64,000 bases of DNA from Nymphaea colorata (Eukaryota > Streptophyta > Magnoliopsida > Nymphaeales > Nymphaeaceae). The notes under the pieces were generated by a model. The model saw nothing but the letters and a program-made list of their open reading frames with translations. It did no database searches and was not told the DNA's origin. Position 1 is the stretch's first letter; each line of letters begins with the position of its first letter. Location: NCBI RefSeq assembly GCF_008831285.2, contig NC_045150.1:10554001-10618000 (forward strand), written 5' to 3'. Of this stretch, positions 1 through 64,000 are shown piece by piece. Both the position numbers and the translations under genes were made by a program.

Positions 1-236
1 GGGTAGTCTAGATTGATTTGTTGCTTGCTACCAGTAATGATGAATTGATCTGGTGAAGTGATTCCTCCGCTAATGAACCCTTGCAAGTATTGACTTTCAA
101 TAAGGCAAAGTACTTGTGTTTTCCATAGGAGGAAGTTTGTTTGAGAAAGCTTTATGGAAACGAAAGTAGCTACATTCAATGTAGATGGGTAATGAAACTT
201 CTGGTTTGAGGTGATGTGTGCAATGGAAGAAGCCAT
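1..236 (-). CDS. Copia gag, N-terminal part, running off the window
   Basis: Read on the minus strand from the ATG at 236, 78 codons stay open to the window edge. The protein opens MASSIAHITSNQKF and contains FVSIKLSQTNFLLWKTQ, the conserved N-terminal block of Copia gag in which the LWK(T/A)Q tryptophan is typical. The same block (FVSIKLSHKNYLLWKTQ) occurs in the plus-strand Copia near 48.4 and 53.5 kb, so the two elements are related though not the same copy. Gag forms the virus-like particle that packages element RNA in the cytoplasm. A primer binding site lies 23 bases upstream and an LTR beyond it, as expected. Only this fragment is visible, so whether the element is intact cannot be judged. 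Confidence 0.8.
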   Translation of the reverse strand, partial: MASSIAHITSNQKFHYPSTLNVATFVSIKLSQTNFLLWKTQVLCLIESQYLQGFISGGITSPDQFIITGSKQQINLDY

Positions 237-258
237 GGGTGGACCTTTCTTTACAATT

Positions 259-270
259 GCTCTGATACCA
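259..270 (-). other. tRNA-iMet primer binding site of the left-edge Copia
   Basis: The minus strand reads TGGTATCAGAGC, the standard plant Copia primer binding site complementary to the 3' end of initiator methionine tRNA. It sits between the LTR on its right and the gag start at 236. Confidence 0.85.
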
Positions 271-686
271 TAAAGAGAAAAATGAAGATCGGAAGAAAAC
301 TTCTCGTTTTTCATGATTTTTCATTGTTATGTGCATGTGCTTTGATACACCAAGCAGGGATTTTACAGTTATACGTTACATGATAAAGGAGATCCCACGA
401 TCAGAACCTTTTTCTCACAACACTTCTCGCTGGGTGGTTCTTGAACTGATCAGCACTTCTTTTCTCACGTCTGCATGATCAACACTTTCTAGAAACTTCT
501 TCTTCACACACTCAGCATAGTGGATCAGCATAATGGGTGGTTCAGCCATCGCTTCTTTCTCACACGCATAGTAGGTGGTTCTTCTTTCTCACACGATCAC
601 CATGTGGCATGTCTTTCTCACACGATCACCATGTGGCACGTCTTTCTCACACGATCAGCATAGTGGGAGGTCTAGAAACATCTACA
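271..686 (-). repeat. 5' LTR of the left-edge Copia (boundaries approximate)
   Basis: The LTR should begin immediately next to the primer binding site. The inner end reads TA instead of the canonical TG/CA, which a single transition would explain. The outer end is probably one of the CA dinucleotides at 680 or 686. The part farthest from the primer site (U3) holds tandem copies of a 29-base unit starting at 583, 612 and 641 (core CTCACACGATCACCATGTGG) plus more degenerate copies upstream. No target-site duplication can be checked because the other end lies outside the window. Confidence 0.55.
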
Positions 687-1394
687 ATGTTAATACATAC
701 TTACCTGCATCATTAACCAATGGGATTGGTAGGATGACATATTCACAAAGGAACCTTACAGAGCAGTCTTGTGGAGGAAGCAAGATGATTACTACAGGGA
801 ATAGATAAATCAACTTGAAGATAATGGAAGGTAGAAGAATAAGTTGGTTATTATGTCTACATGCTTAAATTATTTATCGAATAGATACATTGTTTTTAAT
901 TGAATGAATCACCTTAAGTAAAGGAGAAGGCTGAATCCATTGGGGTTATAGGTTCCTGAACATAGTTGTATTACTAATAACAGGAAACTGGGTTCTTAAT
1001 ATGATATTTGAAGAGTCATCACCGATTCTCATGAAAGAGTTGAGAAGACTCAAGAGGCATTGAGTCTAGTAACACAATTTTCTTTTGAATATTTTATTGC
1101 AATACAATATAGAGTTAATAATTATAAAAGAAAAATTAAAATGGAATTAAAATTACATGTGCCTTTCAAGTTTCTCTCTTTTTCATGAATTACATGAATG
1201 TTGAGAACCAGGTTTGTGCTATTTGTATGTGATTCTTTTTCAATACATGATAAAGTACGTAATCTAGTTAAGGTCCTTTATCTTGTGAGCTCTCCAGTTC
1301 CATCCATGTAAGTGCCTCGCATGCAACTTGCTCTTGATTGTGAAACATGAACTTGTACTGGTTCATCTCTGTCAGCCTATTGCAAGGTTTTAAG

Positions 1395-2141
1395 GTCAAG
1401 CTGCTGATATTGATCTTTCCGTGAAAGAAATTAAAGATGTGAAGGATGAATTGGTAAGAAGACGGATGTTTTTATTTTATAATGGACATATCATAGGTGA
1501 AGACATATAAAACCCTTTTATGATGTCAGTTTTCCCTTTCTTCTGTTCTGTCTTAGTTATGTGTTATATAGTAGTGCAGGAACCACTTCTTTATGTCCCT
1601 CCTCTTCTATCTAATTTTTGAATCCTTATAGTGGATATTTTTTTTTTCTACTTGATCTAGTTTCAGTAAATAGGGGAAAAATTTACAACTTTTGAGTAAA
1701 AAGCTCCAAAAATTTAACCACTTTCGTGGTCAAAGTGGTAATCTAGTGAACCCACTTTAAGTTGTGAGCCTACACTAAGGTTGAACTTTTAATTACATAA
1801 GCTAGTTTAACTTTTTATATAGGAGACTCTAGAAATACTCACCAGAAACCTTGAAATTTTGTTGCAAGGTCACTTGTTATGGAAGACATATAGGTAAATC
1901 TCGAGAGAAGATTGACGAGGATATAAGGCATCAAAAGTATTTCAGCCCAACGAGGCAGTTGAATATGGAATCATAGGCATGGTATGAGTTGACTTTATTT
2001 CTTGTAGAGAAATACGAGCTGAAAGGAAAACTCTTATTCAATTTTGTACGGGTACTCCACAATGAAAGAGGGAGAGAGGATCACAGTGTTGTTGCTAATC
2101 TAAGAAAACCCAACTTATATGAAGAAGTTGAATTTTCTTAA
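1395..2141 (+). pseudogene. ClpR2-like Clp protease subunit, three C-terminal exons, copy 1 (pseudogene)
   Basis: Three pieces match the C-terminal end of a plastid Clp core subunit. Exon 1395-1453, after an AG and followed by GTAAGA, reads QAADIDLSVKEIKDVKDEL. Exon 1869-1981, after GCAAG and followed by GTATGAG, reads YGRHIGKSREKIDEDIRHQK and then, after a one-base deletion, EAVEYGIIGM. The last piece, 2052-2141, reads VLHNERGREDHSVVANLRK and ends at TAA. ClpR subunits are catalytically inactive ClpP relatives in the stromal Clp core; the EAVEYGIID and VLYNERG motifs point to ClpR2 rather than ClpP. The one-base loss, the missing acceptor before the third piece and the absent upstream exons make this a pseudogene fragment. 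A second copy at 25964-26678 carries different lesions. Confidence 0.75.
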
Positions 2142-4232
2142 TTAACTATAATCGCTTTTAACTAATAAATGGATGGCATATTATGATAGAAATCTTTTCA
2201 TTCTTGCTAAGAAATGTCAAAGTTGAATTCTCCTTATTAATTGTAATCATTTTTGACTTTGTAGTTTAATAACATAGTATGGTCTCAGTTGAAAATTAGT
2301 CATGGACCATTACTTATTGTTATTTAGTACAATAATATCAGTTACTCATTGTTATTTAGTACAATAATATCTAACGGTCTTCATTTGTACTTGCTTCCAA
2401 GTTCTGCAGTTAATTGCATGATGGCCTAATTTGAGTGTTATTACTTATTGATGTAGCAATTAAAGAAGTTCTGTTTTTGGAAGTATAAATATTTATGTGT
2501 TCCCAGACATGGAAAATACACAGTAGAATTCATGCACCATTTGCTTGAAGAAGCTCGACGCCACAAGGACAACAATGATCGGAAAATGGACAGCTCTAAT
2601 TTGTTGTTATGATGCTCATACATTTTTCTGCTGAGCTTTCTTCCATTTCACTGTCCATGAAAAATAATATATTGTGGATGTTCTCATATTCCCAATTTCA
2701 GCGTTTCCACATTTTTTTCAGTTACCACTTTGTTAATCTTGTAAATTGTATTCAATGTTTTTTAAATATGACTACTCAGGCAAATCTCTACCAAATTGCA
2801 TCACATACACTAGTATTGAACTCTTTACCTTCATCAAGATCTTTCTGTGTTTATTTATTCCAAGTTAATGATTAATGAGTGTTGGTCTCCAATTTGGGTC
2901 TCCTATATGTACAGTTACATTCTGTGTCAAAAACTACTATTGCTTTTTGTATATTTCACTTTTTTCAATCTGTAACATGCATGCGCTTGAGATTTTGAGT
3001 GGCTTTTCTTCTTTGATCCACAAAGTGTTCATGTGAAGAGGGGAGTTTCTAGTGTATATTTTTTTCTTTGTGGCTTTTTTAGCTTTTATATGTTGTATCC
3101 AGAAATGGCAAGAGCATTGCTTCCTTTTCACTTATTCATTAACTTTTCATTTTGTATGTGAGATGTTGTATGTCAGAGGATCAAGTTATGGCCAGTAAAG
3201 TTGCCTAAAAATGGAGAGGAATGTTATGATCGCACTCTTTCCAAAATGCATTTTAGGGAGAATAAATGGGACAGAACATATTGAGAAAATTAAGATGGGT
3301 GGTGTACAAAGGTAAAACCATCTTCTTTCTAGGAAGGCATACTTTCTTGAGCTGAGTTGTGATGACAATGGCATCAATTAATAAACCATTGATTGTCAAA
3401 GGGATCAGCAACTTTACGGAGTACTAACAGGTGTCATTTTTTTAGAGATGTTCATACACGATTTATAACTTGATGGTGGATGTTTTTGAGATGAATCTTC
3501 ACAGCTACATTTGTAGGTTGTAAATAATTTTCTGATAACATTTCAATACAACCCTCACAAGAAATGACATGTAATTTAACTGGCATATTGCCTAAAAATT
3601 TGATTTTTTTTTTGTTCATTTTGCCTTCTGTATTTTTGTTAATCCAAAATCTGATGCATAGAGTGTTCATCTCTCTCTCTCTCTATTTGTTTCAGTAGTC
3701 TATGTTTTTGTTTTGTTGGTATCGATCTAGATTATACATTTGAAACCATCCTACTTTCAAATTAGAAAAAACTGGGTTACCAGCTATATAAGGAGCACTG
3801 TTTTGTCTTCAAACTAAAAAAGAGACCTATCGCAGTGGAGGAATCACTGCTGAAAGAACTTTTAGCAACAACTTCTACCATTGTAAAAAACTCAAGGAGT
3901 TGTTACCAATGATGTTATTGGCAATGACCCTTGCCTAAAAAATGACTTTTCCCCATGCTGTAAAGGGCAAGGACAATCTGAGCTATTCACTTGTGCAAGA
4001 GTAGTTGCCAGTAAGTTTATTGGCAACAGCATTATGACTCTTGGCTATGGTAAAAGACGTTGCCAATAGCATGTATTCTAGTTGTGGTTATACATAAGCG
4101 GGCTAGACCCAACTCTGCTCATATCTTGTCGTGCTTGAGCTCTGCTCAAGCGCAAATTGTGCTTTAAAGGGTCAGTTCAAACTCCACTCAATAAACCAAG
4201 ACCTAGCTTGTGCTCAACACTTTTCCTTTTAC
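2142..4232. other. Block B remainder, no gene recognised
   Basis: AT-rich sequence downstream of the ClpR2-like exons. Short open frames occur on both strands, but none resembles a known family and they are not preserved in the second copy of block B. A CT microsatellite lies at 3670-3684 and is longer in copy 2. Around 3900-4080 there are repeated phrases built on TTGGCAA and GTTGCCAA, also present in copy 2. I see no promoter or RNA gene. Confidence 0.6.
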
Positions 4233-4235
4233 TTA

Positions 4236-4765
4236 AAAGGTGAGACGTAGTCACTTTTCTTATTTCTCTCCACATGCTCTATCTTTTCGTCGTCATGGTT
4301 CCGTTGCTGTGCAAATTAGGAGGCGTTAATTAGTAACGCTGTGACGAATACAATAATCACTCCTAAGTTTCTAACTCCTCCCATTTGATGAATTGGAGGG
4401 ATGAGCAAATTCAATATTTCCTTAACAAAAAATAAAGATGTAGAAAGCAAGGCCTCAAGGACGGTGAATAGCTGGTTGGGGTGGAGTATGCATGGACAGC
4501 GTGGCATAGCTTCGATTTTCATGAGTATTATTTTGCTGGTCTGCTAAAAATGAGGATGCTCCGTCGAGCGGAAGGCAAACCACTGCTCACCCAAGCGGCG
4601 ATGAAGCCTAGGGAGAAGGGGAATAAGAGGACCTTCATGCCTCATTTTCGGGCAAGAGGGTTGTCAACTGCTTGCTTACCCTAAAAGATGTAGAAACCCA
4701 AGGGGAGACGCTAAACTAGTTCAGCAATCTCCAAAAATTTATGAAAGTGACTATGTCTCACCTTT
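4236..4765. mobile_element. 530-bp terminal-inverted-repeat element (MITE-like)
   Basis: The left end AAAGGTGAGACGTAGTCACT and the right end, read in reverse complement as AAAGGTGAGACATAGTCACT, are near-perfect inverted repeats of at least 20 bases. They are flanked by TA on both sides, inside a TTAA at each edge. The element interrupts block B: copy 2 runs from TTGTGCTCGACACTG to TATAAAATGGACAG without it. No transposase is visible, so it is non-autonomous. A TA duplication would suit Tc1/mariner-type elements and TTAA would suit piggyBac-type cleavage; the sequence alone does not decide. Internal ORFs of 67-68 codons match nothing I recognise. Confidence 0.7.
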
Positions 4766-4834
4766 TAACTATAAAACGGACAGACTCAAGCTCATTTAAG
4801 CAAGCACAGTATTTTTGTAGCTGACTACATCATT

Positions 4835-5377
4835 TTGGCTGGCAACTGAATGCTTTGACGCTTTTTTTTTCTTTTTTTTTTTAAGTAACACCACCGCCAT
4901 GGCACTTGTACAAACAAAAAACAACAATTCATTATCCTGTTAGATAATTTAGTTTTTTTGTTTTACGTGATTTAGTCAATACGCTTGTGCACAAAATCAA
5001 CCCAAATGAAAAGGAAAAAGAAAAGATTGGGAATGATGGAATGAATAACCAGATTAAATATTTATAGCTAAAGAAGGAAAAAATCAATGACATGTGAAAA
5101 AACGAAAAAGAAAAATAGGCAAGAGAAGAAATCAGGGCCTGGAAGCCCCGATGGCTCAGGATAGCAAAGAATCAAAATTTTCGGTTACTTTTCCAATGAA
5201 TCTGTAACTGAGTATATAAGCCGTGCTCCCTCCATTTAATGACCCTTTGCCTAGTTGTTTTTAGCACCCGACTGTCCAAAATTGACCTACTGCCTGAAGA
5301 TCTGGAAGACAAAGAGGAATAGAAAGAGACACGGAGACTGTTCCCGCAAGAAACCTATTCAGGAAATATATATATGC
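4835..5377. other. AT-rich spacer, no gene recognised
   Basis: The stretch holds T-rich tracts (4860-4885), A/G-rich sequence around 5000-5120 and no frame that resembles a known protein. It is absent from the corresponding place in the second copy of the duplication. Confidence 0.6.
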
Positions 5378-5770
5378 AAGGATGTCATCCGATAGGATTT
5401 GAATCCGACATACACTTTTTGTTTTGGAGATTCATATATTCAGATTCAGATTTAGATATGAATAGATAAAAAATATATTTAAATCTGGATCTGAAGTCCG
5501 ACTTTACAATCAAAATGCAGATCCAAAATAAGATTTCACAATCCGATCGAATCCAATTTCCAATTTTGCATTAATATCCAAATCCAAATTTTTAATCGAA
5601 TTGAGACCCAACCATTTTGAAAATATAAGAGCATTGTTCAATAGGATATTTATTTAAAACTGAATCTAATTTGAATATGATCAAATGTCATTTCTTAAAT
5701 TTAAATTTATTGCAATTTTAATCAAATATTTATTTTTTTTAGAACAGTTTGACCGGATATCCTTATTCAA
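5378..5770. mobile_element. AT-rich non-autonomous element of the AATCCGAAT type
   Basis: This interval is dominated by repeated variants of GAATCTGAATCCGATA and begins AAGGATGTCATCC, with GGATATCCTT near its other end. The octamer ATATATGC stands directly before it (5370-5377) and directly after it (5771-5778), as expected for an 8-base target-site duplication of a hAT-type insertion. The inverted ends are less regular than those of the related copy at 17619-17983, so the exact termini are uncertain. Confidence 0.5.
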
Positions 5771-5778
5771 ATATATGC

Positions 5779-7739
5779 TGCCTTTCATCTCAATTCATGT
5801 TTTTATGATGTTACTTTTCTTTTTTTCTGCATGTTCCAGAAAAGAATAAAAAATTCTTGAATCGAGACTAGCTCGATGATGGAAAAACTTTGTTGAAAAC
5901 AGTTAAAAACTTTTTTTTTGGTCGGCATATGTGTCTTAATTCCCACCCACCTAATGCTGAAAAAGAGGTTTCTTCTTCTCCCACCTGCCATGTATTCAAG
6001 TTGATCTGACACCGATGTGCCGTTGCCAATTGCTGCGGTCGTCCAGCCGGAATTAACAGATGGAAAAGGGGTTTCCTCAAACAATCGGCCGGATTCATCT
6101 GACAAAAAGGGAGTTTCCAGTGACGCGCTCCATTTATCGTCGTCTGTTGCTGCAAGCATGCACCAAACCTATGCAAATAAGTCGGATACATTTAAGAGAC
6201 AAAAAGGGGATTTCGCAAAGGGCGGCTTTTCCTTGTCAGATGAAAATGATGTTTTGCCATCGTGAATCAGTTTATCAATGAAAACGATGCTTTATTTAGA
6301 TCGATCAGTAGTTTTTGCTGCCTTTTGCTGTTGAGTCGATAAGTCATTGAGTAAAAAGTGGTTGTGAAACAAAAGAACTGAATGCACAATCTGTATTTAG
6401 AAGTGAAGGACACTATCTTGTTTTTGTCATGATCAATGGCTAGGAGGGAGAAGGTTTATGGAAATGGTCATATAGGACTTGCTTTCAGTCCCATCAAACA
6501 CCTAAGAAAGTAGTAGTTGTGTTTTATTTGTGTACCCTGCATCAAACACAACATGACGTTGGAATAGGTAGAAAAAAGATTCCCTTCCACTGTATTCCAA
6601 AAGCCTTTGTTCAGTGGTCAACGCAGCGAATTTTGTATTATCCAACGTCGACATTAGGAATATTAATACTCAAATAGTTTGCTGTACCCACCCTTAATAA
6701 ACGTGCTGGAGGGGGGGTGCTTCTATTAGTGTTATTAGACCTGCCACCATTGAAGAACACGTTGAACCATGAACTTCTAGATGACATATACGCAGAAGGA
6801 AAGAAACATGGGCAGCAAGTGTGATATAGCTCACATCTTTGAAGGTATGCTTCTTGCAAATTACCTCATATGTCTGCACCTCTGTTTCTCATACCTATAT
6901 ATATATTATGGCCGAAGTGAAAGGTAGGCGGTCATGATTATGTGTCAATCCCTACGTCCTGAACCTTGGAGGCAAAGGAAGGAAGAAGCCGTGGCTGCCT
7001 GCACCTCTATGACCTCGTTACTGGGGCGGCCAGCTTCTTTTAGTTGTTTCTCCATCTTATGGTCTGAAGGGAGGGGCAGAGGCAGCTGTAGGACTGTTTT
7101 GTGCACATTTATATTTATGGAATAATTACATATGTTTTGTTTGGTTCAAAATTTAAAGTATTACTGCCCTTCAGCGAAGGAACTTTTGGAAATTAAAGAA
7201 AAATGTTCTTACAACCCAACAGTTTTGCAAATCCTAACAGAAGGCATTCACAATGGTAGACGCACCGATGGCTTTGCTAAACAGTGAAAGGAAAAAAAGG
7301 AAACATCTTTTCAGTTCATATGTATGTGTACATCTCCTGAGTTCCCTAGCAGAAGAATTCTTTGGGCGTGCCAATTCGACTGCTCGCCAGCAATTAGCGG
7401 CTTTTCATAAAAGATAATAAGACTGCATCTTCTTGGATGTATCCATGGAGGCGGAGGTAAATCTATGGAGAAGCTTAGTCATCATCAAAGAGGGGCCAGC
7501 AAGGTAAAATTTTCATCATTTAACTTCTCACACAAGCTTTCCTTTTTCTTTTCTTTTCTTTCGGTAATTCGATAAGAGGTTGCAACCTAACACCCTTTCC
7601 CCCATCGCTGTGTTCAAGGCTGTCAAACGGTTCGTTTCTTCCCTTTAAAATGAGTAGTTTTTCATTGATTCTTCACCACAAAATGATGACATTCATCGTT
7701 AGGGTAGCCATTCCTTTTCTTTCAATTAATTAAATATCA
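5779..7739. other. Spacer with a GGTTTCC motif cluster, no gene recognised
   Basis: Between 5955 and 6295 the pattern (C/T)(A/T)GA-AAAA-GGG-GTTTCC recurs several times (near 5957, 6060, 6099, 6196, 6236 and 6277). It gives overlapping short open frames on both strands that look like repeat by-products. A short ATG-initiated stretch at 7445-7503 (MEAEVNLWRSLVIIKEGPA) ends at a GT and could be a first exon, but nothing downstream supports it. The rest shows no recognisable coding, RNA or transposon feature. Confidence 0.5.
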
Positions 7740-8410
7740 AAGAAGGACAAGAATGGAGCACAAAACGCTAAGGTTATTGAATCAAATTACTCAAAATGTC
7801 AACCAATAATTGTATTGGGCATGGTTATGTCATTCATGAAAGAAAAATAAGCCAGCGCAGTCACAGTCTTCCAAATCAAATAGCAATGTATATTGCTTCC
7901 TTCTAATTAATGCTTTATTTTTTTAGTATCATTGTTGCCATTTTTTTTAGCTAATTCTATCCTTCCTTTCAGTCCAGTTGTACAAACAACCACAGAATCA
8001 CGGTCTTTCAATTGTTAAAGGTTGTTAATGTCATGTTGTATTTTGGTTCTAAAATGTTTGTTCTTGCTTGTTTGGTAATTACTTTGTTTAGAAGAGTACT
8101 CTAATCTATTAAAGAAAACAACTGATAAGGAAATTATCTTTGCCTATTGTAATTGAAAATATATGAATCCATACTGCCTATATGTGAGTAGAGAGAGAAA
8201 TAAGGTTTGATGATGTATATATTGAATTAAGTCGAACCATAATACCCAGCCTGGGCCTGCCCGACCAGCCCATTTTTTTCTTTTTTTTACCCGGCCGGCC
8301 CTTAGGTTTGATAGCGGAATAAACTGTGCAATATACATGATTTTCTTTTGGCATATGCAAACCATTCACATCGAAGCCACCCTACACATTTTTAAATTGC
8401 AACATTCTCA

Positions 8411-8481
8411 GGGAGAGAGCGAGAGAGAGAGAGTGTGTGTGTGTGTGTGTTTGTGTGTGTGTGAGAGAGAGAGAGAGAGGG
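8411..8481. repeat. Compound GA/GT microsatellite
   Basis: Runs of GA, then GT, then GA repeats in succession. It lies at the left edge of sequence present in block C copy 1 but not copy 2. Confidence 0.9.
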
Positions 8482-8539
8482 AGAAATAAAAATTAACATA
8501 ACATTAACATAAGTCCAACAAAAAGTTGAATCTGAAAAA

Positions 8540-9140
8540 GTGATTACATCTAAAGATTAGCTCTTAATTCCTGTAAGAAGTTGGAGGTACCACCATTTCC
8601 CCATAGGTTACTGGAATTAACCAGACATCATACAAAATAGAGGATGTCACGCGCTGAACTAAGACAGTTTCATTCCTATAAATAATATCGTTTCTGGAGT
8701 TCCAAATGCCCCATATGTAAACAGTCATTCTCTAAATGGTATGCCATTTCTTTTTGTTTCTCACTCTAACTGGTCCATGGATCAAGGTTCTGAATTGTAG
8801 ATATGTTTGTGACTTCAATATGAGGCATAGACCAGGTAAGCGCATAAAGATCTTGAGACACTTGACAAAACCACATCAGGTGAGTGGTAGACCTCAGTAC
8901 AATAACATAAAAGACACTTGTTCCGAAGGTGAAAACCAGATCTTATGAGGTTATTTTGAGTCTGAATGTGGTCCAATAGAATAAACCATGCAAGAATTTT
9001 GGATCATCGAGTAGGACCCCCAGCCCAAAGGAGGTTATGAGGAAACCAATTGACACCAGTTGGTTGAAGCAAGCTATATGCACGATGTATAGAGAAACAC
9101 CCTTCGTAATCTCGTGCCCATGAAAAAAGATGCTCTATGA
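8540..9140 (-). mobile_element. LINE-1 ORF2 C-terminal fragment, decayed
   Basis: Translating the minus strand downward from about 9130 gives phrases of the plant L1 zinc-binding (zf-RVT) region with interruptions: GVNWFPHNLLWAG, then KILAWFILLDHIQTQNNLIR, a CLLC cysteine pair, and later WRMTVYIWGIWNSRNDIIYR. These correspond to the conserved block found after the reverse transcriptase in plant LINEs. Stops and shifts break the frame and the upstream RT and endonuclease are missing, so this is a dead 5'-truncated insertion. It is absent from block C copy 2 and therefore probably arrived after the duplication. Confidence 0.7.
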
Positions 9141-9149
9141 AATAAATCC

Positions 9150-10555
9150 GTCTTGGAAGGGTGAGAGGGGGAGAGAGTCAATTCTTTCAAAAAATAAACC
9201 TAAATCTGAAAGTATGACTATAATTATACCTGCATTCGCATTGAAGCTACCCTGAATTTTTTAGTGGTTCTTCATGCACTTTTTATTGGTTGTTCACTGA
9301 ACACATCTGCCAACCATTTTATATATTTTTTTTTGACATCTTTCAACCATTCAATAGTATGAATATAAACTATCTCTGATTATTTCAATAAAAGAGTATT
9401 TTGATTATTTCCAATCCTTGGCATGGTGTCTTGTGTTTGGACCTAGCATATTATGTGTTCTGAAAGTGATCAAACGTTTGTAATTTAATTTTGATTGTTT
9501 AGTTGTCTTGGCAACACACATGCATTTAATTAGTCAGGTTTTAGAAATAATTGCTCAAAACACTGGTTTTGATCAGTTGGTTTTGTATATCTATTGGTTA
9601 AACTTTTTTTTTTGTACCATGGCATATTCCATCTGTCGACTTTTCTCCCGCGTACCAAGTCAAAAAACTTTAACATATAATTTTTTTTGTGTTTGGATTG
9701 TTTTCCAAGAGTGTCCTGTTAATTTCCTCCCTCAGAGGATTAATATTTCATATTCACAAGAACACATTCTTTGGTTGTTTGGGTGGCAAAACTCATTTTT
9801 TGAGGTAAAAACCGATTCTTCCTTCTAAGACACTGTTTCGTAAGAGTTTGGATGATAAGAAGTGCAAGTTTTACGATAAATTAATTTTTGGAAGAAAATA
9901 TTTTACCAAAATTAATTAAAAACAAAAAACTGTTTTGATTCTATATCCAAACATACAAATCTGTTTTGCAAAACTAATAAAAAAATAGTTTTTAAAAAAC
10001 TATTTCTCGTTAAAAGTTTTTTTTTAGTGTGCCATTAAAACGCTAGCAGATCTTAGACTGAACGTACTGGAATATTTCTGCAATCTTTCACAAAATTATA
10101 CAAAGTGGCTCCATTCTTGGTAAAATAGTAAATCACAAGTCAACTCTTAAAGATCAAGAAACGTGCACTCAACTTTTGGGATAAATCTCAATGAGTTGCT
10201 TCGGCATGTAAGTCACTAAAATTATAAGGAATAATTTACATAGTTGCCCTTTATTGAAAATTATCCATTTCATTTTTCTCTTCATTTGGAGATAATTTAG
10301 ATTGAGATGAGCAATTTTGTAAATTATCCCTTTATTTTAATGGCTGCTGCCGCTGCCGCTTCTTAAAACCATTAATACATAAGTCGCTGATTTTCCATTG
10401 GCCCGTTCAGTGCCCCGACAAACTCAATACTTGGGAGACACCCCTTGGAGTCTAGGCTTTACCTTTTCCTCTTTAGAAATTAGGACTTTATCCAACACTT
10501 GAGCGCTCTACCTTGTCAATTAGAGTGTAATCCTTTGCAGCTTTAGTAGTTTTCA
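9150..10555. other. Block C spacer, no gene recognised
   Basis: AT-rich sequence shared with 31060-32280. A frame of 106 codons at 9508-9828 is open here but is disrupted in copy 2 and resembles no family I know. A GCTGCCGCTGCCGCT stretch occurs near 10345. Confidence 0.6.
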
Positions 10556-10559
10556 CGGA

Positions 10560-10985
10560 AATCAGATAGAAGAACACTTTCAAGGACTCGCCGGCCCGAT
10601 CAGTGAGTCTTGAAGGGTCAGCTCAGCTGCACAGCCTCACTTAGGTGAGCGGGGAGGTTAGTGTAACAGAGAACCAGAGATCCGATGCAAATAATCAGTC
10701 GAAGGAGCAGAGCTTAGACCTGGCGGGGTACACTCACTCTAACGGCATACCTTTTGGGAACAGCTGCTTAAGCCATTAAGTGTAGGTGCTTTCCAGAGGT
10801 TGCAGATGATAGTTGTTCCTATTTGACCCTAAACTGATCGATCTAGCCAGGTTCAAATGAGCTCTACCAGGCCTTCGAGGACCGAGCCCACGTACGTGGC
10901 AAAAATATGGGAACGACTTGTGGCTAGGGGTGAAAGGCCAACCAAGATCGGATATAGATCGTTTTCCTCGTAATCTATTCCAAAA
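10560..10985 (+). pseudogene. rrn26: Nuclear copy of mitochondrial 26S rRNA fragment (NUMT), copy 1
   Basis: The sequence carries hallmark stretches of the plant mitochondrial large-subunit rRNA: TTCCTATTTGACCC, GATCGATCTAGCC, GAGGACCGAGCCCACGTA and, most diagnostically, GACTTGTGGCTAGGGGTGAA followed by CCAACCAAGATCGGATATAG. The core 10690-10985 is secure; the part back to about 10560 (CTTTCAAGGACTCGCCGG) fits the same rRNA less certainly. Relative to the expected rRNA a short stretch between ACCTTTTG and GGAACAG is missing in both nuclear copies. It is not a functional gene: it covers only a few hundred bases of a molecule of more than 3 kb and has substitutions. Confidence 0.8.
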
Positions 10986-11058
10986 GGAATCTCGGTGCAT
11001 CACAAAAGACCTGATCAATAAGTAGTTTAATATTATATGTCTGAAAGAGAAGTCCACT

Positions 11059-11426
11059 TAGGGCTGCACAACAAGTTGAGCCAGCTCGAGCTCGACTCGA
11101 TCGAACTCACTCGTTGAAGCTCAACTCGAACCCGACTTGTTTATTAACATGTTGAACTCGACTATAGAATGAATATTGAATTATAATGAGAAAAAATCTA
11201 AACAAGTAAAAACTAAATGAGTTAATCGAGTTAGACAAGTTAAATGAAACAAGACATGTTTAACATGAATGAGTTCAGTGAGTCGAGTTTGAACCCAATG
11301 TTGTATCATCAAGTCGAGCTTGAGCTTGTTCTGGAGCTTGATTCGAGTTTGACCTTGAGTTTTTTGAGTGATGCCGACTCGAGCTGACCCAACTAGAGCT
11401 CGACTTGACTCGTGCATGCAGCCCTG
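11059..11426. mobile_element. hAT-type MITE with TAGGGCTG ends, copy 1
   Basis: The element starts TAGGGCTGCA and ends TGCAGCCCTG, giving inverted termini. Its interior is the familiar plant low-complexity sequence of GAGCTCGA, TCGAGTT and CTCGACTTG variants. The flanking octamers are AGTCCACT on the left and GGTCCACC on the right. Copy 2 keeps them identical (GGTCCACT), so the mismatches here are later mutations. No transposase is encoded. Confidence 0.75.
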
Positions 11427-11434
11427 GGTCCACC

Positions 11435-14269
11435 ACATATTACAAAGAACGAAACCCTATTTTTAGGTTTTGGTATGAAACCAAGCCCTGGTCTGCCAAA
11501 TCGAGGTATAAATGAACAAAAAGGAGAAAACTGGAAAATCATTGGAATTTGGGAAATAGTTGGCTAATACAGGGCGTCTAACTCGTTAATTATATGTCGG
11601 TTGATATCAACTAATTTGAAAGGGCATTTTTTGTTGTTTTTTTTTCTATTTGTAGATAAAAGGTACATAGAAAATATAAATTAATCAAGATCAGAATATG
11701 CCTAACGAGAGGTTGTGAGCCAAACAGAAAAATATATACCATGTTTGAAAAATATATACCATGTTTGAAAAATATATACCAAGTTTGAAAACCCAGAAAA
11801 CGGGTGTGCTTCATTTCTATATTTGTTTCAACATGCGTGATGGTCGATCGAGCAGAAAATTTCAACAGGTTGGTATGATCCTCCCCCATTTTTTGAAAAA
11901 ATATGATCACAGATATTAAGAAAAATAACTTAGCAAATAGTATAACTAAAATGTTTTCGCTGTTTTTCATAATTAAAAGAGAAACCAATTTTCTAAGCCT
12001 TTAACTCACTAATATTTCATTTGTGTTTTTTTTAAACAAAATCAACGATATCTCTCCCCCTCTCTATCTCTCTCTCTCTCTCCCTCTCTCGCACCCCCCC
12101 AAAAAAAAATAATTAAAATTGAATTATTGGTGCACTGTTCGGGATGTCCATTGTACATGAGGATCCACTATCCCTGCAAATGTTGCTGTTGTCTCAAAGA
12201 TATGCACAATGAGCTAGAATCAACAGATTAATTGGCACCATTTTGGGGATTTTGTTCAGTCCTGTTACCAACCGACATGCACCACTTTTATTAATGACTT
12301 GCAAAATATTTTTGTAAAAAACTTAATAGCCTCAATATTAATTAATTTTGAATAATTTACTGTGGAAATTTAATATCCTCCTATGTGTTTCCAATCCTGC
12401 TACCAATTAACTAAGTAAAAAATGCCAAATTGTTTCATTCAGACAACAAGGAAGAGATGCTTCTATATTTATTCAGAAAGTAGTATATAGCTTTTATTGT
12501 TCCTTTAACCACCAAATTAACTAGACATCTTTAGGGAGTTCTAGACTTAAATATTGCTCTTTTAATATTATGGCAACATAATATAGTAAAACTAGCTAAG
12601 TGATATACAGGTTCTTACGTAACAGATTATGTGCTTTTCACAAGGATAAACAATAGGATATACAGCAAAATGTTAACAAAAAAATTTACAACTGTTTGTC
12701 TCAATAGAAATAAATTCAGCAATATTTGCAATTATTTGCTGCGTTAAGAATAAAATTCACATGAAATGGAGGCACTTTGGGCGTTACTCTCTTCCACTGT
12801 AAAACATGGGGAAACAAATGGAGGCTCCTGAAATGATAAAGGTAGGGGCGTACCCCCAGCAAGCTGTTACTGTGACCAGATCCCAAAGGGAGGCACTAAT
12901 TGGGACTTGTTATATATGCACTGTTTTAATATATTTTAATATATTGTCTAGGAAGAAGAAGTTAAATTAATTTACGCATTACTGCACCGCAAACTACTCC
13001 ATACATTAGATGGTCCGAGTAAATACATGTCTATGATAAACCACAAAATAAGTAACCAACACACAGAGAGTACAGTATGCCTTTTGTAAACTTAATTGAT
13101 TTCCTCCATCCCTACCCACTTAGTATTACCTTTTAGTACTTCTTCATCATTTGAACCACTCAGATCCACATTTTATAGGTAACCCAATCGTTTTCTAATG
13201 CACTATTCTCATTTAAAACATCTCATATTTCATCCTTTAATTTTATTGATTTTTTCGAAGTCATTTAATTGCAAAACGTTGCATTCTTGGATACATGTTC
13301 TATATGAACACCATGTTCTCGTTGCAGTAATGCATGGCGTATTTATTTCATATTTGATTTGCTGCATTTAAAGATCATTTCATATTTTCAAAGGCTATTA
13401 TTGGAACATGTTTTTTATTTTATTTTTTTTCACAAAACTACTTGAAAGGCGCAATGAGAAGGATAGCATGGAATCATGAAAAAACAAAAAATTTACATCA
13501 ACCCAGAAAAAGTCATGCGGAACCATCTGTTGAGTGGTCTGTTTCGAGTAATATTTATTTCAAAAACACTATTGCATAAATGAATGTACAATATTGTTAG
13601 AAAAAAAATTAAAGATGTTGCGAACCTAAACTTTTGTGACCAATTTGTTTTATTGAAGGCAATTTTTTTTATTGAAGACATAGCACATGGAAATAATTTT
13701 TCAAACATCCTAATTTTTATACTATTAAGCATCATTGCAAACTATACTGACAACAAACCACTATTATTTAGAAGATAAAATGAACAAGCAACCCAGTCAA
13801 ATCTTAGAATAAAAGGCATAAAAGTTCTCATTATTCTAGTCCTAAAAATTCTGGTAGATCTTGGAATGGTTTTGGCATAACAAGGCCATTTCAGTAATGT
13901 TCCAGCCACATCGCCAGCCCTTTTATTTGCAATCTCCTGAAAAGGGAAGATGGGGTGAGAAATTGGGAAAGTATTCCATACCATGGATACTATTTACTTA
14001 TTCCAAATTATGTTAAGTAATTTGAAAGTCTTGTGTCACTACTGCACGAAACTGAGAGACTCAATATATGGTTTCAAGAACAAATATGCACACAAAGACA
14101 TTTAACAGTGACAAATACAACATTCATGAATAAGAGAGAGAGTTCAGTATGCCACTCCGTGTATGTAACGAGCGTGTGCCGGATGTGGACCATACTATGA
14201 TATGCACATTTTCTTTCATGCCCAAACATTACATATGCATGTGCATGAGATAACAAATAGGTACGAAAT
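11435..14269. other. Block C spacer, no gene recognised
   Basis: AT-rich sequence with a triple repeat of AAAAATATATACCA(T/A)GTTTG at 11728-11786, which is single in copy 2, and a CT-rich tract at 12050-12090. Short open frames such as 11611-11988 on the minus strand are mostly translations of these repeats. No protein family, tRNA or transposon terminus is recognised. Confidence 0.6.
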
Positions 14270-14425
14270 AGCAAAGAAGTATGATATAATGTTTATGGGA
14301 CAATAAAACATTTATGAGATAATGAGATAACGAACAAACAAACGGATGTTTGAGATAACACTAATTGTTTATGAGATTACTAAAGATTTATGAGATAATG
14401 AGATAACAGATGGATGTATGAATGT
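14270..14425. repeat. ATGAGATAA minisatellite, short version
   Basis: Variants of TTTATGAGATAATGAGATAAC alternate with a spacer containing GGATGTATGA. There are about two long units here, compared with about four in block C copy 2 (36320-36668). Confidence 0.7.
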
Positions 14426-14439
14426 AGATTGACAATGCC

Positions 14440-16430
14440 TTTCCAATGCTTGTCTAGAATTCATTTATGCTTGGCGTGAAAACTCCTTAACTGGCACTAT
14501 TTTTTACATGTATAACCACCACCTTTAAAGCAGCTTCCCAATTATTATTGCAAAGTTTTTCCATATAACTGTTTTATACATTCACTGAAATAAGCATGTC
14601 AGGCCATGTAATTGTTAGGTAGTTTAGTTTCTCTACTAATCTCATATACTTTGTATTATCCATGATGCATTCTCAATCATTTTTAGGCAGGTATATGTGT
14701 TCTTCCATTGGTTTATCAACAGACTTTGCATCTATATGACCAGGTTTTTCAATAATATTGACAGCATACTTCCTTTGTGCTACATGAATTCCCTATTTGC
14801 TTCTTGCAAGTTCAAGACGTTAGAAAAATTTCAGTTTTTCGAAATCTTTCATATGCAAAATATAAGTAATTCTTGAACTTGTTGATCTCTTCATCCTTAT
14901 TTCTTAAAATGATAAGGTCATCTACATAGACCAAGACATTAATAAAACTATCACCTTCGGAAAGTGTGAATAGCAAGTAACTAACCTTTGATTGTAGAAA
15001 CCCATAGCTTCTAAGCGCAATCGAGAACTTGATAAACCAGTTTTGTGAAGCCTATTAGAGTCTATAGGATGATCTGTTTGATTTACAAATTCCATTTTTC
15101 CCTTGTAAGCCATATCCTTTAGATAGAACAACTTCAAGCAAGCCACCATGTAAAAATGTATTGTAGACATTCATCTGATATGGACTCCAATTCAATTTTG
15201 TGGCAATGGTAAGCATCTCATAGACACTAATTTGGTAACTAGTACATAAGTTTCATTATAGTTCAGCCCCTCTATTTGCCCATATCATTTTAGTACCAAG
15301 CATGCCTTGAACCTTTCAATAGTTCCATCTGATGTATGTTTCATCCTATATACCCACTTGCAACCAATTGATCCAACACTAGGTGCACAACGAGTAAGAG
15401 CCCATGTTCTCTTGTCTTCTAATGCTTTAGCTTAAGCTCATATAGTTTAATGCTAGAACTCGTGCTTTACTACTTCAAAATATGATTGAGGTTAAGACAA
15501 ATGTGAAACAATAGGCCAAGATGATTCATGAGTAAGAGAAAGCTTTTGAAAGGACATAGAATTGACCTCTTCTCAGTAACTATTTGCTTGATCATTGTTG
15601 TGAGCAATTAGAGGAGGTAGTCGGATGACTTTGCTTAATATTGCTAATGTCATCAACACTTTATTTTTGTCACATATTTTTCTTTATAGTTTGATCAATA
15701 ATTGGCAGCTGAAGAAAAAGAATTTTAGGCTGATTTTAGATTGATTGAAAAAGAATATTTTTTAAAAAAATTAAAATCTTGACCGATAAAACTTCTATGA
15801 GTATCAAAATCATATACATTATATTTTTTGTTTAAGCATACCACCAAATTAATACATCTTCTTGATCTTTGATCAAATTTTGTTTAAGTTTGATGATCGT
15901 TGCATTGTAGAGAAAACCAAAAAGTCACATTACGTAAAAACATGTTTTCTTAAAAATAGCATTTAACATAGTATTTTTCATTTCAATAGTGGAGTTGGTG
16001 TATAAGACAAATTGCTGTTTGAATACATTTTGCCCAAAATGTCATAGATAAATTGAATTCAAATCTTAATAAATGAGCTATATCTAAAATGTATTGTTGC
16101 TTCCTCTTCACAACACTATTACACTGGGGTGTATAGGGACAACTAAGTTCATGGATTACACCTTTTTTCAACAAAAAAAATCCTTATGTTCTTGGTTTAA
16201 GAATTTTGTGCCACTACCATACTTGACTTTTAAGATGTTACCTTTGTATTTTCTAACAAAAAACTTAAAAAAAATTTACCTGTCAATTTGTTTTCATATT
16301 TAAGCTTTATAGAAAGTATCAACAATGCACAAGTGATCATCCACAATACTAGTGAAACAATGTAAGTTAGTTATGGATGACAAAGAGTTAACTCCACATA
16401 GATACATTTGAAGTTTTCTAGGTATTCCAT
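14440..16430 (-). mobile_element. Copia remnant M0: integrase, reverse transcriptase and RNase H pieces
   Basis: Reading the minus strand downward, 16400-15983 gives the integrase core (SIVDDHLCIVDTFYKA, then SCPYTPQCNSVVKRK, where the functional motif is normally QNG/SVVERK). From 15420 to 14922 comes the reverse transcriptase start (STIHFYMVACLKLFYLKDMA, FLHG-type region decayed). From 14800 to 14480 follows VEKLNYLTITWPDMLISVNV and WEAALK from the region linking RT to RNase H. The order is that of Copia. Many stops and shifts make it dead. Gag, protease and both LTRs are missing. At its right edge (about 16430) it abuts the truncated reverse transcriptase of another Copia. Confidence 0.75.
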
Positions 16431-19400
16431 ATCATTCCTGCAACAATGAGAGCATTGATGTACACCAAAATTACCATGAACACCCTTTCTCTTTGATATG
16501 CACACAGTGTGTAATCACACTTGGATTGCATAAAACTATAGCTCACCACTTCTGACGAGAACTTCAAGAACCTGTTTTGAGGAGCATGTTTCAGCCCATA
16601 GATAAACTTGTTTAGTTTGCACAATTTTGTTTCTCCTTTTTCGCAATAACTAGGAGGCAGTATCATGTAGATTTCTTCATTCAATTTCCTGTTTAGAAAG
16701 AAGTTATACACATCCATTAGTTGCAGCACCCAATTTCGTTCTACAACTATTGCAATCAAACAACAAATAATAACAAGTTTGGCGGCAGCAGCATAGGTCC
16801 CATGGAAATCCAAGCCTTCCACTTGTGCATACCCTTTGGCCACTAATATGGCTTTCAACCTTTTATTTCACCATTCGCCTTATACTTGATCCGATAAACT
16901 CACTTGCAGCTGATGGGTTTGACATGATTTGAAGTGGTGACTAGGGTCCAAGTATTGTTTGATTCCACTGCCATAATTTCTTCTTGCATAGCTCTTTTCC
17001 AATTTGTATGTTGCTCTGCCAGACTAAAGGATGAAGGTTTGGTTTGAAGAAAGATATTCAACAGGAAGCTTTTAAGAGCAGCTGAAAAATGGGAAAAAGA
17101 CAACTTATGACAAACGATACCTTGTGGAAGCCCTTTCCCATGATGGTGATGGACTATGTGAATCAGGATGGACCATACCACAGTAAAAATCCTTCCATAA
17201 AATGGATGGCTTGATATTCTTGATGATTTACAGACTGACTGTTGAGGACTTGGTAGAATTTCTAGGGAAGTATTTGTTTCAACCTCATCATTTGATTCCA
17301 AAAGAATTTCAGGTGGTTGTTCAATGTTTGTACAATCAGTAGTCATGACATCATCTTGGCTTTCAGTCAGTTCACAAGAACAAGGGCCTTGCTCACTTGA
17401 ATTTCTCCTCTCAAGTGTATGATTGTCATCAAATGTGAGAGGAATAACTAGAAAATGTGAGACTTTGCTCCGATCCTTTGAGAATTTGAAGGGAAATTCA
17501 GTTTCATTGAAGACCATATCCCTACAAACAAATTCTTTTTTGGTTTCCAAATCAAGTAGATTGTATCGTTTTTGTTCAATAGGATACCCAATGAACACAC
17601 CTCGCTGAACCTTGTGACTAGGGATAACAGATCGGATTCGGATAGAGAAGTCATATCCGAACCCAAAATCCAATTTTACAATCTGAATCTGATTTTTATA
17701 TTTATATCTGAATCCAAATTTTGAACCAGATTTTGCTAATTTTCAAATTTTAGTAGCAGTAGATATAGGATATTTGTCTAAAAATGAATCTGATCCGAAT
17801 TTGCATATGAATTCGATTGGATATTTATGTACATCTAAATCTGAATTCGTATATGATTGGATGCCATTTATTAAATCTGAATCCAATCTGATTTCCTAAT
17901 TGGATATTTTTTTTTCCATATCCTATTTTTTCAGATCTGATTGGTCATATATCAAATTCAAATCCGATATATTGACATCCCTACATGTGACCGAATTTTC
18001 CATGTGGTTTGAGGTTGGTAGAAAAATACAAACAACCAAGCACGCATATATGCTTGTAAGGTGGTTTTCTTTTAAATAATTTTTCAATGGGACATTCATT
18101 GTCAAGTTCTTTTTTTTGGATGGGGTCCTATTTATTAAATATGTGGCTGTTAATGCACGTAAGTCCCAACATTTTAAGGGTAGACCTGACTGAAACTTGA
18201 GAGCATACACCACATTCAAGATGTGCTAATGCTTTCTCCCAGCTATGCCGTTTTGTTGAGGCATGTAGGGGCATGAATGTTGATGTAGGATATCTCTATC
18301 ACGGAAAAAAAAATTGTCATTTGAGAAGAACTTGGTTCCACTATCTATCCTACGTTTAACACATCTGTTTTGAACTGTTTCTCAGTCATGTTAATGAAAT
18401 GTTTAAGGAAATCACCTACTTCACGTTTATACTTCAATAGGTAAACCCACGTGGCTCTTGAAAAATCATCCATAATAGACAAAAGGTAATGTGCTTGAGT
18501 ATGCGATGCTTGGGAAACATTATTCCCAAGAGCTTTAGTAAACAGAAACTACCAAATCGAAAGGTTTAGCAAAACATGATTCACTTAATTTGAACATCAA
18601 TCTATATTGTTTAGCAACACTACATACTTCACAGAAATGATTTGACAACTTAATGATAGAATCATGCTTTCAGAGCATTTGATTCTTTGAGCAGGATGGG
18701 TGCCCAAGTCTCATATGCCAAACATCAAAATCTGATTGAGTGGGTTTCGTGAACAAGCAGTCTACAGTTGTAAGAGGTGACTTGGAAATGAAGAATCCCC
18801 TGATGAATCACCCAGCTCAGTCCTCATCATGGAGATCGGGTCCTGCACAAAGCACCCAGTAGTGGGGAAAATCAAATGACCCATTTGGTTTTCTGAATAA
18901 ATCTGCTCACTGACAATAAGTTTTAAGCAAACTTTGGAAGATAATACACTTTTTGAAGAAAAGTGGAAGGTGATAGAACAGCTTTACCGACACGTGTAGC
19001 ATATACCGTTCTGGTTTCCTGAACTCTAATTGAAAATGGAACAGCTAATTTTGTGTCATCTAGCAATGATTTATGGCAGCATGACATGTGGTGACTAGCA
19101 CCAATATCTATTACCCAGGTGTATAGTTTGAAGAATGACATAGCTAGAAAGTTTATTTGGGTTACTGATCGATTTTTGAGGAGTTGTTTGAATTGAATAT
19201 ATTCATCTTGAGTTAGAATTGGAGAAGTGTCCTTGCTAAACTATTTTCCATGCATGGTTGAGATTAAGGCATTGGAATCAGTTTTCCCTCCAACAGAGCC
19301 CTTGATAATAGCCCCCTTGTCTTGCTCTGTTTCCACCTATAAAGTTTGGAGGGTAACCATTTAATTTGAAGCATGGTTCCTTTGATGTCCTGCAATCTTG

Positions 19401-20219
19401 CAGTAATTGCAGAAGTATTGTGGGTGTTTTCTTGGTTTTCGAATGCATTCAAATTTGCAATTGCTGAGAGACCAGCATACTCGACAGCACTAGTTTGAAG
19501 ACGAGCTTCTCCTCTTGAAAGACCAGTGCATGTCTTTTGTAGAGAAGGCAAGGGTTTCAAATGTAGAATTTGCCTTCTTATAGCATTGAATGAATCATTC
19601 AATCTCATAAGAAATTCAATCACTCTCTCTTCTTGTTGCTTTTCACCAACCACTTTCAAGGCATTGCAAGAGCATTCTGAAAGAACATCATAGGACAAAA
19701 TCTTATCCCAATATTGTAAAATAAAGAGCAATAGATATATTTTCTTGATTCAAACGACTAATGGAGGACTTGAGTTGGTACTTATGAGGAGTTTGTGCTT
19801 TCAGTGAATCGGTCCTTTAAGTGTGCCCACACTTCAATAGTTGTGGTGGGATAGATGATATTGCTTGATAATTCTTCTGAGATGGAGTTAAGAATCCATG
19901 AATGACCATGTGATTGCAAAGCCTCCACATCATGACCTCTAGAGCTGCAACGCTGGGTTTGGAAGACTACCATCAACAAATGTCAAGTTGTTTTTGGTAG
20001 ACAATGTGATTCTCATAGCATGACTCCAGGTTGAGTAGTTTTCACTAGTTACTAATTGTGAAACCAATATAGTACCAGGGTTGTCTGAATGATGAAGGAA
20101 AAAGAGGTTTTCAATAGTGATGATGTTGTTACCAAAAGAGGACTCTGCTCCACTAGCTGAAAAAGAGTTGGAAGAATTGGGAGCCTTGGCTGTTGACGCC
20201 ATGGATCTGTATTATAGTA
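16430..20219 (-). mobile_element. Copia M1: gag, protease, integrase, partial reverse transcriptase (pseudogenised)
   Basis: Gag starts at 20202 and contains NLFFLHHSDNPGTILVSQL and NYSTWSHAMRITLSTKNN, the Retrotran_gag_3-type block. A zinc knuckle follows in a shifted frame near 19390 (CNYCKIAGHQ). Protease WVIDIGASHHMS (normally DTGA) lies at 18923-19141. Integrase motifs are RLGHPSCSKN with a later CEVC pair near 18630-18720 and YLINRTPSK near 18130. Reverse transcriptase spans 17000-16418, with WTLV, KAILVAKGYAQVEGLDF and LVYINALIVAG where YVDD should stand, so the catalytic aspartates are lost. The element stops there; RNase H and a 3' LTR are missing. A 365-bp miniature element sits in the integrase. 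The element is non-functional. Confidence 0.8.
17619..17983. mobile_element. 365-bp hAT-type MITE inserted in the M1 integrase
   Basis: The element begins TAGGGATAACAGATCGG and ends CCGATATATTGACATCCCTA, so its tips TAGGGAT/ATCCCTA are inverted repeats. The 8 bases before it are CTTGTGAC and the 8 after it CATGTGAC, seven of eight identical, which is the hAT target-site duplication length. Removing it rejoins the M1 frame near the motif KVQRGVFIGYP. The interior is made of GAATCTGAATCCGAT variants. Related, less complete copies lie at 5378-5770 and 24760-25098. Confidence 0.75.
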
Positions 20220-20528
20220 TGTAGACATTATTTGAGTTAAGGAAGAATGTAACACAAGGAAGAGAACAGAGAATTGCTTCATATTTTTCTATTGATCTTA
20301 CACACCTATATACAGAAGGAAAAGTAGTACACGGTTTTTAGTTTCAACTTGGCTGGCTCATCTTATCTCATGATATTTGCCTGGCTCATCTTATCCCATG
20401 ACATTCGGTTCGCTCATCTTCTCCCACGATATTTGGCTGGCTCATCTTAACAGCTTCACTAACCAACTGAAAAACTTATTGTTAAGATGTCAAGATAAGA
20501 AGATAAGAAGTGAATCTTAATTTAAACA
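20220..20528 (-). repeat. Copia LTR shared by M2 (as 3' LTR) and M1 (as 5' LTR)
   Basis: On the minus strand the M2 polypurine tract TTGAGGGGGAG is followed directly by TGTTTAAATTAAG, a classic U3 start. The sequence then runs through four copies of a 28-base repeat (starting at 20351, 20379, 20407 and 20435; core GGCTGGCTCATCTTATCCCA) and a TATATAGG promoter-like box near 20315. It ends about 20220, just before the M1 gag start. The same 28-base repeats reappear at 23958-24044 as the other LTR of M2. The exact inner boundary (TGTAGACATT at 20220) is a best guess, and only a decayed primer site (ACAGATCC) is left beside it. Confidence 0.65.
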
Positions 20529-20539
20529 CTCCCCCTCAA
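20529..20539 (-). other. Polypurine tract of Copia M2
   Basis: TTGAGGGGGAG on the minus strand, immediately before the LTR start. It primes plus-strand DNA synthesis during reverse transcription. Confidence 0.75.
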
Positions 20540-23400
20540 ACTAAGTGTAGAGATTTCTTATGTTCAGTTTCGATAGAAGATGATTAAATGCTTCCTTGGC
20601 TAAGGCCTTTGTGAATAAGTCTGCCAGCTGATCTTTGTTGTTAATGTAACTGGTTCTCACTACACCTTCATTTATTTTTTCTCATACCACATGATAGTCT
20701 AAATCTATATGTTTGGTACGCTCATGAAAAACTGGATTGGCAGTAATATGCATGGCAGCCTGATTTTCGTAGTATAGTTTTGTCGGTTGTAGATGTCTCA
20801 CGCCTAGATTCGACAATAAGAATTTCAACCAAGTCACTTCACATACAACATTTGCCAACGCCTTGTATTCTGCTTCTGCAAAGGAGTGAGATACTATGGG
20901 CTGTTTTTTTGTCTTTCATGAAATTGGAGAATCACCAAGAAGAACACAATAACTAGTTATGGACCTTCGTGTTTCTTGACATGCCACCCAATCATAATCA
21001 CAAAACACACTCATTTGAAGATTGGTTTGTGTGCTTAGGAGAGTACCTTCTTCAAGTCCATGCTTTCATTCCGCTAGAAATTCCATTGGCTTGGCACCCA
21101 TTATACTTGTTTCACTTATAATGTTGAGAGCATGCGTTTGCTGCGAAACATAAATTACTGCACTTGAACAAGCAATTTCTAAACCCAAAATAAGAGTACA
21201 GGTCTTTCACAAGAAATTTCTGACATAAAAATTGCATAAATTTCTCAATCAGCTCCTTGGTGTTGCCCGTAATAATGTCATCCACATAAACGAGAAACAA
21301 AACAAAAAATTGGTCTTGTTTGTAAATGAATAATGTGTGTTCAGCATTTGCTTGACTGAATCCAAACTCCACTAGTGCCAATGACAATTTGTGAAACCAA
21401 TTTCGAGGAGACTGTTTGAGACCATAGAGAGATTTATGAAATTTACGTACCAGATTCTCCCCCTTACGTTCATATCTTGGTGGAACTTGCATATGTACTT
21501 CTTCAAGCAAATTGCCATGAAGAAAGACATTCTTCTCATCCATTTATTATAATAACCAATCATTTTCCATAGCGACTGAAAGTAAAGTCAGACAGTTACG
21601 ATTTTTGCGGCTGGTACAAATGTGTCATTGTAATCCATCCTTCCTATTAGGAATAACCTTTGGCGACCAGGCATGCCTTGTATCGCTCAACAGTACCATC
21701 TGATCAGAACTCGATTTTGTAAACTCACTTGCAACCGATGGGCTTAACTCCTTGTGGTAAAGTGCTAATTGTCCAAGTGTTGTTTTCCTTTAGTGCACTA
21801 CTTTGTAAGTTCATTGTGTCTCGCCACACCCTATGCCCAACTACCACTTCAAAGGTTTTTAGGAGAGAAACGAGAAAGTGAAGTAAGTTAGAATGAGGGT
21901 ACCTTGTGCCTTTCATTGGATTAAATGTCAAGTTACCATTGGTCAAGGGAACCGAAATAAGAGAGCAATAGAAATCCTGCATTCAGGTCCTGCAAGACAC
22001 AATGAGTAGGGAAGAAAGTTACGGAAAAGTTTAGTGCCTTTGCTCAATTGACTCACAGAGAGTAGGGTCACATTGAAAGAGAAAACATACAAGGAATTTT
22101 TGAGAGTGAATGGTGGTAGTTTAACATCGCTAGTTTGATGGACTGTTATTGTATGTCCATTAGGTAAGTTTATAGGTACTCAAAAATTGGTTGGTTTTTG
22201 AAGTAGAGAGCTATCGGCACAAATGCACCAACTTGCTCTAGAATCGATAATCCAAGGAAGATGGGAGACACTATATGAACATATATTACCTGCAAAATTG
22301 ATAGAGGTAGACGGAGTTCTAACAAGCAATAAGAGTTTATGATACTCATCCATACTGAATGAAGGTACAACTTCCTTGGAAGTTTGACCGTTGCTGCCAG
22401 AGAAGCTAGTACCATCGCTTGCATGGAGGTCCACCGGCCTTTGATTATGAATGGTAGCTGCAGCCAGTGGTGGCCGAAAGTTGGGATCATGGAATTGATG
22501 TCCTTGAGGATAGCCATTCAACTTGAAACATTTATCTTCCACATGACCTGTGTTGTGACAACTATAGATTGGTCGTCTTTGACGTCTTTCTTTATTGCAT
22601 TGAAACTTGAAACTTTGTTCAAGTGATGCTGCTTTGGGAATATGATTGTGTGATATTGCCAAGGTGGTGTGAGAGACTGACGGTGTGAATCTTGCTTCAC
22701 GCAGCTGTTCCTCCTGCAAGACTAGAGCATATAACTTGTTTACTGTGGATAAGGGACAAGCAATAAAATCTGTCCTCTAATAGCATCATATGAGTTGTTC
22801 AGTCCCTTCAAGAACTAAATTACACGTTCTCTTTGGATTTGATCTGAATAATTTTTATGCCCCCGCATGAACATAGACACAGGATTGTAGTAATTTGATT
22901 CTTCCCAAAGCACTTTGATTTTTAGATAATATGTTTTGTATAACATGTAGTAACAGACATGGACTCTTGTTGTAATCGATGTATTGAACTGTGTAGCTGA
23001 AAGACTCTTGGTGCAAGGCTCTGAGTATATCTTTCTTTTAACTCCTCCCATATTGCTTGACCTGAGGTAGCATAAGCGATGCTAGCATGAAACTCCTTAT
23101 TAATTGAACTAAGAATCCATGCTAGAGCCAGATTATTTCATCGTACCTACAACATACGATTATGTTCATGCTCTTTAGGCTCTTTGATATTCCCATCAAC
23201 AAATCCTAACTTGTTTTTGGCTGATAGAGCCATGATCATGACTCTGCTCCAGATTGCATAGTTATCACCGATAAGTGGTTGAGATACTAACCCACTTCCG
23301 AAATTATCCGAATGATGCAAATAGAAGAGATCAAATACCACCTGGGCATTTTCATGGCCATTGATATTTCCCGACTCATTGTTCTATCCTTTGTCGGCCA
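20540..23400 (-). mobile_element. Copia M2 gag-pol, internally deleted (no integrase)
   Basis: Gag begins near 23400 and shows FDLFYLHHSDNFGSGLVSQP and NYAIWSRVMIMALSAKNK. The zinc-knuckle region at about 22560 reads SCHNTGHVEDKCFKLNGYP. Protease WIIDSRASWCICADSSLL (normally DSGA) follows at about 22250. The frame then passes into the pre-RT segment (NNTWTISTLPQGVKPIGCKW, about 21740) with no integrase between, so roughly a kilobase is deleted. Reverse transcriptase at 21543-21112 keeps VFLHGNLLEEV and the catalytic LVYVDDIITGN. RNase H motifs decay towards 20600, ending SLRGSV just before the polypurine tract. Stops and the missing integrase make it unable to move by itself. Confidence 0.8.
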
Positions 23401-24044
23401 TGACTGCTCCTTAATGCTCAAGACTCAATACCCGACTTCCCATGCATAGGAGACGAAAAAACGCCAAAGGGAAGATGGCGGAAATCTGGAGTCACCACGG
23501 CCTGACGATGCTGTCTGACACTTTTGGGGCCCAATAGGGGTCGACACTGGTGGCGGCGAGTGAAGAAATAGAGGGCACCGAAAAACTTGAAACAAAGAGA
23601 GGGGTGGCCACGAATTCGAGGATTCCAGCTGTGAGAAGCTACCTCAGTGATCGAGCTTGGCTTGTTAGGTTCGCCTTCCTTTGGGGATGCTGTCCATGAA
23701 GTTTGACGGCAAAAGGTGGTCGGCATCGTGAACAGTAGTGAAAGGGGCAGGTTCACTAAAGAACCACTCTACAGAATGCAGGGAATCCTCCAACCGTAGG
23801 GATTGGATCGATGCTTGCTCGAACTATTCTGGGATGACTTATGGAGGATCGTGGAAGGCTGGCGACGCTACCTGAACCACTGGATGCCAGAAACAGTGCA
23901 CGCGATTAAGAAAGTCACTAGTTTAAGTCACCACAGTTTTTTGTTTCAATGACATTTGGCTGGCTCATCTTATCCCACTACATTCGGCTGTTTCATCTTC
24001 ACCCATGACATTCGGCTGGCTCATCTTCACCCACGATATTTGGC
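23401..24044 (-). repeat. M2 leader and truncated 5' LTR
   Basis: From 23401 to about 23935 lies a relatively GC-rich leader between the gag start and the LTR; a minus-strand frame of 112 codons (23418-23756) is open here but resembles nothing I know. At 23958, 23986 and 24014 the 28-base LTR repeats return (GGCTGGCTCATCTTATCCCA and variants). The LTR is cut at 24044 in the middle of a fourth repeat, where unrelated sequence of block A begins. No primer binding site is recognisable. Confidence 0.6.
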
Positions 24045-24625
24045 ATCGTGCTCTTCTTCCTTTCACATATTTATACTTTTTTTGTACAAAATCAAATACA
24101 GGCATGAAAGAATATTTTCTATTACAACAGAATCATGCCTTCAACCTTCTAGAGAATTCCACATGCATGACAAAGAACACCACGATTCAATTTTACACCT
24201 TTACAATAGGTGTAAAGAAAACAAAGTTAATAACACAACTTTAAGAATTAGTTTTCATTTTTTGTAACAGATACCAAGAGGCAGAAGGCCCTAACATTCT
24301 TCTGTTTGAGCTTCATAGCCTCTTGAAAGTTGGAAATTGCTAAATCAAGCTTTCTCTAGTAAATCTCTTTAGAAGAGGACGACAATGTTGATGATGGTGG
24401 AGTTGGCAACAACAAGCTCATGAGGCGGCCTGCGACACACTTTACACTTAAGAGAGGAAATAAACTCTCTACCCCTTCTTCATGTGCTCCCCATCCCTGT
24501 TTCCATCAATGAGAAGCTCTCTATCTCTCTCTCTCTCTCTCAAGTGTTTAGTCTAGTGTTGATGACAAGGGTGGATGTTCGAAGCTAGTTATATGCCCAG
24601 GCTTGTGCACAGGCTCCCATGGATG
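24045..24625. repeat. Block A, copy 1 (local duplication)
   Basis: This aligns with 29300-29878 from GCATCGTGCTCTTCTTCC through GGAGTTGGCAACAACAAGCT to GGCTTGTG and GATGCCA. On the minus strand near 24345-24280 the sequence translates as KLDLAISNFQEAMKLKQKN, which resembles one helix pair of a TPR repeat, and the same frame appears in the other copy after an AG. It may be an exon relic. A CT microsatellite lies at 24520-24541. Confidence 0.65.
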
Positions 24626-24759
24626 CCAAGTACCCAAAAAGTGGGCTAAGAAGCTAGTACAAGTGGGCAGGGGGCACTTGTCATTTTCTTAAAGGCTATC
24701 ACCATACATGTAACCAGATGTCGTGGGTCTTGATGAAAAAATGTAGCTATAAAATTAAG

Positions 24760-25098
24760 AAGGCTTATGAAATTGGGGATGATATTAATTAAAATTGGGG
24801 ATTCAAATTTGGGTTCAGATTTATAAATTTACAATAATGTAGAATAAAATATATTATTTAGATCCGAATCTATAAACTTGGGTTTAGATATCCATTATCT
24901 TTTTTTTTTCTGGTATCTGATTGGGTATCTATTTGATGCTGAGTCTGAATCTGAATTTAGTCGGATGCCAATTTTTAATACCGAATCTGATCTGATTTTT
25001 TATTTGGATATCAAATTTCCCTTTTTTTCATATCTGACTTATTTAAAAAAACTTGATCTGTTATTTGATCAGAATCTGATTCATTGACATCCCTAATA
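24760..25098. mobile_element. Partial AT-rich hAT-type MITE
   Basis: The right end TTGACATCCCTA equals the right terminus of the element at 17619-17983, and the interior repeats GAATCTGAAT variants. The left terminus is not recognisable and no matching 8-base duplication is found, so this copy is truncated. Confidence 0.5.
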
Positions 25099-25963
25099 AC
25101 CTCTTGACCAAAGACTAATAGAACGATGAACTCCATGGGTCTCCTGAAGCTTGAGGAATTAAATGGCAACAGGGAAATAGAAAATGGTGACGAGAGATAT
25201 GAGAGATGAAGATGTCAGATGACGTTACACAGCCATTTGTGACACATTATTTCCACCATCAAATGGCAGCATACATCATCACATAAGATTCTACATCTAC
25301 AGCTCCAAAGGACCCTTACAAAACAGATTGTGGAAGAAACATGATGATTACTACAGGGCAATGATAAATCAACTTGAAGATAATGGAAGGTATAAGAATA
25401 TGTCTCTTATGTCTACATGCTTAAATCAATTAACAAATAGATAAAGTGTTTTAAATTGAATGAATCACCTTAAGTAAGAGCAGAGTTTGAATCTAGTGGG
25501 GATATGAATTCCTGAACATGATTTGTATTACTAATAACAGGAATCTTTCGTTCTTAATATGATATTTGAAGAGTTATCACCGACTCTCTTGAAAGAGTTG
25601 AGAAGATTCAAGAGGCATTGAGCCTAGCAACACTAATTTCTTTTGAATATTTTTTTGCAACAAAATATAGAGTCGATAAATATAAAAGAAAAATTAAAAA
25701 TGGAATTAAAATTACATGTGCCTTTCAAGTTTCTCTCTTTTTCATGAATTACATGAATGTTGAGAACCAGGTTTTTACTATTCGTACGTGGATTCTTTTT
25801 CAATACATGATAAAGTAGGTAATCTAGTTATGGTCCTTTCTCTTGTAAGCTCTCTAGTTCCATTGATGTACATGCCTCGCATGCAACTTGCTGTTGATTG
25901 AGTTGATTGTGAAACATGAACTTGTAGTGGTTCATCTTTGTCAACCTATTGCAAGGTTTTAAG

Positions 25964-26678
25964 ATCAAGCTACTGATATTGTTTCCAGGAAGGAAATTAA
26001 AAATGTGAAGGATGAATTGGTAAGAAAACTGACTTCTTTATTCAATAATGGACATATAATAGCTGAAGTGTATAAAACCTTTTTGTCATGTTAGTTTTCC
26101 CTTTCTTCTATTCTGTCTTAGTTATGTACTATATAGTAGTGCAGAACCACTTCTTTATATCTCTCCTCTTCTATCTAATTCTTGAATCCTTATAGTGGAT
26201 TTTTTTGGGTACTTGATCTATTTTCACTAAGTGGGGGAAAATTTTGTAACTGTTGAGTGAAAAACTCTAAAAAGTTAACTACTTTTGCGTCAAAGTCGTA
26301 ATCTAGTGAACCCACTTTAAGTTATGAGCCTACACTAAGGTTCAACTTTTATATAGGAGACTGTAGAAATACTTACCAAAAACCTTGAAGTTTTGTTGCA
26401 AGGTCACTCTTTATGCAAGACATATAGGTAATCTGGAGGGAAGATTGAGTAGGATATAAGGCACTCAAAGTATTTCAGCCCAAGCGAGGTAGTTGAATAT
26501 GGAATCATCGGCATGGCGTGAGCTGATGACTTTATTTCTTGTATAGAAGCGCCAGCTGAAAGGAAAACTCTTATTCAATTTTTTATGGGTACTTTGCAAT
26601 GAAAGAGGGAGAGAGGATCGCAGTGTTGTTGCTAATCTAAGAAAACCCAGCTTATATGACGAAGTTGAATTTTCTTAA
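25964..26678 (+). pseudogene. ClpR2-like Clp protease subunit, three C-terminal exons, copy 2 (pseudogene)
   Basis: Exon 25964-26019, between AAG and GTAAGA, reads QATDIVSRKEIKNVKDEL. The second exon from 26403 begins VTLYARHIG, then loses frame through a one-base deletion and gains a stop, but its end again reads YFSPSEVVEYGIIGM. Its donor has changed from GT to GC (26516). The third piece, 26589-26678, reads VLCNERGREDRSVVANLRK and ends in TAA at the position equivalent to copy 1. Comparing the two copies shows that the frameshifts in the second exon are at different places, so both arose after the duplication. Confidence 0.75.
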
Positions 26679-28861
26679 TTAACTGTAATCACTTTAACTA
26701 ATAAATGGATGGCATGTGATGATAGAAATCTTTCCATTCTTGTTAAGAAATGTCAAAGTTGAATTCTCTTTTCTTAATTGTAATCACTTTGACTTTGTAG
26801 TTTCTAACACGAGGTAAGCTAGTTATAGATTTTGTTTGTGAAATAACATAGTATGATCTCAGTTGAAAATTAGTCATATACCATTATACAATAATATCAA
26901 TTACTCATTGTTATTTAGTACAATAATATCTAACCGTATTAATTTGTACTTGCTGCCATGTTCTGTAGTTGATAGCATGATGGCCTAATTTGAGTGTTAT
27001 TACTTATTGATATAGCAGTTAAAGAAGTTATGTTTTTGAAAGTATAAATATTTATCTGTTCCCGGTGATGGAAAATACACAGCAGAATGCATGCACCATT
27101 TGACGCCACATGGTGAACAATGATTGGAAAATGCACAGCTCGAATTTGTTGTTTATGATGCCCATACATTCTTCTGCTAAGCTTTCTTCCATTTCACTGT
27201 CCATCAAAAGAAATATATTGTGGATCTACTCATGTTCCCAATCTTAGCCTTTCCACATTTTTTACAGTTACCACTTTGTTAGTCTTGTAAATTGTATTCG
27301 ATGTTTTTCAAATATGATGATTTAGGGAAACCTCTACCAAGTTTCATCACATACACTAGTATTGAACTCTTAACCTTCATCAGGATCTTTAGTGTGTTTA
27401 TTTATTCCAAGTTAATGATTAATTAGTGTTTGTCTCCAATTTGGATCTGCTATTTCTACAGTTGCATTCTGTGTAAAACAGCACTATTTTTTTATGACTT
27501 TTACAATTTTCAATATGTAATATGCATGTGCTTCAGATTCTGAGTGGCCTTTCTTCTTTCCCACAAAATGTTCTTGTGAAGAGGGGAGTTTCTAGTGTGT
27601 ATGTTTTTCTTTGTGGCTTTTGTAGCTTTTATATGTTGTATCCAGAAATGGCAAGAGCATTGCTTCATTTTCACTTATTCATTAATTTTTCATTTTATAT
27701 GTGAGATGCTGTAGGTCAGAGGATCATGTTATGGCCAGCAAAGTTTCCTAAAAAAAGAGAGGGATGTTCTGATCACACTCTATCCAAATTGCATTACAGG
27801 GGGAATAAAAGAAACAGAACATATTGATAAAATTAAGATGGATGGTGTACAAAGCTAAATGAATCTTCTTTCTAGGAACGCATACTTTCTTCGGCTGAGT
27901 TGTGATGACAATGGGCCAATGGCATCAATTAATAAGCAAACGATTGTCAAAGGGATCAGCAACTTTACGAAGGACCGACAGGTGCCATTTTCTTAGAGAT
28001 GCATATACATGATTTATAACTTGATGGTGGATGTTTTTGAGATGTTTCAATCTTCACAGCTACATTTGTAAGTTGTAAATAATTTTCTGATGACATTTCA
28101 AGACAACCCTCACAATAAATGACATGTAATTCAACTCGCATATAGCCTAAAAGTTGACACTTTCTGTTTCCATCTGTATTTTTGTTAATCCAAAATCTAA
28201 TGCATAGAGTGTTCATCTCTCTCTCTCTCTCTCTCTCTGTTTGTTTCAGTAGTCTATGTTTCTGTTTGTTGGTATCGATCTAGATTATCTGTTTGAAACC
28301 ATCCCACTTTCCAATTACAAAAAACTGGCTTACCTGCTATAGAGGCGGCATTTTGTTTTGTTTTCAAAAGAAAAAGGAGAACTATAGCAGTGAAGAAATC
28401 ACTGCTGTAAGAACTTCTAGCAACAACTTCTACCATTGTCAATAACTCAACGAGTTGTTACCAATGATATTATTGGCAATGACCCTTGGCCTAACAAAAG
28501 ACTTTTCCCTGTGCTGTAAAGGGCAAGGGCGACCTTAGCTATTCACTAGGGCAAGAGTATTTGCCAATAAGTTTATTGGCAACTGCATTATGACTATTGG
28601 CTATGGTAAAAGCCGTTGCCAATAGCATATATTATAGTTGTGGTTATAGACAAGCGGGCTAGAGCCCAACCCTGCTCATGTCTTGTCATGCTCAAGCTAT
28701 TGTGCTTTATAGGGTCAGTTCAAACTCCACTCAACTAACCAAGACCTAGCTTGTGCTCGACACTGAACCTTGAGCAAAGTATCCAGTAACAGGTATAAAA
28801 TGGACAGACTCAAGGCTCGTTTAAGCAAGAACAGTAATTTTATAGCTAACTACATCATTTT
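26679..28861. other. Block B copy 2 remainder, no gene recognised
   Basis: AT-rich sequence corresponding to 2142-4834. Open frames such as 27522-27704 are not conserved in the other copy. No RNA gene or transposon end is seen. Confidence 0.6.
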
Positions 28862-29299
28862 GGGAGGTATCGCAAGGTTAATCTAATGATCAACCTTCAG
28901 ATGAACATAAGCTGAGACTTCATAGTCTGGCTTGCAGTTACGAGATGAAGGATAGGGCTCAGGGCCACTATCCAACAGAATTAACAACCAAATTGAAGCG
29001 CCCAATTTGACATTTTTTTGGAACAATTTTTACCGGTGCAAAAGAAATCTAGCCACATAAAGAACTTTTGGGAAAAGAGGAGGCAGGGCTATAGAAAAAT
29101 ACGTCAATGCCTTTTTAGGCTCCTAAAAATAATGCATCAACCTGTTGCGCATCATCACAAGCCCAACACTACTCGTCCGCCACCACTCCTTCCTCCCCTT
29201 GCAATAACTTTCGAGTTTCAGATGATGCACAGGAGAAAATCAGGGCTGCCACGGAATCAACAGGGCATAACCAAGGAGGCTTTGAATGGATGGAACAGA
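28862..29299. other. Spacer between blocks B and A, no gene recognised
   Basis: A plus-strand frame of 132 codons from 29018 runs into block A, but it is composed of low-complexity and repeat sequence and matches no known family. Confidence 0.5.
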
Positions 29300-29878
29300 G
29301 CATCGTGCTCTTCTTCCTTTCACACATTTATACTCTTTCTGTACATAATCAATTTTTTTACAGGCGTAAAAGAATATTTTCTGTTACAACAAAATCATGC
29401 CTTCAACCTTCTATAGAATTTTACATGCGTGGCAAGGAATACCATGATTCAATTTTACAGCTTTACAATAGGTGTAAAAAAACAAAGTTAATATAACACA
29501 GCTTTAAGAATTCGTTTTCATTTTCCATAACAGATTCCAAGAGGCAGAATGCACTAACGTTCTTTCATTTGAGCTTCATAGCCTCCTGAAGGTTGGAAAT
29601 TGCTAAGTCATACCTTATCCACTAAATCTCTTGAGAAGACAACGATGACGTTGATGATGGTGGAGTTGGCAACAACAAGCTCATGAGGAGGCCTACGACA
29701 CACTTTACACTTAAGAGAGGAAATAAACACTCAACCCCTTCTTCATGTGCTCCCCATCCCTGTTTCCCTCACTGACAAGTTCTATCTCTCACATGTGTTT
29801 AGTCTAGTATAGATGACATGGGTGGATGCTCAAAGCTGGTTATATGCCTAGGCTTGTGACAAGCTCCTGTGGACGCCA
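29300..29878. repeat. Block A, copy 2
   Basis: Aligns with 24045-24625. It ends where block C copy 2 begins, at the overlap CAAAGAAGG. On the minus strand the TPR-like stretch reads YDLAISNLQEAMKLK followed by a stop, preceded by an AG that could be a splice acceptor. Confidence 0.65.
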
Positions 29879-30314
29879 AAGAAGGGCAAGAATGGAGCAC
29901 AAAACGCTAAGGCAAATGAATCAAATTACTCAAAATGTCAACCAGTAATCGAATTGGGCACGGTTATGTCATTCACAGAAGAAAAATACACCAGCACAGT
30001 CTCAGTCTTCCAAATTAAATAGAAATGTATATATCTTCCTTCTAATTAAAGTTTTAATTTTTTCACTATCATTGTTGCCAATTTTTTTTGCTCATTCTCT
30101 CCTTTCTTTCAGTCCAGTTGTACAAACAACCACAATATCACGGTCTTTCAATTGTTAAAGGTTGTTAATGTCATGTTGTATTTTCGTTCTGAAATGTTCG
30201 TTCTTTCTTGTCTGGTAATGACTTTGTTCAGAAGAGTACTCTATTCGCTTAAAGAAAACAACTAATAAGAAAATGATCTTCTCCTAATTCATGGTAATTG
30301 AAAATATATGAATA

Positions 30315-30772
30315 TGTACTGCCTTTTTCTTTCCAAATAAGCTCAAGCCAATCCTTGACGAACTGCTTGGGCCAAATTCAAGTTTTTAGAACTCGAGCCA
30401 AGTTCGAGCTGGCTAGAGTTCAGCTCTACTCGGTCTCGAATAAACCAGAAACTCTTCGGCAGCTCCAGCCACAACTATTAGTAAGTAATTGAGCCAGGTC
30501 TGATAGACAGCTTCACAGTTTAAGGCATATTTGGTCCAATTCAGACAATCTACCAAAAAAAAAAAGAAAAAAAAGAAAATCCGTAGACATTGGCAAACCC
30601 TCAGCAGTCATGGGGGTTTGCAATGACATTAGAAAATAAAATCTGTGCTTGTTGCCATAGGTGATAGTCACCACAAGAACACTCATTCTTGCCGATGGTG
30701 GATTGTCCATCCAGACATTCGAAGTGATGATTTTCCATCAACATCTCACTAAGGAAGACGATGCTCACAGAG

Positions 30773-30832
<60 letters not shown>

Positions 30833-30875
30833 GGAGAGAAATAAGGTACCTGAATGAATGCTCACCCTTAGCTAA
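30315..30875. other. Copy-2-specific insert with AT/AG microsatellite
   Basis: Sequence without counterpart in block C copy 1. It includes CTCGAGCCAAGTTCGAGCTG low-complexity sequence near 30388, A-rich tracts near 30556 and an (AT)n(AG)n microsatellite at 30774-30829. No coding sequence or clear termini. Confidence 0.5.
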
Positions 30876-30960
30876 TACAAAACTCTACAATATACATTGA
30901 TTTTCTTTTGGCATCTGCCAACCATTCACATCGAAAACACCCTACACATTTTTAAATTGC

Positions 30961-32279
30961 TGTTCACTGATCACCCACTTTGTTTTCTTTGACGTGGAAG
31001 AAAATATGTAGATCTAAATGACCTTGCTACTTCAACGTTCTCTGAGAGAGAGAGAGATCTGACTGGGGGAGAGATTCTAGTCTTTCGAAAAATAAACCTA
31101 TATCTGAAAGTATGACTATAAACCTGCATTCACATCGAAGCCACCCTGCATTTTTTTGTAGTTCTAAATGCATTTTTTAATGGTTATCACTGATGACATC
31201 TGTCCAACCATTTTATATATTTTCTTTCGGCATATATCTGTAATTTAATTTTGATTGTTTAGCTTTCTCGGCAATGCACATGCATTTAGTTAGTCAGGTT
31301 TTAGAAATAATTGCTCAAAACCACTAGTTTCGATGAGATGGTTTTGTATATCTATTGGTTGAACTTTTTTTTTTGGTCCCATGGCATATTCCATCCGTCG
31401 ACTTTTCTCCCGCATACCAAGTCAAAAAACTTTAACATATAACTTTTGTGTTTGGATCGTTTTCCAAGAGTGTCCTTTTAACTTCCGCGTACTCTTAGGT
31501 TGTTTGCGTGGCAAAACTCATTTTTTGAGGTAAAAAATGATTCTTCCTTCTAAGACACTGTTTCGTAAGAGTTTAGATGATAAGCAGTGCAAGTTCTATG
31601 AAGAATTATTTTTGGAAGAAAATATTTTACTCAAATTAATGAACAAACAAAAAACTGTTTTGGTTAAATATCCAAACATACAAATCTGTTTGCAAAACTA
31701 ATTACAAAATAAGTTTTAAAAAACTATTTTTCGTAAAACCTTTTTTTGTAGTGTGCCATTAAAACACTAACACATCTTAGACTGAACGTACTGAAATATT
31801 TCCACACTCTTTCACAAAATTATAAAAAGTGGCTCAATTTTTGGCAAAATAGTAAATCCCCAGTCAACTCTTGAAAATTAAGAAATGTGCACTTAACTTT
31901 TGTGATGAAATTTCGATGAGTTGCTTCTGCATGGAAGTCACTAAAATTATAAGGAATAATTTACACAGTTGACCATTTATTGAAAATTATCCTTTTTATT
32001 TTTGTCTTCCTTTGCAGATAATTTAGATTGAGATGAGTAATTTTTTAAATTATCCCTTTCTTTTAATGGCTGCTGCCGCTACAGCTTCTTAAACCCATTA
32101 ATACATAAGTCACTGATTTTTCCATTGCTCGGCCCGTTCAGTGCCACGACAAATTCAATACTTGGGAGACAATGCCCTTGGAGTCCAGGCTTTACCTTTT
32201 TCTCTTTAGGAATTAGGGCTTCGCCAACAGTTGAGCAGAAATGTCATACGCCCATGCCCATGCTTTTGAGCAGTACTCA
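30961..32279. other. Block C copy 2 spacer, no gene recognised
   Basis: Counterpart of 9150-10555, AT-rich, with no conserved open frame. Confidence 0.6.
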
Positions 32280-32660
32280 TGGAAATTGGATTGAAGAGCA
32301 CTTTCAAGGACCGCCTCACTTTGGTGAGTGGGGAGGTCAGTGCAATAGAGAACCTCAGATCTGATGCGAACAATCAGTCGACGGACCTGAGCTTAGAGCC
32401 GGTGGGCGAACTCACTCTAATGGTGTACCTTTTGGGAACAAGGCTTAATCCACTTAGTGTAGGCATTTTCCAGAGGTTGCAGATGATAGTTGTTCCTATT
32501 TGACCCGAAGCCAATTGATCTAGCCATGAGCCGGAAGAAGAGAGCTCTAGCAGGCCTTGGAGGACTGAACCCACGTTTGTGGCAAAATACGGGGATGACT
32601 TGTGGCTAGGGGTGAAAGGATATAGCTGGTTTTCCGCAAAATCTATTCCAAAAGGGATCT
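32280..32660 (+). pseudogene. rrn26: Nuclear copy of mitochondrial 26S rRNA fragment (NUMT), copy 2
   Basis: Same rRNA segment as at 10560-10985 and in places closer to the mitochondrial sequence: TTCCTATTTGACCCGAAGCC, GGCCTTGGAGGACTGAACCC, GATGACTTGTGGCTAGGGGT and ATATAGCTGGTTTTCCGC. A private deletion removes the bases between GTGAAAGG and ATATAGC (CCAACCAAGATCGG in copy 1), and the CTCGCCGGCCCGATC region of copy 1 is missing. The two copies share the gap at ACCTTTTG-GGAACA, so they descend from one insertion that was duplicated with block C. Confidence 0.8.
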
Positions 32661-32726
32661 CGGTGCATCACAAAAGACTGGGTCAATAAGTAGATTAAGA
32701 TTATATGTCTAAAAGATAGGTCCACT

Positions 32727-33496
32727 TAGGGCTGCACAACAAGTTGAGCCAGCTCAAACTTGATTTGATTGAACTCACTCGTTGAAGCTCAACTCGAACT
32801 CGACTTGTTTATAAATGAGTTGAGCTCGAGTTCAAATGTATACTCGAAATGTTAAATGAGTCGAGTTCGAGTTGTAAATGAAAGAAAAGAGAAACAAGAG
32901 AGGGAGAAAGTGACGACTCAAGAGGATGAGTATGAGTAAATCTCTTGCAATATTGACTGCAAGAGTATTCCTTAATTTATATAATGTTACAAGGTTACAG
33001 CGTGTGATGTAAATATGGAAACATTACAATGTTATGAAGTTGGTAACAAAGGTAAGAATCCAACGTTACAATGGTATCAATATAGCAAGGTGTTAGGTAT
33101 ATAATTTGGAATTCAGAAATTATTTCCTTGGCTGAGTTGATCCTCCAACTGATAATCTTTTCTTGCTTGTTCATCCGTTGCTTTCTCCTTGACATTTGGG
33201 AAATCTTTCACAGTAAAAACTCAACTCGGTTTGACTCTACAATGAATATTGAATTATAATAAGAAAAAAAAAATTGAACAAGTAAAAACTAAACAAGTTA
33301 GACAAGTGAAATGAAACAATACATGTTTAACATAAACAAGTTAAATGAGTCGAGTTTGAGCCCGATGTTGTATCATCGAGTCGAGCTCGAGCTTGTTTTG
33401 GAGCTCGAGTCGAGTTCAAGCTCGAGTTTGCTGAGTGAAGTCGAGCTCGGGCTGACCCAACTAGACCTTGACTTGACTCATGCATGTGCAGCCCTG
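32727..33496. mobile_element. hAT-type MITE with TAGGGCTG ends, copy 2, carrying a nested solo LTR
   Basis: Ends TAGGGCTGCA and TGCAGCCCTG are flanked by identical octamers GGTCCACT (32719-32726 and 33497-33504), a perfect hAT-type target-site duplication. Without the nested LTR and its 5-base duplication the element is about 431 bp, compared with 368 bp in copy 1. The interior is GAGCTCGAG/TCGAGTT low-complexity sequence. Confidence 0.8.
32879..33212 (-). mobile_element. Solo LTR of a Copia-type element, 334 bp
   Basis: The unit starts TGAAAGAAAAG and ends CTTTCACA on the plus strand and is flanked by GTAAA on both sides (32874-32878 and 33213-33217), a perfect 5-base target-site duplication. 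On the minus strand it has a TATATAAATTAAGG promoter-like box, then a pyrimidine-rich end CTCTTTTCTTTCA, as in plant Copia LTRs. No internal sequence follows, so the rest was removed by LTR-LTR recombination. Confidence 0.8.
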
Positions 33497-33504
33497 GGTC
33501 CACT

Positions 33505-36319
33505 ACATATTACAAAGAACAAAACCCTATTCTTAGGTTTTGATATGAAACCAAGCCCTGCTCTGCCAAAGCCAAATTGAGCTATAAACCAACAAAAAGG
33601 AGAAAACTGGAAAATTAGTGGAATTTGGGAAATAGTTGCCTAATACAACGCATCCAACTCGTTAATTATATGTGGGTAGATATCAATTAATTTGAAAGTG
33701 GTTTTTTTTTGTATTGTAGACTAAGTTAATCAAGATCAGAATATGCCTAACAACAGATTGTAGGCCAAACAGAAAAATATACACCATGTTTGAAAGCCCA
33801 AAAAACCGGCTGTGCTTCATGTCCATATTCATTTCAACATGCATGATGGTCGATCGAGCAGAAAATTTCTACAAGGTGTTATGATCCTCCCCAATTTTTT
33901 GAAAAATTATGATAACAAATATTAAGAAAAGTAACTTAGCAAATAGTAGAAGTAAAATGTTCTTGCTGTTTTTCGTAATTAAAAGAGAAACCAAATTTTC
34001 TAAGCCTTTAACTCACTAATATTTCATTTGTGTTTTTCTAAACAAAATCAATGATCTATATCTCTCTCTCCCTCCACCCCCACCTTCAAAAAAAAAAATT
34101 AAAATAAAATTCAATATTAGCTGTTTGTTAATTGGTACACTGTTTGGGATGTCCACTGTACATGAGGATCCACCTTACCAGCAAATGTTGCTGTTGTCTC
34201 AAAGATATGCACAATGAGCTAGAATCAACAGATTAATTGGCACCATTTTGGGGATTTTGTTCAGTCTTGTTAGCAACCGACACCCACCACTTTTATTAAC
34301 GGCTTTTCAAAATATTTTTATAAAAAACTTAATAACCTCAATATTGATTAATTTTGAATAATTTACTGTGGAAATTTAATATCCTCCAAGGTGTTAATTT
34401 CCAATCCTGCTGCAAATTAACTAAGCTAAACATGCCAAATTGTTTTCCTCTGACAACAAGGAAGAGATGCTTTTATATTTATTCGAACATGTACCGTTGT
34501 AGATGCATATTAATTATTAGTATATAGATTTTATCCTTCCTTTAAGCACCAAATTAATTATACATCCTCAGGAAATTCTAGACATAATTATTGCTCTTTT
34601 AATATTATGGCATCATATTATAGTAAAACTAGCTAAGTGATTTAGAGGTTCTTACGTAACAGATTATGTACTTTTCACAATGACAAACAATAGGATATAT
34701 AGCAAAAAATTAGCAAAAAAATTTACAACTATTTTGTCTCAATAGAAATAAACTCAGCAATATTTGCAATTATTTGATGTGTTTAGAATAAAATTCACAT
34801 GAAAAGGAGGCACTTTGGGCGTCACTCTCTATCACTGTAGAACATGGGGAAACAACCTGCTCACGAAATGATAAAGGTAGGGGGCTTTCCCCCCATAAAG
34901 CTGTTACTGCAACCTGCTCCCCAAATGGAGGCACTAATTGGGTCTTGTTATATATGCACTGTTTTAACATATTTTATGATAGTATTTAATTAACTTTTTC
35001 TGTATGTTGCATTTTGAGAAATATATGACTTTTAATTTCTAATACTGTTCGAGGATTCACAATTCAGTCAAACCAAATCAGCGATAAATTTCCACATCCG
35101 AACTGGTTGAAATCACAATTTTAGAATCAATTTTTTTGATGGAGTATAATACCCCACATAATGTCTAGGAAGGAGAACATAAATTAATTCATGCATTATT
35201 GCACCGCAAACTAAAGATAAATGACATGTCTCTGATAAACATGAAAATAAGTAACCAATACACAGAGAGCTCAAAATTTTGAGGCCCACTTTGTAAGCTT
35301 AATTCATTTCCTCCTTTCCTACCCACGTACAGATCCACATTTTACAGGCAACTCAGTCGTTTTCTAATGCACCACTGTCGTTTAAAACATCTCATATTTC
35401 ATCCTTTAATTTTAATGATTTTTTCAAAGCTATTTTTTTGAAAAACGTTGCATTCTTGGATACATGTCCTATGTGAACATCACGTTCTTGTTGCAGTAAT
35501 GCAAGGCGTATGTATGTCTAGATTTGATTGCTGCATTTAAAGATAATTTCATATCTTCAAATGCTATGGATGGAACATGGTTTTATTTTTTTTTTTCACA
35601 ATCCAACTTGGAAAGTTGCAATGAGAAGGATAGCACGTAACATGGAAAAACAAAAAAAAAATACATCAAGCAAGCAAAAAGTCATGCGGAACCATCTGTT
35701 GGGTGCTTCGAGTAATATTTATTTCAAAAACATTATTGCATAAATTGATGTACAATATTGTTCGAGTGATATTTATTTCAAAAACATTATTGCATGAATT
35801 AATTTTTCAAACATTTTTATACTATTAAGCATCAATACAAACTATATTGACAACAAACCACTATTATTTAGAAGATACACTAAACAAGTCAACCGAGTCA
35901 AATCTTAGAATAAAAGGCATAAAATTCTCATGATTCTAGTCCTTAAAATTCTGGTAGATCATTGACCGGTTTTGGCATAACAAGGCCATCTCAGGAATGC
36001 TCCAGCCACATTGCCAGCCCTTTGATTTGCAATCACCTGAAAAGGGAAGATGGGGATGAGAACTTGGGAAGGTTTCCCAAACAATGCATACTAGTGACTG
36101 ATTGCAGCTTACGTTAAGCAATTTGAAAGTATTGTCTCACTACTACATGAAACTGAGAGATTCAATATATGGTTTCAAGAACAAATATGCACACCAAAAC
36201 ATGTAACAATGAAAAGTACAACATTCATGAATATGAGAAAGAGTTTTGTCCGCCGCTTCGTGCTTGTAACGAGCGTATGCTGCATGTGGTCCTTTCATGC
36301 CCAAATATTGCATATGCAT
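33505..36319. other. Block C copy 2 spacer, no gene recognised
   Basis: Counterpart of 11435-14269. At 35700-35800 a short phrase (CGAGTAATATTTATTTCAAA...) is locally repeated. No protein family, RNA gene or transposon end is recognised. Confidence 0.6.
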
Positions 36320-36668
36320 ATGCATGAGATAACAAAATGGTATGAAGTAACAAATAAGTAGGAGATAATGTTTATGAGAAAAAAAACATTTATGAAATAT
36401 GAGATAACGGATGGACCGATGGATATATGAGGTAACACTAAACATATATGAGTAGATGTTTATGAGATAATAAAACATATGCAAAATAATAAAATAATAG
36501 ATGGATGTATGAGATAATACTAAACATAAATATGAGATAATGCTTTTGAGAAAATAAAATATTTATATGAAAATGAGATAATGGACCGATGTATGAGATA
36601 ATGTTAAACCTAAGTATGAGATAATGTTTATGAAATAAAAAAAATATTTGAGATAATGAGATAAGGTT
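36320..36668. repeat. ATGAGATAA minisatellite, expanded version
   Basis: About four degenerate units of roughly 85-95 bases, each built from TATGAGATAATGTTTATGAG and a spacer with GGATGTATGAG. Long minus-strand frames here (for example 36143-36484) are simply translations of the repeat. Confidence 0.75.
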
Positions 36669-36670
36669 AT

Positions 36671-37399
36671 GAGCAGGACAAAAAAACAAAAAAGTTTTTT
36701 TTACTGCTTAAAGGAGTATATTCGCCATAACGATATATATATATACACTGATAAATTTTATCTTTACCAAATCCTCAAATTTTCTTTTTGTGGTTTTATT
36801 TTTTCTCCCTACAAAGAGTTTCTTTTTTTTATTAATCATGGGCATGTTTTGTCGTTATTAAAAAGGCTTATAAAATTGCATACACAGGTAACCAGTTTCG
36901 CATGAATGTTAGTATGCATGCATGCAATAGTTATGATCTATATGAAATGATTGAAATTATATTTTAGTTTCACTTACTAATTAAATGTGGGTATTATGTA
37001 TGCTGCTATTATGTTTGTCTAAATTTAGTTGGTCCTTTAGAAAATCTAGTAGGGTTTTAGGAGGGGGAAGCTCTCCTAGGGTTTTTTTAGGGCTCCTTTC
37101 ATAGGGTCTTTCATTTCTCTCCTTCCCCTGGCTATGCTTCTAGGAGATGATGCAATAACTGTGAGGAAGCAAGGCCCCCACCCTGGATGATGATCCCAGA
37201 GATGCCGGTGGAGACCATAAGGTGGTCCTCGATCCAGGGAACCGACAAGGAGGATATGATCGAATTTGTGTGGAGTGAACGGAAGTCGATCCCTTCACAA
37301 AGGTTCAACTGCAGTAGGATATGCTCGAATTTGTGTGGAGATACTACATTCCTTCACGTTCTGTCCAATGGTGGAGTTGGAGTGTGGCACTTATGATGA
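36671..37399. other. Spacer leading into the LINE, no gene recognised
   Basis: AT-rich to 37030, then a more GC-rich stretch (37040-37400) with a repeated ATGATCGAATTTGTGTGGAG / ATGCTCGAATTTGTGTGGAG phrase at 37256 and 37320. It could be the 5' part of the LINE downstream, but nothing proves it. Confidence 0.4.
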
Positions 37400-39860
37400 T
37401 GTCCGATCAGAAAGAGTTGAATGAAAAGTACAAATAAAATTTTGCTCAAGATGCAAGACAACGTCTCAATTAATGCAGAACTATAATGTAGTAGAAACTC
37501 TCCAACCACATCATCATCCCCGATGGTTCAGGGATGAAAGTATCTCACCATCTCCAAAAGAGGTTACCATAGTAGACAAACTCCTAATTCTTCCAACATC
37601 ACGGAGTTTCAGCTCAATGAATTGTGCAATAGCATTTTAAAAGTCATGGCAGCTAGAATGGAAAAGATCGACATTAGAACTGTTAATCAAGATCAAGGAG
37701 CATTTCTGCCTAATAAACATATTCATGAATAGGTTTGGATGCTACTAGATGGTTAATCGCTTAGCTAACCATAACTGCCAATCAATGCTTCTGAACCTTG
37801 ATATGTCAAAGGTGTAGGACAAAGTTAAATGAAACTTCATTAGGAAATCCCTACACCACCTTGGTTTTTGTGATAATTGGGTTTCTAAGGTAATGATTTT
37901 GAAGAAGCAAACACTTATGCTCTCATTATTAAAGGAATAAATGAAGTTTTTCTTTTTTTATAGTCGGGGGGCTTCATCAGGGAGATCCCCTCTCCTTCTA
38001 TCTTTTCACAGTTGTTCAATTTTTTTTTTGCGTAGGCACGAATGGTGGGTTCTCAATAGGAAAATCAAAATTCCTAAATTCAGAGGGGTTTAGTCAAATA
38101 TTCTAGTACCTATCATGTAGATGCAATGAATTTTTGTAGGGCAATAAAATAGAATGTGAGAAGTTAGAAATATCCTTAGAGAATTTGAAAGTGAAGCTGG
38201 AATGCTCGTGAATAACAAGAAATCTACATTCATCCTGTTTTATGTTAATGAAAGTGGAGTTTAGTTTACTTCCAAAACCCTTGGTTGAGAGTTGACACTC
38301 TCCATGCCTCTCTCTATTCTGGAAGAAAATGAACCCTAAAAGTTTGTGTCTGCCTTGTTGGGAAAGTGGAGGAAAGCAGGATGAAAAAAAAAATCTTCTC
38401 TCATACTCTGTTATACTATATTTAATTGTTATGTTTTAAATCAGATTGTGAACTACTAGATGATAGCTTTCTGACTGCCCAGGTCTGTTATGGTAATGGT
38501 TGAAAGATTGTGCTGTCGTTTTCTATAGGCTGACATTAAGAACAAAAAAAAAGCACCTCATCAGCTAAAAGACCTATGTTACCCTATAGAGGAAGGCAGT
38601 GTTTCGGTTTGAAATTTACATTTTCCTAAACAAAGCACACATGATCTTTTTACTCTTCTAGGCAAGAACAACAAGCTTGTTGTGGGCATTGTTTGTGCGA
38701 AACAAATATTTAAAGACTGATAGTACGTTGATGTGTCATGTAAAGTCCCAGTGTTCCTGATCATGGAAAAGCATCTTGTGGGGTTGGAATGACATTAATC
38801 ATCTGATTCAATGGGTGGTGGATAATAGCAAGACCACCCATTTATCGTCAAAGAGTTGGGATTGGGCATAGTAGAATAACTTCTTTATAGTAAAAACTTT
38901 CTCTTTTGCAACTTGATCCTAGAGGCCTCCATTTATGAGATGAACAGTATTCACAAACAAGAGACTAGTAAAAATTGAACATTGGATTTCATAAGTCGTT
39001 CAGCATACTAGTTTCCTTTATGACAAGAACATCTTGATGATGGGAGACAAAGAAGTAGCAACGGTCCACCACCTAGGCACCTATGAAGTGAATTGTCTTC
39101 ACAAGGCATTAGACAAAAGTAAACTTATAATGTGAAAGAATGTTGCCATTTCTAGAGCTAAATGGTGCACCTTTTTTGGCTACGGAGGTATATATAATGA
39201 CTTATGATAGAACACAAAGAGTTGGCTATGCCTTAGCCAACCAATGTGTGAACTATGATAGACAAATTGAAACAGTAGATCATGTCTTCATCCACTATTG
39301 ATGTGCAAAGAAATGGTGAAGGCACTTGGGCATAAGTTTGATGTAAACATCCCAAATTGAAAAAGTGCCCAAGAGGCAACCCATTGGTGGTGGAAGAGAT
39401 CTCTAGAGTAAAATGGTCTTAGCTTGTCTAGCATCTTAGTCTACCCATGACCTTTGGGGATATTTAAGAAGTTAAGAAACAGCATCTTTTGTGATGCTGA
39501 TGCTAACATCAATTGGGAGATCACAAATGTCATTAGCAGATCCTCATGGTTTTGGTAGCATATGGAAGAGGTGTGTTGTTGGATGACTTTATCCATAAGC
39601 CTATACCCCTGGCCTTATTAGAGGTATTGGCATTTATTATGCAATCAGCCAATGGGATATGGTTTGTCGTTGTTGAATGCACATAGCATGAGATTTTCCT
39701 TTCTTCGAAGCAACACCTTCTTAGATACGTTGCATTTGGATGCTTAAGGAAAATGATCTAATGGAAAATCCCTCAGGTGCCAAACCTAGGTAAGTAGGGA
39801 ACCCTTTTGCACTGTTTGGTAACCAATTTGGTCTCTTTTATGTGTGTCCCTCTCTATTCC
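37400..39860 (+). mobile_element. LINE-1 ORF2 remnant (reverse transcriptase to C-terminal zinc region)
   Basis: From about 37760 the plus strand translates, with stops, as LNLDMSKV, DKVKWNFIRKSLHHLGF, then RGASSGRSPLLLSF (normally RGLRQGDPLSP-like) of the L1 reverse transcriptase. Near 38190 comes EAGMLVNNKKSTFIL, near 38570 DLCYPIEEGSVSV and LLWALFVRNKYLKT. Near 38780 there is SWKSILWGWNDI with WVVDN, and around 39280 to 39430 the zf-RVT block with AKKWW-type residues and WHLSLPMTFGDI. The order is that of plant LINE-1 ORF2. Many stops and frameshifts show that it is dead. The endonuclease and a clear poly-A tail are not seen. Confidence 0.75.
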
Positions 39861-40924
39861 TATCTCTTTATTGTTTTATCAATCAAAGGGTTACACTGGG
39901 ATTGGCCCTTAAGTGAAGAAGTTGGAAAGTGTTCCTAACAATTGGCATGGGTTCCAAATTTTGTTTCTTTGACAATATCCAATGCAATCCCGTTCAGATA
40001 ATATTGGATTTGGGGTTTAGGATCTAACTGAAACTAGTTTCAATTTTGCGATCCAAATTAATAAGAAACATAGATCAGATTTCTGTTGAAATATAGATTG
40101 GCGCATGACTTGGATCCATCTTCTTTATTGATCTGATGTAAACTTTTGGATCTGAGCATCTGGATTCTGGAACAACATCCAACTCATCCAGATTCTTGTG
40201 GACTAGGCTTTGGTATATGGTTTTATAGTCCAGGCCCATCAAAAGATCCAGCTTTTGCAATCTGGATCTGGTCATAAAGATTGGATTGGATAACGTCAAT
40301 TTTTGGGTTCATGGATCAGATAGCCCAAATGCATTGGATGAAGTTATGGGTGATGCAGGGTTTAAGTCCAGATTAACTTATATGCTTGACCAATTCAATT
40401 AAGTGCTGGATCTATTTTCAGGATTCGCGATCAAGTTCCATTGCTTGTATACAGTAGGTTATTGGGAACAGATCGATATTCAATTGGTGGTGACCTGAAC
40501 CAATGAGGTAATGTGCATAATTTATCCACATGTTTTGTTATGGATCATTGATTCTAAACCTAGTAACAGTTGAATCTGGATCCGAGTCATAAAGATTGGG
40601 TTTGAATCATTTGACTTCTACCTTCACCACCCCTTTAAACTCCTCCATGCTCGGTGCAAACACAAGCACTGGGAATGGGTGTAGCTCCTCTTCCTTCACT
40701 TTACCCTTCAAAATCAAAGTGCAAATGTTCATCTGATAAGCAGTAATCAAAGTACAAAGGTACATCTGATGGATACGCAAGTCTTATATTAGAAGTCATT
40801 GAAATGTCCAACTTATGCTACTGTTCTTGGAAATGACATAGCTTTGGGACTCCCGATATAGATCAGTGTAATTATGGCCCAAATTGGTCCAACTAGAGAT
40901 ACATTTAATAACTATGAGCAACAG
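39861..40924. other. AT-rich spacer with GGATCTGGAT repeats, no gene recognised
   Basis: The stretch 40000-40600 contains many variants of GGATCTGGATT and GATCAGATTT, resembling a decayed non-autonomous repeat, but no termini are visible. 40620-40924 holds no recognisable feature. Confidence 0.5.
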
Positions 40925-42823
40925 TATTCTACCAAGCATTGTATTTACGCTTATGTGCTGAATCCATCACTGATTCACAATATAGTTTGAAATAATTTTA
41001 TGCAAAGTTTCAATTAATTTAGATGGATTTCTTGTTCGTCCATTTTTAAAGAAAGTTCTGCCCCATGAAGAACAAGGCAGAAGGTGGAAACAAGTGTCAA
41101 CTTATCGTTGGCAATATCAATCTTTGTAGAGCAGATTGTGTCTTGGCCCCTACGCAGGGCTGCATGTTGGGGCTCTGCAAGAAGCATTCGCTTCGCTGAA
41201 GTTCCGATGCAAATCCTGCTGGAAGGTAGGCCTCCCAGACCACCTGCTTTTCTACAAGTTAATTGTACAAATGTTAACACTAGTTTTATCTTATTTTTTC
41301 AATAAATACTTGTGTTGCCATGAAAGTTCACCAGCGTGCAAGGTACCCATAGAGTCATGAAATTTTACAAACTCTTGCTTTCAAAGAATGACAGCTCTGA
41401 CTTTTTTTTTCTTTTTGTAAATTAACCACTTAAACTGAATAGAATGATGCTTTTGGCTACATAAGCAATACAAAAAATTTAAAAAAATTGGCTACAAATA
41501 TGTGTATCAGCAAGATGAGGCCCAGAAGTAAGAAGTTAGATGATGCTTTTGGCTACATAAGCAATACAAAAATTTAAGGTGCCAAACCACAGAAGACAAC
41601 TTCCTTAGAAACTCACACAATATGCAAACAGCCATAGAGAATAATGCACAAAACTTCATAAATGGCAAATATTTAAATGGCAGCTAATATATGAAAAAGC
41701 TGATGTTAGTAAATCGCAGGACATGATAAATGCACATAGATTCATGCCTGCAAAGTAAATGACTTGAAGTGGTGCACCTTTCAAAGGGATCTGATACTTT
41801 ATAGCAATGTCAGCGTTATACGGTGAAAGAAGTTCAACTTTATGTGGTGAAAAAAGTTTAATATTGGGAGGGATTTTAAGGTTTGACAGCTACCTCCTCA
41901 ACTGAACAACATTTAAATGTGGATGATGGCTAAAATATATCAAAAGCAGAGACAGTTAAGATCATCACGCCAGCCCACAAGGAAGATTGTAATTTTAAAA
42001 TTGATAAATAACAATGATTAAATCATAAACCAGATACTGATGACCACAACAACAAACTAGAAGCCAATTTATGACACACAATAAAATAATCTAAAAAACG
42101 TATACAATATAAGACGCGCTTCCACCACAAAAGAGTGGCTTAACTTGTGGGATGAGGACCTACTACTGTGATTGCCCTTCATGAGTTGCTCGGCCATTAC
42201 AGACGTGCGCTTTCACCGACGATTGCCCACCCACTGCTGTGAGTTGCTCGGCAAAGACCAGGGAAGATTCCCGCTGGACTGAGCGGGGCCGGGATTCTTT
42301 GGCTTTCTACAGGAAATATGGGGGAGAAGCCGCCGGAAAAGTCACCCGAGTTTTGAACCATCATATGCATTTTGTGTACCTATCAAGCACAAGAACGTAC
42401 GCAAGCATAATAAAATATACCCATCATTCACCATTTTTCTTTGGACTCGCCTATAATATAATGCACCCAAAAAAGAAACCAATCATTTTTCTTTTTCTCG
42501 ATTAATGGCGGTTGCTCTTCTATAACTCTGTTTCCTTTGTTTTTTCTTGGTCAATTTACCAATTTTTACCCCCAGCTCATATGGTAAATCATATGGTGTA
42601 GTGCAACGTCTCTTTCCCTTTTTGATTCTAGTATGATTAGTTGATTGATTCACATGATTACCTGATATTATATTATAACCATAGCCCCTGCTGGCCCCTT
42701 CCCTCCTCCCTTGATTGTGACTATTATACTGGGGAAGTGTCTTTCCGTTTAAAGCACAAGTGTGACTATGCATATGCTTGAGTATGCTGGCCCAACCTTC
42801 TCTCTGTCAAGATGGGTTGCAGG

Positions 42824-43080
42824 TGTTAACGCACAAACTGCTGACCGTTACAGCTGCCCACCGGATCAAGGAAATTGTGGAGATCATGCCGGCTCAATGA
42901 ATGAAGAAAATCATGATGATCATAACAAATCCAGCAAAAAGGCAAGTATACCCGCTACATTTGAAGTGATCAATCAAGGAAGAACACCTCACATCCATCA
43001 CCTAGTTGGTGTGAGAGACAGTGGACATAGGATTTTCAATCCGAACCACTTAAAATCTTAGTCTTGCTTTTGTTCTTTCA
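42824..43080 (+). repeat. Copia 5' LTR, unit 1 (257 bp, internally deleted)
   Basis: Begins TGTTAACGCACAAACTG after GCAGG and ends TTGTTCTTTCA. Relative to the 422-bp copies it lacks 165 bases between two ACCTCACA repeats, and its first 110 bases carry several private substitutions. The primer site after it is damaged (TTGTATCAAAGCC). Confidence 0.85.
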
Positions 43081-43120
43081 TTGTATCAAAGCCATTTCCA
43101 TGAGGATTATCGACTTCTCC

Positions 43121-45586
43121 ATGGCTTCCAGTGCATCTTCCTCGTTCGTCATGGCAGCTAAGTATCCATATCTTTCAACTTTATGGCAAATTTTGTCTCT
43201 ATCAAACTCTCCCACAAGAATTACTTGCTTTGGAAAACCCAAATGCTTGGACTCATTGAAAGTCAAGACATGAGGGATTTATAGAGGGACAAATCTCCAA
43301 ACCGACCTCCACCATTGAAATTATTGAAAATGGTGAGGCCCGTTCTGTCCCAAATCCAGAATTTCTTGCCTGGAAAAAATCAGACCGACTCCTTAGAGGA
43401 TGGATCACTGGATCACTCTCTGAAGAAGTGCTAGGTCTTGTGGTTGGACTCCAAAGCTCTTCCGAAGTTTGGACTGCTCTTATAAAGGTCCTTGCTAGAG
43501 AATCCAATGACTGAGAATTTCTGTTAAACAGAAAATTGCAGACATTTTAAAAGCAAGAAAAAACTATTACTGAGTATATAACAGGTTTCAAAACCATATG
43601 CGATGATTTGGCAGCCATTGGGAAACCTTTGTCGATCAAGACAAAGTTTATTGGCTCATAAATGGGCTTGGATCAGGATATGAATCGTTTATGAGTCGAT
43701 ACTTCGACCTCCGATTCCTGCATATATTTATGTTGTCTCTCTGCTTGAAAGCCATGACAACATGAAAAACATCCATGGGTTTCAACTTAATCCTAATGCT
43801 GCGTTCATAAGTCAGCAAGTTCCAGTTCAACCTTCCTACTCTCACAATTATAGAGGACGTGACCATTATACCAGAAAAAACGGCAATCCTCGCTTCAACT
43901 CGCGAGGACATGGATTTCCACCCGCTTCTCAATATCGTCCCACCAATACTCCAGCCAATGCCGGGCGAAATACCACCCAGCCTTCAGTGAAAGCAGCGTG
44001 TCAAATTTGTGGGTTGAGTAATCACACGACATTCAAATGTTACCACAGATTCAATCAGGCGTATCAACCAAAAGATCTTCCAAAATTTTTTCCACCATTC
44101 AAGTTGCCGATCCTAATGATGCATACTGGTATCCGGACACTGGCGCAACTTCTCATGTTACAGATGATCCAGGTACACTCAAACATTTCATTAAATATCA
44201 TGGAATTGATTCAGTTATGGTTGGAAACGGGCAGCATTTACCGATAACTCTTATTGGTTCTACTAATCTTGATCTTGGAAATAGGACTCTTCCTCTTGAT
44301 AATGTGCTGGTTGTTCTTGCTATAAAGAAAAACCTTATTTCCGTAAGTCAGCTTACATCTTCTATGCCCTATGTCTTTGAGTTTACATCGGATTCATTTG
44401 TGATTAAGGACAAGGAAACCAATCAGACGATTGCCAAGGGAGCTAGAGAGGGAGATTTGTATGCGCTCAAGACCAGACCAAAAGCAGTATTTTTTTCTGA
44501 TCGTTTCAGGACAGCAACTTCAGAGATTTGGCACAATCGGCTCGGGCATCCATCAGCTAAGATCATTGACTTTTTGTCGTCCAAGGGTAGAATAAATTTA
44601 GCAGCAAAAGTGTCTATGTTTTCTATTTGTCAAAGTTGTCAATTGGGAAAAGCAACATGTTTGTCTTTTCTTCCATTCGATGATGAATATTATGAACCTT
44701 TTGAAAAAAATCATTGTGATCTCTGGGGACCAGCACCGGTTGATTCATGTCAAAAATTTCAATATTATGCTGTCTTTGTTGATCACCATTCTCGATACTC
44801 TCGATCCATTAAAATCTAAGTCTGATTTTTTTGCAAAGTTTATGGAGTTTCATAGGATGGTGAGTACGCAATTTGGAAGATCTGTTAAAAAATTTCAAAG
44901 TGATGAAGGTGGTGAATTCAATAGCAATGCTTTTCTCTCTTATCTAAGAGAATGTGGAATCAAACATCTCAAGGCTTGTCCAAAAACACCTGAACAGAAT
45001 GGGTTGGTGGAGCGCAAACACAATTCTGTTACTGAACTTGGATTAACTGTATTGTTTCTTAGTAATGTACCAGCAAAACATTGGGTGGAAGCCTTTACTA
45101 CAACTGTTTGGCTCATAAATCGGTTGCCGACGTCCACGCTCCAAATGCTAAGTCTATATGAAAGCTTATTTCATAAACCTCCCGACTGTTCTTGCCTAAG
45201 CACTTTTGGGTGTAGATGTTTTCCCTACATCATGGGCTACAACAAACACAAATTTGAACCCAAATCTTTACCATGTGTCTTCATAGGGTATAGTGACCAA
45301 CACAAAGGTTATCGCTGCCTTTATCTTTTGACAAATCGGGTATACATTTCAAGACACGTGGTGTTTGATGGAAAATGCTTTCCTTTCAATCAAGGTTTGG
45401 CAAACACACAACTGAGTTACAACTTTGCTCATGATCTAGTGTCCTTCTCTCCCGTCGCTGCACAACCTAATCAGCCTTCTCTCATTGAAGTGAACCCTCA
45501 CGATGTTGCGAGACTTCACAATAGTGAACCAGAACCTCCCCTTTGTGCTTCTACTCTACCATCACCAGCCATGCCTCCCTTACCTT
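43121..45586 (+). pseudogene. Copia gag-pol, unit 1 (truncated in pol)
   Basis: Gag starts MASSASSSFVMAAKYPYLST and goes out of frame at once. It returns to read gag, the zinc knuckle CQICGLSNHTTFKC, protease YPDTGATSHVTDD, the integrase zinc region (WHNRLGHPSA, CQSCQLGKATC), and integrase motifs SDEGGEF and EQNGLVERKHN. A TGA in gag (ESND-stop) and a frameshift just after VDHHSRYS in integrase are shared by all units. The copy ends at 45586, before reverse transcriptase, where host sequence follows. From about 43750 on it is virtually identical to unit 2, whereas its earlier part differs more. Confidence 0.85.
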
Positions 45587-47819
45587 TATTCTACCAAGCA
45601 TTGGATTTACGCTTATGTGCTGAATCCATCACTGATTCACAATATACTTTGAAATAATTTTATGCAAAGTTTCAATTAATTTAGATGGATTTCTTGTTCG
45701 TCCATTTTAAAGAAAGTTCTACCCCATGAAAAACAAGGCAGAAGGTGGAAACAAGTGTCAACTTATCGTTGGCAATATCAATCTTTGTAGAGCAGATTGT
45801 GTCTTGGCCCCTACGCAGGGCTGCTTGTTGGGGCTCCGCAAGAAGCATTCACTTCGCTGAAGTTCCGATGCAAATCCTGCTGGAAGGTAGGCCTCCCAGA
45901 CCACCTGCTTTTCTACAAGTTAATTGTACAAATGTTAACACTAGTTTTATCTTATTTTTTCAATAAATACTTGTGTTGCCATGAAAGTTCACCAGCGTGC
46001 AAGGTACCCATAGAGTCATGAAATTTTACAAACTCTTGCTTTCAAAGAATGACAGCTCTGACTTTTTTTTTCTTTTTGTAAATTAACCACTTAAACTGAA
46101 TAGAATGATGCTTTTGGCTACATAACAATACAAAAAATTTAAAAAAATTGGCTACAAATATGTGTATCAGCAAGATGAGGCCAGAAGTAAGAAGTTAGAT
46201 GATGCTTTTGGCTACATAAGCAATACAAAAATTTAAGGTGCCAAACCACAGAAGACAACTTCCTTAGAAACTCACACAATATGCAAACAGCCATAGAGAA
46301 TAATGTACAAAACTTCATAAATGGCAAATATTTAAATGGCAGCTAATATATGAAAAAGCTGATGTTAGTAAATCGCAGGACATGATAAATGCACATAGAT
46401 TCATGCCTGCAAAGTAAATGACTTGAAGTGGTGCACCTTTCAAAGGGATCTGATACTTTATAGCAATGTCAGCGTTATCCGGTGAAAGAAGTTCAACTTT
46501 ATGTGGTGAAAAAAGTTTAATATTGGGAGGAATTTTAAGGTTTGACAGCTACCTCCTCAACTGAACAACATTTAAATGTGGATGATGGCTAAAATATATC
46601 AAAAGCAGAGACAGTTAAGATCATCACGCCAGCCCACAAGGAAGATTGTAATTTTAAAATTGATAAATAACAATGATTAAATCATAAAACAGATACTGAT
46701 GACCACAACAACAAACTAGAAGCCAATTTATGACACACAATAAAATAATCTAAAAAACGTATACAATATAAGACGCGCTTCCGCCACAAAAGAGTGGCTT
46801 AACTTGTGGGATGAGGACCTACTACTGTGATTGCCCTTCATGAGTTGCTCGGCCATTACAGACGTGCGCTTTCACCGACGATTGCCCACCCACTGCTGTG
46901 AGTTGCTCGGCAAAGACCAGGGAAGATTCCGCTGGACTGAGCGGGGCCGGGATTCTTTGGCTTTCTACAGGAAATATGGGGGAGAAGCCGCCGGAAAAGT
47001 CACCCGAGTTTTGAACCATCATATGCATTTTGTGTACCTAGCAAGCACAAGAACGTAAGCAAGCGTAATAAAATATACCCATCATTCACCATTTTTCTTT
47101 GGACTCGCCTATAATATAATGCACCCAAAAAAGAAACCAATCATTTTTCTTTTTCTCGATTAATGGCGGTTGCTCTTCTGTAACTCTGTTTCCTTTGTTT
47201 TTTCTTGGTCAATTTACCAATTTTTACCCCCCAGCTCATATGGTAAATCATATGGTGTAGTGCAACGTCTCTTTCTCTTTTGCAGTAAACAATGACTTCT
47301 ATTCTGTCATGCCCTAAGAATGAATGTGACTTGGCCGACCCCTCACGCTTACGATGCTAACCACACAAACAGGGAGGCGCTCAACTTTATCCTCAACAAC
47401 CAGGTCGTAGGAATGGGGTACCAACCGCCATGTCCCCTCCTAATTCTACTTTCTGTTTCTCCTTCCAAATCATCAGAACATCTTCTGGTTTGATACCACT
47501 TTATCAGAAATTCAGGAGCAGCACTCACAAGTTCCAAGCGGTCGTTTCTTTCGTCGTTTCCAATAAAATTAGTAAGCCATCCATGTGGTTCATAGATGTT
47601 ATTTGATTTCTTTGCTTTTGATTCTAGTATGATTAGTTGATTGATTCACATGATTACCTGATATTATATTATAACCATAGCCCCTGCTGGCCCCTTCCCT
47701 CCGCCCTTGATTGTGACTATTATACTGGGGAAGTGCCTTTCCGTTTAAAGCACAAGTGTGACTATGCATATGCTTGAGTATGCTGGCCCAACCTTCTCTC
47801 TCTCAAGATGGGCTGCAGG

Positions 47820-48241
47820 TGTTAAAGCACAAGCTGCTGACCGTTGCAGCTGCCCACCGGATGAAGGAAATTGTGGAGATCATGCAAGCTCAATGAATGA
47901 GGAAAATCATGAAGATCATAACAAATCCAGCAAAAAGGCAAGTATACCCGCTACATTTGAAGTGATCAATCAAGGAAGAACACCTCACAAGGCAAGGATT
48001 CTAGGCAAGAAAAGTGGCAGTGTACCCTCATCAAAAGAGAAAGAAATGATTATAGAAACTAGAAAATCAAGGAATGATTGTTTGAATTTTAAACAAATCT
48101 ATAGCAATCCCTTCAACAATCATGTATAAATTCTCTCATCAAGGGAACCTCACATCCATCACCTAGTTGGTGTGAGAGACAGTGGACATAGGATTTTCAA
48201 TCCGAACCACTTAAAATCTTAGTCTTGCTTTTGTTCTTTCA
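47820..48241 (+). repeat. Copia 5' LTR, unit 2 (422 bp)
   Basis: TGTTAAAGCACAAGCTG to TTGTTCTTTCA, preceded by GCAGG and followed by the primer site TGGTATCAGAGCC. By eye it is identical to the LTR of unit 3. Confidence 0.9.
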
Positions 48242-48281
48242 TGGTATCAGAGCCATTTCCGTGAGGATTATCGACTTCTCC

Positions 48282-50735
48282 ATGGCTTCCAGTGCATCCT
48301 CCTCGTTCGTCATGGCAGCTAAGTATCCATATCTTTCAACTTGCAAATTTTGTCTCTATCAAACTCTCCCACAAGAATTACTTGCTTTGGAAAACCCAAA
48401 TGCTTGGACTCATTGAAAGTCAAGACATGTTGGGATTTATAAAGGGAAAAATCTCCAAACGGACCTCCACCATTGAAATTATTGAAAATGGTGAGGCCCG
48501 TTCTGTCCCAAATCCAGAATTTCTTGCCTGGAAAAAATCAGACGAGATGGATCACTGGATCACTCTCTGAAGAAGTGCTAGGTCTTGTCGTTGGACTCCA
48601 AAGCTCTTCTGAAGTTTGGACTGCTCTTATAAAGGTCCTTGCTAGAGAATCCAAAGACTGAGAATTTCTGTTAAACAGAAAATTGCAGACATTTCAAAAG
48701 CAAGAAAAAACTATTACTGAGTATATAACAGGTTTCAAAACCATATTCGATGATTTGGCAGCCATTGGGAAACCTTTGTCGGATCAAGACAAAGTTTATT
48801 GGCTCATAAATGGGCTTGGATCAGGATATGAATCGTTTATGACGTCGATACTTCGACCTCGTATTCCTGCATATATTTATGTTGTCTCTCTGCTTGAAAG
48901 CCATGACAACATGAAAAACATCCATGGGTTTCAACTTAATCCTAATGCTGCGTTCATAAGTCAGCAGTTCCAGTTCAACCTTCCTACTCTCACAATTACA
49001 GAGGACGTGACCATTATACCAGAAAAAACGGCAATCCTCGCTTCAACTCGCGAGGACATGGATTTCCACCCGCTTCTCAATATCGTCCCACCAATACTCC
49101 AGCCAATGCCGGGCGAAATACCACCCAGCCTTCAGTGAAAGCAGCGTGTCAAATTTGTGGGTTGAGTAATCACACGACATTCAAATGTTACCACAGATTC
49201 AATCAGGCGTATCAACCAAAAGATCTTCCAAAAATTTTTTCCACCATTCAAGTTGCCGATCCTAATGATGCATACTGGTATCCGGACACTGGCGCAACTT
49301 CTCATGTTACAGATGATCCAGGTACACTCAAACATTTCATTAAATATCATGGAATTGATTCAGTTATGGTTGGAAACGGGCAGCATTTACCGATAACTCT
49401 TATTGGTTCTACTAATCTTGATCTTGGAAATAGGACTCTTCCTCTTGATAATGTGCTGGTTGTTCTTGCTATAAAGAAAAACCTTATTTCCGTAAGTCAG
49501 CTTACATCTTCTATGCCCTATGTCTTTGAGTTTACATCGGATTCATTTGTGATTAAGGACAAGGAAACCAATCAGACGATTGCCAAGGGAGCTAGAGAGG
49601 GAGATTTGTATGCGCTCAAGACCAGACCAAAAGCAGTATTTTTTTCTGATCGTTTCAGGACAGCAACTTCAGAGATTTGGCACAATCGGCTCGGGCATCC
49701 ATCAGCTAAGATCATTGACTTTTTGTCGTCCAAGGGTAGAATAAATTTAGCAGCAAAAGTGTCTATGTTTTCTATTTGTCAAAGTTGTCAATTGGGAAAA
49801 GCAACATGTTTGTCTTTTCTTCCATTCGATGATGAATATTATGAACCTTTTGAAAAAAATCATTGTGATCTCTGGGGACCAGCACCGGTTGATTCATGTC
49901 AAAAATTTCAATATTATGCTGTCTTTGTTGATCACCATTCTCGATACTCTCGATCCATTAAAATCTAAGTCTGATTTTTTTGCAAAGTTTATGGAGTTTC
50001 ATAGGATGGTGAGTACGCAATTTGGAAGATCTGTTAAAAAATTTCAAAGTGATGAAGGTGGTGAATTCAATAGCAATGCTTTTCTCTCTTATCTAAGAGA
50101 ATGTGGAATCAAACATCTCAAGGCTTGTCCAAAAACACCTGAACAGAATGGGTTGGTGGAGCGCAAACACAATTCTGTTACTGAACTTGGATTAACTGTA
50201 TTGTTTCTTAGTAATGTACCAGCAAAACATTGGGTGGAAGCCTTTACTACAACTGTTTGGCTCATAAATCGGTTGCCGACGTCCACGCTCCAAATGCTAA
50301 GTCTATATGAAAGCTTATTTCATAAACCTCCCGACTGTTCTTGCCTAAGCACTTTTGGGTGTAGATGTTTTCCCTACATCATGGGCTACAACAAACACAA
50401 ATTTGAACCCAAATCTTTACCATGTGTCTTCATAGGGTATAGTGACCAACACAAAGGTTATCGCTGCCTTTATCTTTTGACAAATCGGGTATACATTTCA
50501 AGACACGTGGTGTTTGATGGAAAATGCTTTCCTTTCAATCAAGGTTTGGCAAACACACAACTGAGTTACAACTTTGCTCATGATCTAGTGTCCTTCTCTC
50601 CCGTCGCTGCACAACCTAATCAGCCTTCTCTCATTGAAGTGAACCCTCACGATGTTGCGAGACTTCACAATAGTGAACCAGAACCTCCCCTTTGTGCTTC
50701 TACTCTACCATCACCAGCCATGCCTCCCTTACCTT
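48282..50735 (+). pseudogene. Copia gag-pol, unit 2 (truncated in pol)
   Basis: Same layout as unit 1: gag with a four-base loss after YPYLST compared with unit 1, a TGA after ARESKD, zinc knuckle CQICGLSNHTTFKC, protease YPDTGATSHVTDD, integrase split by the shared frameshift into 49135-49968 and 49829-50806. A one-base deletion near 48966 (CAGCAGTTCC) shifts gag. No reverse transcriptase or RNase H is present, so the copy can only be a substrate, not a source of activity. Confidence 0.85.
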
Positions 50736-52868
50736 TATTCTACCAAGCATTGGATTTACGCTTATGTGCTGAATCCATCACTGATTCACAATATACTTTG
50801 AAATAATTTTATGCAAAGTTTCAATTAATTTAGATGGATTTCTTGTTCGTCCATTTTAAAGAAAGTTCTACCCCATGAAAAACAAGGCAGAAGGTGGAAA
50901 CAAGTGTCAACTTATCGTTGGCAATATCAATCTTTGTAGAGCAGATTGTGTCTTGGCCCCTACGCAGGGCTGCTTGTTGGGGCTCCGCAAGAAGCATTCA
51001 CTTCGCTGAAGTTCCGATGCAAATCCTGCTGGAAGGTAGGCCTCCCAGACCACCTGCTTTTCTACAAGTTAATTGTACAAATGTTAACACTAGTTTTATC
51101 TTATTTTTTCAATAAATACTTGTGTTGCCATGAAAGTTCACCAGCGTGCAAGGTACCCATAGAGTCATGAAATTTTACAAACTCTTGCTTTCAAAGAATG
51201 ACAGCTCTGACTTTTTTTTTCTTTTTGTAAATTAACCACTTAAACTGAATAGAATGATGCTTTTGGCTACATAAGCAATACAAAAAATTTAAAAAAATTG
51301 GCTACAAATATGTGTATCAGCAAGATGAGGCCCAGAAGTAAGAAGTTAGATGATGCTTTTGGCTACATAAGCAATACAAAAATTTAAGGTGCCAAACCAC
51401 AGAAGACAACTTCCTTAGAAACTCACACAATATGCAAACAGCCATAGAGAATAATGCACAAAACTTCATAAATGGCAAATATTTAAATGGCAGCTAATAT
51501 ATGAAAAAGCTGATGTTAGTAAATCGCAGGACATGATAAATGCACATAGATTCATGCCTGCAAAGTAAATGACTTGAAGTGGTGCACCTTTCAAAGGGAT
51601 CTGATACTTTATAGCAATGTCAGCGTTATCCGGTGAAAGAAGTTCAACTTTATGTGGTGAAAAAAGTTTAATATTGGGAGGAATTTTAAGGTTTGACAGC
51701 TACCTCCTCAACTGAACAACATTTAAATGTGGATGATGGCTAAAATATATCAAAAGCAGAGACAGTTAAGATCATCACGCCAGCCCACAAGGAAGATTGT
51801 AATTTTAAAATTGATAAATAACAATGATTAAATCATAAAACAGATACTGATGACCACAACAACAAACTAGAAGCCAATTTATGACACACAATAAAATAAT
51901 CTAAAAACGTATACAATATAAGACGCGCTTCCGCCACAAAAGAGTGGCTTAACTTGTGGGATGAGGACCTACTACTGTGATTGCCCTTCATGAGTTGCTC
52001 GGCCATTACAGACGTGCGCTTTCACCGACGATTGCCCACCCACTGCTGTGAGTTGCTCGGCAAAGACCAGGGAAGATTCCCGCTGGACTGAGCGGGGCCG
52101 GGATTCTTTGGCTTTCTACAGGAAATATGGGGGAGAAGCCGCCGGAAAAGTCACCCGAGTTTTGAACCATCATATGCATTTTGTGTACCTAGCAAGCACA
52201 AGAACGTAAGCAAGCGTAATAAAATATACCCATCATTCACCATTTTTCTTTGGACTCGCCTATAATATAATGCACCCAAAAAAGAAACCAATCATTTTTC
52301 TTTTTCTCGATTAATGGCGGTTGCTCTTCTGTAACTCTGTTTCCTTTGTTTTTTCTTGGTCAATTTACCAATTTTTACCCCCCAGCTCATATGGTAAATC
52401 ATATGGTGTAGTGCAACGTCTCTTTCTCTTTTGCAGTAAACAATGACTTCTATTCTGTCATGCCCTAAGAATGAATGTGACTTGGCCGACCCCTCACGCT
52501 TACGATGCTAACCACACAAACAGGGAGGCGCTCAACTTTATCCTCAACAACCAGGTCGTAGGAATGGGGTACCAACCGCCATGTCCCCTCCTAATTCTAC
52601 TTTCTGTTTCTCCTTCCAAATCATCAGAACATCTTCTGGTTTGATACCACTTTATCAGAAATTCAGGAGCAGCACTCACAAGTTCCAAGCGGTCGTTTCT
52701 TTCGTCGTTTCCAATAAAATTAGTAAGCCATCCATGTGGTTCATAGATGTTATTTGATTTCTTTGCTTTTGATTCTAGTATGATTAGTTGATTGATTCAC
52801 ATGATTACCTGATATTATATTATAACCATAGCCCCTGCTGGCCCCTTCCCTCCGCCCTTGATTGTGAC

Positions 52869-52875
52869 TATTATA
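52869..52875 (+). promoter_or_regulatory. Possible TATA box of the interrupted small ORF
   Basis: TATTATA about 90 bases before the ATG at 52959. The same box precedes the ATG in units 1 (42722) and 2. Position fits a plant promoter with a short leader, but no transcript evidence is available. Confidence 0.35.
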
Positions 52876-52970
52876 CTGGGGAAGTGCCTTTCCGTTTAAA
52901 GCACAAGTGTGACTATGCATATGCTTGAGTATGCTGGCCCAACCTTCTCTCTCTCAAGATGGGCTGCAGG

Positions 52971-53392
52971 TGTTAAAGCACAAGCTGCTGACCGTTGCAG
53001 CTGCCCACCGGATGAAGGAAATTGTGGAGATCATGCAAGCTCAATGAATGAGGAAAATCATGAAGATCATAACAAATCCAGCAAAAAGGCAAGTATACCC
53101 GCTACATTTGAAGTGATCAATCAAGGAAGAACACCTCACAAGGCAAGGATTCTAGGCAAGAAAAGTGGCAGTGTACCCTCATCAAAAGAGAAAGAAATGA
53201 TTATAGAAACTAGAAAATCAAGGAATGATTGTTTGAATTTTAAACAAATCTATAGCAATCCCTTCAACAATCATGTATAAATTCTCTCATCAAGGGAACC
53301 TCACATCCATCACCTAGTTGGTGTGAGAGACAGTGGACATAGGATTTTCAATCCGAACCACTTAAAATCTTAGTCTTGCTTTTGTTCTTTCA
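52971..53392 (+). repeat. 5' LTR of the complete Copia (422 bp)
   Basis: TGTTAAAGCACAAGCTG to TTGTTCTTTCA. It lies directly behind the first four codons of the interrupted host ORF and adds a stop codon in that frame two codons on (TGT TAA). Confidence 0.92.
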
Positions 53393-53405
53393 TGGTATCA
53401 GAGCC
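53393..53405 (+). other. Primer binding site
   Basis: TGGTATCAGAGCC, complementary to initiator methionine tRNA, immediately after the LTR. Confidence 0.9.
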
Positions 53406-54700
53406 ATTTCCGTGAGGATTATCGACTTCTCCATGGCTTCCAGTGCATCCTCCTCGTTCGTCATGGCAGCTAAGTATCCATATCTTTCAACTTGCAAATT
53501 TTGTCTCTATCAAACTCTCCCACAAGAATTACTTGCTTTGGAAAACCCAAATGCTTGGACTCATTGAAAGTCAAGACATGTTGGGATTTATAAAGGGAAA
53601 AATCTCCAAACGGACCTCCACCATTGAAATTATTGAAAATGGTGAGGCCCGTTCTGTCCCAAATCCAGAATTTCTTGCCTGGAAAAAATCAGACGAGATG
53701 GATCACTGGATCACTCTCTGAAGAAGTGCTAGGTCTTGTCGTTGGACTCCAAAGCTCTTCTGAAGTTTGGACTGCTCTTATAAAGGTCCTTGCTAGAGAA
53801 TCCAAAGACTGAGAATTTCTGTTAAACAGAAAATTGCAGACATTTCAAAAGCAAGAAAAAACTATTACTGAGTATATAACAGGTTTCAAAACCATATTCG
53901 ATGATTTGGCAGCCATTGGGAAACCTTTGTCGGATCAAGACAAAGTTTATTGGCTCATAAATGGGCTTGGATCAGGATATGAATCGTTTATGACGTCGAT
54001 ACTTCGACCTCGTATTCCTGCATATATTTATGTTGTCTCTCTGCTTGAAAGCCATGACAACATGAAAAACATCCATGGGTTTCAACTTAATCCTAATGCT
54101 GCGTTCATAAGTCAGCTAGTTCCAGTTCAACCTTCCTACTCTCACAATTACAGAGGACGTGACCATTATACCAGAAAAAACGGCAATCCTCGCTTCAACT
54201 CGCGAGGACATGGATTTCCACCCGCTTCTCAATATCGTCCCACCAATACTCCAGCCAATGCCGGGCGAAATACCACCCAGCCTTCAGTGAAAGCAGCGTG
54301 TCAAATTTGTGGGTTGAGTAATCACACGACATTCAAATGTTACCACAGATTCAATCAGGCGTATCAACCAAAAGATCTTCCAAAATTTTTTCCACCATTC
54401 AAGTTGCCGATCCTAATGATGCATACTGGTATCCGGACACTGGCGCAACTTCTCATGTTACAGATGATCCAGGTACACTCAAACATTTCATTAAATATCA
54501 TGGAATTGATTCAGTTATGGTTGGAAACGGGCAGCATTTACCGATAACTCTTATTGGTTCTACTAATCTTGATCTTGGAAATAGGACTCTTCCTCTTGAT
54601 AATGTGCTGGTTGTTCTTGCTATAAAGAAAAACCTTATTTCCGTAAGTCAGCTTACATCTTCTATGCCCTATGTCTTTGAGTTACATCGGATTCATTTGT

Positions 54701-57612
54701 GATTAAGGACAAGAAACCAATCAGACGATTGCCAAGGGAGCTAGAGAGGGAGATTTGTATGCGCTCAAGACCAGACCAAAAGCAGTATTTTTTTCTGATC
54801 GTTTCAGGACAGCAACTTCAGAGATTTGGCACAATCGGCTCGGGCATCCATCAGCTAAGATCATTGACTTTTTGTCGTCCAAGGGTAGAATAAATTTAGC
54901 AGCAAAAGTGTCTATGTTTTCTATTTGTCAAAGTTGTCAATTGGGAAAAGCAACATGTTTGTCTTTTCTTCCATTCGATGATGAATATTATGAACCTTTT
55001 GAAAAAAATCATTGTGATCTCTGGGACCAGCACCGGTTGATTCATGTCAAAAATTTCAATATTATGCTGTCTTTGTTGATCACCATTCTCGATACTCTCG
55101 ATCCATTAAAATCTAAGTCTGATTTTTTGCAAAGTTTATGGAGTTTCATAGGATGGTGAGTACGCAATTTGGAAGATCTGTTAAAAAATTTCAAAGTGAT
55201 GAAGGTGGTGAATTCAATAGCAATGCTTTCTCTCTTATCTAAGAGAATGTGGAATCAAACATCTCAAGGCTTGTCCAAAAACACCTGAACAGAATGGGTT
55301 GGTGGAGCGCAAACACAATTCTGTTACTGAACTTGGATTAACTCTATTGTTTCTTAGTAATGTACCAGCAAAACATTGGGTGGAAGCCTTTACTACAACT
55401 GTTTGGCTCATAAATCGGTTGCCGACGTCCACGCTCCAAATGCTAAGTCTATATGAAAGCTTATTTCATAAACCTCCCGACTGTTCTTGCCTAAGACTTT
55501 TGGGTGTAGATGTTTTCCCTACATCATGGGCTACAACAAACACAAATTTGAACCCAAATCTTTACCATGTGTCTTCATAGGGTATAGTGACCAACACAAA
55601 GGTTATCGCTGCCTTTATCTTTTGACAAATCGGGTATACATTTCAAGACACGTGGTGTTTGATGGAAAATGCTTTCCTTTCAATCAAGGTTTGGCTAACA
55701 CACAACTGAGTTACAACTTTGCTCATGATCTAGTGTCCTTCTCTCCGTCACTGCACAACCTAATCAGCCTTCTCTCATTGAAGTGAACCCTCATGATGTT
55801 GCGAGACTTCACAATAGTAACCAGAACCTCCCCTTTGTGCTTCTCCTCTACCATCACCAGCCATGCCTCCCTTACCTTATCACCACCAGAGTCGTCGGTC
55901 CTTAACTCACCATCGCCGCCTAGCTCGCCAGCTCTTCCTTCACCATCGACATAGCTCACCTTCTCCAATCCCATCTAATGCCTTACCAATACCCTTACTA
56001 GACTGTCTCACCTTGGTCACACGTTCTCAACATGGTATCGTCAAACCCAATCCCAAATACATATTAACTACCCTGTGCAATCCTTGAAACATTTCTCCAT
56101 TGCCCTTAAACATCTGGTTGAGCAAGCTATGAGATGAAATGGCAGCTTTGATTAGGACAAGGAAACCAATCAGACGATTGCCAAGGGAGCTAGAGAGGGA
56201 GATTTGTATGCGCTCAAGACCAGACCAAAAGCAGTATTTTTTCTGATCGTTTCAGGACAGCAACTTCAGAGATTTGCACAATCGGCTCGGGCATCCATCA
56301 GCTAAGATCATTGACTTTTGTCGTCCAAGGGTAGAATAAATTTAGCAGCAAAGTGTCTATGTTTTCTATTTGTCAAAGTTGTCAATTGGGAAAGCAACAT
56401 GTTTGTCTTTTCTTCCATTCGATGATGAATATTATGAACCTTTTGAAAAAATCATTGTGATCTCTGGGGACCAGCACCGGTTGATTCATGTCAAAAATTT
56501 CATATTATGCTGTCTTTGTTGATCACCATTCTCGATACTCTCGATCCATTAAAATCTAAGTTGATTTTTTTGCAAAGTTTATGGAGTTTCATAGGATGGT
56601 GAGTACGCAATTTGGAAGATCTGTTAAAAAATTTCAAAGTGATGAAGGTGGTGAATTCAATAGCAATGCTTTTCTCTCTTATCTAAGAGAATGTGGAATC
56701 AAACATCTCAAGGCTTGTCCAAAAACACCTGAACAGAATGGGTTGGTGGAGCGCAAACACAATTCTGTTACTGAACTTGGATTAACTCTATTGTTTCTTA
56801 GTAATGTACCAGCAAAACATTGGGTGGAAGCCTTTACTACAACTGTTTGGCTCATAAATCGGTTGCCGACGTCCACGCTCCAAATGCTAAGTCTATATGA
56901 AAGCTTATTTCATAAACCTCCCGACTGTTCTTGCCTAAGACTTTTGGGTGTAGATGTTTTCCCTACATCATGGGCTACAACAAACACAAATTTGAACCCA
57001 AATCTTTACCATGTGTCTTCATAGGGTATAGTGACCAACACAAAGGTTATCGCTGCCTTTATCTTTTGACAAATCGGGTATACATTTCAAGACACGTGGT
57101 GTTTGATGGAAAATGCTTTCCTTTCAATCAAGGTTTGGCTAACACACAACTGAGTTACAACTTTGCTCATGATCTAGTGTCCTTCTCTCCCGTCACTGCA
57201 CAACCTAATCAGCCTTCTCTCATTGAAGTGAACCCTCACGATGTTGCGAGACTTCACAATAGTAACCAGAACCTCCCCTTTGTGCTTCTCCTCTACCATC
57301 ACCAGCCATGCCTCCCTTACCTTTATCACCACCAGAGTCGTCGGTCCTTAACTCACCATCGCCGCCTAGCTCGCCAGCTCTTCCTTCACCATCGACATGT
57401 AGCTCACCTTCTCCAATCCCATCTAATGCCTTACCAATACCCTTACTAGACTGTCTCACCCTTTGGTCACACGTTCTCAACATGGTATCGTCAAACCCAA
57501 TCCCAAATACATATTAACTACCCTTGCTCCCGCTGAACCCAAACATTTCTCCATTGCCCTTAAACATCCTGGTTGGAGGCAAGCTATGGAGGATGAAATG
57601 GCAGCTTTGATT
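54701..57612 (+). repeat. Direct 1.45-kb duplication inside pol
   Basis: 54701-56149 and 56150-57612 are two copies of the same pol segment (end of protease region through integrase to the pre-RT linker). The switch occurs at GCTTTGATT|AGGACAAGG, where source sites TTGTGATTAAGG and GCTTTGATTGCA share TGATT. The end of the first copy (about 55870-56150) contains many deletions compared with 57310-57612, including loss around CTTGCTCCCGCTGAACCC. Real slippage and a faulty assembly join are both possible. Confidence 0.85.
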
Positions 57613-59070
57613 GCAATGACACATGGACCTTGGTACCTCGCGATCCCTCCATGCATATTATTGGCAGCTGATGGGTTTACAAAACCAAATTGAATAGTGA
57701 TGGCCAAATTGACAGAATTAAGGCAAGGCTGGTGAAACAGGGTTACTCAAATTGAAGGCGTGGACTTCCTTGAAACCTTTTCACCAGTTATTAAACCAGC
57801 AACTATTCGGATCGTTCTCTCTGTTGCTCTCATGAATGGCTGGCCACTTAAACAACTTGATGTCAAAAATGCATTTTTGAATGGATATTTTACTGAAACT
57901 GTTTTTATTGAGCAGCCTCCAGGTTTCCAAGATGCTTGGTTTCCACACCATGTTTGCAAATTGAATCATGCTCTATATGGTCTCAAACAGGTCCCGCGAG
58001 CTTGGTATGATCGGTTTGCTCAATTTTTATTCTCTCACAATTTTCAAGCCAGCTCTACAGATCCATCATTATTTGTGAAACTCCAACAGTCGACTGTAAC
58101 TATACTTCTATTATATGTGGATGATATCATTCTCATTGGCAGCAGTCCAACTTTTCTTGCATACTTTCAAAATGAAGTATCTCGTACTTTTGCTATGACT
58201 GCTCTAGGGGACTTACATTATTTCTTAGGCATTCAAGTCCAACACACTGCTTCCGCCCTATTCCTCAACCAGCAACGCTTCGCTATGGACATCCTAGAAC
58301 ATGCTCAGATGCAATCATGTCGATCAACTGTTACCCCAATAGTTACTAGTGTTTATAGCAACAACACTGTAGAAGAAGAAGCATATCCCAATGCTACATT
58401 GTATCGCAGTCTTGTTGGAACTCTGTAATATCTTACTTTTACTCGACCAGACATTACTTATGTTGTTAATTATGTGTCACAGTTTATGCACGTTCCTTCC
58501 CTGCGACATTTTCAGTTGCTGAAACGCATTCTTCGATATATTTAGGGCACTATCTCTCTTGGAATGCAATTTTTTAAGCCCAGCAAATTATCATACCATG
58601 CTTATTCTGATGCAGATTGGGCCGACTGCCCCTCCACTCATTGCTCTACCACAGGCTACTGCACTTTTCTGGGCCCCAATTGTATTTCTTGGGCATCTAA
58701 AAAACAACAAAGTGTTGCGAGATCTTCTTGTGAAGCTGAATACCGTGCCCTTGCAACGGCAGCAGCAGAGCTCATTTGGATCACATTCATTCTTAGAGAT
58801 CATGGACCGTTTCTTTCTCAACCTCCCTTGCTATTATGTGACAATCTTTCTGCCTTGCAATCCACCATCAAAACTGCCCATCACTCGCGGATGAAGCATA
58901 TTGAGCTTGATTTTCATTTCGTACGAGAAAAGGTGGCTCTTGGATCATTAGTTACTCAATATATTTTGTCCACTCATCAGCTAGATGATATGTTTACCAA
59001 GCCATTGCCCCATCATCGTTTGACAGCTCTGGGATACAATCTCGGTCTTCGCTACAATCTAAGTTCGAGA

Positions 59071-59081
59071 TTGAAGGGGGA
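59071..59081 (+). other. Polypurine tract
   Basis: TTGAAGGGGGA immediately before the 3' LTR, the plus-strand primer of Copia. Confidence 0.85.
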
Positions 59082-59504
59082 TGTTAATGCACAAGCTGCT
59101 GACCGTTACAGCTGCCCACCGGATGAAGGAAATTGTGGAGATCATGCGAGCTCAATGAATGAAGAAAATCATGAAGATCATAACAAATCCAGCAAAAAAG
59201 GCAAGTATACCCGTTAGATTTGAAGTGATCAATCAAGGAAGAACACCTCACAAGTCAAGGATTCTAGGCAAGAAAAGTGGCAATGTACCATCATCAAAAG
59301 AGAAAGAAATGATTATGGAAACTAGAAAATCAAGGAAGGATTGTTTGAATTTTAAACAAATCTGTAACAATCCCTTCAACAATCATGTATAAATTCTCTC
59401 ATCAAGGGAACCTCACATCCATCACCTAGTTGGTGTGAGAGACAGTGGACGTAGGATTTTCAATCCGAAGCACTTAAAATGTTAGTCTTGCTTTTGTTCT
59501 TTCA
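59082..59504 (+). repeat. 3' LTR of the complete Copia (423 bp)
   Basis: TGTTAATGCACAAGCTG to TTGTTCTTTCA, followed by GCAGG, the second copy of the 5-base target-site duplication. Confidence 0.92.
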
Positions 59505-59857
59505 GCAGGTTCACCATATCTGTATTGCTCGTGACGACGGCCATACTTGTAATGAGCGATTCTACACCAGCAACGTCCGAATCAAGGGAAGCTGCGCACG
59601 ACCTCAGACATGGCAGCAGCAGGAAACTGGGGATGAAGGTTGTCATCGCCAGGCGACAAGATGGAAGAGTACTATTTAGTGGGGAGTACGCACAGATGAG
59701 GAATAAGGCAGCTAAGGTACGGGATGACCCATGGTTGTCTAGCAAGAGGCCGTATCCTCCTCCTCCCAGGCCTCCAAGCAACCCACCCCATCTGCCGTAC
59801 AAGTTCAGTGGGCTAAAACCTCCGCCACCTCCCTTCCAGGATGGTGCTCACTTGTGA

Positions 59858-60383
59858 TTTCCATCCCTTTTCTTGTTTGAAAGTGCACTTTTTTGTCAAC
59901 AATTGTTTGTGTAATTAGAGCATTGATCATACTATGCTGAACTAATTTATCCAAAAAGAAATATGATGTTGAGAAGATCAAAAGACAGGATGTAGCCATA
60001 TGACAACCGATCCAGGCTATGTCACAACGGAACCAAATGACCATCCTTGCAATACCAGTGAGTGGAGAAGAGCCACATCCACCAAGCCATGCTTTTGGAC
60101 GACCAGCAACCTCACCACTGAGTTTCTTCTCAAAAGTACTTTTGGGACGCTACAAACCCTCTTGAGCAGTTGATGCAATATTAAGGTACTTTAACGACCT
60201 CAATTTTAAGGCAGTTTTTTCTTTTAAAAAAAATCATAATCCTGTTCGCATTTTCTTTCAATGAGAGTGGGGAGGCCGCACCAAAAATCAAATAATAGAA
60301 ATTGTAAAGAGTCATCACTGAAGAGTCGTGAAGACTCAAGAGGCTGTGAGCCTCCTTTCAAAAGATGGTGCTTAAATGTAATG

Positions 60384-60420
<37 letters not shown>

Positions 60421-62480
60421 ATTCGGTGTATTCATCCACCTCCGATTTGTCTTCCCTATGAATTGGAGTTGAAGTCCTTGAGCAGTGTTGAGTGTATGCT
60501 CACTGTGTGAGCTAGTGTCTGAGCATTAAGTGAGATTTAAGTGCATGAGAGTGCTTGGGTGTAAAAGCGCACTATGTGAGCTTAGGTGAGTTTCCTTGGG
60601 TCTTCCTTTGGAATGTTCATTTTGATCAATAAAGTAATTTACATATTGTAATTATCGGTTGTTGGGTTTTAGCTCATTTTATGAGGTATTTTTGTTTGGT
60701 TATTAAGTTTTTAGTAAATATACTTTGTCAAGTTTATTATTGACAATATTTTGAATGTCGAGACTCTCTCGGTTTTTTCTAAGTAGTTGTTCGAGTTTAG
60801 ATCTGAGTTATATTTAAGGTCTATATTTTCACCTACAGAAATTATATTGGCTTTTGAGAAAAAGGAGTCCCTCTGAGCTTCGATCATTCCTGCAAAACAC
60901 AATCAGTAAAAGAAAACGCCCAAGCTGAATCATAGTTAGTTCTGTGGAAGAAGATTTTTCAGGCATGCGGAAAATGACTTTAACGTACGGCATCTAAGGA
61001 GAATAGTTGAGCCTCATGAGTGGCTGCGCTTTGCAGTCCCCTTTATCTTTTTACCTGTTTTTTTGTTTTGGTTTTTTTTTTTCCCATTCTTCCTCTGTTC
61101 CTGTCCCTTTTCCTTTTGTGTATGTGATATTGCTATACATTAATGAAAATCTCAGCAGGCCTTTTCGAGAGAGTAGTCAATCAACCCATTGGATTCAGAT
61201 TTGGTTTTAAATGTCCATGTCTAGGTCCAAACCTGAATCCAAGTAAATGATACCTTGTTCAGCCAGATTCATTGTAAATCGGATTACCTCATATTATAAA
61301 AATCTGATTTTCGAAAGCCAATTGGTCAGATTGCATCTAAAGAAAAGAATAATCAACTCATGGCAACAGCATCTATATATCGAGCAATCATTATTTTTAT
61401 TACAGTGCCAAGTGAATCAGTATTTCATACCTTGAACCAGAGATTTTTCAAAAATGGACTACCAACTGAGTAAAATGCTTGCCCATACGTGTGTAGGTGC
61501 AGGTACAGAAGTCCCGGAACGGACACAACATATGACCAAGGACGGACACAACTTGGGCGTCGAGGACAGGTGCGAATGCGCCAATCAGCAAATTTTAGAA
61601 CAGATTCATAAGATACTCACAAAATATGGCTGTTGCCAAATAACCCTATAGGTACTGCAAGTGACCACTGGAGACACGAAGGCAAAGAATGTAAAAATTT
61701 TGGACCATAAATGTACTTAAATATCAATTTCCAGAACATCCAAATTCAAATAACTAATAGCTTACGCAAATAACATCTGGCTGAGTCCCAGTATCCCAAA
61801 TAATTTTCAATAGTAACTTTGGTAGAGTTTCACTAATCAAATCGAGCTCACAAAATGAACTTAACCAAGCAACATAAATACGCACAAACGCTTGAGTAGT
61901 AACCAACCACTATTCATTAATGAAATGCTTAGAAGGACAAAAGAGCTACAAAAAGAACCCACCAAAGAAGATCACGATGTGAGTTAACAACCACAAAAGA
62001 GATCCACTACATTCTAATAACTTTTTATTAATACTTTTGGCCAATGGTGGAACCCAACATGAGCTCAACGACCAGGCAAAAGACCCCAGCGTTTTCTAGC
62101 TCCACTCTTCTAAACAGTAAACAGTCGGTGATGAAGCGCTACAAAGAAACAAAATGAGTTCGAAAATGCAATTGGTTCAAGTCATTATCCAACACAAGAT
62201 AAAGGTACTGAAAGCAACTAAACATTGAAAATTCAAATCATTTCCTTGACCATACGAACTACAATACGCTCGAAACCAAACTAAGCATCAATGATCATTA
62301 TAACCAACCATTAGATTAACACACGAAGGTCGCATGGGTGGAGGCAGGTGTGGCTAACTTGTAGGCAATTACCCACACAAACCTACAAGGAGTGCTTATT
62401 TTTATATTGACACATCAAAACAAATTTTCTCGTTTATATGTTGATGCCCTTTAGAAAATTGAAATTTTAGAAACTTGAAA
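59858..62480. other. Spacer, no gene recognised
   Basis: Downstream of the small ORF the sequence is AT-rich. An (AT)n microsatellite lies at 60384-60417. Around 60300-60690 phrases such as AGACTCAAGAGGCTGTGAGC and GATCAATAAAGTAATTTACA look like LTR relics but have no definable ends. A 65-codon frame at 61454-61651 contains several cysteines but resembles no family. No RNA gene is seen. Confidence 0.5.
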
Positions 62481-62481
62481 T

Positions 62482-62784
62482 TTATTAGTAATGCCTCTTA
62501 GCCGGCCCCCCTCAATGTTTCTTTATTTTCACATTAAACATCTTTAAATTACTTTAAATATATCCTTACATAAATGAGTGCCCATTTGGATATAAAAATC
62601 TTCAAACAGTGCCCCTCCCTCCAACAAATTTTTTTGGTTCCACCTTGGTTCCGCCACTGCCACGACGTGACTATTGTGTAAGAGAATTTTATAAGAAACT
62701 CTAAGCCTGAAAAAGTCACAACTTTGAAGAAATGACTCTCAAACGAATCCCTCAAACATATACACAAGACTGATTGGGACATAC
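62482..62784 (-). other. Intron-like sequence with a GTGGCGGAACC repeat fragment
   Basis: Just past the donor of the SABATH exon. On the minus strand the phrases GTGGCGGAACCAAGGTGGAA and GAGGGGGGCCGGCTAAGAGG resemble a common plant dispersed repeat with GGCGGAGCCAGG and GGGGGGCCGGCT phrases. No ends were found. Confidence 0.35.
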
Positions 62785-63077
62785 CTGGTGAACAAATTAT
62801 CTGAGAATGGGCCCGAGGTATTCTGTCCATAGATCGTAACTTGCCACATCAGTTGCCATCCATTCATGGCGACATAAAAATTGCAGAATGAGTAGTCCTC
62901 CCGTCACCAGTTCCTCCGTCCTTGCACTTACAAATGCCATCGCGTCTGACTTGAACTCCGGAATATAAGCATTCAAATCGTCCCAACCACCGCCGTAACA
63001 GTGCACCCTCCCCTTGTTGCCTGCACCACCAGGAGCTTTGGAGTGCCAGTGTGATAAATTCTCAAGACTATAGAGTT
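62785..63077 (-). pseudogene. SABATH carboxyl methyltransferase exon (partial, probably broken)
   Basis: On the minus strand, after the acceptor TTTCTGCAG, the exon reads NLSHWHSKAPGG, GNKGRVHCY, NAYIPEFKSDAMAFVSAR and TEELVTGGLLILQFLCRHEW. This is the SABATH pattern: SLxWLSxxP, NKGxI, AYxxQFxxDFxxFLxxR, then EL(V)xGGxMVLxxxGR. SABATH enzymes transfer a methyl group from S-adenosylmethionine to the carboxyl group of small acids such as salicylate, jasmonate, benzoate or indole acetate. A donor CAG|GTATGT follows at 62785, but a TAA at 62797-62799 stops the frame four codons before it, so the gene is probably a pseudogene or contains a base error. No other SABATH exon is recognised in the 0.9 kb upstream or in the 0.5 kb downstream. 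Confidence 0.7.
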
Positions 63078-63095
63078 CTGCAGAAATGCAGCACA

Positions 63096-63407
63096 TGAAA
63101 ACACAGCAGGCTGAGATAAAACTGGGAGAGAGCAGATGTGTAGAAGTGTAATTGTATTCTCGATTAGAAATGAACTACTTACAGAGGTATATAGACAATC
63201 AATTAAAACAGAAAAAATGAACGAATCTGCCTTAAGTAATTATTTTCCCTTTTACAATGAATTATAAACATTGTTAACAATAGATGGTCGTCAATTTCTG
63301 ATAGATGATTTGATTCTCTCCACTAACCCACTACTCATCATGAGAGAACTTTCTCCAGTTTTCTCCAATCTTCTTGCTTGAGACTTACAAATACATATTT
63401 CTCAACA
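63096..63407 (-). repeat. LTR-like sequence in the presumed SABATH intron
   Basis: On the minus strand it starts TGTTGAGAAATATG and ends TGCTGTGTTTTCA, with a TATATACC box near 63190 and a pyrimidine-rich stretch (CTGCTCTCTCCCAG) in between, all as in plant Copia LTRs. No primer site follows and no 5-base flanking duplication was found, so a solo LTR is likely but not proven. Confidence 0.4.
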
Positions 63408-64000
63408 CAATATAGGGCCAGTGAAGAATTGAAACAGTAGATTGATGCTCGAGGAAATAGCCGCAACGTGAATAAAACGATCCGGCCACCGCTGCCACCC
63501 AGTGCGATAAACCAGAAGGCACGGAACTGAAGAGCATGTTGATCAAATCATTCCCGACAGTAAGATGATTAATTTCAACTCAAGGCAATGGAACTGAAGG
63601 CAATGGCCAGTCATTTGCCTGTCAAAAATTGTTTTCTTCTGTAAGATGTGGCTGATGAGATGGCTGTGTATGTCCCTGTTTAAGGGACTATAATGTTACC
63701 AACGATTACCTTAACACATTTAATATTCTTTCTATGTTTCTTCATGGACTTTTTGTCCCTTAAATTGTGAAATAGAGGTCGGTTGACATCAAGGACATTA
63801 TAGGAGTATTCTATGAATCTGTCTTAAGAATGGAGCATATGCATATAACACTAGAACTAGTGTACCATGATTACGTCTCAATTTTTGATACAGATTTATA
63901 AAAATACTTTCACAGCATCCCCGCTGCTAAACCACCTCATATGGAGCACATGGCTGACTAACTGCGTCTTGTGCCAAAGTTTGCTTCCACAATGTTGTCC
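63408..64000. other. Right-edge spacer, no gene recognised
   Basis: No reading frame, splice pattern or transposon end could be recognised on either strand. If a SABATH gene continued upstream, its first exons would have to lie beyond the window. Confidence 0.5.

Follow-up and report, generated by a model that had tools for sequence, protein, structure and literature searches.

A Ty1/copia insertion twelve bases into a probable secreted-protein gene, followed by tandem duplication of the gene start and carrying candidate splice sites at its ends

Fridell et al. are said to have described in 1990 how a 412 retrotransposon that had entered an exon of the Drosophila vermilion gene is spliced from the precursor RNA. 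In yellow pepper, the CCS gene, which has a single exon, carries a copia-like insertion of 6.75 kb that is likewise spliced at junctions supplied by the element; the splicing also removes about 1 kb of coding sequence and leaves a truncated protein (PMC7475241). In Brassica Crr1a, transcription begins beyond a solo LTR located in an exon, and another exonic copia insertion ends the transcript inside its first LTR (PMC3559844). The principle that a target-site duplication can provide splice sites has already been described for other elements, the introners, for which the survey concerned reports no cases in land plants (PMC9860276).

The locus considered here lies in a window of 64 kb, this being the whole stretch of DNA that was analysed, and its features are collected in Table 1. 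A Ty1/copia element (52971-59504) is inserted 12 bases past the ATG at 52959. Its termini, TG at 52971 and CA at 59504, are flush with both 5-bp copies of GCAGG, and the insertion with its target-site duplication, proposed in an earlier note on this DNA, is real. The same note held that the two flanks fit together once one GCAGG is discounted and that the LTR adds a stop two codons on; both points were confirmed. The scripted join gives 119 codons, the right-hand piece opening with TTC ACC ATA at 59510 and its TGA ending at 59857, and the interrupted frame as present runs into a stop once it has read one LTR codon (TGT TAA). Insertion into a pre-existing intron was considered and rejected, there being no intron sequence between the frame and the duplications.

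Table 1. Features of the interrupted frame, the Copia element, the tandem array and the candidate splice sites (window coordinates).
Feature	Position	Strand	Remarks
Left frame piece	52959..52970	+	ATG GGC TGC AGG
Target-site duplication GCAGG, left copy	52966..52970	+	
Target-site duplication GCAGG, right copy	59505..59509	+	
Right frame piece	59510..59857	+	115 codons + TGA; hydrophobic start, proline-rich basic tail
5′ LTR	52971..53392	+	422 nt
Primer-binding-site-like sequence TGGTATCAGAGCC	directly after (3′ of) 5′ LTR	+	presumed identity
Copia interior	53393..59081	+	reading frame broken; gag and reverse transcriptase matches in this copy
Purine-rich tract	59073-59081	+	end of Copia interior
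3′ LTR	59082..59504	+	423 nt
Tandem duplication (1.45 kb) inside Copia, first copy	54700..56153	+	97.6% alike to second copy
Tandem duplication (1.45 kb) inside Copia, second copy	56149-57612	+	
Array unit A	40925-45586	+	upstream sequence, left flank with ATG, LTR junction, 5′ Copia part
Array unit B	45587-50735	+	C-like left part, A-like right part
Array unit C	50736-55878	+	sole unit continuing into the rest of Copia, 3′ LTR and right gene half
Candidate donor CAG/GTGTTA, GT	52970..52971	+	last G of left duplication + first T of LTR
Candidate tandem acceptors ...TTGTTCTTTCAG/CAG/GTT	59504..59508	+	AG at 59504-59505 and 59507-59508

The two LTRs are 96% alike, differing at 16 of 422 aligned sites (K2P 0.039). 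Profile searches found Retrotran_gag_2 at 53834-54544 (1.5e-07) and RVT_2 at 57760-58425 (9.2e-51); the integrase region that precedes the reverse transcriptase was recognized in the homologous stretch of array unit B through gag_pre-integrs (5.8e-12) and SH3_retrovirus (3.9e-25), rve reaching only 0.002 there, below its cut-off. The features of Ty1/copia membership are present, namely TG...CA LTRs with a 5-bp duplication, copia-type gag and RVT_2, and the integrase region (in unit B). The type of copia and the primer-binding-site-like sequence suggest a plant host. No single intact polyprotein frame, as a sign of autonomy, was found; the longest plus-strand frame in the Copia interior has 244 codons, and some of the breaks may be sequencing errors. 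Dating used the substitution rate of 1.3 per 10^8 sites per year that PMC3281118 cites for grasses from Ma and Bennetzen, a figure whose exponent has lost its sign in the source text; as a rough guide, it places the insertion about 1.5 million years ago.

At the reconstructed empty site, an ATG frame of 119 codons runs across the point of insertion, as does another of 69 codons, and two frames with ATGs further upstream extend over the start. Chance continuity of such a frame had been called unlikely in the earlier note, which our simulations contradict: with random left flanks of 60 nt, an open ATG frame of at least 116 codons passed through this right flank in 4403 of 20000 cases, roughly one in five, so that continuity alone is weak evidence for a gene. 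The same figure favours a reading in which there was no gene at all and a chance open frame happens to lie beside the Copia insertion. The GC content by codon position also speaks for that reading; it is nearly flat (0.54, 0.53 and 0.55), and codon bias therefore lends the gene no support. Among the 24 open reading frames of at least 100 codons examined in the window, moreover, one other has a start as hydrophobic as this one.

Against a chance frame, however, stands the combination of length with a hydrophobic start, the 12-residue mean of the joined protein being 2.72. Dinucleotide shuffles of the empty site yielded an ATG frame of at least 119 codons in 41 of 5000 trials, none of the 5000 having in addition an equally hydrophobic start, and of 20000 random joins 68 reached 119 codons and two also matched the hydrophobicity. 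The observed N-terminal value was attained in 6 of 20000 shuffles of the residues. The ATG at 52959 has a favourable context, with A at -3 and G at +4, and GC content is 0.54 within the frame as against 0.38 after it. The 17 proline codons of the frame use all four synonyms. We consider it quite likely that a real gene occupied the insertion site and regard a chance frame as a rather doubtful alternative. The signal-peptide-like start of a putative gene, as the earlier note described it, is borne out as a rare hydrophobic start; the gene itself is probable rather than proven. In its intact form it was probably a small single-exon gene for a 119-residue, proline-rich and presumably secreted protein. 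A separate open frame of 126 codons (52900-53280) crosses the boundary between host flank and 5′ LTR, with upstream ATGs at 52915 and 52921; it is also found in unit B and could possibly encode a host-LTR fusion product.

Searches for relatives of the protein gave nothing in the collections covered, which also fits the absence of a gene. Pfam contained no match up to E = 1, nor did the Pfam profile search reveal similarity to a named family of small secreted plant peptides; short peptide motifs are poorly covered by Pfam. The best NCBIfam match (E 0.61) and the best PDB matches, to ribosomal protein L34 (E 0.72 and 0.95), were taken as chance and neither collection held a credible one. Prokaryote contigs gave 248 pattern matches to the right-hand protein and viral contigs 28; no relative was expected in these collections, and none of the matches was confirmed. 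Within the window, no paralogue of the gene was found beyond short proline-rich matches, and a text search of the literature with four short peptide words occurring in the protein found no match. Scans for tRNA and Rfam families found nothing.

Self-comparison reveals three tandem units of about 5.15 kb, designated A, B and C, by which the gene start is present three times and the right half once. Each unit reaches the Copia integrase region, and the additional ATG copies, with the same GCAGG/LTR junction, are located at 42812 (unit A, with GGT for GGC) and 47808 (unit B). Since all three left flanks end at that junction, the insertion came first and the array later. The differences between units (A-B 47 of 4642 sites, A-C 52 of 4637, B-C 6 of 5139) all lie below the divergence of the LTRs. 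The junction of Copia with upstream sequence is identical at A/B and B/C; at the original breakpoints, with one Copia copy, at most three bases (TAT) are common to both sides, which suggests end joining.

Fifty-two gap-free columns vary among the units. Forty-six of these single out A, all at or before 54151 (in C coordinates), five single out C, all at or after 55344, and one singles out B (51457). The gaps private to C number nine, eight of them at or after 54681 and one at 51902, while the six private to A and the three shared by B and C all fall before 54151. Unit B resembles C to about 54.2 kb and A after about 54.7 kb, as one unequal exchange between two units would leave it; unit B is a recombinant of A and C, or an assembly loop. 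The latter belongs to a broader alternative, that unit B or even the whole array is an artefact of assembly. A C-like left part joined to an A-like right part is what a false loop through an identical stretch gives, and the remaining differences among the units consist mostly of 1-nt gaps, possibly errors of sequencing. Yet A and C differ not only at the 52 sites but also by gaps of 337, 165, 11 and 4 nt, unit A having lost 337 nt ahead of the flank as well as 165 nt within the LTR, and at least two units must therefore be real or allelic. This true difference between A and C is sound, alleles assembled in tandem being another possible source of it. Unit B, too, has changes of its own: a single substitution and five differences of 1 nt, whether genuine or due to sequencing noise. 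On balance we think an artefact unlikely.

Several local peculiarities of the units were also recorded. Eight private 1-nt deletions occur within 1.1 kb of Copia in unit C (54681-55818), partly in runs of a base, and represent sequencing error or decay. Constraint on the duplicated proximal promoter of unit A was not seen (4 of 204 sites changed vs 40 of 4176 elsewhere, p 0.15). The tract around the ATG and the start of the LTR in unit A (42620-42993, equivalent to 52854-53064 in C coordinates) is more divergent from B and C than the rest, at 12 of 211 sites vs 40 of 4426 (p 2.4e-06), for a 211-bp tract picked after the data had been seen. It sits between two deletions of unit A and was perhaps converted from another allele.

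Elsewhere in the window, 746-14364 and 25306-36441 are the two copies of an older direct duplication, roughly 11-14 kb long, the blocks of which are mostly 82-91% alike, with one short block at 80%. Copia remnants on the minus strand lie between its two copies and include an SH3_retrovirus match at 16903-17673. Two related minisatellites (20349-20449 and 23949-24056) with a 28-bp unit (TTGGCTGGCTCATCTT...) are situated 3.5 kb apart, each of them bordering a copia-like stretch on the minus strand.

The ends of the element contain potential splice sites. The tandem acceptor is composed of the LTR end and the right GCAGG (CTTTCAG/CAG/GTTC). Predicted splicing from 52970 to 59508 would remove 6539 nt, which is the element plus one duplication, and give back the original message exactly; use of the alternative acceptor at 59505 would add one codon and keep the frame. 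GT/AG ends together with a predicted restoration of the frame, the marks of a transposon-derived intron, are found at the level of sequence. When scored with rough, approximate weights, the donor stands at the 97.0th percentile of the 6523 GTs on both strands of the window and ranks 7 of 307 in 52900-59600, and the two acceptors stand at the 99.7th percentile of 7531 window AGs and locally rank 2 and 3 of 347. A branch-point-like CTTAA is located about 32-33 nt upstream of the acceptors, and the 5′ LTR has no AATAAA.

These properties, the open right-hand frame and the pepper insertion spliced at element-supplied junctions (PMC7475241) would suit a gene that is still expressed, possibly from three starts, with Copia as its 6539-nt intron (donor 52970, acceptor 59508 or 59505). 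However, the donor deviates from the consensus at +4 to +6 and is outscored by six GTs inside the element, where competing acceptors are also found (54807, which ranks 1, and 53401, after the 5′ LTR, which ranks 5), as are AATAAA motifs at 54889 and 56335. The open frame is likewise expected without selection: in neutral simulations at the age of the LTRs it stayed open in 447 to 2432 of 4000 runs, according to the indel rate chosen. An intact frame was for this reason rejected as proof of function, neutral survival not being rare. The lack of constraint on the duplicated promoter and the two upstream ATGs that overlap the start at the empty site also weigh against expression through splicing. 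Published cases are divided: the pepper insertion was spliced but at the cost of 1 kb of the gene (PMC7475241), a copia insertion in Crr1a ended the transcript (PMC3559844), and the 412 element in vermilion is reportedly spliced out. We regard this reading as improbable.

If a five-base duplication ends in G, this base and the TG at the start of the LTR would together make a GT donor; if it begins with G or contains AG, it would make an acceptor with a pyrimidine-rich, CA-ended LTR. Among the 1024 five-base duplications possible for a TG...CA element, 76 permit a GT-AG intron that keeps the frame, and an exact intron is possible with 16, a coincidence too common to prove function. The pattern GNNNG always leads to an in-frame splice with one added codon and NNAGG to an exact one; GCAGG fits both. 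No statement of such a rule for LTR elements was found in the open-access literature text and listings searched.

The earlier note concluded that the insertion would have silenced the gene. This is likely in view of the stop in the LTR: each copy, read through, stops two codons into it, and the gene is for that reason most likely largely disrupted. Silencing is not a necessary outcome, however, because the well-ranked splice sites at the junctions, if used jointly, would restore the frame. The likeliest state is a gene that is mostly disrupted, with leaky in-frame splicing possible. As an account of the whole locus we favour, with reasonable though not high confidence, an insertion into a probable secreted-protein gene, followed by a tandem array, with the gene largely disrupted and some splicing possible. 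The Ty1/copia element inserted 12 bases into the small, probable gene and duplicated GCAGG. The stretch from the upstream sequence to the Copia integrase region (about 5.15 kb) was then duplicated in tandem, and unequal exchange between the two units would have created the third. The upstream region and the ATG are thereby present in three copies, all interrupted at an identical LTR junction, and the remainder of the gene in one. Some transcripts may regain the original frame because the insertion brought with it, at either end, a candidate GT donor and a candidate pair of AG acceptors.

A bolder version, in which Copia acts as a working, self-made intron of 6.5 kb and the array supplies alternative start exons before one shared body, seems to us very improbable. 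If true, what began as a mutation by insertion would have become, through the array, a gene with several possible starts. The more general point is that an apparent knockout may not be one, since LTR ends and duplicated target bases can form splice sites that restore the frame. Should transcripts confirm this, a retrotransposon would have become an intron in one step, and a simple duplication rule would be at hand for re-reading exonic LTR insertions that are listed as null alleles. Otherwise the locus would represent an ordinary gene disruption with subsequent local tandem duplication.

The 412 insertion in vermilion resembles the present one as an LTR retrotransposon in an exon that can be spliced out; splicing was reportedly shown there, whereas it is predicted here and would restore the message exactly. 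The pepper CCS case shares a plant Ty1/copia element in an exon with splice junctions supplied by the insert, but differs in its 6-bp duplication and in that splicing took some 1 kb of the coding sequence away as well (PMC7475241). The Crr1a insertions are also exonic and copia-derived, one of them lying 37 bp past the start codon; unlike the situation predicted here, the transcript begins after the solo LTR or, with the other insertion, terminates in the LTR that it meets first (PMC3559844). Introners (PMC9860276) similarly derive splice sites partly from the target-site duplication and leave the message unchanged or altered by whole codons, but they are mostly short DNA-transposon-like families, whereas a single LTR element of autonomous type is involved here. 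Because the splicing of retrotransposons from exons is already known, the candidate intron at this locus would be ordinary in kind.
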